Of a stretch of DNA of 35,204 nt, positions 1-35,204 are shown one piece after another. The position numbers and the translations under genes are program-made. This DNA comes from a virus, in the IMG/VR virus record IMGVR_UViG_3300025616_000024, positions 1 through 35,204 of that record; one strand, written 5' to 3'. Each line of letters starts with the position of its first letter. Positions within the stretch are counted from its first letter, which is position 1. The notes under the pieces were generated by a model. The model worked only from the letters and a program-made list of their open reading frames with translations. It did not search any database and was not told where the DNA came from.

Positions 1-1
1 C

Positions 2-793
2 GTGATTATCAATATCACGTACATAGGCACAACCTCCCCCAACGCTGTGACCGTGGGGGGTACAGCCGCAACCTATGTCACAGGCAGCAAGGTCAGTTAT
101 AGCACGAACAACTCAACAGAGGCGTGGTATATGTATCGCGCCTCCGCAGCCAATGAAACCGTGAGCGTGGGCTTCGCCTCTAGTCCACGCGTGGCTTGGA
201 ACGCGGTGAGCTACACGGGCGCTACTCTGTCATTTGAGAACGTGGCAACGGGTAACAACACTGGCTCAAGCCCCACGACTTCAACTGTAACGCCCGCTGC
301 GGGTACTCCGGGGCGTATGCTTATCTGCGGCGTGGGCGTGGGCAATTCTGCCAACGCAACGGGCTCGATCACTATCACGGTGAACCGCACTCAGCGTGAC
401 AGCACGCGGGCCCTATCTGGCTCAAGCTCAACGAAGGCCGTCAGCGCGGCTACAGAGGAGTACAGCGACAACTCTGGGTCAGCCGCGCTCACGTCCACCG
501 ATACCAAGTCAAGTTCAACCCTAGACTGGGCTACGTGGGCTATTGGCCTCAAGGGCTCTTTTTACGATGATATGGCCACGCGGTTCAAGCTCTGGGCCCA
601 GAACTGTAAAGACCCAGCTGCGCGGTTCAAACTGACCGTCCAAAACTACAAAGACGCTGCAGCGCGTTTCGTGATGAATGCCCGTACGTTCAATGACGAA
701 GGCACACGGTTCAAACTGGCCTTTCCTAGCGATGCTTGGAAAGACGTGGGCACGCGGTTCAAGATGGTAGTCCAAGGGTACTGTGATGTATAA
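2..793 (+). CDS. Tail fibre/receptor-binding protein, version 2 (5' end missing)
   Basis: A second version of the protein at 34398-35108, whose first 29 residues lie beyond the window start. Residues up to about 185 form a Thr/Ser/Gly-rich, apparently all-beta domain ending in WATWAIGLK. The C-terminus has five copies of a 14-residue repeat (consensus [YFW]KDAATRFKLxVxx) and stops inside a sixth (YCDV). The first 127 nt are identical to 34484-34610, after which identity drops to roughly two thirds. The stop overlaps the start of the next gene by 8 nt. The position in the tail-tip region and the repetitive composition suggest a host-recognition fibre. That function is inferred; I recognise no named family. 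Confidence 0.7.
   Translation: MIINITYIGTTSPNAVTVGGTAATYVTGSKVSYSTNNSTEAWYMYRASAANETVSVGFASSPRVAWNAVSYTGATLSFENVATGNNTGSSPTTSTVTPAAGTPGRMLICGVGVGNSANATGSITITVNRTQRDSTRALSGSSSTKAVSAATEEYSDNSGSAALTSTDTKSSSTLDWATWAIGLKGSFYDDMATRFKLWAQNCKDPAARFKLTVQNYKDAAARFVMNARTFNDEGTRFKLAFPSDAWKDVGTRFKMVVQGYCDV
563..790 (+). repeat. KD-x-A-TRF repeat array in fibre version 2
   Basis: Five tandem units of about 42 nt encode variants of KDxATRFKLxVQN, followed by a truncated unit at the stop codon. Aromatic, KD, TR and [FY] positions are kept while the exposed positions vary. One unit carries a two-residue insertion (around FPSDA). The same unit recurs 21 times in the next gene and once in the version at 34398-35108. 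Confidence 0.85.
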
Positions 794-2882
794 CTATTCA
801 CCCCCCATAGTCACCAAACCGTCTGCTGGACGAGTGGATATAACAAGCCCCACGGGCGGGCACGTTACGTCCGTGATTGTCGGGCCTAACGCCATCACGC
901 CCACGAAACTATTATTCTCACACTTTGAAGGAGAGACCCAGTTTTCGCTTGCCTTGCCTTTCGGGATATTCCCGGACCTCTCTTTGACGGGGACGGCTGA
1001 ATTAGCCGTCGCAACAACTGCGAACAGCAAGTACGGGATAACGGTTCAACCAGTCCCGCCGAAACAAGGGTTCAATGACTTGGGCGGGCTGGATATTATA
1101 TTCACCCTGCAAAGAAAACCCGCGGTTTCATCATGGACGTTCGCCCTTGGGGACAATACGGGCGTATCTGCCTACTGGCAGCCGCCTCTATCCCAAAGTG
1201 AGGTAGACGCTGGGGTCATACGCCCTGCCCATGTAGTCAACTCAATAGCTTTCTATCTCACAACCCCTAGAGTAAATGAGGAAGGCGGGAAAGACTACAA
1301 AGTGGGCAAGGTTGCCCATCTTTATCGTATGCAGGCGAATGGCCACTGGTTCAGTTGGTCAATGCCTGATGCGACCCATCTTGTCTTGTCAGATGATGAT
1401 GGGTACTTACAGACCGCGAATTACCCGTTAACGATTGCCCCAGTTGGCGATACGATTGGGTACAGTTCAGTTGGCGGCAGCGGCGCATCTACCAGCTTAA
1501 TCGCGCAGCTTTACGGGACATATACTGCTCCCGCTGGCAAGGCTGTAACCTCATTAAATGCTTATATCGTATCTGGCGGCGGCGGCGGTACCGAAATGGG
1601 TATTTACACATTCCAAAGTGGGGCTCCGTATGCGAAAGTGGGGAGCCCCCCATACGTCGCGAGAGGTACGGGGCCGACTTGGAGAACGGTATCTGTATCA
1701 ATTCCGTTGACCAATGGGACTACTTATACCGTAGCATGTGTCCCAACACTAATTGCGTTAGACGTTGTGGGCGGCGTCTATTATTGCGGGGAAACCAATG
1801 GCCAGTGGGACAGCTATTGGGTCAACACCGCTGGCCAAAACTATATCTGGTCTTTTTATGCAGGCGTAGGCAACGCCCCGATAAACGCATGGAAAAACAT
1901 AGCCACGCGGTTCAGGCTGGTTGTAACCAAGGACATATCAACCCGTTTCAAGACCGTAGTCCAAAAGTACAAAGACGCCCAGACACGCTTTGCTGTAACG
2001 GTTCGGGCATATAAAGACGCCTCAACGCGTTTCAAGTTGACAGTAAGGGCCTTCAAGGACGCTGCGACCCGTTTCAGGCTAGGCGTAGCTAAAGACATTA
2101 CGACACGGGTCAGGATAGCCGTTCAGGGGTTCAAGGATTCTGGCACCCGTTACACCGTCACCACTGGGACAGTGGCCTACAAGTTTATCCAGAGCCGTTT
2201 CAGCATAGTCGTAAGGGGTTTCAAAGACGCCCCGACACGGTATAAGGTTTGGGCCCGCCAGTACAAAGACCCGGCGACCCGCTATCTCCTGACGGTACGC
2301 GGATGGAAAGACGCGGCTGCACGGTTCAAACTCTACGGCACAAGTTACAAAGACGTTGCAACCCGATACAGGCTGTACGTGCAACGGTTCAAGGACGCGG
2401 CCACGCGGTACGCCCTCACGGTACGGGCTTTCAAGGACGCGGCCACACGATACAGGCTGGTAGTACAGGCGTACAAAGACGTTTCGGTCAGATACCGCCT
2501 CAATGCACGGGGCTGGGGCAACGCAGCCTCACGGTTTATCCTGACGGTTCTCAACTATGCCGTGGCCAAGACCCGCTTTGTCTTGGCCACGTATGTATTC
2601 AAGGACGCAGCGGCACGCTTTAAGCTGCGCGTACTGGGCTACAAAGACACGGCCCTGCGGTTCGTAATGAACGGGCTGGGACAGCGGGACGCGGCAACAC
2701 GGTTCGCTTTACAGCTAATCAGCTTCAGAGATGCAGTTTGCCGGTTTAGTGTATGCGTTTATGGAGAACAGTACTCGCTTTCCCTGGCAACAAGGCAAAG
2801 TGGACTCACTGTAAACACCCGCGATGTTTTCTGCAATATGCCGGAACGGGAGATCGCCACTGCCATCTCTCGGGTCTCGTAA
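786..2882 (+). CDS. Large repeat-containing tail fibre / adhesin
   Basis: A protein of 698 residues in three parts: an N-terminal segment (about 1-215), a Gly-rich beta domain (about 220-360, with a run of Gly and a jelly-roll-like composition), and about 21 tandem 14-residue repeats (about 367-660) before a 38-residue unrelated tail. I prefer ATG 786 over GTG 783 because the second copy of this locus has CTG at the GTG position and keeps ATG (35101). It overlaps the previous stop by 8 nt. Size, repeats and position between the baseplate genes and the lysis cassette indicate a fibre or adhesin. No catalytic motif is visible. Confidence 0.7.
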   Translation: MYNYSPPIVTKPSAGRVDITSPTGGHVTSVIVGPNAITPTKLLFSHFEGETQFSLALPFGIFPDLSLTGTAELAVATTANSKYGITVQPVPPKQGFNDLGGLDIIFTLQRKPAVSSWTFALGDNTGVSAYWQPPLSQSEVDAGVIRPAHVVNSIAFYLTTPRVNEEGGKDYKVGKVAHLYRMQANGHWFSWSMPDATHLVLSDDDGYLQTANYPLTIAPVGDTIGYSSVGGSGASTSLIAQLYGTYTAPAGKAVTSLNAYIVSGGGGGTEMGIYTFQSGAPYAKVGSPPYVARGTGPTWRTVSVSIPLTNGTTYTVACVPTLIALDVVGGVYYCGETNGQWDSYWVNTAGQNYIWSFYAGVGNAPINAWKNIATRFRLVVTKDISTRFKTVVQKYKDAQTRFAVTVRAYKDASTRFKLTVRAFKDAATRFRLGVAKDITTRVRIAVQGFKDSGTRYTVTTGTVAYKFIQSRFSIVVRGFKDAPTRYKVWARQYKDPATRYLLTVRGWKDAAARFKLYGTSYKDVATRYRLYVQRFKDAATRYALTVRAFKDAATRYRLVVQAYKDVSVRYRLNARGWGNAASRFILTVLNYAVAKTRFVLATYVFKDAAARFKLRVLGYKDTALRFVMNGLGQRDAATRFALQLISFRDAVCRFSVCVYGEQYSLSLATRQSGLTVNTRDVFCNMPEREIATAISRVS
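1886..2767 (+). repeat. 21-unit array of 14-residue KD-x-A-TRF repeats
   Basis: About 21 units of 42 nt (two are one residue shorter, one or two longer) follow the pattern [YFW]-K-D-[AVS]-x-[TA]-R-[FY]-[KR]-[LV]-x-[VA]-[RQ]-x. Best-preserved units include FKDAATRYALTVRA and FKDAATRYRLVVQA. Alternating polar and hydrophobic residues suggest one beta-strand pair per unit in a solenoid or fibrous shaft. Codon usage differs between units, so these are not very recent duplications. Confidence 0.9.
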
Positions 2883-2903
2883 AGTAACATGGAGGATTGA
2901 ATC

Positions 2904-3215
2904 GTGATTAAGATAAATCAAAACGACTACGGGCCGAGCGCAACATTATCATTTAGAGTAACCGATCGCATCATCACATCTTTGGCCGGGTATAATATCT
3001 GGCTCCTGGTTTGGGGTAGCGATGTTCTACAGCCAATCGTAAACGGGGCTTGTGTATTTGATAGCGGGATGACTTGCCACTATGTTCCTGCAAAAACTGA
3101 CTTTACCACCTCCGGCAATTATCTGTGTGAACTGGAGTTCGACGGCGTAGGTGACAGACTATCCACAATACCCATGCCCTTGCAAGTATCACCCAGCCCT
3201 ACCCACAGTCCATAA
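2904..3215 (+). CDS. BppU-like baseplate/fibre-attachment protein
   Basis: A 103-residue protein starting at GTG with GGAGG 8 nt upstream. It begins with a short segment around NDYGPSATLSFRVTD and continues as a single all-beta domain. That pattern (an early 'x-D-x-G-x-x-x-x-x-F-x-[VL]-x-D' segment, then an Ig-like fold) resembles the N-terminal domain of phage baseplate upper proteins (BppU family), which dock fibres onto the baseplate. The C-terminus is Pro/Ser-rich. The assignment rests on pattern and position only. Confidence 0.45.
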   Translation: MIKINQNDYGPSATLSFRVTDRIITSLAGYNIWLLVWGSDVLQPIVNGACVFDSGMTCHYVPAKTDFTTSGNYLCELEFDGVGDRLSTIPMPLQVSPSPTHSP

Positions 3216-3244
3216 AATCCAAATCCTGCTATTCGGAGGTGTCC

Positions 3245-3523
3245 ATGCAGCAGCTACTCATCATCGGCGTCGCTTCTTTTGCCGCCTTGTTCCTCATCAT
3301 ATTCGGGGCCGTAACTAAAGACGGCGGAGTGCTGGCAACCGGCACGGGCATCCTTGGGGCGTTACTGGGTGCTGCGGGGGTCAAGTATCAACCCGCGATC
3401 CAGACGGCTCTCTGTAAAATGGGATTCCACAAGTGGGATGATGGCGTTAAAACCGGCATCTGGCTGTCTTCAAGGTGCAAACGGAAAGGATGCCCCTGCG
3501 CGAAGCAGAAGAGGATTGTATGA
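3245..3523 (+). CDS. Small membrane protein with a Cys/His (DUF1660-like) tail
   Basis: 92 residues. ATG 3245 is chosen because the in-frame GTG at 3239 lies inside the GGAGG ribosome binding site. Two hydrophobic segments (about 4-22 and 28-46) suggest a two-pass inner-membrane protein. The C-terminal part has C-x-M-G-x-H-K-W followed by CKRKGCPC, a Cys/His arrangement seen in small prophage zinc proteins. It precedes other membrane proteins and the holin candidate, so a lysis or superinfection role is possible. It overlaps the next gene by 4 nt (ATGA). Confidence 0.6.
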   Translation: MQQLLIIGVASFAALFLIIFGAVTKDGGVLATGTGILGALLGAAGVKYQPAIQTALCKMGFHKWDDGVKTGIWLSSRCKRKGCPCAKQKRIV

Positions 3524-3885
3524 TTCCTGCCCTGATTGTCGATATTCTTCTCCCCGTCCTCATCGCAATCATCGCTACGCACTACCCTCGTTTTTATGGC
3601 CACTACTGCCAGTCCCCTGAACCCTTCACACGCTGGTTCTCGCGCATCGCCGAGGCCTTCCCGTGGTTCTGGAAGCCGCTCCAAGGGTCCTTGATACTTT
3701 TTTCGGCCTTGACTGCTATCTTCGCGCCGTGGTATTGGGCGATAATCGGCGTTTACGGTCTACTCTTCGAAGGCTGGTTTGTTTGGCACATCGTCAGCTA
3801 CATCAACGAACACCAAATCGACAACCCCCCGATACAGTTCAAGGCGAGATTGCAATGGATAGGGAGATTGAATGTTTACCGATAA
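3520..3885 (+). CDS. Membrane protein of unknown function
   Basis: 121 residues from ATG 3520, which overlaps the preceding stop (ATGA) and follows GAGGA. Three hydrophobic stretches can be seen: about 5-20 (LIVDILLPVLIAIIA), 50-65 and 70-95 (APWYWAIIGVYGLLFEGWFVW). It is rich in Trp, Phe and Pro. It lies in the lysis-region membrane cluster; a holin, antiholin or accessory role cannot be separated by sequence. Confidence 0.55.
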   Translation: MIPALIVDILLPVLIAIIATHYPRFYGHYCQSPEPFTRWFSRIAEAFPWFWKPLQGSLILFSALTAIFAPWYWAIIGVYGLLFEGWFVWHIVSYINEHQIDNPPIQFKARLQWIGRLNVYR

Positions 3886-4165
3886 AATTATGGCCGTCTT
3901 GCACCCCGTAGGCCACGAACACAAAAGCTGGACCCTCGTTTGCCTGTATAACGAAGTCCCCAAGCGCAACATCGAGGCGTTGTACCGCTCGGTGCTTTCG
4001 ATGGATAGCTTTTCCCAGATGTCCGGGACCATCCCCGATATCGGCGAGATCGTGGACATGCCGATGATAGCGCTGGGCCCGACGACCATCATGCTTATCG
4101 GCCAAACATGGCTGGCGATTCTTGAAGCTTATGTGCCTGAAAATGGGGACTCCGATGTCTGCTAG
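3872..4165 (+). CDS. Hypothetical protein in the lysis cluster
   Basis: 97 residues beginning at ATG 3872 with AGGGAG just upstream, overlapping the end of the previous gene by 14 nt. The middle is hydrophobic (MPMIALGPTTIMLIGQTWLAILEAY) but contains too many polar residues for a confident membrane helix. No family recognised. Tight coupling to both neighbours supports a real gene. Confidence 0.5.
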   Translation: MFTDKIMAVLHPVGHEHKSWTLVCLYNEVPKRNIEALYRSVLSMDSFSQMSGTIPDIGEIVDMPMIALGPTTIMLIGQTWLAILEAYVPENGDSDVC

Positions 4166-4478
4166 ACTGACCAACCTCAGCGACCGCGACCTCCTGATAA
4201 TGAACACCGAGGACACCAAGAATCTCTTGGCATCCGTCAATCGCATCGACCAACACCTGCTAACCCTGAACGGCAAAGTCAACGACACCATGGTCAAACT
4301 CGCGAAGGCTGAGGAAATTGCAAAGACCGCCATTCTGAAAGCCGAAAAGGCTGAAGTATGTGACGGCGAAACCAACAAGCGTATCGACTCCTGGGTAAGG
4401 GGTACCATCGTGGCTTCTATCGGGGCGATCTCCGCAGTTGTCGCCGCATTATTCGCATTGGTTAAAGGGAAAGTCTAG
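4155..4478 (+). CDS. Holin-like protein (XhlA-type architecture)
   Basis: 107 residues from ATG 4155. Residues about 10-75 are a heptad-like charged helix predicted to coil. Residues about 84-104 (TIVASIGAISAVVAALFALV) form one membrane segment followed by a short Lys-rich end. A coiled coil plus C-terminal membrane helix is the layout of XhlA-type holin/lysis proteins. The gene sits immediately upstream of the protease in the lysin position. Earlier in-frame ATGs (4122, 4143) exist, but 4155 overlaps the previous stop in the usual way. Confidence 0.6.
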   Translation: MSARLTNLSDRDLLIMNTEDTKNLLASVNRIDQHLLTLNGKVNDTMVKLAKAEEIAKTAILKAEKAEVCDGETNKRIDSWVRGTIVASIGAISAVVAALFALVKGKV

Positions 4479-4489
4479 GAGGAATATCA

Positions 4490-5290
4490 ATGTATTCACC
4501 AACTTTCGGGCATCGTCTCGGCGCGTTAGCCAGCAGGCCGGGGCCTCAAGATCTGCTGATTACCAGCTTCCCGCGCACCGCCTCGAAACGGCCCAAGGCC
4601 TTTACCGAACGCGCGAAACACACGCCGGTCAAGAACCAGGGCAACGCGGGGACCTGTGAAGGTTTCGCCGGCGTCGCTACCCTCGAAGTCAAAGATGTGG
4701 GGGAGCAGACAGTCGGAGATTGCATCAACCTTTCCGAGATGTGGGCATATACCCAGGCCAAGAAGATTGACGGGTACCCCACGGAGGAAGGCACCGATTC
4801 GTACTCGATGTGCCAGGTCATGCTCAACACCGGTTTCTGCGAAGACCAGCTTGACCCTTATTCCGATGCGCACCCGATCGTTGACCGGGCATTACCGGGA
4901 GCCGCCGAGAATGCGGCCAAGTTCAAGATACAGCGCCATGCTTCGGTAACACCTGCAGGGCTCCGGGATGCCATCTGGCAGCGCGGTTCCCTCCTCCTCG
5001 CCATTAAAGTTTATTCGAATTTCGGAGATACCGGCTCCAACGGGCTCGTTCCTTCACCTAGGGGAAGAATCGAAGGTGGTCATGCACTCTGCCTTGTCGG
5101 TTATGAAGATGGCCGGTGCTGTAACGGCTGGTTCGAAATCAAGAACTCATGGGGGCCGTCCTTTGGCGACAAAGGCTATGTTCACATCTCTTATAAAGAC
5201 ATGGCGAAGATTTTCATGGACGCCCGCTCCATCGTAGACCTGACGCCGGCCACGCTAACCAAGCTTTGCGCCGCGCCAAGAGGCGTTTAA
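4490..5290 (+). CDS. Papain-like (C1A) cysteine protease, candidate lysis enzyme
   Basis: 266 residues with ATG 4490 preceded by AGGAGG. The complete papain active site is visible: Gln50 (oxyanion hole) and Cys56 in PVKNQGNAGTCEGFA, His198 in GGHALCLVGYED, and Asn219 in IKNSWGPSFGDKGYVHIS. The usual second Cys of the papain CGSCW motif is Ala53, so that disulphide is absent. There is no signal peptide and no long I29 propeptide, only about 45 residues before the catalytic core. It occupies the endolysin position behind a holin candidate, so it may digest envelope protein during lysis. Other possibilities are virion-associated penetration or intracellular proteolysis. The family call is secure; the role is inferred. 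Confidence 0.85.
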   Translation: MYSPTFGHRLGALASRPGPQDLLITSFPRTASKRPKAFTERAKHTPVKNQGNAGTCEGFAGVATLEVKDVGEQTVGDCINLSEMWAYTQAKKIDGYPTEEGTDSYSMCQVMLNTGFCEDQLDPYSDAHPIVDRALPGAAENAAKFKIQRHASVTPAGLRDAIWQRGSLLLAIKVYSNFGDTGSNGLVPSPRGRIEGGHALCLVGYEDGRCCNGWFEIKNSWGPSFGDKGYVHISYKDMAKIFMDARSIVDLTPATLTKLCAAPRGV

Positions 5291-5822
5291 AGTGAGCGAG
5301 TTCAGTCGTCTGCTCCGCTCTTCCCTCAACCATTCCAGGAAGGCCCGCGAGTATGCGGATGAGGCAAATGTGCTCGCCGCGGCTTCGATGGTAGCGGCTG
5401 CCCATTGCCACCGCATTGCTGTCGGTGTCAATGAGGCGGTTGCCGAAGCCGTGAAGCCCTTCGACCCTGTGGAAGCGGCCCGGCCTCACTTGGAACTTGC
5501 TCGGCTCAATGCTGACCTGGCGGAGGCATGGGCGAAGGATGCCGCAAGCTATTGCGAAAAGGCGAAAGCCTGTGCGCTGGAGAGGTGTGGGTGAGGTAAG
5601 CAACTGGTGAAAGTCTAATAGAATATTTCTTAAGAAATATAATCTGGGCCCGGGGGTAAACACTCCGGGCCCGGTTTTTGTTTGTTCTGAGAGATTTACA
5701 CATCTAACAGCCATCACGATTTCGGCGCCCTTCTGCCCGCATATCATCAGGACGCAGAGATCTCCGACAATAATCATGGCTCGGCACGGGCCGTTCTTTA
5801 TTGATTCGAATATGACAGTCAT
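5214..5822 (-). CDS. Doubtful reading frame downstream of integrase
   Basis: ATG 5822 lies 1 nt after the integrase stop. The first 46 residues (to about 5685) have a plausible protein composition (RAMIIVGDLCVLMICGQKG). Beyond that the frame runs through the plus-strand terminator hairpin and antisense to two real genes, where the composition turns Arg/Pro-rich and looks like a shadow. If anything is expressed it is probably only the first part, possibly the remains of a small gene co-transcribed with the integrase. Confidence 0.2.
   Translation of the reverse strand: MTVIFESIKNGPCRAMIIVGDLCVLMICGQKGAEIVMAVRCVNLSEQTKTGPGVFTPGPRLYFLRNILLDFHQLLTSPTPLQRTGFRLFAIACGILRPCLRQVSIEPSKFQVRPGRFHRVEGLHGFGNRLIDTDSNAVAMGSRYHRSRGEHICLIRILAGLPGMVEGRAEQTTELAHFKRLLARRKAWLAWPASGLRWSGRP
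5292..5594 (+). CDS. Helical hypothetical protein after the protease
   Basis: 100 residues starting at GTG 5292, one base after the protease stop. It is Ala-rich and almost entirely alpha-helical by composition, with a few Cys and His residues (AAHCHR, YCEKAKAC). No family recognised. It is the last gene before the terminator, so it is transcribed with the lysis genes; a partner or inhibitor of the protease would fit but there is no direct evidence. Confidence 0.55.
   Translation: MSEFSRLLRSSLNHSRKAREYADEANVLAAASMVAAAHCHRIAVGVNEAVAEAVKPFDPVEAARPHLELARLNADLAEAWAKDAASYCEKAKACALERCG
5623..5640. repeat. 18-bp perfect palindrome ATATTTCTTAAGAAATAT
   Basis: A perfect 18-bp dyad lies between the last lysis gene and the terminator, and about 180 bp from the 3' end of the integrase gene. 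It is AT-rich in a GC-rich neighbourhood. It could be an operator or protein-binding site. It is not followed by a T-run and is separate from the terminator stem 6 nt downstream. Confidence 0.5.
5646..5685 (+). terminator. Intrinsic terminator of the tail-fibre/lysis operon
   Basis: GGGCCCGG (5646-5653) pairs with CCGGGCCC (5665-5672) across an 11-nt loop and is followed by GGTTTTTGTTTG. It sits where plus-strand transcription ends before the convergent integrase operon. On the opposite strand no T-run follows, so it should act mainly on plus-strand transcripts. Confidence 0.85.
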
Positions 5823-5823
5823 A

Positions 5824-6780
5824 TTATTCCAAATTGTCTACAGGGCTGAATTGCACGTGGGCTTTCATCGCGTCATCCGATCCTATGTCACTCATGTAGG
5901 CGCGAGTCATAGTTAGCGTGGAGTGTCCCAGGATAACCTGAACATCGAACTCACGCGCTCCGTTCCTGAATGAATTGATAGCGAATGTATGCCGGACTGT
6001 GTGGGGTCCTATCTTGACGCCGGTAACACCCGCCCGTCTGAACAAGCGCCGTATCATTATCTGCACGCCGTCCCGGTGCAGCTGCGTCTTCTCCTCGGTG
6101 AGCCACAAGCACGGCAATTCGTATTCCTGTGATAGCAGCCACCACCTCATTAACGCCATGTGCGTCACCTTGCCCATCCTGACGCGTCTTTCTTTTGCAC
6201 CCTTGCCCATGATAGAGATTGTTCCCTGCTTGATGTCCACCTGGGCCCGGTTGATGTGACTCAGTTCGTCGAGTCTCAACCCGGTATCCAGGAACATCAG
6301 GAAGATGGCTTTATTGCGGATCCCCAGGAAAGAGTTGTCGCACAGGCTCAGGATATTTTTTATATGAAGCGAAGTCAGCGGTTTGTGAATTGTTTTAGGA
6401 ATCTTCGGCGGCTTCATATTGGCCATCGGGTTATCGGTGATGATGCCCTCTCTTAGAAGAAAGGATGAAAAACTGTGCAGGACTCGATAATACCTGGAAC
6501 AAGTTTCCGCGCATATGCCCCTGTTTTGGAGCGCGAGCTGGAACTGTCGTATCTGTAAAGGATTGAATGCCGTGGCAGTCCGGGCGAACTCTCGAAGCGG
6601 ATATCCATAGGCCAGAAGCGTGGCGGGGCTCTTCCCCTCCACCTTGCAGGTCATAAGGTAGTAGTCTACCAGGTTGCCAATAGACTCTGTTTGGCTCGTG
6701 CCTTTAGAAAAAAGACTATGTTCTAGGGCAGGCACGCGCTGTGCCTGAGGAAAGTGACTAAGACTATGTTCTAGGGTCAT
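5824..6780 (-). CDS. int: Tyrosine site-specific integrase
   Basis: 318 residues, XerC/D-like size. The N-terminal SAM-like core-binding domain spans about 32-115 and the catalytic domain about 135-310. All catalytic residues are present: Arg169 (TGLRLDEL), Lys193/Lys196 (MGKGAKER), His260 and Arg263 (PHTVRHTF), His286 (LGHSTLTMTRAY) and nucleophile Tyr295. It should integrate and excise the phage at the tRNA-Ile site whose 3' half is at 6817-6858, only 37 bp upstream of the start. No Shine-Dalgarno sequence precedes ATG 6780, suggesting weak or leaderless translation. The first 28 residues contain a duplicated LEHSL segment caused by a direct DNA repeat. Confidence 0.95.
   Translation of the reverse strand: MTLEHSLSHFPQAQRVPALEHSLFSKGTSQTESIGNLVDYYLMTCKVEGKSPATLLAYGYPLREFARTATAFNPLQIRQFQLALQNRGICAETCSRYYRVLHSFSSFLLREGIITDNPMANMKPPKIPKTIHKPLTSLHIKNILSLCDNSFLGIRNKAIFLMFLDTGLRLDELSHINRAQVDIKQGTISIMGKGAKERRVRMGKVTHMALMRWWLLSQEYELPCLWLTEEKTQLHRDGVQIMIRRLFRRAGVTGVKIGPHTVRHTFAINSFRNGAREFDVQVILGHSTLTMTRAYMSDIGSDDAMKAHVQFSPVDNLE
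6712..6776. repeat. Direct repeat pair in the integrase 5' end, arm-site candidate
   Basis: AAGACTATGTTCTAGGG occurs at 6712-6728 and again at 6760-6776, 48 bp apart, within the first codons of int and about 40-105 bp from the attP core. Paired short direct repeats beside an attP core are what arm-type integrase or excisionase binding sites look like. The 48-bp spacing keeps the frame, so a simple 16-codon duplication is an alternative. Confidence 0.5.
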
Positions 6781-6816
6781 TAAAACTGGCTACCCACCAG
6801 CCTTTTAGCTTTGGAA

Positions 6817-6858
6817 TGGGCGATTGAAGATTCGAACTTCAGACCCCAGTCTTATCAG
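6817..6858 (-). other. attP: attP core: 3' half of a tRNA-Ile(GAT) gene
   Basis: Read on the minus strand this is exactly tRNA positions 32-73: anticodon loop CTGATAA (6858-6852, anticodon GAT), 3' anticodon stem GACTG, variable loop GGGTC, T-stem TGAAG, T-loop TTCGAAT, T-stem CTTCA (perfect 5-bp pairing), acceptor ATCGCCC and discriminator A (6817). The 5' half of a tRNA is absent: the upstream bases do not pair with GACTG. Lone 3' tRNA halves starting in the anticodon loop are characteristic of attP cores of tyrosine integrases, and the integrase gene begins 37 bp away. The lack of CCA after the discriminator suggests the host gene does not encode CCA, or that identity ends there. Confidence 0.8.
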
Positions 6859-6930
6859 CTAAAAAGATTAAAAGCTAACGAGGTAGCACTCTCCTTTTAT
6901 TTACTTTTTAACATCCGGCGGGAGCGGTGT

Positions 6931-7107
6931 TTATTTATATACATTCTTGTGGCATACGGGGCATTTAACAGGTGGCTTCGAGCGGTTGATAAGGATATAG
7001 AATATCGCGCCGACAAACCCAAAGACAAGCCAGAATAGAAGCCAGAACCAGTTAATGCCGGGTTTGACGGGTACAACATTATTCCCACAATGTACGCAAG
7101 TAACCAT
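6931..7107 (-). CDS. 58-residue zinc-ribbon membrane protein in the lysogeny operon
   Basis: ATG 7107 is 1 nt after the repressor stop and has a perfect GGAGG 7 nt upstream. The product has CVHCG near the N-terminus, a strongly hydrophobic segment (about 18-41, INWFWLLFWLVFGFVGAIFY) and CPVCH near the C-terminus, so two CxxC knuckles flank a membrane helix and could form one zinc ribbon at the membrane face. It is expressed with the repressor, hence probably made in the lysogen. Superinfection exclusion is a reasonable guess, without direct evidence. Confidence 0.75.
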   Translation of the reverse strand: MVTCVHCGNNVVPVKPGINWFWLLFWLVFGFVGAIFYILINRSKPPVKCPVCHKNVYK

Positions 7108-7108
7108 C

Positions 7109-7726
7109 TTAAAGCCTCCGTACTACTTCGATGACTTTCGCACTGGTCATACAATCTTGAATCTTATGTTTGGAATTATTATTCTCCAACCACAATTCAT
7201 CCGAGTAACGCTTCAACCTGGCTATATGCAATTCTCCGTCGATCATACATGCCACGATATCGCCGTTCTCTACTGCTGCATTTCTATCAACAATGATGGT
7301 GTCGCCATCATTGACAACAGGAGTCAAGCAAGTACCCCGAACAACGTAGCCCTCAACGTGCCTAGCTGATTCTTTGGGGATCGCCCTATAAACATATTCA
7401 GCCAGTTCAGTCGGTGCGCCGGCATGAAACGGGAATTGTGAGTAAACACTTATCCGTTGGACTTCCATTTTACCAGGAGCGAGGGGCGGCAGGGCTGGTT
7501 TTTGAACTGGTTCAGTTGGCTTGCCGTATATCTCTTGGGTTAATTCCTCTATGGGCATCCCAAGCCCTTTCGACAAAGCCTGTAACGTGTCCTCTTGTGC
7601 TGACTTGATGCGGCCTAACTCAATAACAGATAAATGGGAACGCTTGAGGCCTGACGCATCGGCTAATTCCTGTTGCGTCATCCCTTTGTATTCCCTCAAT
7701 TTCCGGATTGCGTAACCCCAGTTCAT
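7109..7726 (-). CDS. CI/LexA-like repressor with degenerate S24 domain
   Basis: 205 residues. An N-terminal HTH_3 domain (about 5-62, MTQQELADASGLKRSHLSVIE) binds DNA, followed by a Pro-rich linker (68-85) and a C-terminal S24/LexA-like fold (about 90-205). In the S24 part the nucleophile motif G-[DM]-S-M is GTCL (131-134), so Ser is Cys133. The general-base Lys of the LexA TVKRL segment is Ala169 in HIARLKR. The domain probably still dimerises but may not self-cleave. The gene is divergent from the Cro-like gene at 7866. Confidence 0.9.
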   Translation of the reverse strand: MNWGYAIRKLREYKGMTQQELADASGLKRSHLSVIELGRIKSAQEDTLQALSKGLGMPIEELTQEIYGKPTEPVQKPALPPLAPGKMEVQRISVYSQFPFHAGAPTELAEYVYRAIPKESARHVEGYVVRGTCLTPVVNDGDTIIVDRNAAVENGDIVACMIDGELHIARLKRYSDELWLENNNSKHKIQDCMTSAKVIEVVRRL

Positions 7727-7742
7727 GTCTCTCCATTATTTG

Positions 7743-7854
7743 TAGCATAGTTGTAGCACCACCACAATCTAAAGTCAATATACATGGCTAGAAAATTTCA
7801 CAAAAACACTACAAACCCCCGAAAAAGTCTTGACAATGCTAATTTTCTATGCTA
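7743..7854. promoter_or_regulatory. Inverted-repeat operator candidates in the switch region
   Basis: TAGCATAG (7743-7750) is matched by its reverse complement CTATGCTA (7847-7854). TAGAAAATT (7789-7797) is matched by AATTTTCTA (7841-7849). The right-hand copies overlap the spacer and -10 of the Cro-side promoter, and the outer left copy overlaps the repressor-side -10. Repressor or Cro binding, possibly with looping, is the likely use. The regulatory role is inferred from position. Confidence 0.45.
7750..7778 (-). promoter_or_regulatory. Candidate repressor promoter
   Basis: On the minus strand, TTGACT (7778-7773) and TACAAC (7755-7750) are separated by exactly 17 bp and point toward the repressor start at 7726. 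The -10 is weak (4 of 6 consensus bases). It overlaps TAGCATAG (7743-7750), a candidate operator half-site. Confidence 0.5.
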
Positions 7855-7858
7855 TTTT
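7830..7858 (+). promoter_or_regulatory. Early promoter for the Cro-like gene
   Basis: A perfect TTGACA (7830-7835), a 17-bp spacer and TATTTT (7853-7858) point toward the ATG at 7866. With a usual 6-7 nt distance, transcription would begin at or just before that ATG, giving a leaderless message; no Shine-Dalgarno sequence precedes it. Confidence 0.75.
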
Positions 7859-7865
7859 TAATGGC

Positions 7866-8105
7866 ATGAATATTGAGGCACTGAGAGAGATACAAAAAGA
7901 GAATGGCCTGACTGACCAACAGTTAGCTGACATTCTAGGTTTCCACCGCACGAGCTGGGCGCGAATCAAGAATGGCAAAAACCCACCCAGTGCACGTTTT
8001 GTGCAGGCGGTAAGGGAACATTACCCCTCTATTTTTTTGCCCGCAGATGCCACTAATAATGGCAAACCCAGTTTATTTAATCGCATTTTCGGGAGGAAAC
8101 CATGA
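7866..8105 (+). CDS. Cro-like helix-turn-helix regulator
   Basis: 79 residues from ATG 7866. Residues about 3-45 form an HTH (LTDQQLADILGFHRTSWARIKNG). The basic C-terminus ends in RIFGRKP. It is the first gene of the rightward early operon and diverges from the repressor, the standard cro position. An in-frame ATG at 7830 would start inside the -35 box of the promoter and is rejected. Confidence 0.8.
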   Translation: MNIEALREIQKENGLTDQQLADILGFHRTSWARIKNGKNPPSARFVQAVREHYPSIFLPADATNNGKPSLFNRIFGRKP

Positions 8106-8197
8106 GCTTTCAAGATTTCATTTTCGCCATCGGCTCGCTCATAACACTTGCCGCCTTCATCTTCACTCTTATCGATTCCAGAAAAGGATATCGCTAG
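8102..8197 (+). CDS. 31-residue single-pass membrane peptide
   Basis: ATG 8102 overlaps the previous stop (ATGA), has GGGAGG upstream, and its stop directly abuts the next ATG. The product is almost entirely one hydrophobic helix (FIFAIGSLITLAAFIFTLI) ending in a basic SRKGYR. Translational coupling on both sides argues it is real despite its size. Function unknown. Confidence 0.6.
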   Translation: MSFQDFIFAIGSLITLAAFIFTLIDSRKGYR

Positions 8198-8383
8198 ATG
8201 AACCATTCTGATGCAGGAAAACTCGGCGGCAGGCCCCGGTCAAAAACAATCGCTGACATCACGCCTCAAATTAAACCGGACTTTGAAAGAGAGGGATTAC
8301 CCACCAGCTTTAAGAAGCTCCGGGAGGCGTGTAGGCAAATAAACAGTGGAGGTGCAGGACTCACCCTAAAGCCCACAGCATGA
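8198..8383 (+). CDS. Small basic hypothetical protein
   Basis: 61 residues; ATG 8198 follows the preceding stop with no gap and has AAAGGA upstream. It is basic, with an N-terminal GKLGGRPRSK segment that resembles a nucleic-acid-binding arm, and a predicted helix around SFKKLREACRQI. No family recognised. Confidence 0.55.
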   Translation: MNHSDAGKLGGRPRSKTIADITPQIKPDFEREGLPTSFKKLREACRQINSGGAGLTLKPTA

Positions 8384-8406
8384 CAAACGCGGAGAGAAAA
8401 AGAAAT

Positions 8407-8429
8407 GGGGCCGGTTGAAGCCCGGCCCC
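8407..8429 (+). other. GC-rich hairpin before the zinc-ribbon gene
   Basis: GGGGCCGG (8407-8414) pairs with CCGGCCCC (8422-8429) across a 7-nt loop. No T-run follows. It sits 22 nt before the ATG at 8451 and just upstream of its AAAGGAG site, so it may stabilise mRNA or tune translation rather than terminate. Confidence 0.45.
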
Positions 8430-8450
8430 GAGGTAAAAGGAGAAACCACA

Positions 8451-8621
8451 ATGGAAACTAACAACACTATCGTAGCAGAAAAACCCACGGGAAAACAAGT
8501 AGTTTGCCCCATCTGCGGACTAAACCTCGCTGTCTTTTATGAAATGTTCGGAGTTCCGGCTTCCTGCTCCGAGCTGCACGGCCCTGTTGAGTGCCCGGTC
8601 TGCTCGAAGGAATTGCGCTAA
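8451..8621 (+). CDS. 56-residue zinc-ribbon protein
   Basis: ATG 8451 is preceded by AAAGGAG. CPICG near residue 22 and CPVC near residue 50 form a two-knuckle zinc ribbon, with an extra Cys (PASCSELHG) between them. The first 15 residues are polar and probably disordered. Function unknown; small zinc ribbons are common in phage early regions. Confidence 0.6.
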   Translation: METNNTIVAEKPTGKQVVCPICGLNLAVFYEMFGVPASCSELHGPVECPVCSKELR

Positions 8622-8734
8622 TGGTCATGCAACTTTCAGGCCAATACACCACCGCCTACCGCCAGTTTGTTTTGCTGGCTCACGCAAACCCCCGCATGAC
8701 GATACAGGCTTTCATGGCGAGGTGCGGTCGATGA
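8621..8734 (+). CDS. 37-residue hypothetical peptide
   Basis: ATG 8621 overlaps the preceding TAA (TAATG), GAAGGA lies upstream, and the stop overlaps the next start (ATGA). The peptide (QLSGQYTTAYRQFVLLAHAN and onward) looks like a short helix pair. Coupling on both sides is the main evidence. Confidence 0.45.
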   Translation: MVMQLSGQYTTAYRQFVLLAHANPRMTIQAFMARCGR

Positions 8735-8886
8735 ACGCACCCTATCTTCCCGACAGGAAACTCACCAAAGAGAACATGGACCTGATAGTTATGCGGGGCG
8801 CACTCGGCCTCAAAGGTATCTACACCGACATCTCTTTCCTGCATGTGAACCCGGCGACAATAAAAAGAACTTTGGAGGCAATTTAG
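8731..8886 (+). CDS. 51-residue hypothetical, HTH-like
   Basis: ATG 8731 overlaps the previous stop and the stop at 8884-8886 overlaps the next GTG. The sequence RKLTKENMDLIVMRGALGL followed by HVNPATIKRTLEAI has the helix pattern of a small HTH. Weak evidence for a regulator. Confidence 0.5.
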   Translation: MNAPYLPDRKLTKENMDLIVMRGALGLKGIYTDISFLHVNPATIKRTLEAI

Positions 8887-9113
8887 TGGAAAACGTCATA
8901 AACGACGCGCTAGTCACCCATCAAACAATCAACGGCAAGTACAAAATCCAGTACGAGAGGGCCGCAACCAAAGGGGTCATAGGCTTCAAAGTAGAAGCCA
9001 ACGGCGACGATTTGAAACAAGTACAAATGGACGCGCTTGCTCTAAAACTCAATGTCGAGTCCGCAGCGGTCGACAACACAACGCCGGTGGCGGAATCGGT
9101 TAAGGAGAAATAA
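8886..9113 (+). CDS. Hypothetical early protein
   Basis: 75 residues starting at GTG 8886, with GGAGG 7 nt upstream. The N-terminal half appears beta-rich (NGKYKIQYERAATKGVIGFKVEANG). It precedes two genes of a likely DNA-metabolism cluster. No family recognised. Confidence 0.55.
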   Translation: MENVINDALVTHQTINGKYKIQYERAATKGVIGFKVEANGDDLKQVQMDALALKLNVESAAVDNTTPVAESVKEK

Positions 9114-9115
9114 AG

Positions 9116-9472
9116 ATGTCGAAAATTGAAATCAGGGTTCCCGGAGTAGACAAAATCAAAACCAAGTCTGAAATGAAAGAGAACGAACACAAGGACCTTG
9201 AACTGATAACAACCGTTTCGTTCGAGGCCGAAATCAGTCCGGCCAACATTGCGCGGATCCTCAACCTGACACGCCAGAATTGCCCTATCGAGGTCGTGGT
9301 ATCGACGCCCCAGGCTATGTTCGACTTGCAGATGGAACGGCTGAACACCTCAAACGGCGAGATTCAAGCCCTAAACGAACAAGTTATACAGGCCGCCGCC
9401 GATATCGTCAACACGGGGGTACTGGACGGCAAAGGCATGACTGTCCGCGCTCATGTGAAGGAAGGGAGATAA
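9116..9472 (+). CDS. Hypothetical early protein
   Basis: 118 residues, ATG 9116 after AAGGAGA. The first 30 residues are highly charged. The rest (ELITTVSFEAEISPANIARILNLTRQNCPIEVVVSTPQ) is mixed alpha/beta. Adjacent to the RDF-like gene, and likely a partner in the same DNA-metabolism module. Confidence 0.55.
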   Translation: MSKIEIRVPGVDKIKTKSEMKENEHKDLELITTVSFEAEISPANIARILNLTRQNCPIEVVVSTPQAMFDLQMERLNTSNGEIQALNEQVIQAAADIVNTGVLDGKGMTVRAHVKEGR

Positions 9473-9473
9473 C

Positions 9474-10622
9474 ATGCCAATAAAAAATTTATCCAACGTC
9501 CGCCAGATGCCTCGACTCGGCAAGGTAAGGACCGGCGTCAAGGTTCCCAACAAGTCAGGTCAGGGCGAACACCCCGAGGCGGTTGAATGGTTTGTGTTGC
9601 CCCCCGAAATCGCCAGCGCCTTCGGTGAAAAGCCGAAATCTCTCCCTATCATGTTCCCGGTTGAAGATGATACGAAATTCGCCAGCCAGTATTACAAGTG
9701 TTATTCCTCTTTCCGCGGTTTGACGTGTAAAGGCGATGGCGAAGTTTGCTCCCGGCTCATCGACACAAAGACCGGCGACTTCGCGCACCGCGACACAACC
9801 GACACGGACCGCCGCGAACTTCCCTGCAACGGGCGCGACTGCCCGATGTATCAGCAGAAGAAATGCAAAGAGGTAATGAACTTGCAGTTCCTTTTGCCTT
9901 CTGTCCCGGGCCTTGGGGTCTGGCAGCTCGACACCGGCTCATACCATTCGATTGTGGCCGTCAACAGCGCCATCGAGCTGATACGCTCGGTTGCCGGAAG
10001 AATTGCGATGATTCCCCTGACTCTTACCATCGAGCCGCGCGAAGTATCAATCAAAACAGACAAGGGGCAGGTCAAGAAAACTGTCAGCACCTTGCAGATA
10101 CGGACCGACATTACCCTTGCCGAGATACAACGGCTCGGAGCGATGCCGGCGAGCCAGGTCATGCTCCCGCCGCCAGATGAGGAGAAGCCGGACATGCTTT
10201 TCTCAGAGGATGAAGGCGAAGAGGCCAAACCCTCCACCAAGGAACCTATCTCTGAAAAGGAAATAGCCGAGATGTGGGACGGCAAGAAGAACACGCCCAC
10301 TCCCGCCGCCAAGCCAGCCGAGAAGCAGCCTGTCGCTCAATCAGCCGAGCAAACCACCAAGCCGGTAGAAGTTACCGAAACGAAACAGGCCGACACGGGT
10401 TTAGCGGGGTACGTTGACACGGCATGGCTCAACGAGTCGCTCGCAGCCCTGAAATGGAAACTTCCTACTTTCCTGTCTTTCTTCGAGGGCAACCGGGCGA
10501 AGCTCGGGCTCACCACCGAGAAAATCACCGGGAAGACGGCCGCGGAAGCTGTCTCGAAGCTCAACCAGGAGCAGGCCAAGAAATTCACCGACTGCATCAA
10601 CGACATGCTGAGGCTGAAATAG
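9474..10622 (+). CDS. Gp3/RDF-like zinc-binding DNA-metabolism protein
   Basis: 382 residues, ATG 9474 after GGGAGA. A Cys cluster at about 75-132 (GLTCKGDGEVC, then LPCNGRDCPMYQQKKC) could bind one zinc or an Fe-S centre. It is followed by LQFLLPSVPGLGVWQLDTGS and a beta-rich stretch to about 220, a combination I associate with the phage Gp3-like 'recombination directionality factor' family. The region about 230-310 is acidic, Pro/Lys-rich and disordered; the last 70 residues look helical. The host enzyme here is a tyrosine integrase, so a directionality role is uncertain, and ssDNA or recombination functions are equally possible. Confidence 0.45.
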   Translation: MPIKNLSNVRQMPRLGKVRTGVKVPNKSGQGEHPEAVEWFVLPPEIASAFGEKPKSLPIMFPVEDDTKFASQYYKCYSSFRGLTCKGDGEVCSRLIDTKTGDFAHRDTTDTDRRELPCNGRDCPMYQQKKCKEVMNLQFLLPSVPGLGVWQLDTGSYHSIVAVNSAIELIRSVAGRIAMIPLTLTIEPREVSIKTDKGQVKKTVSTLQIRTDITLAEIQRLGAMPASQVMLPPPDEEKPDMLFSEDEGEEAKPSTKEPISEKEIAEMWDGKKNTPTPAAKPAEKQPVAQSAEQTTKPVEVTETKQADTGLAGYVDTAWLNESLAALKWKLPTFLSFFEGNRAKLGLTTEKITGKTAAEAVSKLNQEQAKKFTDCINDMLRLK

Positions 10623-11137
10623 TGTTCGATTCCGACAAGATAATCCTCGACCTTTGCGGCGGGACCGGCTCATGGAGTCAGCCCTACCGCGAGGCCGGTT
10701 ATGACGTTCGACTCGTCACGCTCCCCGATTCAGATGTCAGAATCTACAAGCCTCCGCAGGGAGTTTATGGGGTTCTTGCCGCTCCGCTTTGCACGGACTT
10801 TGCGGGAAGTGGCGCTCAATACTGGCCCTCAAAAGACAGCGACGGGCGCACGTTGAAATCGCTCGAAATCATAACCCATTGCCTCCGAATCATTATTGAG
10901 GCACGTCCTCAATTCTGGTGTCTTGAAAATCCAGTGGGGCGCCTCAAACGATGGACCGGAAACCCCCGCATGTATATCCAGCCGTGGGAATACGGCGACG
11001 CTTACACGAAGAAAACCGCCTTATGGGGAAGTTTCAACCCTCCAGTAAAAAAACCAGTTCAACCCATCAAGGTCTGCTCCGAGGGTTCCTGGTTGATGAA
11101 GCTGGGGGGGGGTATCAGAGAGAACCAAAATGCTTAG
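10622..11137 (+). CDS. Cytosine methyltransferase-like protein, frameshifted
   Basis: GTG 10622 overlaps the preceding stop. The 171-residue frame has a SAM-binding start (ILDLCGGTGSWSQPYREAGYDV, residues 8-29), an AAPLCTDF segment at 53-60 in the position of the C5-methyltransferase PC loop (Leu instead of Pro before Cys57), and a LENP motif at 101-104. After a run of nine G (11104-11112) it reads only IRENQNA and stops. One frame over, the sequence continues VSERTKMLRSITPKGFARAFFEANR and ends at 11189, overlapping the next gene by 4 nt (ATGA). This is the expected C-terminus of the family, so the gene is frameshifted by one base. The protein probably modifies phage DNA. Confidence 0.75.
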   Translation: MFDSDKIILDLCGGTGSWSQPYREAGYDVRLVTLPDSDVRIYKPPQGVYGVLAAPLCTDFAGSGAQYWPSKDSDGRTLKSLEIITHCLRIIIEARPQFWCLENPVGRLKRWTGNPRMYIQPWEYGDAYTKKTALWGSFNPPVKKPVQPIKVCSEGSWLMKLGGGIRENQNA

Positions 11138-11189
11138 AAGCATAACGCCAAAAGGATTCGCTCGCGCTTTTTTCGAGGCCAACCGATGA
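11104..11189 (+). other. G9 homopolymer and displaced 3' end of the methyltransferase
   Basis: Nine G at 11104-11112 place the frame one base out. Reading with eight G gives a 188-residue protein whose TGA (11187-11189) couples to the ATG at 11186. This could be a phase-variable tract, ribosomal or transcriptional slippage, or a sequencing or assembly error. Confidence 0.7.
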
Positions 11190-11380
11190 CCCTCCGCGAC
11201 CTGCAAGAAAGGGGCTGCATGAACGGAAACAAGGGACCGAAGCCGAAGATATCGAAGGCAAAGGTGCGCTACGAGCCGTCCCAAGAAGAACTCGACAGGA
11301 TCCACGCCGAGAAGCTGGAACAGCTGCGCATCAAGGGCATCGAGCTGCTGACGCCGGAGGAGAAAAAGAAATATGCCTAA
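11186..11380 (+). CDS. Small charged hypothetical protein
   Basis: 64 residues from ATG 11186, which overlaps the true end of the methyltransferase frame. An alternative start at ATG 11219 would give 53 residues. It is highly charged, with a C-terminal helix (EELDRIHAEKLEQLRIKGIELL) and LTPEEKKKYA at the end. No family recognised. Confidence 0.5.
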   Translation: MTLRDLQERGCMNGNKGPKPKISKAKVRYEPSQEELDRIHAEKLEQLRIKGIELLTPEEKKKYA

Positions 11381-11699
11381 CCTAGCAATCTCGCCTATGC
11401 CGCTGCGCCTCAAGAACGGGAAAGTGGCCGGGTACCTCCGGAGTCACAGATTCCGGAAGGAAGTTTTTGGCCACCTACACATGAACATGGCACCGCCTGG
11501 CTGGGGCATCGACGCGGAGATATTCGACAAGTTGCCTCGGTACGGCGTCACGGTCATTCAGGTGCTCGACAAGGACGACAAGAAGCTCTACGTCACGAGC
11601 TGGGCGACATTCAACTTGAACTGCCTGCCGATCGAGCGCAAGGGTCAGGGATTACAGAAGGTACTGGCGCTCCCGCTTTGGTTGATAACACACGATTAA
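11373..11699 (+). CDS. Hypothetical early protein
   Basis: 108 residues, ATG 11373 after GGAGAA, overlapping the previous gene by 8 nt. Sequence such as FGHLHMNMAPPGWGIDAEIFDKLPRYGVTVIQVLDKDDKKLYVTSW suggests a compact alpha/beta domain. It precedes the replication initiator. Function unknown. Confidence 0.55.
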   Translation: MPNLAISPMPLRLKNGKVAGYLRSHRFRKEVFGHLHMNMAPPGWGIDAEIFDKLPRYGVTVIQVLDKDDKKLYVTSWATFNLNCLPIERKGQGLQKVLALPLWLITHD

Positions 11700-11740
11700 C
11701 CGGACCCGAGAAGCCGGTTGAGATAGAAGAGAGGCACGAA

Positions 11741-12604
11741 TTGAATAGAGATACCGGGTGGGTGAAGATCCACCGCGCAATATTGACCAGTGGGTACACA
11801 GCAGAACAATTCAAATTTTTTGTATCTGCCATTCTGCTGGCTGAACCTTTAAGATCTAAACATCCCGGCCGCGTTACCCTCCCACTTCGCCGCCTATCTG
11901 ACGAAATCGGCATGTCCTATGCAACCGTTTTCAAGGTAGAAAAAGAGTTGGCAGAACGGGGCGACATAATCATACATCGACACCCCGGAAGGGGTCATGA
12001 AGGGGACCAGGGTTTTACCATTTCGAACTACGAAAAATACCAGGGAAAAGGGTCGCATCAAGCAACCGAGAATGATATACGTGGTGAACAGAATGATATG
12101 CCACGTGAACATTCTGGGAAAAAGAATGATATACGTGGTGAACAGAATGATATGCCACGTGAACAGAATGATATACGTGGTGAACAGAATGATATGCCAC
12201 GTGAACATTCTACGCCTAGTTTTGTGCCTACTAAGAATATAAAGAATATAAAGAATATTAAAGAAGAATATATATACCTTCCGGACTGGTTGGATAAAGT
12301 TGCATGGAATGACTTTTTGGAAATGCGAAAAAACAACAAGGCGACCCCGACAAAAAGAGCAAAGGAATTGCTGATAAAAGACCTGGAAAAATTCAGGGAG
12401 GCCGGGGACGATCCGACCGAAGTTTTGAATCAGTCGATAAAAAATAGTTGGAAGGGGTTATTCCCTTTGAAGGAGAAACAGAATGCCGGAATTAACCAAA
12501 ATCAACGAAATAATCAAGCAAGGTCCGGAGTCGGCCATCTTAAAACCACCGAGGAACTGCTCGCTGGAAACGCCAAATACGACCACGAGCACGGCTATGT
12601 GTAA
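11741..12604 (+). CDS. Replication initiator with internal origin (lambda O-like)
   Basis: 287 residues if started at TTG 11741 (GAGAGG 6 nt upstream); TTG 11678 would add 21 residues. The N-terminal domain (about 1-85) is a winged helix (LPLRRLSDEIGMSYATVFKVEKELAERGDIIIHRH), as in phage replication initiators. Residues 110-156 are a low-complexity linker of six heptads, NDIRGEQ/NDMPREQ, which is simply the translation of the DNA iterons. The C-terminal part (PDWLDKVAWNDFLEMRKN onward) resembles the helicase-loader-contacting domain of DnaD/initiator proteins. A DnaC-like gene follows directly. It should bind the iterons, melt the AT-rich tract and recruit the loader. Confidence 0.7.
   Translation: MNRDTGWVKIHRAILTSGYTAEQFKFFVSAILLAEPLRSKHPGRVTLPLRRLSDEIGMSYATVFKVEKELAERGDIIIHRHPGRGHEGDQGFTISNYEKYQGKGSHQATENDIRGEQNDMPREHSGKKNDIRGEQNDMPREQNDIRGEQNDMPREHSTPSFVPTKNIKNIKNIKEEYIYLPDWLDKVAWNDFLEMRKNNKATPTKRAKELLIKDLEKFREAGDDPTEVLNQSIKNSWKGLFPLKEKQNAGINQNQRNNQARSGVGHLKTTEELLAGNAKYDHEHGYV
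12070..12207. repeat. ori: Replication origin: six 21-bp iterons inside the initiator gene
   Basis: Six 21-bp units sit at 12070, 12091, 12124, 12145, 12166 and 12187, with only a 12-bp spacer after the second. Two types alternate: type A has core ATACGTGGTGAACA and type B has core ATGCCACGTGAACA, both preceded by GAATGAT. The hexamers ACGTGG and CCACGT at the type-specific position are reverse complements, so adjacent units present the motif in alternating orientation. An AT-rich tract follows within 25 bp. Iterons inside the initiator gene beside an AT-rich element are the lambda-type origin layout. Confidence 0.8.
12232..12277. other. AT-rich DNA-unwinding element candidate
   Basis: A tract built on three AAGAATAT-like direct repeats and ending in TATATATACC is about 85 percent A+T in a GC-balanced genome. 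It lies immediately downstream of the iterons, where origin melting would start. In the protein it encodes NIKNIKNIKEEYIY. Confidence 0.65.
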
Positions 12605-13301
12605 CGAAACCTACGGTTGCACGATTTGCAACGACGCGCATTACATCCATCCGCGGCGCACGGACGGGACCATCGACTACGGGGCAACCGTCCCCTGCCT
12701 TTGCATCCAGGACAAGATGGCCCGGGACAAACGAAAACGGCTGCTCACCTGGTGCGAGTTGCCGGCGGCGAGCGAGAGCATGACTTTCGAGAACTTCAAG
12801 GTTGAACCCCACACGAAGCAGGCTTACCAGCACGCTCTATATCTGGCTTCGGGAGAAATAGACTGGCTGACACTGATCTCCCGGGTCAACCGAGGAAAGA
12901 CACACCTGGCCGTTTCGATATGCCGGAAATGGCTCGAAAGCGGCAGGCCCGCCCGTTACGCCTATGTGCCGCTGTTGCTGGACGAACTGAAACGGGGCTT
13001 CAACGCGAAAGACAACAGCGACTTTGAGAAACGCTTCGAGATGTTCCTCAACGTCCCGCTGCTGGCCCTCGACGACCTCGGGGTGGAATACTCGACGCCC
13101 TGGGTGCAGGAAAAGCTGGACACTATCATCGACTACCGCATGATGCACGACCTGGCGCTGGTTGTAACAACGAACCTGAGCCTTGACGAACTGCCGGACA
13201 GGATAGCAAGCCGCCTCCGCCGACACGGGAACATCGTGACGATATCCGGGGCAGAACACCGCGGAATAAACTTACAGCTCACTAAAAAGGAGAAAATTTA
13301 A
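12597..13301 (+). CDS. DnaC-like helicase loader with N-terminal zinc motif
   Basis: 234 residues from ATG 12597, overlapping the initiator by 8 nt; an upstream ATG (12483) lies wholly inside the initiator gene. Cys2, Cys8, Cys11, Cys34 and Cys36 make a zinc-binding N-terminus. The AAA+ core has Walker A at 95-102 (SRVNRGKT; Ser where Gly/Ala is usual), Walker B LLALDD at 155-160, sensor-1 VVTTN at 189-193 and an arginine-rich RIASRLRRHG segment. It should load the host replicative helicase at the phage origin together with the initiator. The family call is firm. Confidence 0.85.
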   Translation: MCNETYGCTICNDAHYIHPRRTDGTIDYGATVPCLCIQDKMARDKRKRLLTWCELPAASESMTFENFKVEPHTKQAYQHALYLASGEIDWLTLISRVNRGKTHLAVSICRKWLESGRPARYAYVPLLLDELKRGFNAKDNSDFEKRFEMFLNVPLLALDDLGVEYSTPWVQEKLDTIIDYRMMHDLALVVTTNLSLDELPDRIASRLRRHGNIVTISGAEHRGINLQLTKKEKI

Positions 13302-13516
13302 TGTCACTATCAGGCGAAGATTTAGGCAAGAAGCTGGCCGGGGCGCTGGGAATCCCCTCCGGCAACATCACGGACCTACGGATCATCTGCAAGGCCGGAC
13401 AGGACGCGCAGGTCCAGGTAACACGGATGCTCGAAGAGGACGAGGGCTACAAGACAACCAAAATCGTCGACACTTACGAAATTAAAAGCAAGGTGGTGGG
13501 CGATGGAACTCTCTAA
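13301..13516 (+). CDS. Hypothetical replication-region protein
   Basis: 71 residues, ATG 13301 sharing its A with the previous stop (TAATG). It looks like one small alpha/beta domain (NITDLRIICKAGQDAQVQV, then TTKIVDTYEIKSK), resembling short phage proteins of unknown function near replication genes. It overlaps the next gene by 14 nt. Confidence 0.55.
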   Translation: MSLSGEDLGKKLAGALGIPSGNITDLRIICKAGQDAQVQVTRMLEEDEGYKTTKIVDTYEIKSKVVGDGTL

Positions 13517-14036
13517 GGCAAAAGAAATCGCGGCCGGAATCGTCGCCCAGCTCGCGCCGTACTGTGAAAGGATCGAAGTCGCCGGCAGCATCCGCCGTGG
13601 CCGGCCCGAGGTCCATGACATCGATATCGTCGCGATTCCAGACTCTACGATGGCCTTTTACAAGAGACTGGACGGCATGGGGAAAGTCACCCGGGGCGAG
13701 AAAATCATTACCATCGCGCTCACGCCCCGGTTCAACGCTGAAATATACCTCGCTACGATGGCAAACTGGGCGACATTGCTCCTCATCAGGACTGGCAGCA
13801 AGGACCACAACATCAAACTCTGCCAACTGGCGAAAAGCAAGGGCTTTCAGCTGCACGCCGATGGCAGCGGGCTGGAATGGACTCGCCCTTTAGTGGACCT
13901 GTTTACGGGCAGCGGCGCTCCCGGACATTCTCTCGGTGTCTCCGATATTCAGAGCCATCCCATCATCTGCAACTCCGAGACCGACATCTTCAACGCGCTC
14001 GGGCTGAACTACAAGGCGCCGGGAGAGAGAGGTTAA
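13503..14036 (+). CDS. PolX-family nucleotidyltransferase / beta-like DNA polymerase
   Basis: 177 residues, ATG 13503 after GGTGG. VAGSIRRGRPEVHDIDIVAIP (26-46) contains the GSxRRG phosphate-binding motif and the DxD metal ligands Asp39 and Asp41. The third carboxylate appears as Glu80 in RFNAEIYLA, where Asp is usual. RTGSKDHNIKLCQLAKSKGF (96-115) and an ending of DIFNALGLNYKAPGERG match the thumb of bacterial PolX. It lacks the helix-hairpin-helix N-domain and the PHP exonuclease of full PolX. Possible roles are gap filling or repair of phage DNA. Codon use matches the replication genes around it. Confidence 0.8.
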   Translation: MELSKAKEIAAGIVAQLAPYCERIEVAGSIRRGRPEVHDIDIVAIPDSTMAFYKRLDGMGKVTRGEKIITIALTPRFNAEIYLATMANWATLLLIRTGSKDHNIKLCQLAKSKGFQLHADGSGLEWTRPLVDLFTGSGAPGHSLGVSDIQSHPIICNSETDIFNALGLNYKAPGERG

Positions 14037-14038
14037 AG

Positions 14039-15124
14039 ATGCCTAATGAACTATGCAAATGTGGACTGCCGCTACACTTTATCACTGATGAACATAAAGT
14101 AGGTTGGTGTGATAAATGTAATCAGTTTTCTACACCTGTTCAGCCCCAAGAGCCAATGGTAAGATGTCCGAAATGGAGAGATTGCGATGTAGCGGATGAG
14201 GCTTGCCCACATAGAAAACTACATAAGAAAACGGATAGTTGCAAATATGTCTGTACTAGACAAATAGGCAACAGCCAAGCAAACGCCTGTCTTTATGAGC
14301 CAGTACCAGCTCCGAAAGGGGTTAAGGTTCATGAAGGTATGAAACTGGTAATAGACAAAAGTCCACTTGTCATGTGCGGGAATGATGGTTGTCAAACTGA
14401 CTGTTTCCATATAGCAGGACATACCCAGTCAGTTTGTGAGAAATATCATAAAGACTGTGCAACTTGCAAACCTTATAAGCCAGTACCAGCCCCGAAAGAG
14501 ACAGAGTACAAAAACTGGGATGATTATAATAAAGACCATCCCTTGCCAGTATCTCCAGAGCTAGTAGCCCCGAAAGAGGTTTGCAAAAATTGTCATCAAC
14601 CAAAAGATAAGCATTATGCCGATGGTTATTGTTCTCAATATGGGATTGAGAATAAACAGTTTGAACGTGCAAAGTGGGTAGGTGCAGAGTTTATAGACAC
14701 TCCAGAAGGTGTGGTCTGTGATGAGAAATACCATATTGTTGACGCTAACAAAAAGGTATCAGAGCCTTGTGATAATTGTGGACATGATAAAAGTTGTCAT
14801 GACGAAATGGGATGTAGGTTGCTCCCAACACGCCAGTATTGTTCTTGTAAAAAGTTTGAGACTTTAACTGCCGAACAACAGGAAAAAGAAGTGCAGGATA
14901 TTTATAAAGATTTAGAGTTAGAGCCAGCCAGTATACCAAAGCCTGAAACTACGGCAACGCAATTTGAGATTGATGTGCTAACTCATATTCAGCATGAGGC
15001 TTTACAGGCTCAAGGCGATTGGGCAGGCATTGATGAAGAATATGCGCCCGAATGGACTCACGGCTACAAACTGATTTATAACGAACTCGCTAATTTAATT
15101 GATTGGTTGGAGGCAAAATCATGA
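14039..15124 (+). CDS. Cys-rich multi-zinc-knuckle protein in an AT-rich cassette
   Basis: 361 residues from ATG 14039. About 26 cysteines occur in repeated C-x(1-2)-C ... H ... C modules, for example CKCGLPLHFITDEH, CKNCHQPKDKHYADGYC and CDNCGHDKSCHDEMGC followed by YCSCKKF. Two spacer segments repeat the phrase PVPAPK. The last 75 residues are helical and free of Cys (ATQFEIDVLTHIQHEALQAQ). The DNA is clearly more AT-rich than the flanking genes, with different codon use, indicating separate acquisition. Likely binds several zinc ions; target unknown. Confidence 0.65.
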   Translation: MPNELCKCGLPLHFITDEHKVGWCDKCNQFSTPVQPQEPMVRCPKWRDCDVADEACPHRKLHKKTDSCKYVCTRQIGNSQANACLYEPVPAPKGVKVHEGMKLVIDKSPLVMCGNDGCQTDCFHIAGHTQSVCEKYHKDCATCKPYKPVPAPKETEYKNWDDYNKDHPLPVSPELVAPKEVCKNCHQPKDKHYADGYCSQYGIENKQFERAKWVGAEFIDTPEGVVCDEKYHIVDANKKVSEPCDNCGHDKSCHDEMGCRLLPTRQYCSCKKFETLTAEQQEKEVQDIYKDLELEPASIPKPETTATQFEIDVLTHIQHEALQAQGDWAGIDEEYAPEWTHGYKLIYNELANLIDWLEAKS

Positions 15125-15567
15125 ATAATCCAGAGCCAGAGAACCCTAGACTACTGACCGATGATGAAATCGGCAAGTGCTATGAAAACTCAAAATGCCA
15201 CGAAGTAGACGGGCAGATGGTTATTGACGAAATGTTTAATTTAACAAAAGTTCTCAAAGCTCAAGATGCAAAGACCTTAGCCTCTACCCCTAGCCTGACA
15301 AAAGAAGAAGTACAAGCCATATCAGACCTTGCAGAAGATTGTGAAAACTGCCCAGCTGAAAGAATGTGTTGCCCTGAATGTAGTGAACACCAAAAAACTG
15401 GCATAGCCAAACTTTATGCCATATCAGAGGGTAAGCCTGCCCCTAAAGTAAGCGTAGAGGATATTGCCAAAGTGATAAGGGACTTTGATAGTGCTTACGA
15501 AGATGCTCCAGACATAGCCCTAAAACTTGCCACAGCCATTATTGAAAAGATTAAGGGGGCTGCATGA
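15121..15567 (+). CDS. Cys-cluster hypothetical protein, second gene of the AT-rich cassette
   Basis: 148 residues, ATG 15121 overlapping the previous stop (ATGA). A cluster CENCPAERMCCPEC at about 74-87, plus Cys20 and Cys26, suggests metal binding; the C-terminal part (KVSVEDIAKVIRDFDSAYEDAPDIALKLATAIIEKI) is helical. Its base composition matches the gene upstream, so the two probably arrived together. Function unknown. Confidence 0.6.
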   Translation: MNNPEPENPRLLTDDEIGKCYENSKCHEVDGQMVIDEMFNLTKVLKAQDAKTLASTPSLTKEEVQAISDLAEDCENCPAERMCCPECSEHQKTGIAKLYAISEGKPAPKVSVEDIAKVIRDFDSAYEDAPDIALKLATAIIEKIKGAA

Positions 15568-15983
15568 CCGAACGACAGCAGCCTTACAAAACCTCACGAG
15601 CCATCAAAGAGGTTTCAGCAAGCGACACTATGTCCGAGGCCCATCTGCAGGACGCCATAATCGAACTTGGTCATGTCCTGGGATGGGAAAAGATAGCCCA
15701 CTTCAGACCGGCGCTCATGAAGATGCACGGCGCCCTGGTTTATCGCACGCCGGTATCAGCTGATGGCAAGGGCTTCTTCGATCTGCTCATGGCGAACCCC
15801 GCACAGCGCCGCATTGTGGCCATCGAGTGTAAAAGCGAGAAGGGGAAACCATCGCCCGAACAACTTGAGTGGGAGATAACGTGGCGTAACAGCGGCGGCG
15901 AGTACTTTCTTTTCAGGCCAAGCGACTGGCTGAACGAAAATATATTCAAAACTCTTGCGAATCAGGCACAAATAGGCACATAA
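15564..15983 (+). CDS. VRR-NUC nuclease
   Basis: 139 residues, ATG 15564 overlapping the previous stop. PD-(D/E)xK residues of the VRR-NUC family are visible: Glu26 (SEAHLQ), Asp73 (GKGFFDLLM), Glu88 and Lys90 (IVAIECKSEKGK) and Gln100 (SPEQLEW), with the family's FLFRPSDW near the end. Stand-alone VRR-NUC proteins are common in phages, with proposed junction-resolving or end-processing roles in recombination and packaging. Base composition returns to that of the main genome here. Confidence 0.85.
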   Translation: MTERQQPYKTSRAIKEVSASDTMSEAHLQDAIIELGHVLGWEKIAHFRPALMKMHGALVYRTPVSADGKGFFDLLMANPAQRRIVAIECKSEKGKPSPEQLEWEITWRNSGGEYFLFRPSDWLNENIFKTLANQAQIGT

Positions 15984-15999
15984 TTATAAGTGAGGGAAA

Positions 16000-16176
16000 T
16001 TGGAACAAAAGCTGCTCAAATTCATCGAACAGCGCACGGACAAGGCAATAAGTAACGGACTGCAGTACGGAAAGCTGAATTTCGAATTGACAATACTAGC
16101 TGGGAAGATAGTCGAAATCAAGGAAAAACCGGAGGCTAATTTCAAGTTGGAAGAGATATTAAAAGCACTTAGTTAG
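16000..16176 (+). CDS. 58-residue hypothetical with TTG start
   Basis: TTG 16000 has GAGGG 5 nt upstream. The product is a charged helical protein (EQKLLKFIEQRTDKAISNGLQ ... KLEEILKALS). It is the last gene before the terminator at 16200. The absence of competing frames and a good ribosome site support it. Confidence 0.5.
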   Translation: MEQKLLKFIEQRTDKAISNGLQYGKLNFELTILAGKIVEIKEKPEANFKLEEILKALS

Positions 16177-16199
16177 TTAGCCTGGGTCGGAACCGATAG

Positions 16200-16245
16200 G
16201 GCGAGCTTAGAGACATAGCGTCTCGGCTCGCCTTTTTGTTTTTAA
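16200..16245 (+). terminator. Intrinsic terminator
   Basis: GGCGAGC (16200-16206) pairs with GCTCGCC (16226-16232), with a second inner pairing AGAGAC/GTCTC, followed by TTTTTGTTTTT. It closes the replication operon; the next gene restarts with its own AAGGAGG site 10 nt after the T-run. Confidence 0.85.
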
Positions 16246-16254
16246 GGAGGTTTC

Positions 16255-16584
16255 ATGGGCAGACCGATAGGCAGCAAGAACAAGCATCCCGCAATCATCC
16301 CGTCAAGGGGCGCTGGCAGGCCGAAGCGCAGGGCTCCAACTGTTCCAAAACTTCGACAGGTTGAGTCAGTCTATCCGCCCTGTCCCGGGTGCGGCGGCCC
16401 GCTTCTCGAGGCGTCCCTGGGGCGGCGCTGCGTCAACATGGGCTGCTCCAACTGGCATGGAGTGGGAGCGCAGAGCTTCAAGGGCGGGCTCCTGCACAAC
16501 AGGTTCAAGACCAAGGAGCTGAAGCCCGGCGAGTGGGCCGCTCACGGCAACGGGGCGTTCAAGGTGATCGACTATGATGTGTAG
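16255..16584 (+). CDS. AT-hook / zinc-ribbon DNA-binding protein
   Basis: 109 residues, ATG 16255 after AAGGAGG. The basic N-terminus contains GRPIGSKNK (AT-hook-like) and a second GRPKRR. The core has CPGCGGPLLEASLGRRCVNMGC, a four-Cys zinc ribbon. The C-terminus is short and globular. Probably binds DNA non-specifically or as a small regulator at the end of the early region. Confidence 0.65.
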   Translation: MGRPIGSKNKHPAIIPSRGAGRPKRRAPTVPKLRQVESVYPPCPGCGGPLLEASLGRRCVNMGCSNWHGVGAQSFKGGLLHNRFKTKELKPGEWAAHGNGAFKVIDYDV

Positions 16585-16592
16585 GAGGGATT

Positions 16593-16844
16593 ATGGCTGT
16601 TGAAATTTATCCACCAACGAAGAATTATTATTGTATTCAATGTGGTGCGCTTATGAAACACTTGAAAAGTTATATTGCGCTTTATAATCCTATATCTGGC
16701 GATCCTATTTGGCAGATAATATATTCGTGCCCAAATAAAACAAAGTCACTATCAAGTATGTTTTTCGGTGGGCATTCTGCATTTACTGACCAGTGGGAGG
16801 AACATAAAATGATTACCACTTACCCATCAACAACTCGGCGGTGA
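16593..16844 (+). CDS. Small AT-rich hypothetical with CxxC
   Basis: 83 residues, ATG 16593 after AGGAGGG. CIQCG near residue 14 and a single Cys at about 46 (YSCPN) suggest an incomplete zinc ribbon. Base composition is much more AT-rich than the flanking genes, resembling the cassette at 14039-15567. No family recognised. Confidence 0.5.
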   Translation: MAVEIYPPTKNYYCIQCGALMKHLKSYIALYNPISGDPIWQIIYSCPNKTKSLSSMFFGGHSAFTDQWEEHKMITTYPSTTRR

Positions 16845-16853
16845 GGTGTGCTT

Positions 16854-17354
16854 ATGATTCACTGGTACAGTTACACTATCTTCCGGCACACCCGCACTCA
16901 AACATTCTGGGCGTTACAGGAAGCAGACTACTTTGAAGCAGACCGCTGGCCCCCTGAACCTCAAGTAGATCCCGTGAACAATGACAAGGGCGAGTACATG
17001 ACGGATGTACTTATCGACGATGAAAAGACAGGCAAGAAGAGATGGGCAGAGCAAGTCAGGGTTGGGTTATCGGTTGCAGCCGGGGCACAAGGCCACCAGG
17101 CTCAAGCAGAAGGGCGATTCTGTAAATGCCGGTGCATCATAGGCGAAATCAATAAACGCCTCGCATTGACCAAGCATGACGGGAAGGTGCTTTTGCAGGA
17201 GATAGAGCGGGGCAAGGTCAGGGACATAGACGGTCTGTCCGATGTGGCTCTTATCGCGTTGACCTACATCTCAGGCAAAGACCGCAGGGTGCAAAGTTAC
17301 TCCAATTTCAAGGGGCATTGGAACTATTCGAGAAAGGTTGAGAGGGTAGTATAA
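16854..17354 (+). CDS. Hypothetical protein before the packaging module
   Basis: 166 residues, ATG 16854 with GAGGTG upstream (the in-frame GTG at 16848 lies in that site). It contains CKCRC around residue 93 and a C-terminal stretch (GLSDVALIALTYISGKDRRVQSYSNFKGHW). Position before the terminator, tRNA and terminase region would suit a late regulator, but nothing in the sequence proves it. Confidence 0.5.
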   Translation: MIHWYSYTIFRHTRTQTFWALQEADYFEADRWPPEPQVDPVNNDKGEYMTDVLIDDEKTGKKRWAEQVRVGLSVAAGAQGHQAQAEGRFCKCRCIIGEINKRLALTKHDGKVLLQEIERGKVRDIDGLSDVALIALTYISGKDRRVQSYSNFKGHWNYSRKVERVV

Positions 17355-17419
17355 ATCATACTAACAAAAACAAGGGGCTAGTATTATGTTGACAAAAAGT
17401 GATAGAATTAACGATGTAG

Positions 17420-17453
17420 GAGTCAGAAGTCTGTAAACTGGCTCTTTTCTTTT
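17420..17453 (+). terminator. Intrinsic terminator before the tRNA
   Basis: GAGTCAG (17420-17426) pairs with CTGGCTC (17438-17444; one G-U pair) across an 11-nt loop and is followed by TTTTCTTTT. A TTGACA hexamer at 17389-17394 lies 26 nt upstream but has no convincing -10 at 16-18 bp, so attenuation is possible but unproven. Confidence 0.65.
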
Positions 17454-17457
17454 GCAA

Positions 17458-17533
17458 CGTGGGCAGGACAAGCGGTTAAGTCGCAGGGCTCATAACCCTT
17501 GAGGATTCGGTCCGACTCCGAAGCCCGCTACCA
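17458..17533 (+). tRNA. tRNA-Met(CAT), initiator-like
   Basis: A 76-nt cloverleaf with encoded CCA. Acceptor CGTGGGC/GCCCGCT pairs at positions 2-7 (one G-U) with an unpaired C1/T72, the hallmark of bacterial initiator tRNA. D-arm GAC/GTC with GG in the loop. Anticodon arm CAGGG-CTCATAA-CCCTT has anticodon CAT and three consecutive G-C pairs (29-31/39-41), also an initiator feature. Variable loop GAGGA. T-arm TTCGG-TCCGACT-CCGAA, where the loop departs from TTC at position 55. CAT could also be a lysidine-modified tRNA-Ile2 or elongator Met, but the C1/T72 mismatch plus GGG/CCC favours the initiator type. Confidence 0.85.
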
Positions 17534-17641
17534 AAAAGCCCTACCTCCTTGCGGCGCGTCGGGATTCATCTCCCCGGCGCATATCGGGCTCGGGGTTACT
17601 CCTTCCCTTTTCAGAGCCCCCAATTATGAAAATGTGAAATT

Positions 17642-18289
17642 ATGATACTTAAAACCATCCCTCTTTCAAAGATTAACCCGGCGGCCTACAACCCGCGTAA
17701 AGACCTCCAGCCATCCGACCCGGAGTACAAGAAACTCAAGAAGTCGCTGACCGAGTTTGACTGCGTGGAACCTCTGGTTTGGAACGAGACCACCGGCAAC
17801 CTCGTGGGCGGGCACCAGCGGCTTAAAGTTCTGAAGGACCTGGGCCGGACCGAGGTTGAGGTATCGGTGGTGGATCTGGATGATGCCAAAGAGAAGGCGC
17901 TCAATCTGGCGCTGAACAAGATCAGCGGCGAGTGGGACCTGCCCCGGCTGAAGGACTTGCTCGAGGAGATAAATACCGGCGCCTTTGATATCGAGGTCAC
18001 GGGTTTCGATGATAAAGAAATCGAAGAGCTGATGACGCAGTTTCACGTGCCATGCGAAGGTCTGACAGACGATGACGCTATCCCTGAGAACGTAGAGACA
18101 ATTTGCAAGACGGGAGACCTGTGGCAACTCGGAACTCATAGGCTATTGTGCGGGGATGCTTTAATTATCACAGACCTTGAGAAGCTCATGGGCGGAGCGA
18201 AAGCCCAACTTGTCTGGACTGACTGCGACGTAATCATAAAACGCTGGGAAGATTTTACAGGTAAAAAGGCAGTTAAACTCGATGTCTGA
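17642..18289 (+). CDS. ParB-domain protein, remnant of a ParB-DNA methyltransferase fusion
   Basis: 215 residues. Residues 1-90 are a ParB/Srx-like nuclease domain (LSKINPAAYNPRKDL, then LVGGHQRLKVL), and 95-135 the usual helical connector. KTGDLWQLGTHRLLCGDA (156-173) is the start of the N6-adenine methyltransferase found fused to this domain in phages. After AQLVWTD (188-194), where the catalytic [DN]PPY should follow, the sequence jumps to CDVIIKRWEDFTGKKAVKL, which resembles the normal C-terminus of the same fusion. The catalytic domain is therefore deleted in frame. It lies just upstream of the terminase genes, the usual place for this protein. Confidence 0.75.
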   Translation: MILKTIPLSKINPAAYNPRKDLQPSDPEYKKLKKSLTEFDCVEPLVWNETTGNLVGGHQRLKVLKDLGRTEVEVSVVDLDDAKEKALNLALNKISGEWDLPRLKDLLEEINTGAFDIEVTGFDDKEIEELMTQFHVPCEGLTDDDAIPENVETICKTGDLWQLGTHRLLCGDALIITDLEKLMGGAKAQLVWTDCDVIIKRWEDFTGKKAVKLDV

Positions 18290-18662
18290 CAATGCTGTAA
18301 AACAGCGAATCATAGGAAAACCCTTCCCAAAGGGCAAAACGGGCAACCCCCACGGGCGCCCGCCCAAGATTCACTGCGTCACATCGCTCCTGGCCGAACT
18401 GCTTAACGGCGATCCAGAGAAGGTCAAGGCGAAATGGGTCAAGGGCAAACCGACCGGGGCCATGATCGTCGCGCTCGCCATGTTCGCCAAGATGGGCCGG
18501 GGAGACTTAACGGCTATTAAAGAGGGGTTAGATCGTGTCGAGGGCAAGGTAAAGGACACGGCTGATATAACCACCAACGGGCAGTCCTTAAATACGACGA
18601 CGATAAACGTGGTAAGCCAGGAAGCGAAAGCCATAACGGAAGCTCTTTGTAATGGTGAATAG
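18282..18662 (+). CDS. Terminase small subunit-like protein (DUF5681-type)
   Basis: 126 residues, ATG 18282 overlapping the previous gene by 8 nt and ending in overlap with the large subunit. IGKPFPKGKTGNPHGRPPK (11-29) is the DUF5681 signature found in phage proteins next to terminases. The remainder is helical with a Thr/Asn-rich C-terminal linker. It probably recognises phage DNA for packaging; position is the main functional evidence. Confidence 0.65.
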   Translation: MSDNAVKQRIIGKPFPKGKTGNPHGRPPKIHCVTSLLAELLNGDPEKVKAKWVKGKPTGAMIVALAMFAKMGRGDLTAIKEGLDRVEGKVKDTADITTNGQSLNTTTINVVSQEAKAITEALCNGE

Positions 18663-19855
18663 TGAAGCTCGACACAACCTCGATATATGTGCAGAACGGG
18701 GCTGCATGGCTGGCCCGTAACTCTGGAATCAGGCGCCGCGCCTTAAACGAAGGCGGCACATCATCCTCAAAGACGTACTCAATCCTTCAAGTCTTAATTT
18801 TAATCGCCCGTAGTGCCACTACACCGACTCTTGTATCGGTTGTAAGCGAGTCCCTGCCCCATTTGAGAAGGGGCGCGATGAGAGACTTCTTTGCGATTAT
18901 GGGTGAATCGCCATCTAACAATCCCCGGTACAACATGAGCGAACACGTCTACGACTTCGGCAACGGGAAGATAGAGTTCTTTTCAGCCGATGAGCCTTCC
19001 AAGATGAGGGGCGGTAGGCGTGATGTTCTCTTTATCAACGAAGCTAATAACGTCGGCTATGACGCTTTTAAAGAACTAGACATACGAACCAAGCTATTCA
19101 CGTTCCTGGACTGGAACCCTGTAAGCGAGTTCTGGGCGCATGAACAACTCTTAAACAAACCCGAAAACAAGTACATCCACTCGACCTATCTGGACGCTAT
19201 GAACGTCCTTCCGCCGGAGGTGGTTAGGAACATCGAGTCAAACAAAGACTCCGACCCAAACTGGTGGAACGTCTACGGGCTAGGAAAACTCGGCAGGGTT
19301 GAGGGGCTCGTCTATCCTGTGTTTGAAATCGTGGACGCCCTTCCGGAACATGGCCAGGTCGCATACGGCCTTGACTTTGGTTTTGCCGGCGACGAGGCGG
19401 CGCTTGTAAAGAACGTTATCATCCCTGCACACGACAAAGAACTCGGCCAGGTCTTTTCTCAAGAAATAATCTACGCCAAGAACCTCACGAATCAAGATCT
19501 GTCCTTGAAGATGGAACAGGCCGGGGTTAAAAAACATTACGACGAGATCTTTGCAGATTCTGCTGAACCGAAGTCGATCGAAGAACTTCACCGGCTCGGC
19601 TGGAACATCAAACCATGCATCAAGGGCGAAGGATCCGTAGAGTTTGGGCATCAAAAACTTCGTCAGTATAAACAATTCTGGACGAAAGACTCGTTAAACG
19701 GCATCAAAGAACAACGCAACTTCCGCTACATCGCTGACAAAGACGGCAAGTTGACAGAGAAAACGGCGCATAACTGGTCACACATCATGGACGCGAGAAG
19801 GTACGGAGTTCTCGGAAAAGTGGGCGGCGTCCAAATCGGTATCTTTTATGCGTAA
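18662..19855 (+). CDS. terL: Terminase large subunit
   Basis: 397 residues starting at GTG 18662, which overlaps the previous stop. The ATPase domain has a Walker A-like LNEGGTSSSKTYSI (28-41) and Walker B DVLFINEANNV (about 120-130) with Glu next to the hydrophobic strand. The nuclease domain shows YGLDFGFAGDEAAL, IFADSAEPKSIEEL and a final NWSHIMDARRYGVL, the three acidic clusters of the RNase H-like fold. Pattern matches PBSX/Terminase_3-type enzymes. It packages DNA into the prohead through the portal encoded next. Confidence 0.93.
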   Translation: MKLDTTSIYVQNGAAWLARNSGIRRRALNEGGTSSSKTYSILQVLILIARSATTPTLVSVVSESLPHLRRGAMRDFFAIMGESPSNNPRYNMSEHVYDFGNGKIEFFSADEPSKMRGGRRDVLFINEANNVGYDAFKELDIRTKLFTFLDWNPVSEFWAHEQLLNKPENKYIHSTYLDAMNVLPPEVVRNIESNKDSDPNWWNVYGLGKLGRVEGLVYPVFEIVDALPEHGQVAYGLDFGFAGDEAALVKNVIIPAHDKELGQVFSQEIIYAKNLTNQDLSLKMEQAGVKKHYDEIFADSAEPKSIEELHRLGWNIKPCIKGEGSVEFGHQKLRQYKQFWTKDSLNGIKEQRNFRYIADKDGKLTEKTAHNWSHIMDARRYGVLGKVGGVQIGIFYA

Positions 19856-19864
19856 GGGTGAATT

Positions 19865-21802
19865 ATGAATTTACCGTGGTCAAAAAAGAAAGAAGCGCCC
19901 ATTGCATACAACAACGGCTCCGGCGTCGTGAACTTCAACACCGCTCCTGGACGCCAGGACATGACTCAATTTCTTAAAGCCTACGGAGAGGACGGCTGGC
20001 TGCACGCTGCAGTCTCTCGCATCGCTCAGTCCTATGCCGAAACCGAGTGGAAGCTCTACAAGAAAGACAACAAGACCGGGGAGCGCGAGGAAATCCTGCA
20101 GCACCCCCTCCTAGACCTCATGGCCCGCCCCAATCCTTACCAGTCCGGGCAAGACCTCGAAGAGATCCTGTGCAAATTCTATCTGCTCACCGGCAAAGCC
20201 TACCAGGCCAAGCAGTACAACATGGGAAAGCAGGAATTATGGCTGATCCCCTCGCCTTTCATGAAACCGGTCCCCGACAAACGAGAGTTCATCAAAGGCT
20301 ATGTTTACGAACGGAACGGCGAACGAGTCACGTTCGAACCCGGAGAAGTGATCCCCTATATCAATACCGACCCGTGGAATATCTACGACGGAGTGGGCCC
20401 TGCACAGGCGATCGGACTCGAGCTGGATATGTCGTCTTATATGCGCCAGCACAACCGAAACTTCTTTCTCCGCGGGGCTGTTCCAGGGCTCATCATTTCG
20501 AACAAGAACGGAGCGACACAAGAAGAGGTTGACCGGCTTGTCGAAAAACTGAAATCAAAACACCAGGGTTATGGCCGCGCTTTCGAGACGCTGTTCCTTT
20601 CGGGCGATTGGGACGTGAAAGAAGCCACTATCTCTCAGAAGGACATGGACTTCGTCGGCCTGGCCAAATGGACGCGCGATGCGACACTGGGGGGATTCGG
20701 ACTGCCTCCGACTATGATCGGTGTTGCGGAGAATGCGAACAGGTCCATAGCGGAGACCGCCGAATACACCTACGCGAAATGGACACTCAAACCCCTGCTC
20801 AACTTCTTTAAGCGTAAAAAGAATGAGTTTCTTGTCCCCGATTTTGAGAAAGACGGGGAAACCCTCGAGATGGATTTTGTCGATCCTGTCCCCGAGAACC
20901 AGGACCTTAAAAAGAATACGGCTATCGACGGCTTCAAGGCGGGAGTTATCACCCGCAACGAGGCTCGCGACATCATGGGATTTAACCCGGACAAGACGGA
21001 GCTGGGAGATGAGTATTATACTCCTCCGCCATCCTTGAGCAATGACTCCATTCCTCCTGCTGCAGACGCTGCTAAAGAGATAAAAAAAAAGAATATTTTA
21101 GCCACTATTGAGGAGAAGGACGCTTACTGGAAGGATTACGTCAAGGGTACAGAGGCGCACGAGAAAATCCTAATAGCCGCGCTTCATGAAGTCTGGCAGT
21201 CGCAAAAGAAGGACGTTTTAACAAAGTTCAAAACAGATGCCCGCCCGGAGCTGGACATCTCGAAGGCCAAGAAAGACTATCAGACATTTATCGAGGACCC
21301 TCTGGAGGATGCCCTGCTAGCAGCCATCAAGAAGGGCATGCAGCTCGTTGAACCCAGAACACCCCACAAAGATACGCCTATACCTCAGATACTGAACGCC
21401 CGGGCGCTACGCTGGCTGCAGACCCGGCTCGGATGGGCGGCAGAGCAGACCTCAGAGGAAACAGCAACTCTTCTTTCTGGCGTAATCGCGCAGGCTTACG
21501 CTGACGGCTTCGGTGCAGACAAAATAGCCAACCTTATCAGCGCTTTATTTGATGGGTTCGACCAGGTGCGAGCCCTTAAAGTTGCCCGGACAGAAGTCAT
21601 GAGCGCTAGCAACCAGGGCGCCATCGAAGGATACCGGGAGTCGGGTGTTGTTTCAACTGCAACATGGTTCACCGCATCCGACGAGCGAGACTGCGATGAA
21701 TGCGACTCGATGGACGGCGACACCGAGGAACTTGACGACACTGAGGGCGTTCTGCCTTTGCACCCAAACTGCAGATGTATCTGGCTGGCCAATGTGGACT
21801 AG
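19865..21802 (+). CDS. Portal protein fused to a MuF/SPP1-gp7 domain
   Basis: 645 residues, ATG 19865 after GGGTGA. Residues 1-390 are an HK97-type portal (DGWLHAAVSRIAQSYAETEWKLYKK, YNMGKQELWLIPSPF, FLRGAVPGLIISNKNG, GVAENANRSIAETAEYTYAKWTL). A Lys-rich linker (about 395-420) leads to a C-terminal MuF-like head morphogenesis domain (about 420-645) ending in RALKVARTEVMSASNQGA, DERDCDECDSMDG and LPLHPNCRCIW. In most phages these are two genes. The dodecameric portal would therefore carry 12 copies of the MuF domain. Confidence 0.9.
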   Translation: MNLPWSKKKEAPIAYNNGSGVVNFNTAPGRQDMTQFLKAYGEDGWLHAAVSRIAQSYAETEWKLYKKDNKTGEREEILQHPLLDLMARPNPYQSGQDLEEILCKFYLLTGKAYQAKQYNMGKQELWLIPSPFMKPVPDKREFIKGYVYERNGERVTFEPGEVIPYINTDPWNIYDGVGPAQAIGLELDMSSYMRQHNRNFFLRGAVPGLIISNKNGATQEEVDRLVEKLKSKHQGYGRAFETLFLSGDWDVKEATISQKDMDFVGLAKWTRDATLGGFGLPPTMIGVAENANRSIAETAEYTYAKWTLKPLLNFFKRKKNEFLVPDFEKDGETLEMDFVDPVPENQDLKKNTAIDGFKAGVITRNEARDIMGFNPDKTELGDEYYTPPPSLSNDSIPPAADAAKEIKKKNILATIEEKDAYWKDYVKGTEAHEKILIAALHEVWQSQKKDVLTKFKTDARPELDISKAKKDYQTFIEDPLEDALLAAIKKGMQLVEPRTPHKDTPIPQILNARALRWLQTRLGWAAEQTSEETATLLSGVIAQAYADGFGADKIANLISALFDGFDQVRALKVARTEVMSASNQGAIEGYRESGVVSTATWFTASDERDCDECDSMDGDTEELDDTEGVLPLHPNCRCIWLANVD

Positions 21803-21813
21803 GAGATTAAAAC

Positions 21814-22824
21814 ATGCCTAAAGCAATCGAAAAGATTATCAAGTCTTATTCTGTGCAGGTCAAGGCCGTCGAGGGGCAAAACAGGACGCTCCGGTTTGTG
21901 GCCTCCTGTGAGACCTGTGACCGGGACGGGGAGGTTGTCAGTGCCGACGGGTGGGTATTTGAAAACTTCATGAAGAACCCTGTTTTCATGTGGGCGCACC
22001 AGTACGACCAGCCACCGATCGGCAAGGTCGTTGCAATTAGTGTGGCGGACGGCAATGTGATAGAGGATGTGGAGTTCGCCGACGCCGAGACCTACCCATT
22101 CGCGGATATCGTTTACCGCCTTTACCAGGGCGGTTTCCTCAATGCCGTGTCAGTCGGATTCATCCCGATTGAGTGGGAGACCGGCGGCAAGAAAGAGGGA
22201 GATCCCCGCAAACGCTACACCAAACAGGAAATGCTTGAAACTTCCGCGGTCCCTGTTCCGTCTAACCCGGATGCCCTGCAGCAGGCCCGCAGCGCGAAGG
22301 TTATCTCCCTTAAAGAGATGCGGCTTGTAAAGAAGTCTTTTGAGGCCGTAGAAACCAAAACCCTGGCCGAGGATATCCGGGATGCACCGATTATAGACAA
22401 GACCGAGCCGCTTACCCAGGACGCGCTGGCCGATGAGCTTGATTACGTCCTGTGTTCTATCCGGGAAGTCGGATTGAATGAAAAGAATACCCCGATCGCA
22501 AAGGAGCTCATGGAAACATTGAAACGCCTTACAGGAAGCGACATTCCTGTTCAAGATAAATCCATGCCAAAGAAAACCACCGAAGCAATAAAGACCGCCT
22601 GCAAAGAGGTTCAGAATTGTCTCGATGGGATGAAGGCGCACCACAAGGCGCACAACGAGTTCCATAAGACAAACACCGAAGCCCTCACCGGGTGCCTTGA
22701 AAGCCTGTCCGCAATGTGTGGGGAGGAACCTGAACCCGAAAAGTCAGTCGAATCCGAGAGCGAAACGTCAAAAGCTCTCAAGAATCTAATCAAAGCAGTC
22801 GAATCTAAACTAGGAGAAAAATAA
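21814..22824 (+). CDS. HK97-type prohead protease with C-terminal scaffold-like region
   Basis: 336 residues, ATG 21814 after AGGAGA. The protease domain (about 10-165) shows FVASCETCDRDGEVV, catalytic His62 in MWAHQYDQPPIG and Ser113 in LNAVSVGFIPIEW, the HK97 gp4/U35-family pattern. The C-terminal 150 residues are charged, helical, and end in a coiled segment (SETSKALKNLIKAVESKL), likely acting as the internal scaffold. It processes the capsid protein encoded directly downstream. Confidence 0.9.
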   Translation: MPKAIEKIIKSYSVQVKAVEGQNRTLRFVASCETCDRDGEVVSADGWVFENFMKNPVFMWAHQYDQPPIGKVVAISVADGNVIEDVEFADAETYPFADIVYRLYQGGFLNAVSVGFIPIEWETGGKKEGDPRKRYTKQEMLETSAVPVPSNPDALQQARSAKVISLKEMRLVKKSFEAVETKTLAEDIRDAPIIDKTEPLTQDALADELDYVLCSIREVGLNEKNTPIAKELMETLKRLTGSDIPVQDKSMPKKTTEAIKTACKEVQNCLDGMKAHHKAHNEFHKTNTEALTGCLESLSAMCGEEPEPEKSVESESETSKALKNLIKAVESKLGEK

Positions 22825-24080
22825 TGCCCGAAGTAACCGAAATCGAAAAGTTAACCAAAGTCTTCACCGACAAGCTGGACCAGCTTTCTCAGGACGTGAC
22901 CGGCAAGGCCGTCAGCGCCGCGAAAGAGTCCGTCAAAGAATGGGCCAACGAAGCGATGAAGTCGCGCAAGTTCAACCCCGGCATGGGAACCGAGGAATCA
23001 GATAGCCCCTGGCACATCAAGGGCTATAACAACACCCTGCCTCTTGAAAAACAGGCTCCGGCAGTCAAGGAAGCCTTCTACTCAGTGGCCGGCAATTACA
23101 TCAAGGCCGTCTACTGCGCTCAGCATGGCATCAACAACGAATTGACCAAAGCTCTCGGAGTTACCACCGGCTCCAGCGGCGGCTTCCTGGTGCCCGTTGA
23201 ATTCCGCCCTGAACTCTTGAAACTCATCATCGAGGACCAGCTCGTCAGGCCGCGTGCCCGCATTGTCCCGATGGCTACCGATACCCTGTGGTGGCCGAAG
23301 ATCGTTGACACGACCCATGCGTCTACCATCCACGGCGGCATGAAAGCCACCGCCACCGCTGAGGCCGGGTCCCTCGGTACCGGCGATCCTACCGTCGGCC
23401 AGATGAGGCTTGTCGCCAAGAAATACACCTCTTCCTGGAAGGTCTCAAACGAACTGCTCATGGACTCGCCCATCTCCATCATGCCCCTGCTCGGCGAGCT
23501 GGGACGCGAGGCGGTCGGTTTCGATGAGGACTATGACGCCATAACAGGCAACGGCGCAGAGAGGCTGTTTGGCTTCCTGAACTCCGGGGCGCTTATCTCG
23601 ACGACCCGCAACGTCACCGGCGACCTGGCGTGGAAAGACATCACCAACATGTACGGCAAGATGTTCCCCTCCAGCCTCAAGAGGGCCGTATGGGCTTGCT
23701 CCCCCGGCGTCCTGACCTCCCTGTTCAATATGGTCGTGCCCGCCGGTACCGGCGGCAGCGCGGTCTTTGTCAGCAACGTTCAGGGCCAGACCGGCGCCGA
23801 TGCTCCTCCCATGACCATCCTCGGACGCCCGCTAATCGTCTCGGAAAAACTCCCCGCGCTCGGCACTGTCGGCGACCTGGTGTTCTGCGACTTCTCCTAC
23901 TACATCATAGGAGACCGCATGGATCTGAAAGTAGACGCCAGTGAGCATGTCTACTTCGCCAATGACCAGACCGCCCTGCGCATGATCGAACGCGTCGACG
24001 GCCAGCCCTGGCTCGATTCCGCCCTCACCGCCCGCAACGGCACAGACACCATCTCTGCCTTCGTCGCCTGCGCAACCTAA
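22824..24080 (+). CDS. Major capsid protein, HK97 family
   Basis: 418 residues, ATG 22824 sharing bases with the previous stop. An N-terminal helical delta-like segment (about 1-100) is followed by GVTTGSSGGFLVPVEFRPELLKLI, a standard start of HK97-fold capsid cores, then the A-domain with DEDYDAITGNGAERLFGFLN and a C-terminal SEKLPALGTVGDLVFCDFSYYIIGDRMDLKVDAS. The protease cleavage site is expected near residue 100-115, before the TTGSSGG segment. Forms the icosahedral shell. Confidence 0.93.
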   Translation: MPEVTEIEKLTKVFTDKLDQLSQDVTGKAVSAAKESVKEWANEAMKSRKFNPGMGTEESDSPWHIKGYNNTLPLEKQAPAVKEAFYSVAGNYIKAVYCAQHGINNELTKALGVTTGSSGGFLVPVEFRPELLKLIIEDQLVRPRARIVPMATDTLWWPKIVDTTHASTIHGGMKATATAEAGSLGTGDPTVGQMRLVAKKYTSSWKVSNELLMDSPISIMPLLGELGREAVGFDEDYDAITGNGAERLFGFLNSGALISTTRNVTGDLAWKDITNMYGKMFPSSLKRAVWACSPGVLTSLFNMVVPAGTGGSAVFVSNVQGQTGADAPPMTILGRPLIVSEKLPALGTVGDLVFCDFSYYIIGDRMDLKVDASEHVYFANDQTALRMIERVDGQPWLDSALTARNGTDTISAFVACAT

Positions 24081-24108
24081 ATCTAACTGTTTAACAGGAG
24101 AAAATATA

Positions 24109-24579
24109 ATGGCTGCATATTTAACGGAAACCGTAAAAGTAGTGGGGGCGCTCGCCCCCATCGACAAGGCCGGCAACGCCTGGGTGTCAAAACCCATCAA
24201 CCTGGCCAAGTATAACCGCGTCTGCTTCCTGCTTTACCTGGGTGCGGACGACACAACCGGTACCATCACCGTTGAGAAAGGTACTGCAAGCACCCTCGGC
24301 ACCGCTATCGCCTTCAACTACCGCAAAGCCACAACCGGCGCTGCGGCCTTCTCAGTCCTCGACGCCGCCTTTGCCGCTGCCACCTCGTCCGGCATCGCCC
24401 TGACAGCAAGCGACGACAACAAGATCATGGCCATCGAGGTCTGCGCCCAGGAACTCGGCACGTCGAACTGGGTCGGCGTCAAGGTCAGCGCCGCCGGCAC
24501 TGCGAACCTGGTCACGATCATAGCCCTGTGCTACGAACCCCGCTTCCCGCAGGACATCCCTGCCGATCCTACTGCCTAA
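24109..24579 (+). CDS. Head decoration / stabilisation protein candidate
   Basis: 156 residues, ATG 24109 after AGGAGA. Ala/Thr-rich and beta-strand-rich throughout, without Lys-rich or helical regions. Directly after the capsid gene, a decoration or head-fibre protein is the most likely role. No named family recognised. Confidence 0.55.
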   Translation: MAAYLTETVKVVGALAPIDKAGNAWVSKPINLAKYNRVCFLLYLGADDTTGTITVEKGTASTLGTAIAFNYRKATTGAAAFSVLDAAFAAATSSGIALTASDDNKIMAIEVCAQELGTSNWVGVKVSAAGTANLVTIIALCYEPRFPQDIPADPTA

Positions 24580-24603
24580 TTCCCTAATGAACGGGAGTAA
24601 AAA

Positions 24604-24639
24604 CGAGGGGGAGATAAAGGCTTTAACTGCTCCCCCTCG
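24604..24639. other. 10-bp-stem hairpin between head genes
   Basis: CGAGGGGGAG (24604-24613) is perfectly complementary to CTCCCCCTCG (24630-24639) over a 16-nt loop. No T-run follows on the plus strand, so it is probably an mRNA-stabilising or processing element, or a leaky terminator, in the highly expressed capsid region. Confidence 0.6.
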
Positions 24640-24689
24640 CCACACCGCCATCTTGAAGCCGAGAAAATCTAAACGTATCGAGGTAAAAA

Positions 24690-25157
24690 ATGGGAAGAGT
24701 AACTTACCCGTCAAAAAATCGGGACGCTTTCGCAGACCTTAACCTCGGCATCCGCGTTGACAGGGCCACCGCGACCCTGCCTCAAGGCGCGAGTGCCGCA
24801 ATCTTCAATGTAAACGGCGGGCGCGTGCTGGTGACTGCCATAATCGGCCAGGTCACAACCATACTCGGCGCAGTCGGTAACATGAAGCTAATCGCCACTC
24901 CGACCACAGGCGTTGCAAACGATATGTGCGCTGTGGTAGCTGCAGGTACATTCGCAGTCGGCGTGCTGGTTAACATCGACGGCATCGTGGGTGATGCCAT
25001 GATTTCCGGCACCGGCAGCGTTTCCACTACGACCGCACCCGTCGTGGTCAACGTCGGCACCATCAACTTAAGCCTGTCAGGGTCCAGCACTGGTTCAATG
25101 AAATGGACCATCTGCTACGTGCCCTTCGACGACGGCGCTTACGTGACCGCCGCGTAG
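24690..25157 (+). CDS. Second head surface/decoration protein candidate
   Basis: 155 residues, ATG 24690 after GAGGT. Beta-rich, with many Val/Thr/Gly residues (GGRVLVTAIIGQVTTILGAVGNMKLIATPTTG), consistent with a trimeric surface protein. It is flanked by strong hairpins on both sides, which suggests its message level is tuned separately. Confidence 0.5.
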   Translation: MGRVTYPSKNRDAFADLNLGIRVDRATATLPQGASAAIFNVNGGRVLVTAIIGQVTTILGAVGNMKLIATPTTGVANDMCAVVAAGTFAVGVLVNIDGIVGDAMISGTGSVSTTTAPVVVNVGTINLSLSGSSTGSMKWTICYVPFDDGAYVTAA

Positions 25158-25172
25158 AAAGAATCCCTCCGT

Positions 25173-25226
25173 TAACCGGGGTTGAGACGGGTTGCTCCAT
25201 TCTCGCCTCAGCCCCCGGTTATTTCT
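25173..25226 (+). terminator. Hairpin with short T-rich tail, partial terminator candidate
   Basis: TAACCGGGG (25173-25181) pairs with CCCCGGTTA (25213-25221), with further partial pairing inside the loop, followed by TTTCTC. The weak T-tract in the middle of the structural operon suggests a leaky terminator or processing site. Confidence 0.5.
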
Positions 25227-25263
25227 CAAAAAATATTATGAAAGTTTTATTACGAGGTGAAAT

Positions 25264-25638
25264 ATGGCTGGTTCAGTAATGACCTTCACGGAAAATAAAC
25301 GCTTCGCGTCAGTCAAGCAGATTAAAGTAGCCTGGACTTCGGACGACGCTACGGGCGCAGTATCGGGAACTACCACATACCCCTACGACGGGCAAATCAT
25401 CGGCGCTATCACCGTCCCGGGGACTGCAGGTGTGGCTCCTACCAACCTTTATGATATCGCCATCAACGACGAGAACAGCGTCGATGTGGCACTCGGAGCG
25501 CTGGTTGATAGGTCGAGCACGCTCACACAGTATGTCGCGGTTGCATCGATGGCGGGAGTGTCGGCTTCCAAGATAACAGTCGCCATCACCAACGCCGGCA
25601 ACTCGAAACAGGGCACGATTTATCTCTATATCAGGTAG
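25264..25638 (+). CDS. Third small beta-rich head protein
   Basis: 124 residues, ATG 25264 after GAGGTG. Reads as one beta-sandwich (SVKQIKVAWTSDDATGAVSG ... SKITVAITNAGNSKQGTIYLYIR). The pattern is common among small virion proteins between capsid and connector genes. Function inferred from position. Confidence 0.5.
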   Translation: MAGSVMTFTENKRFASVKQIKVAWTSDDATGAVSGTTTYPYDGQIIGAITVPGTAGVAPTNLYDIAINDENSVDVALGALVDRSSTLTQYVAVASMAGVSASKITVAITNAGNSKQGTIYLYIR

Positions 25639-25644
25639 GTCCTT

Positions 25645-25833
25645 ATGGCCTTTGAAAATCTGCTGAACCAGTATCTTGAAGCGAAATACACAAAGCCTGA
25701 ACAGGTCACGCTTTGCCAGACATGCGGTTATCCGTTGGAAGAGACGGACCGCGGCATCCATTGTCCCTTTGATGGATGGACACCCAATATCCCGCCCAAA
25801 TTCGTGCCTCAAATCCCGGACGTTCCAAAGTAG
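25645..25833 (+). CDS. 62-residue zinc-ribbon protein in the head operon
   Basis: ATG 25645 with AGGT upstream, 6 nt after the previous stop. CQTCGYPLEETDRGIHCPFDGW supplies three Cys and one His or Asp in zinc-ribbon spacing. The C-terminus is Pro-rich. Unusual among virion genes, but closely spaced with both neighbours and therefore probably real. Confidence 0.6.
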   Translation: MAFENLLNQYLEAKYTKPEQVTLCQTCGYPLEETDRGIHCPFDGWTPNIPPKFVPQIPDVPK

Positions 25834-25840
25834 GTGAACC

Positions 25841-26662
25841 ATGAATTCTTATGTTGACCTCGGAACCATCAAGGCGCCCGGAGGGCTGAACCTCACATCA
25901 ACCGAGTACGATTCATCCCTTTTGATGTGGGCGAATACAGCCTCACGCTTTATCGACGCATATACCCACCGATATTTCTACTGCCTTGAAAGTACGAAGT
26001 ATTTTGATGGAGCGTCCACCGTCCTGTTCCTGGCGGAGGATGTGCTTTCGATCACGTCTTTAAGCCTCGATGTTTATGGTAATAAAACCTACTCCACCAG
26101 CATGGCCTCAACCGATTACGAAAGGTACCCGCTGACAAAACTCCCGACGACTTATCTCAAGACGGCGAACAACGCGAAGTATACAAACTTCGCCTCCGGC
26201 ATCCGGGCCGGCGTCAAAATAGCGGGCGTGTTCGGATATGGAACCGGTCTTACCGCAACCCCTTATATCGATACCGGCATCACCGGGACTGTTGCCACTG
26301 CTGCCGGTACCTTGCTTACTCTTTCCGCTGGTTCTATCGTCCAGGCGGGACAGACCATCCGGCTGGAATCAGAACAGATGTATGTTTCGTCCGCGGGGCC
26401 GATTGTAGCCACCGTTATCCGGGGCGTAAACGGCACTACCGCTGCGGCGCATGCTGCTGCGGAGATTTACATCTATCAGTACCACGATTCAGTTGTCGGC
26501 GCGGCGATGATGCAGCTCTCGATATGGTGGGAGCGCAGAAAATCAGCCTACGCTTCGAAGGTCGGCAACACCACCACCGGGGAGTACGAGATATATAAAG
26601 GTCTGGACCCAACGGTTAAAGCTCTCCTCGACACTGGAAGCCTGGTAAGGAATCCGATGTAA
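25841..26662 (+). CDS. Head-tail connector (gp6-like) with inserted beta domain
   Basis: 273 residues, ATG 25841 after AGGTGA. The N-terminal half (LLMWANTASRFIDAYTHRYFYC and onward) and the C-terminal helix (VVGAAMMQLSIWWERRKSAYASK) match the all-helical head-tail adaptor that follows the capsid in HK97-type phages. Between them (about 145-215) a Thr/Ala-rich beta segment is inserted. It connects portal to tail. Confidence 0.65.
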   Translation: MNSYVDLGTIKAPGGLNLTSTEYDSSLLMWANTASRFIDAYTHRYFYCLESTKYFDGASTVLFLAEDVLSITSLSLDVYGNKTYSTSMASTDYERYPLTKLPTTYLKTANNAKYTNFASGIRAGVKIAGVFGYGTGLTATPYIDTGITGTVATAAGTLLTLSAGSIVQAGQTIRLESEQMYVSSAGPIVATVIRGVNGTTAAAHAAAEIYIYQYHDSVVGAAMMQLSIWWERRKSAYASKVGNTTTGEYEIYKGLDPTVKALLDTGSLVRNPM

Positions 26663-26664
26663 AC

Positions 26665-27126
26665 ATGGAACTCACATATTCTTTCAAGGGCATGGACGAG
26701 CTGCTTAAGAAAGTAGACAGCCAGGAACTGATCGGCCAGCCTCTCAGGGCTTTCTTCAACAAGGCAGCCATAGAAACACAGAGACAGATCCAGCAACGAA
26801 CACCCACTGATACCGCGGTTCTTCGTGCCGGTATCAATTATGAAGTGGACAGTGCCTCCGTCCCGCAGTACGCGCGGATCGGTTCGAATTCAAACTATGT
26901 CATGTTTGTCGAATACGACACGAAGCCGCACTGGCCTCCGATGGCTGCAATCACACCCTGGTCTGAACGGCATGGTCTTAACCCCTATATGGTAGCAAGG
27001 GGGATTGCGGCACACGGAACTAAGGGCGCCCACATGTTCGAGATGGGTCTAGAAGCGGCTAAAGGCAGATTCCCTGAGTTTCTTTCAGAGCTCGGCACAG
27101 ATATAGAGGGAGCGTGGGGTAAATGA
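26665..27126 (+). CDS. HK97 gp10-like head-closure/tail-completion protein
   Basis: 153 residues, ATG 26665 three nt after the previous stop. The sequence MDELLKKVDSQ, IQQRTPTDTAVLRAGINYEV and YVMFVEYDTKPH follows the HK97 gp10 pattern ('RTPVDTGxLR ... YxxxVExGT'). It occupies the standard position between the connector and the tail terminator and overlaps the next gene by 4 nt. Confidence 0.8.
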   Translation: MELTYSFKGMDELLKKVDSQELIGQPLRAFFNKAAIETQRQIQQRTPTDTAVLRAGINYEVDSASVPQYARIGSNSNYVMFVEYDTKPHWPPMAAITPWSERHGLNPYMVARGIAAHGTKGAHMFEMGLEAAKGRFPEFLSELGTDIEGAWGK

Positions 27127-27548
27127 GCCTTAAAGGTATACGAGAGGACTTACAGAACGCCTTGCAGGTTATCCCCAAACTAAACGTATATTCGGGCTGG
27201 CCCAGCAAGGAGAACGCCCCTTTTGCCATCATATCGCTTCCCGTTACGGACGGGGCTGAATATGACCTGACTTCCCGAAACTCGTCTTTGGTTTATCACT
27301 TCACCATCGACATAGGGGTTAAGCCTTCATCTTCTTTGGAGCAGATGCAAGACGAATTAGACCCGTACATCGAAAACACGGGTGATTATTCGGTCAAACT
27401 CGCGCTTGAAGCGATGGACGACGCAGGGGCACACCCGGACTTTGATGCTCTCAGGGTCGGCAAGATGGCAAATTACGGGCAATTAACTGTCAACGGCGCG
27501 ACTTATACCGGGGCGAGATTCAACGTAGACATTATCGTAACCTCGTAG
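27123..27548 (+). CDS. Tail terminator / tail completion protein
   Basis: 141 residues, ATG 27123 overlapping the preceding stop. Alpha/beta organisation with IREDLQNALQVIP at the start and a C-terminal beta pair (GATYTGARFNVDIIVTS) fits the tail-terminator fold. Position directly before the tail tube supports the call; sequence alone does not identify the family. Confidence 0.6.
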   Translation: MSLKGIREDLQNALQVIPKLNVYSGWPSKENAPFAIISLPVTDGAEYDLTSRNSSLVYHFTIDIGVKPSSSLEQMQDELDPYIENTGDYSVKLALEAMDDAGAHPDFDALRVGKMANYGQLTVNGATYTGARFNVDIIVTS

Positions 27549-27557
27549 GAGCAGATT

Positions 27558-28271
27558 ATGACATTTAAAGCAGGGCGAAACGCAGCTATCTACCTGAACG
27601 GTGTCGATATCACCGGCGACCTCAACATGATAACCGGAACGTCGGAAGTCGAACTGGCTGATGCGACAGTGTTCGGTTCGGTAGGTCATAAGGAACTACC
27701 TGGGCTATTTAAGGACGCCGTGCAAATCGAAGGCTTACTGGACGACGCGTCTCTCGGCGTTGCCACCAACATGATCCAAGCGTCCTCCGGGTATGCTTTG
27801 ATGATTCTCTACGGGCAGAATATCGGAGATCCTGCTAGTGCTGTCAACGAAACCATGCTGGGAAAGTTCGAGATCCCCGGCGTAGTGAAAGACATAAACA
27901 AAATCAAGCTCACTCTGGACATAGACAACTATCCCATCGAACCCTGCCTGGTGCTTTCTGGGAAAGGGCAGAAATCAAGTTCGTCCACGGGCTCTACAAT
28001 CGATAATGCAGCTCCTACCTCAGCTGGGGCCGTGGGTTACGTCCAGGTATTCGAGCAGACGGGTGGTACGGGGTACACCTTATCAATCAGACATTCAACT
28101 GACAACTTCGCAACCGACGACACCGAGCTTTTAACCTTCGGTAATTTCACAGGAGTGGGTACTTTACGGGTAGCTGCTGCAGGAACTGTTAAACGATACG
28201 TCCGGGCGAAGTGGGTTTGGGGCGGTGCTGGTTCAACTGCAACTTTCGCAATAGTAATGCACAGATTATAA
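27558..28271 (+). CDS. Tail tube protein paralogue 1, with extra C-terminal domain
   Basis: 237 residues, ATG 27558 after AGGAG. Residues 1-140 have the tail-tube pattern (DATVFGSVGHKELPGLFKDAVQIEGLLDD) shared with the next gene (TTAGSVGHVSWPGLEKGTITLKCVFDD). A Ser-rich linker (about 137-150) leads to a second beta domain of about 85 residues, probably displayed on the tail surface. Such Ig-like decorations are common on major tail proteins. Confidence 0.7.
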   Translation: MTFKAGRNAAIYLNGVDITGDLNMITGTSEVELADATVFGSVGHKELPGLFKDAVQIEGLLDDASLGVATNMIQASSGYALMILYGQNIGDPASAVNETMLGKFEIPGVVKDINKIKLTLDIDNYPIEPCLVLSGKGQKSSSSTGSTIDNAAPTSAGAVGYVQVFEQTGGTGYTLSIRHSTDNFATDDTELLTFGNFTGVGTLRVAAAGTVKRYVRAKWVWGGAGSTATFAIVMHRL

Positions 28272-28286
28272 ATTGGAGGTTTTAAT

Positions 28287-28721
28287 ATGGGTCTCTCAGG
28301 GAAAAGTCACGGACGAAAATTAGTCTTCACCTTCGCAACACACGACATCTCAGCATGGATTGAGGAAGTGTCCGGCCTGCCCGGTGAGGTAGAACTTGGC
28401 GACATCACTACCGCCGGTTCAGTAGGCCACGTTTCATGGCCAGGGCTTGAAAAAGGCACTATCACCTTGAAGTGCGTCTTTGACGATTCAGCTACAGGTG
28501 CTTACGCATACCTCGCAGAGGCCTTGAACGGATATGCTTCTGCTTCGCCCCCGGCTGTATCGGCGTTCGTTTATGAACCCGCCGGTTCGACTTCGGGCTA
28601 CGTCAAGATATCGGGCAACTGCTGGGTAAATAAAATCTCGTTCCCGGCTAAAGTAACCGACCCCTTGAAGTTCGAGGCTACCCTGGTCCTGGATAACGGC
28701 TTCACGATTGGAACGGCATAA
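28287..28721 (+). CDS. Tail tube protein paralogue 2
   Basis: 144 residues, ATG 28287 after GGAGG. Homologous to the N-terminal part of the previous gene through the aligned SVGHxxxPGLxKxxxxLxxxxDD block, but lacking the surface domain. A tube built of one or both proteins is possible. It shares its stop with the start of the tail chaperone (TAATG). Confidence 0.7.
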   Translation: MGLSGKSHGRKLVFTFATHDISAWIEEVSGLPGEVELGDITTAGSVGHVSWPGLEKGTITLKCVFDDSATGAYAYLAEALNGYASASPPAVSAFVYEPAGSTSGYVKISGNCWVNKISFPAKVTDPLKFEATLVLDNGFTIGTA

Positions 28722-29053
28722 TGAGTAAATTCACTTCAATAGGTGAATTCTCAAAGCTGACTTTCCTCGATGGCGAATGGGTCAATCTAAAGACCGAAGC
28801 CACACAAGAGGACAAGGACTATATCATCTCCAGGATGATCTCCTATTCTGCCGGTACGGATGGCGCGGGCGGTAAGCTCGAAATGGGCGTTGCTAAACTC
28901 GCCCTCCTGGAACGCTGGATCGTAGGCTGGTCATTCGAGGGGCTTCCGCTTAATACCGAAAACATCTCCGGGCTAAAAGAGAAGTATCGGAAACTTATCC
29001 TCGCAGAGATTGACCGCTTAGATAAACAAGCGGAGACATTCCCAAACTTGTAG
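28721..29053 (+). CDS. Tail assembly chaperone, short form (gpG-like)
   Basis: 110 residues, ATG 28721. Position between tail tube and tape measure, helical composition and a frameshift site at its end identify the gpG-type chaperone. The frame stops at 29051-29053, directly after the slippery sequence CCCAAAC (29041-29047). Confidence 0.8.
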   Translation: MSKFTSIGEFSKLTFLDGEWVNLKTEATQEDKDYIISRMISYSAGTDGAGGKLEMGVAKLALLERWIVGWSFEGLPLNTENISGLKEKYRKLILAEIDRLDKQAETFPNL

Positions 29054-29292
29054 AGGGCATCCACCTCGGCCTCTACGCTGTCCTTTCAGGGTTCAAGACA
29101 GACGCAGACGACCCTAAGTATTCCTTCACACAAACGGATGCCCGTCTCTACAAGCGGTATCAAATCATGTCCAAGATGGGATGGTCCTACCATGAGTATT
29201 CGGAAACGCCCGCCTCGGTCATCTCACAGATATGGGCTTTCATGAAAACCGAGAACAAGGTCAAACAGGAAAAGGCAGAAGATAATGGCTGA
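28721..29292 (+). CDS. Tail assembly chaperone, long form by -1 frameshift (gpGT-like)
   Basis: The codons read TTC CCA AAC TTG TAG, so C-CCA-AAC is a canonical X-XXY-YYZ slippery heptamer at 29041-29047. After a -1 slip the frame continues KLVEGIHLGLYAVLSGFKTD and stays open for 80 codons to TGA 29290-29292, overlapping the tape-measure start (29285). The extension has normal protein composition and no start of its own. This is the conserved gpG/gpGT arrangement that delivers tape-measure protein to the growing tail. Confidence 0.88.
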
Positions 29293-30694
29293 TGCTGAAC
29301 TCGACATACTTTTGAAGTTAAAAGATGAAGCAAGCGAAGCCCTCAAAGGTATGTCGGGCACTTTAGGAGACGTTGCTAAAACAGTCGGCGGTATGGGGCT
29401 GGCGGCTATCGGCGCGGGTATCGCGTCCGTAACTTCCTTCGCCAAAACCGCCGAGTCTCTCTCCCTTTTGTCTGACAAGACCGGGTTCTCGTCCGAAGCC
29501 CTTTCGACTTTGAAGTACGAACTTGAAACCAATGGATCGTCTTTAGACGGCTTTGAGACCTCGGTTAAGAAGATGGCAGTTGCTATCGAGAGCGCGGCTG
29601 GCGGCAACCAGGCGATGATCGACGACTTCAACCAGCTCGGTTTGAATATCGACACCCTAAAAGCCATGACCCCCGAACAGCAGTTTAACACCATCGGGTT
29701 AGCGATCGGCGCGATGACCGACCCCACCGCCAGGGCGAATGAAGCGGTTAAGCTCTTAGGGAAGTCTGGCACGGACATGATACCCGTGTTCATTCAAGGT
29801 TCGGCCGGGTTAGATGCTATGGCGGTATCCGCGCAAAAAGCCGGGGTAGTCATGTCCGAAGATACCATGAAGTCCGGCGAGGAACTGCAAAGCGCGATTG
29901 AGGACTTGGAGCAGTCTTTCAAGGGTATCGTCGTTACCATCGGTACAGCACTTGCTCCGGCTATTAAACCTCTCGTTGATGGTTTCACCCAGCTGGTCCA
30001 GGCATTACCGATTAAACAGATTGGGGAACTATTAAACAAGCTCATCCCGCCCTTCGTTGAGGTCCTCTTGAAACTCATGAAGGCTATCCCGATTGACGCT
30101 GTATTGTCTTTTGTAACAGATGCACTAACACCCCTTCTTGAAGTTTTACCCGACTTATTAGATGCTTTCGCGCCGATCCTCGAAGTACTGGGCGAAATCC
30201 TGAAAATCATCCCGATTAAACCCTTCATGGAACTGGTGATGAGCGTCCTCATGCCCCTGCTTATCCCGGCCTTGAAGATGGTCGCTTCAATCCTGAAAGA
30301 CCTCGAACCCCTGCTAAAGGTCATATTCGGGTTACTGGATGATGTGATGAAAGTCCTCGGCCCGATCCTCGAGGGTGTGGCAAAGCTCACCGGAGGGGTG
30401 ATTGGCACAGTCACCAATGGAATAGGAAACGTCATCGGCGGCATAGGGCATCTGTTCGGCATAGGGGACGGCATAGTCCAAAATGGGCAGGTTATCACCA
30501 CCGACCCCGAGGATTACATCATCGCAACCAAAACGCCTCAGAGTTTAGGTTCTAGCGGGGGTGTGACGTATAACTTTATCAATAACGCTCCCATCATGTC
30601 GGAATACGACTTCGGGGAACAGGTTAGAAAGTTCTTACTCATGACCTCAAGCCGGAACACGACAGCTTTATCGTCGGTTTATACGAGCGCGTAA
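29285..30694 (+). CDS. Tape measure protein
   Basis: 469 residues, ATG 29285 inside the end of the chaperone long form. N-terminal helical region with repeated KTAESLSLLSDKTGFSSEALS-type heptads, a MTPEQQFNTIGLAIGAMTD segment typical of tape measures, then long hydrophobic helices rich in Leu/Pro/Ile (about 215-375). The C-terminus NNAPIMSEYDFGEQVRKFLL is a common tape-measure end. At the usual 0.15 nm per residue this predicts a short tail of about 70 nm. Confidence 0.88.
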   Translation: MADAELDILLKLKDEASEALKGMSGTLGDVAKTVGGMGLAAIGAGIASVTSFAKTAESLSLLSDKTGFSSEALSTLKYELETNGSSLDGFETSVKKMAVAIESAAGGNQAMIDDFNQLGLNIDTLKAMTPEQQFNTIGLAIGAMTDPTARANEAVKLLGKSGTDMIPVFIQGSAGLDAMAVSAQKAGVVMSEDTMKSGEELQSAIEDLEQSFKGIVVTIGTALAPAIKPLVDGFTQLVQALPIKQIGELLNKLIPPFVEVLLKLMKAIPIDAVLSFVTDALTPLLEVLPDLLDAFAPILEVLGEILKIIPIKPFMELVMSVLMPLLIPALKMVASILKDLEPLLKVIFGLLDDVMKVLGPILEGVAKLTGGVIGTVTNGIGNVIGGIGHLFGIGDGIVQNGQVITTDPEDYIIATKTPQSLGSSGGVTYNFINNAPIMSEYDFGEQVRKFLLMTSSRNTTALSSVYTSA

Positions 30695-30695
30695 G

Positions 30696-32297
30696 ATGGC
30701 TGAGTACACAACTGCTGTCCGGGTAGCTTTTGGTAATAACGCCTTTGGTGCCTCTCCGACATGGGTGGACATCTCAACTGACAATAAGGGCTTCACCACC
30801 CATCGTGGACGTACTTATGAGATGGGCAGGATGGAGGCGGGTACTGCTTCGATTGTCTTAAACAACACATCGGGAAACTATTGGAAAAACAACGCTGCGG
30901 GATCTCATTATCCGAATGTTATCCCCATGAAGCCGGTCAATATTCAAGTCTCCGTTAGCTGTTTGAACCTTTTAACTAATACCAGTTTTGAAACAGGAGA
31001 CCCACCGACAGGGTGGACGCTTACAGGTGCGGGCGCATCATGGACTCGCAGTTCCGATTATGCTCACGCTGGTACGTATTCGGGTAAATTGGTGCGAAAC
31101 GGAGCAGATTGTGTCGCATACCAGCCAGTTACTTATGCGCCTTATCTAGGGAAAACAGTAACTTTTGGTGCATGGGTTTGGTGTGCCACCCCTAATATCG
31201 CATTTATACAGGTATATGATGGCGTGGGTGTATCATATTCCTCCTACCATCCAGGTGACTCAGCATGGCACTACCTATCTATAATCAAAGTCATAAGTTT
31301 GTCAGCCAACCAGTTGACACCTGAATTGTATATCAACACCAGCAACGGAACCGCGTATTTCGATGATGTTTCTTTACTTTTAAATTACGATATCTTTACA
31401 GGATTCTCCGAGGCTTGGACACCAGGATTTGTAGCACCTCCGATTAAAATCCCTCAAGTAACACTTTCCTGTGTTGACCTTGTTAAAAGCCTTTCAAGAG
31501 ACATAATAAACAATGCCGGTTATGCCTCGGAATTAAGCGGTACACGGGTAGGCCATGTTCTTGACGATTTAAGTTGGCCTGCCGGAGCGCGAACACTCGC
31601 TGCCGGGGTTTCAACATTACAGGCTACGGGGAGCCTATCTACCAATCACCTAAATGCTCAGTCTCATTTACTGGCTGTTCAGGACACCGAGCAGGGGATT
31701 ATATTCTGCGGTGTAGACGGCAAGGTAGTGTTCCACGATAGGCATACTCGGCTAGGTTCGCCTTATAACACTTCTCAATATACCTTTACAGACACAACCA
31801 ACGGGCACTATGCCGGGATAGTCCCAACTAACGACGACCAGTATATCTATAACGACGTACATATCACCCGTTCAGGCGGTACGGAGCAGATCGCCCAGGA
31901 CTCAACCAGCATCACGGCTTACGGGTTGAGGTCTTTAGCGATTACGGGGCTTTTAACCACCAGCGACGGCGAGTCTTTAAGCGAAGCCCAATACCTTGTC
32001 GGCAAGTACGCTCAACCTGCACAACGGGTAAAGCAACTTGTAATCAAACCCTCAAGCGACCCGACAAACCTCTGGCCGATTGTTCTGGGTCTGGATATCT
32101 CCTCGCGGATTACAGTCGTCTTAACCCAGGCATCAATCAACGAAGATTACTACATCGAAGGGATAACCCACACCTACAAACCCGGACAGCCGTGGGTAAC
32201 AACTTACGACCTCTCCCCCGCAGCTAGCCAGGCTTACTGGTCTCTAGGTGATACGGGGTTCTCGGAACTTGGAGACACAACCATCCTTTCGTATTAG
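30696..32297 (+). CDS. Baseplate hub / distal tail protein with inserted carbohydrate-binding-like domain
   Basis: 533 residues, ATG 30696 one nt after the tape measure. The N-terminal part (about 1-85) resembles phage tail proteins with RGRTYEMGRMEAGTASIVLNNTSGNYWKNN and continues at about 232 (DIFTGFSEAWTPGF) through the C-terminus. Between these (about 90-228) lies a CBM4/9-like beta-sandwich: LLTNTSFETGDPPTGWTLTG, SDYAHAGTYSGKL and GTAYFDDVSLL. The insert may bind host surface sugars. Its codon use is slightly more AT-rich than that of the flanks. Confidence 0.75.
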   Translation: MAEYTTAVRVAFGNNAFGASPTWVDISTDNKGFTTHRGRTYEMGRMEAGTASIVLNNTSGNYWKNNAAGSHYPNVIPMKPVNIQVSVSCLNLLTNTSFETGDPPTGWTLTGAGASWTRSSDYAHAGTYSGKLVRNGADCVAYQPVTYAPYLGKTVTFGAWVWCATPNIAFIQVYDGVGVSYSSYHPGDSAWHYLSIIKVISLSANQLTPELYINTSNGTAYFDDVSLLLNYDIFTGFSEAWTPGFVAPPIKIPQVTLSCVDLVKSLSRDIINNAGYASELSGTRVGHVLDDLSWPAGARTLAAGVSTLQATGSLSTNHLNAQSHLLAVQDTEQGIIFCGVDGKVVFHDRHTRLGSPYNTSQYTFTDTTNGHYAGIVPTNDDQYIYNDVHITRSGGTEQIAQDSTSITAYGLRSLAITGLLTTSDGESLSEAQYLVGKYAQPAQRVKQLVIKPSSDPTNLWPIVLGLDISSRITVVLTQASINEDYYIEGITHTYKPGQPWVTTYDLSPAASQAYWSLGDTGFSELGDTTILSY

Positions 32298-32305
32298 GAG
32301 AAATT

Positions 32306-32893
32306 ATGACTGCAACTTGGACAACACCCGCCGACTTTGCAACCTCCCACAAGGTAACCGCCGCCGAATGGAATACAATGAACGGCACGGCGGGTGATAT
32401 GGCATACCTCAAAGCCAACGCGATTCAATCTGACGGTTCGGTCGCCGCTGCCGCTAATATCCCGATGGGCACACATAAGCTCACTGGCCTCGCAGCGGGT
32501 ACCACCAACGGCGACTCGGTGCGCTATGAGCAGATCCCCGCGACAACAACCATCTCCCAATCCGACGTTACAGGTTCTCGGGCGTTAGACACCTCGAACA
32601 ACCATATCTATCAAAACACGTCGGGTAAGATAATGGTGGTTGCAGTCGGTGTTGTTTGTAACGCCGATTCACAATTACATACTGGGATAGCCACGGCCTA
32701 TACCGGTTCGGGTTCTCCCCCCACGGTTCAGGTCGGGCAGTTTGGCGTTTATTTGCCCGGTGCTGTGAATTCCACCACTGTCAGAGGAACGGTGACTTTC
32801 ATCGTTCCCAATAACTACTATTACAAGGTTTCAAATGATTCGAGCAGCGGTTCGGCAACGCTCGTTTCCTGGGTAGAGTGGACGCTATTCTAA
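32306..32893 (+). CDS. Tail fibre protein with collar-like motif
   Basis: 195 residues, ATG 32306 after AGGAGA. The segment IPMGTHKLTGLAAGTTNGDSVRYEQ (about 52-76) is the fibre motif 'MGxxKITGLAxPTxxxDAxxxx'. The remainder is a beta-rich C-terminal head ending in SWVEWTLF. Part of the tail tip. Confidence 0.75.
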   Translation: MTATWTTPADFATSHKVTAAEWNTMNGTAGDMAYLKANAIQSDGSVAAAANIPMGTHKLTGLAAGTTNGDSVRYEQIPATTTISQSDVTGSRALDTSNNHIYQNTSGKIMVVAVGVVCNADSQLHTGIATAYTGSGSPPTVQVGQFGVYLPGAVNSTTVRGTVTFIVPNNYYYKVSNDSSSGSATLVSWVEWTLF

Positions 32894-33108
32894 TGCACCC
32901 CAACAAAGCATACGTCTGCTCAGCCCTGTTCATCGGCATACTGACAACGTTCTGGGCGGCGATATGCTGGCTTCCTCTCGCGCTGGGATATCAGGTCTGC
33001 CAGTACGGCGAGCCCCGCCGGTATGCCGCAGTCATTGAATTCATCTGTATCGTCACGGGTCTGTCGTATCTGATTTTTGTGTTTATTCACTCTATAAGAG
33101 CTAAATAA
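32893..33108 (+). CDS. Two-pass membrane protein in the tail-tip operon
   Basis: 71 residues from ATG 32893, which overlaps the preceding stop (TAATG). Two hydrophobic helices (about 8-31 and 44-66) are joined by a Gly/Arg-containing loop (YGEPRRYAAV). A membrane protein among tail genes is unusual; it may be a second holin or an exclusion factor. Confidence 0.6.
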   Translation: MHPNKAYVCSALFIGILTTFWAAICWLPLALGYQVCQYGEPRRYAAVIEFICIVTGLSYLIFVFIHSIRAK

Positions 33109-33125
33109 ATTATTGGAGGTTTTAT

Positions 33126-33836
33126 ATGGCCGACTTTACACTCATCAAACTGGAAGCAAACATTGTCAGCACAGCCTCACCGTCTTGGTCGGCTATCGGC
33201 GGCGCGAACACCGAAATACGCTGGTCTGATTCCGCTGCACAGCGGAACATAGCCTCTGCGTCTTGGCCCGCCATGATACGCCCCGTCGCTACCTCTCAGG
33301 TGAATTACACCTACGCTTTCACCGCAGACGCCACGGGCGAAGGGCTATACGGCAACGGAGGCGCGTGCCCCACGTATGACAAAGCGAATTACAAGTGGGC
33401 CCGCTGGAACTGGGACAACACGGGCACGTTCGCCTCTGCCCCCATTTTCACGGCATACCCGACCACGGCTCATGGAGCCATAACGGGTGGTGACGGGTCC
33501 TTGCTGGGCGGCCATGCCACGGATACGTCCAGCTACTCATACATGAAAGGGAACCTCTACGGGCAAGTGACGGCCACGGCTGACCCCGTTGCCGCCCCCA
33601 CGAACGCCCCCACGGTCACATCCGGCGCGGCTGGCAGCTTGAACCCCACGGCGGGCGCGAACTGGATGACGAACTTCCAAGCACTTCAAGGCGATACAAA
33701 CTACATCACCTTCGCCGCGATCCCCGCAGCGACAACCGCAGGGTCAATCACGTGTCACTTCGCCCTGTTCACCGGTCCGAACATGACCCCCAGCACCTAC
33801 ACGGTTGTTATGACTCTGAAATACACCTGGACGTAA
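33126..33836 (+). CDS. Tail-tip structural protein
   Basis: 236 residues, ATG 33126 after GGAGG. Ala/Thr/Gly-rich beta structure with several aromatic residues (NYKWARWNWDNTGTF), a composition typical of fibre or baseplate adaptor proteins. It is the last gene before the terminator at 33859 and the variable fibre genes. Confidence 0.55.
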   Translation: MADFTLIKLEANIVSTASPSWSAIGGANTEIRWSDSAAQRNIASASWPAMIRPVATSQVNYTYAFTADATGEGLYGNGGACPTYDKANYKWARWNWDNTGTFASAPIFTAYPTTAHGAITGGDGSLLGGHATDTSSYSYMKGNLYGQVTATADPVAAPTNAPTVTSGAAGSLNPTAGANWMTNFQALQGDTNYITFAAIPAATTAGSITCHFALFTGPNMTPSTYTVVMTLKYTWT

Positions 33837-33858
33837 TTCAGCATAGTTGGACTTAGCA

Positions 33859-33888
33859 AAGCCGCCCGGTTAGGGCGGCTTTTTCTTT
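33859..33888 (+). terminator. Intrinsic terminator before the variable fibre genes
   Basis: AAGCCGCCC (33859-33867) pairs with GGGCGGCTT (33873-33881) across a 5-nt loop, followed by TTTTCTTTT. Only 2 nt separate the T-run from the GGAGG of the next gene, so genes beyond this point depend on read-through or a promoter I cannot see. Confidence 0.88.
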
Positions 33889-33897
33889 TGGAGGTTT

Positions 33898-34380
33898 ATG
33901 CCAAATAAATTCGAAGTCATGATGATTAAACGCAGCGGGCGGGCCTGGTGGGAGGCCCGTTACTACGGCGGCAAGATAGTCGCAGAGTGGGACACGTTTG
34001 AACACGCGCCTATTTTGGTGCCGCTTGCCCACGTGAAAACTTCACGCTGGGAAGAACTCGACAAGAAATTACTGGCTGGACTGCGGCTACTGTGCCCGAA
34101 TGGTATGGCGGGCGAACTGGACAAACCGCCGTTCTTTCAGTTGAAGGTGGGGTTCCAGATGATAGGCATGGGTGGGGGCAAGAGTGGCCGCAGTTGCAAC
34201 GCGCAGATAATAGGCAGCATTATCTCGCAGGACGGTTCCTGTGAGTGCCACGCTTGGAACACGGCCACGGGCACGCTGGAAAGTTTCAAGGACAACGTGT
34301 TCAATTTCAAGTACCAGAACATCGGCCGCCTGAACTTGGCCGTGCAGGGCATACAGGGGTTTGACAAAGCATCTGGCTAG
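33898..34380 (+). CDS. Hypothetical protein upstream of the fibre genes
   Basis: 160 residues, ATG 33898 with GGAGG 5 nt upstream. Mixed alpha/beta composition (WWEARYYGGKIVAEWDTFEHAPILVPLAHVKTSRWEELD), a Gly-rich loop MGGGKSGRSCNAQIIG, and CECHAW near residue 118. The shape suggests a cytoplasmic or virion adaptor protein. No family recognised. Confidence 0.55.
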   Translation: MPNKFEVMMIKRSGRAWWEARYYGGKIVAEWDTFEHAPILVPLAHVKTSRWEELDKKLLAGLRLLCPNGMAGELDKPPFFQLKVGFQMIGMGGGKSGRSCNAQIIGSIISQDGSCECHAWNTATGTLESFKDNVFNFKYQNIGRLNLAVQGIQGFDKASG

Positions 34381-34397
34381 TTTCACAGGGGTAACGT

Positions 34398-35108
34398 ATG
34401 GCTATCGCCTATGACGCGGCAGTAGGAACCACGGGCACAACCACGCCCACGACTGGCAGCTTGAACCATGCTGCTCTTGTGGCCGTGATTATCAATATCA
34501 CGTACATAGGCACAACCTCCCCCAACGCTGTGACCGTGGGGGGTACAGCCGCAACCTATGTCACAGGCAGCAAGGTCAGTTATAGCACGAACAACTCAAC
34601 AGAGGCGTGGGTCATTTTCCGCGTAGCGTCTGGGAATGAAACCGTGTCTGTCGGGTTTGCCGCGGGCACCCGTGTCGCTTGGAACGCTGTGAGCTACACT
34701 GGATGTTCAATCGTTTATGAAAATATAACGACAAACAACGGGTCAGGCGCGTCACCCCTTACCTCAACGGTTACAGCGGGCGCGGGCACGACTGGGCGTA
34801 TGCTTATATGCGGGACGGGCGTGGCTCAAAGTGCGAACGCTAGTGGCTCCATCACAATGACGTGCAACCGTACACAACAGGATAGTACGCGCGCCCTTGC
34901 TGGTTCATCATCTTTGAAGGCTAACAGCGCGGCTATTCAAGAGTACAGTGACAATTCTGGATCAGCGGCCACGACCACAACGGACACGAAATCAAGTGCG
35001 ACCCTTAACTGGGCGACTTGGGTGCTGGGGCTAAAACTCTCGTTTATTGCATACAAGGACGCGGGCACTCGTTTCAAGTTGTATGGGCAGGGATATGCTG
35101 ATGTATAA
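34398..35108 (+). CDS. Tail fibre/receptor-binding protein, version 1 (complete)
   Basis: 236 residues, ATG 34398 after AGGGG. The N-terminal beta domain (1-215) ends in LNWATWVLGLK; only one KDAGTRFKLYGQG repeat plus a truncated unit (YADV) follows, against five in the version at 2-793. Residues 30-72 are encoded by DNA identical to positions 1-127, then the two versions diverge. The stop overlaps the start of the following fibre gene by 8 nt, exactly as at 786-793. Confidence 0.7.
   Translation: MAIAYDAAVGTTGTTTPTTGSLNHAALVAVIINITYIGTTSPNAVTVGGTAATYVTGSKVSYSTNNSTEAWVIFRVASGNETVSVGFAAGTRVAWNAVSYTGCSIVYENITTNNGSGASPLTSTVTAGAGTTGRMLICGTGVAQSANASGSITMTCNRTQQDSTRALAGSSSLKANSAAIQEYSDNSGSAATTTTDTKSSATLNWATWVLGLKLSFIAYKDAGTRFKLYGQGYADV
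34484..34610. repeat. 127-bp exact copy of window positions 1-127
   Basis: Positions 1-127 equal 34484-34610 base for base, and base 128 differs from 34611. The match covers fibre codons for residues 30-72. An exact 127-bp match at a contig edge is also the size of a common assembler k-mer, so it may mark an assembly-graph branch at a variable locus. Confidence 0.95.
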
Positions 35109-35204
35109 CTATTCACCCCCCATAGTCACCAAACCGTCTGCTGGACGAGTGGATATAACAAGCCCCACGGGCGGGCACGTTACGTCCGTGATTGTCGGGC
35201 CTAA
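35099..35204. repeat. 106-bp exact copy of window positions 784-889
   Basis: The last 106 bases equal 784-889 and cover the fibre stop plus the first 34 codons of the large repeat protein. Identity starts sharply: base 35098 differs from 783. Together with the 127-bp copy it brackets a diverged 488-nt (version 1) or 656-nt (version 2) stretch. Confidence 0.95.
35101..35204 (+). CDS. Start of the large repeat fibre gene (partial, runs off the window)
   Basis: ATG 35101 begins the same protein as ATG 786; 34 codons are present and the DNA is identical to 786-889. If the window is circular, the frame continues across the end into position 1 in phase with the gene at 2-793. Confidence 0.75.
   Translation, partial: MYNYSPPIVTKPSAGRVDITSPTGGHVTSVIVGP

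Follow-up and report, generated by a model that had tools for sequence, protein, structure and literature searches.

Two recombined versions of a fibre-like gene at the ends of a single contig from a temperate phage

The variable locus and its reading frames

The window, that is, the whole stretch of DNA analysed here, is virus contig IMGVR_UViG_3300025616_000024 (positions 1-35,204; 35,204 bases). Two versions of one fibre-like gene, A and B, lie at its two ends, both on the + strand. Version B is complete (34398..35108; 236 aa). After its first codons comes the first reading of a shared upstream flank (34484..34610), followed by the variable arm of B (34611..35098), which holds one 14-residue repeat and is the outlier relative to both A and the comparison allele L007 introduced below. 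A shared downstream flank (35099..35204) then runs for 106 nt until it is cut off by the contig end. Version A is read in the frame 2..793 as it stands in the contig. The second reading of the upstream flank (1..127) covers about codons 30-71 of the gene and is followed by the variable arm of A (128..783), the C-terminal part with five 14-residue repeats. In the downstream flank after this arm (784..889), the variable gene ends and the next gene begins; the ATG of the latter at 786 stands just ahead of the variable gene's stop codon at 791-793.

Within the contig, version A is without a start codon. One is provided by the 86 bases that precede 34484, with the ATG and first codons at 34398-34483. 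On a circular genome, both versions are therefore intact, A with 292 aa and B with 236 aa.

The initial annotation had described this locus as two diverged versions between exactly identical flanks, and its measurements are reproduced here. Positions 1-127 equal 34484-34610, an identity of exactly 127 nt that ends at 128, and positions 784-889 equal 35099-35204, an identity of exactly 106 nt. The arms are 656 nt (128-783) and 488 nt (34611-35098) long, as had been given. Their described two-thirds identity corresponds to 141 differences in 411 nt (34%) over 137 alignable codons, and the count of five repeat units in A against one in B also holds. The length difference of 168 nt corresponds exactly to four repeat units of 42 nt, and the reading frame is kept in both arms. 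Between A and B, 0/126 flank nt differ against 141/411 arm nt (p = 6e-20), and chance is excluded as the source of this contrast.

The 14-residue repeat and the adjacent gene

The gene that follows the variable gene (786..2882, + strand; 698 aa) contains 19 copies of the same repeat, [FY]KDxATRFxLxVxx, and is a probable second fibre or shaft protein. Its L007 homologue has 31 copies. In the variable gene itself, the copy number is five in A, one in B, and three in L007. The repeat gene gave no match to Pfam, PHROG, NCBIfam, or PDB sequences. Structure models of allele A and the repeat gene reached mean pLDDT values of 34 and 38, too poor for a fold search; the low-confidence model of the repeat gene suggests one beta strand per repeat. 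A nearest-neighbour comparison of the units showed no sign of a recent origin of A's extra units by copying from the adjacent repeat gene (best match 30/42 nt).

The phage and its record

The window phage is a temperate, siphovirus-like phage. It encodes a tyrosine integrase (5824-6780), a CI-like repressor (7109-7726), a ParB-like protein (17642-18289), a small gene preceding the terminase (18282-18662), a capsid protein assigned by tblastn to annotated capsid proteins (22824-24080), and a tape measure protein (29285-30694), together with replication genes, a terminase, a portal, and tail genes. The record is best read as a circular genome of about 34.3-34.5 kb.

No DNA-level relatives of the first 8 kb of the window were found among phage records. 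Two IMG/VR records from other samples carry parts of the same phage (blastn), one matching window positions 14566-32893 at 99.97% and the second matching 13539-23755 at 100%.

Recombination at the boundary of the variable arm

A third allele for comparison was provided by L007, a relative from another phage (record G002, 43 kb) in which the locus is present once only. In the flank, A and L007 differ at 31/126 positions, and there A and B are the same (0/126). In the arm, A differs from L007 at 80/411 positions (19%), B from L007 at 131/411, and A from B at 141/411. The divergence between A and L007 is thus even across the boundary (p = 0.21), whereas the A-B difference in the arm exceeds that between A and L007 (p = 2e-6) despite the identical A and B flanks. 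A equals B upstream, but in the arm its nearest neighbour is L007; the tree thus switches at the boundary, which argues for recombination. The earlier view that the two versions reflect recombination rather than drift is supported by this topology switch, and the comparison of sequences indicates that the allelic difference between A and B is real and recombinational.

The alleles would have arisen by homologous replacement of a C-terminal cassette, with the gene's own conserved 5' part on one side and the next gene on the other serving as flanks for the exchange. B, the outlier of the three arms, is probably the incoming allele. The changes between A and B are spread over all four source bases (A 25, T 32, G 39, and C 45), fall mostly in third codon positions (34, 24, and 83 at positions 1-3), and leave 50 changed codons synonymous against 41 nonsynonymous. 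Since they are third-position-heavy and not adenine-directed, they point to an old divergence brought in by exchange and not to recent hypermutation.

Fibre-like genes are typical targets of diversity-generating retroelements and DNA inversion. Programmed diversification of this kind within one phage is nevertheless highly improbable here, as the pattern of changes does not resemble adenine-directed mutagenesis, the ORFs scanned (the small ones in part) include neither a reverse transcriptase nor an invertase, and the window has no inverted repeats of at least 18 nt. Within this scope, the hallmarks of a diversity-generating retroelement (adenine-specific changes, a reverse transcriptase, and a template repeat) were not found.

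Probable assembly history and arrangement of the two alleles

With the ends joined at 34483/1, the circle that carries A is 34,483 nt long and the one that carries B is 34,315 nt long. In a k=127 de Bruijn graph of the union of both circles, the sole branch vertex is window 1-127 and the sole merge vertex is 784-910. The start of the contig coincides exactly with this branch vertex. At its other end, where it stops 106 nt into the downstream flank, the contig lacks the last 21 nt of the 127-nt merge vertex that would be expected for a full graph edge. A metagenome assembly made by metaSPAdes with the k list 33,55,77,99,127 has been described (PMC7311315), and this record was probably assembled at k=127, as judged from one contig end only.

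The 127-base upstream repeat is best read as an assembly overlap. This qualifies the sharp boundaries that the initial annotation had emphasised. The abrupt onset of divergence remains informative, but a k=127 assembly graph would by itself yield an upstream repeat of precisely this length and without mismatches, so these two features are not independent biological evidence. Flank identity extending beyond k may likewise have been collapsed by the assembler.

These observations fit a population that holds two alleles of one fibre-like gene, carried by different phage members. The alleles would share an N-terminal part of 71 codons, continue into a C-terminal part of 656 nt (A) or 488 nt (B), and come together again where the next gene begins. 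The assembler would have opened the circle at the branch point, passed through A, gone round the genome, and entered B, so that both alleles landed on one linear contig. A circular genome from a mixed population, with two fibre-like alleles made by C-terminal cassette replacement and both traversed by the assembler, is the preferred reading, with a probability of about 0.88. That A and B share one backbone is suggested by the single contig, and the locus would comprise two diverged homologous variants in an otherwise near-identical backbone, parts of which recur at 99.97-100% in the two other records. Exact DNA patterns from both flanks, sought in the viral collection, retrieved nothing, and no close relative with A or B alone at the locus was found.

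The initial annotation had offered, beside population alleles, a tandem duplication, in which one genome would contain B, an unseen linker, and then A, with one copy diverged or replaced. The presence of both versions on one contig with identical flanks, in a record that is not circular by exact end repeats, speaks for such an arrangement. However, the contig contains no sequence joining the two copies, and version A lacks its 5' end, yet the bases it needs are exactly those preceding 34484. The contig also begins exactly 127 bases before the divergence, which is an assembly signature, and the homologous locus is single copy in the 43-kb record of L007. Moreover, identical flanks around a centre that differs by 34% would require a replacement event under this arrangement too. 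The contig start at the branch vertex, the missing start of A, and the single-copy L007 locus together favour two population alleles, and a tandem duplication is unlikely. Even less probable is a related arrangement in which one genome would hold both versions as a small tandem cassette array, with recombination between them swapping the C-terminal part of the expressed gene, and with trade of 14-residue repeat units with the adjacent 19-repeat gene.

A chimeric join is less probable still; here the B end would come from a different phage that owes its identical flanks to recent recombination. The junction would fall mid-gene and yet leave frame and gene order correct to either side, and the matches of 99.97-100% to the two records from other samples indicate the backbone of one phage. 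This alternative differs from two traversed population alleles mainly in how far the B genome would resemble that of A.

Taken as two traversed alleles, the record probably represents the whole circular genome, opened where an allelic bubble lies. It cautions that identical flanks at the two ends of a metagenomic contig may stem from overlap in the assembly graph. A record of this type lacks an exact end repeat and may be mistaken for a linear fragment, though it is probably a complete circle.

The module and its candidate function

Two further genes of the module precede the variable gene on the + strand. The first (33126..33836; 236 aa) is 85% identical in L007 and 66% identical in L023, and the second (33898..34380; 160 aa) is 93% identical in L007. 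The variable gene is 73-76% identical to its L007 counterpart and the repeat gene 49%. Outside the module, L007 matches the window only weakly, in the ParB-like gene and the small pre-terminase gene, and neither the portal nor the capsid of the window has a counterpart match in L007. Because L007 shares essentially only this module, the module moves between phages. L023, a third viral contig of 97 kb, has the first gene at 66%, a diverged second gene at 33%, and the repeats. In L007, the module occupies 8585-13674, with a head morphogenesis gene on one side and the head protease/capsid genes on the other, which is an unusual place for tail genes.

Neither allele matched a tail-fibre or receptor-binding family, or any other entry, among Pfam, PHROG, NCBIfam, and PDB sequences. 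The fibre and repeat genes likewise gave no match to phage and plasmid records (tblastn) and no relative in genome-contig scans, so these two genes yield no host lead from the scans. The fibre-like protein and its 14-residue repeat thus stand outside the family libraries searched. By location, the variable gene does belong to the tail module, downstream of the tape measure gene and tail-related genes. The earlier label of a tail-fibre locus is consistent with position and fibre-like repeats but finds no family match.

Tail-gene position, fibre-like repeats, and a module common to different phages make a tail-fibre or host-range role plausible, and the variable gene is a plausible tail fibre or host-range determinant on the strength of its position, repeats, and exchange. 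Its product likely sits on the virion surface or contacts the receptor, and exchange of its C-terminal part would alter what the particle binds. By travelling between unrelated backbones and offering a C-terminal part for exchange, the module would behave like one for host recognition.

Relation to known variable islands

Metaviromic or metagenomic islands contain diverged homologous gene variants in near-identical phages (PMC3909814; PMC7468147). In cryoconite phages, divergent variants of such islands co-exist in otherwise near-identical phages, and assemblies break there (PMC7468147). The locus described here shares with these islands a near-identical backbone, highly diverged homologous variants, recombination, and assembly breaks (PMC3909814; PMC7468147), and the topology switch against L007 indicates that its variants arose by recombination. 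Unlike those cases, both variants are seen here in one contig rather than through read recruitment, and the gene family has no database match. The locus adds one more case to the variable islands known from phage recognition genes.

Two other systems offer parallels. The C-terminal swapping of T-even tail fibres (Tetart et al. 1998, cited in PMC7468147) also combines a conserved N-terminus and an exchangeable C-terminus with sharp boundaries; however, no sequence relation to the window gene was found, and the adhesin role of the latter is putative. For Alteromonas schitovirus A5 (PMC10579305), a multi-gene host-recognition module is described that distantly related phages with unlike backbones have in common, a situation resembling that of L007 and the window; the genes are different ones, and the recognition role of the module studied here is putative.

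The case is most likely a neat but ordinary swapping of the variable part of a surface-protein gene between phages. Its value is that a single contig pinpoints the locus at which one phage population probably holds two recombined surface-protein alleles.

Further observations on the phage genome

The window phage carries a gene for a papain-family (C1) cysteine protease at 4490-5290 (PF00112, E 2e-16) and one for a short DNA polymerase beta-like nucleotidyltransferase at 13503-14036 (PF14791 thumb, E 2e-12). Repeats of a 21-nt unit (AGAATGATATACGTGGTGAAC type) lie at 12069-12211, within the replication initiation gene; by analogy with lambda-type phages, they are possibly a replication origin.

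A second polymorphic site lies at 14324-14565. It is missing from IMGVR_UViG_3300025436_000018 and present in IMGVR_UViG_3300004805_000136. Around this site, IMGVR_UViG_3300025436_000018 is 99.97% identical to the window downstream and only 77% identical upstream. The same record ends exactly at 32893, the stop codon of the tail gene preceding the fibre module, and this end is possibly another break caused by variation in the module.

Follow-up and report, generated by a model that had tools for sequence, protein, structure and literature searches.

A papain-type protease encoded beside a holin-like gene as the probable lysin of a phage of murein-less Dehalococcoidia

A papain-family cysteine protease encoded just behind a holin-like gene probably serves a temperate, siphovirus-like phage as its lysin, cutting the protein envelope of a murein-less Dehalococcoidia host after the holin has opened the way to it. 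The gene lies in the window, the 35,204-nucleotide stretch of viral DNA analyzed here (IMG/VR record IMGVR_UViG_3300025616_000024), and features relevant to the argument are collected in Table 1. A protease in the lysin position suggests that the phage bursts its host by cutting protein rather than peptidoglycan. Late in infection, the holin, a protein with a coiled coil and a transmembrane (TM) segment, would open the cytoplasmic membrane; through this lesion the soluble, signal-less protease would reach and cut the protein envelope, its target there most likely being the S-layer, and the cell would burst. Export through the holin, the envelope substrate (probably the S-layer) and lysis itself are the steps that we infer. 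An initial annotation of this DNA had suggested a proteolytic lysis enzyme suited to a host with an S-layer or protein coat, such as murein-less Dehalococcoidia; the host and the anatomy of the cassette are borne out below, with the lysis role and the S-layer target standing as predictions.

Table 1. Features of the window, with strand and the evidence behind each assignment
Feature	Position	Strand	Evidence
Small hydrophobic protein, perhaps a second membrane protein of lysis	3239..3523	+	sequence
Small membrane protein	3475..3885	+	sequence
97-aa cassette ORF	3872..4165	+	Pfam and PHROGs scans
Holin-like protein, coiled coil then C-terminal TM	4122..4478	+	phrog_689 holin, 1.7e-5
Papain-family (C1) cysteine protease, proposed lysin	4490..5290	+	Pfam PF00112, phrog_16701, PDB C1 chains, catalytic residues
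100-aa Ala-rich ORF, same operon, 3' of protease, translationally close	5292..5594	+	sequence, Pfam, PHROGs
Intrinsic terminator at the end of the cassette, 12-pair stem and T run	5644..5674	+	
Tyrosine integrase	5824..6780	-	Pfam PF00589, 5e-26
42-nt attP core from the 3' half of tRNA-Ile(GAT)	6817..6858	-	exact attB match in 3 Dehalococcoidia genomes
Gp3-like (PF18897, RDF-like) protein	9474..10622	+	82% and 74% to two G157 prophage pieces, 62% to G057 prophage
Terminase large subunit (TerL), used for collecting relatives	18662..19855	+	
Tail protein, 44-48% common to Dehalococcoidia prophages, used for lysin comparison	30696..32297	+	

By sequence, the product of the protease gene is a genuine member of peptidase family C1, and proteolytic activity is predicted for it. 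The ORF encodes 266 amino acids from an ATG start, with a Shine-Dalgarno-like AGGAGGA directly upstream. It matches PF00112 (Peptidase_C1) with an E-value of 2.3e-16 and 61 bits, against a curated Pfam cut-off of 20.7 bits, and the PHROGs family phrog_16701, labeled peptidase, at 3.9e-18. Family C1 chains in PDB are matched by the sequence itself, starting at 1e-10, and xylellain (3ois) is reached at 3e-37 when a profile of seven phage sequences of the window protease alignment is used. The papain catalytic residues that had been read from the translation as intact, Gln50, Cys56, His198 and Asn219, are invariant in those seven sequences, as is Trp221. The predicted structure is of low confidence (pLDDT 45), and its best match is still 3ois. 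Only C1 models are matched in Pfam and PHROGs, with no match to family C71 and no tail or binding domain; inspection of the sequence revealed neither a hydrophobic N-terminal signal peptide nor a TM segment. When the window protease was used as a single sequence to scan viral contigs by pattern, no relatives were returned; these were recovered only with a three-sequence alignment as the query.

The protease gene does follow a holin candidate, as the initial annotation had it: the stop codon of the holin-like ORF, whose start is likely an internal ATG (MSARLTN), lies 11 bases upstream of the protease gene. An enzyme gene beside a holin gene in a late cassette is the arrangement that characterizes holin-endolysin systems. 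Of the small membrane proteins encoded further upstream, the first has no significant family in PHROGs and the second none in Pfam or PHROGs. The gene had also been described as ending in a terminator; the terminator is real, closing the cassette, and the Ala-rich 100-aa ORF intervenes, so that the order downstream of the protease is 100-aa ORF, terminator and an integrase gene of opposed orientation.

The enzyme of a holin-endolysin system degrades murein, and on sequence grounds the window offers no domain for this. An HMM scan of its annotated and plausible ORFs with Pfam, reaching E-values of 0.01 to 1, found no amidase, lysozyme, transglycosylase or murein endopeptidase, in agreement with what had been reported from motifs, and Pfam finds no lysozyme or endopeptidase domain in the tape-measure and tail genes. 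Proteins that Pfam does recognize include portal, terminase, S78 prohead protease, capsid, integrase, repressor and the Gp3-like protein. The two ends of the window, 1-889 and 34484-35204, are 86-89% identical, and the difference in their lengths, 168 nt, is exactly four units of the 42-nt repeat (14 aa, KDxATRFxLxV) that forms an array in ORF 783-2882. That the ends are diverged copies of each other suggests an essentially complete circular map; the window probably covers all or nearly all of a circular genome of about 34.4 kb, and the absence of other lysins gains weight accordingly. The paired ends themselves probably arose as overlap when sequences of two strains were assembled into one circular map, or else by tandem duplication, and ORF 783-2882 probably encodes an adhesin-like repeat protein of variable length.

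That the phage is a temperate, siphovirus-like phage of murein-less Dehalococcoidia is strongly supported, since the attachment site, related prophages and missing murein genes all point there. When up to three mismatches were allowed, the attP core was found in three of 393 Dehalococcoidia-class genomes (G313, G157 and G053), each time as an exact 42/42-nt match, with no copies at one to three mismatches in the set. ARAGORN calls a tRNA-Ile(GAT) at the match in G313 and G157, and identity between these genomes and the window ends exactly at the borders of the core, as expected for attP against attB; the match in G053 lacks the 5' half of the tRNA and adjoins an integrase homolog. Host assignment by the tRNA-Ile attB, which the initial annotation had suggested as a check, points to Dehalococcoidia, and related prophages accompany it. 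In addition to the Gp3-like protein, prophage pieces in G157 share a repressor with the window at 56% identity. G057, a single contig of 1,521,287 bp, carries a complete prophage that is partly collinear with the window, with 61% identity in TerL and 44% in the main tail gene and with the shared genes mostly in matching order. Terminase similarity was rejected as a host marker, being too promiscuous: TerL relatives occur in many phyla, and G008, with a TerL 64% identical, carries a GH24 lysozyme. The window TerL is 60-67% identical to that of phages in which portal, capsid and lysis genes either are very divergent or have no relation to those of the window; it is thus passed between phages as a module and says little about the host in this group. 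Prophage activation in Dehalococcoides was reportedly described by Waller in 2012.

Host genomes were searched for the genes of murein synthesis. HMMs for MraY (TIGR00445), MurG (TIGR01133) and the penicillin-binding protein (PBP) transpeptidase (PF00905) found none of the three in G057, G041, G042 or G175. In G157, the one attB genome tested, tblastn over 1.83 of 1.91 Mb (95.5%) with the murein genes of the Dehalococcoidia genome G163 as queries found no PBP, mraY, murG, murC or murD-like gene; host control genes matched strongly. Host genomes that are MAGs are incomplete, and these absences are to be read accordingly. G163 itself encodes MraY, MurG and PBPs. The absences agree with the published loss of peptidoglycan genes, placed at the ancestor of Dehalococcoidia orders 10-25, with Dehalococcoides and Dehalogenimonas reported to lack peptidoglycan (PMC10284905). 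An S-layer protein is among the most abundant proteins of these bacteria (PMC5102406).

Related phages carry comparable cassettes. In the G057 prophage, the genes downstream of the tail genes encode a 71-aa TM protein, a 181-aa protein, an 84-aa holin-like protein belonging to the same PHROG as the window holin (phrog_689, 1.6e-4) and a 133-aa protein of the Agglutinin_C family (5e-6). Searched against PDB, a profile of this last family finds the papain-fold protease domains of MOA and PSL (3phz, 2iho) at about 1e-8, and no murein hydrolase appears among the best 25 of the 34 Pfam families for this prophage. MOA-type proteases with small TM neighbors are also found in G015, G007 and G022, and C1 papains beside small TM proteins in G029, G038, L150, L154 and L160; in G038 and the three L contigs the papain pair lies directly before the terminase genes, not after the tail genes. 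The TM protein that accompanies the C1 protease in L154 and L150 is homologous to the one that accompanies the MOA-type protease in G007 (43%, 1e-12). A small TM neighbor occurs at nine of eleven such proteases, a count that was not blind, two cases having come from reading holin neighborhoods, against a base rate of 7.6% of genes; with close relatives merged, the figure is six of seven (p ~1e-6). In other relatives the coiled-coil/TM proteins resemble holins in anatomy only, most of them unrecognized by PHROGs. In the G163 prophage, which has a homologous tail, the genes downstream of the tail genes encode an Amidase_2 protein (1.1e-16) and then two small TM proteins, and the viral contig L196 (tail 45%) also encodes an Amidase_2. 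Lysin type therefore appears, in these few cases, to follow the presence of murein. The broader proposal, that phages of murein-less Dehalococcoidia replaced murein endolysins by interchangeable papain-fold proteases (C1, MOA-type and possibly others) that work with holins, are aimed at the S-layer and came in as the host lost murein, we hold to be about evenly balanced between right and wrong.

Several other roles for the protease can be weighed against lysis. It might act inside the cell, in maturation of phage proteins, disabling of host proteins or anti-phage defense, and lie beside the holin by chance. The lack of a signal peptide would suit such a role, and the phage has an S78 prohead protease of its own, so that a separate cytoplasmic task would be left to this one. 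Papain-family genes are found outside lysis cassettes in Streptomyces phage Sycamore, where the gene lies among tRNA genes, and in Xanthomonas phage XacN1, which indicates that C1 proteases have other roles in phages. Chance placement, however, does not readily explain why the pairing with small TM proteins recurs across divergent relatives, or why one TM family accompanies two unrelated protease families, and we judge an intracellular role unlikely. We consider it unlikely, too, that the protease acts in the virion or at entry, opening the S-layer at infection and leaving lysis to the holin alone. The S-layer is a barrier to entry too, and for a cell without murein an opened membrane may be enough for lysis; in G017 and G023 a holin-like protein is encoded with no recognizable protease adjacent, which suggests that a murein-less host may need no lysin. 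Yet the protease gene lies outside the tail module, its product lacks any tail or binding domain, and its place behind a holin-like gene corresponds to that of an amidase in the murein-making relative.

An ordinary endolysin, in which a papain fold cuts murein peptides of a host that has murein, would have precedent in CHAP and NlpC/P60, which are papain-fold domains and common murein peptidases, and in phages of the same terminase family that carry ordinary lysins, as G008 does with its lysozyme. The protease, however, belongs to C1 and not to CHAP or NlpC/P60, and attB and prophages point to Dehalococcoidia, where G157 shows no murein genes; this reading is highly unlikely. Least probable of all is a spanin-like disruptor acting on the lipoproteins or glycoproteins that join the membrane to the envelope instead of on the S-layer lattice: the genetic anatomy expected would be identical, but the protease has no spanin-like features and no TM segment. 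Proteolytic lysis by way of the holin is the reading we prefer.

Viewed beside known systems, the window protease shares with family C1 its PF00112 match and its Gln/Cys/His/Asn set, with xylellain as the nearest solved structure, and differs in being phage-encoded beside a holin, with no recognizable inhibitor propeptide or signal peptide. PeiW and PeiP, of family C71, are cysteine peptidase lysins from viruses of methanogens, hosts without murein (PMC4592898, PMC2989375). The likeness lies in the use of a cysteine peptidase on a murein-less host, the lysin role being a proposed one for the window protease; the difference is that C71 enzymes cut a pseudomurein isopeptide, whereas the C1 enzyme here would probably cut an envelope protein. 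Classical holin-endolysin cassettes resemble this one in coming late, behind the tail genes, and in combining a small holin-like protein with a soluble enzyme and a terminator, but here the enzyme is a protease and the phage has no amidase, lysozyme or murein endopeptidase. The MOA/Agglutinin_C protein (PF18021) of the G057 prophage is likewise a papain-fold cysteine protease beside a holin of the same PHROG, although it belongs to another sequence family and its catalytic set looks like Cys-His-Glu. Neither papain nor Chloroflexota is mentioned in a recent survey of viral lytic proteins (PMC12596118). No description of a papain-type phage lysin for S-layer hosts was found in the literature searched, and we read the arrangement as new: a holin-endolysin-type pair whose enzyme is a papain-type protease, a variant of that system.

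The proposal bears on the question of how phages lyse bacteria without peptidoglycan. If the proposed reading is true, phages of Dehalococcoidia provide a natural experiment, in a class that lost murein once, with amidases on one side of the loss and proteases on the other. It would also offer a genetic entry point to the lysis of organohalide-respiring bacteria, supply candidate enzymes for breaking down the resistant S-layer of these cells, and reveal a lysin class overlooked by murein-based annotation.

Some candidates were set aside. C1 matches in Dehalococcoidia genomes were not used as a set; the one neighborhood examined (L172 in G069) was not recognizably phage. A prophage in G157 (L238 14676-19710, contig C22) is arranged like the window: behind the tail genes come two small TM proteins, then a 257-aa protein and an opposed integrase. 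The 257-aa protein contains the papain-like motifs NDELGDC, GGH and TWGKE; as a papain-like lysin it had no Pfam, PDB or profile support and was left out of the evidence. The 181-aa protein of the G057 cassette was considered as a permuted, YiiX-like NlpC/P60 protein, with no significant fold or sequence match (model pLDDT 49).

Other proteins were observed in similar settings. A conserved cassette protein of 173-181 aa (L140 16756-17298, L185 550-1068), with invariant His53 and Cys143 and no Pfam, PHROG or PDB match, adjoins the holin-like gene or lies one gene away. A phage MOA-type protease in G022 (L104 15046-15897) has a signal peptide and a weak dockerin-like domain and lies near integrase and clpB genes. 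Soluble signal-peptidase-like proteins with a TNSMD motif, identified by eye near small TM proteins in L190 (18605-19357) and L095 (~17800-19100), are another possible protease in a lysis-like setting.
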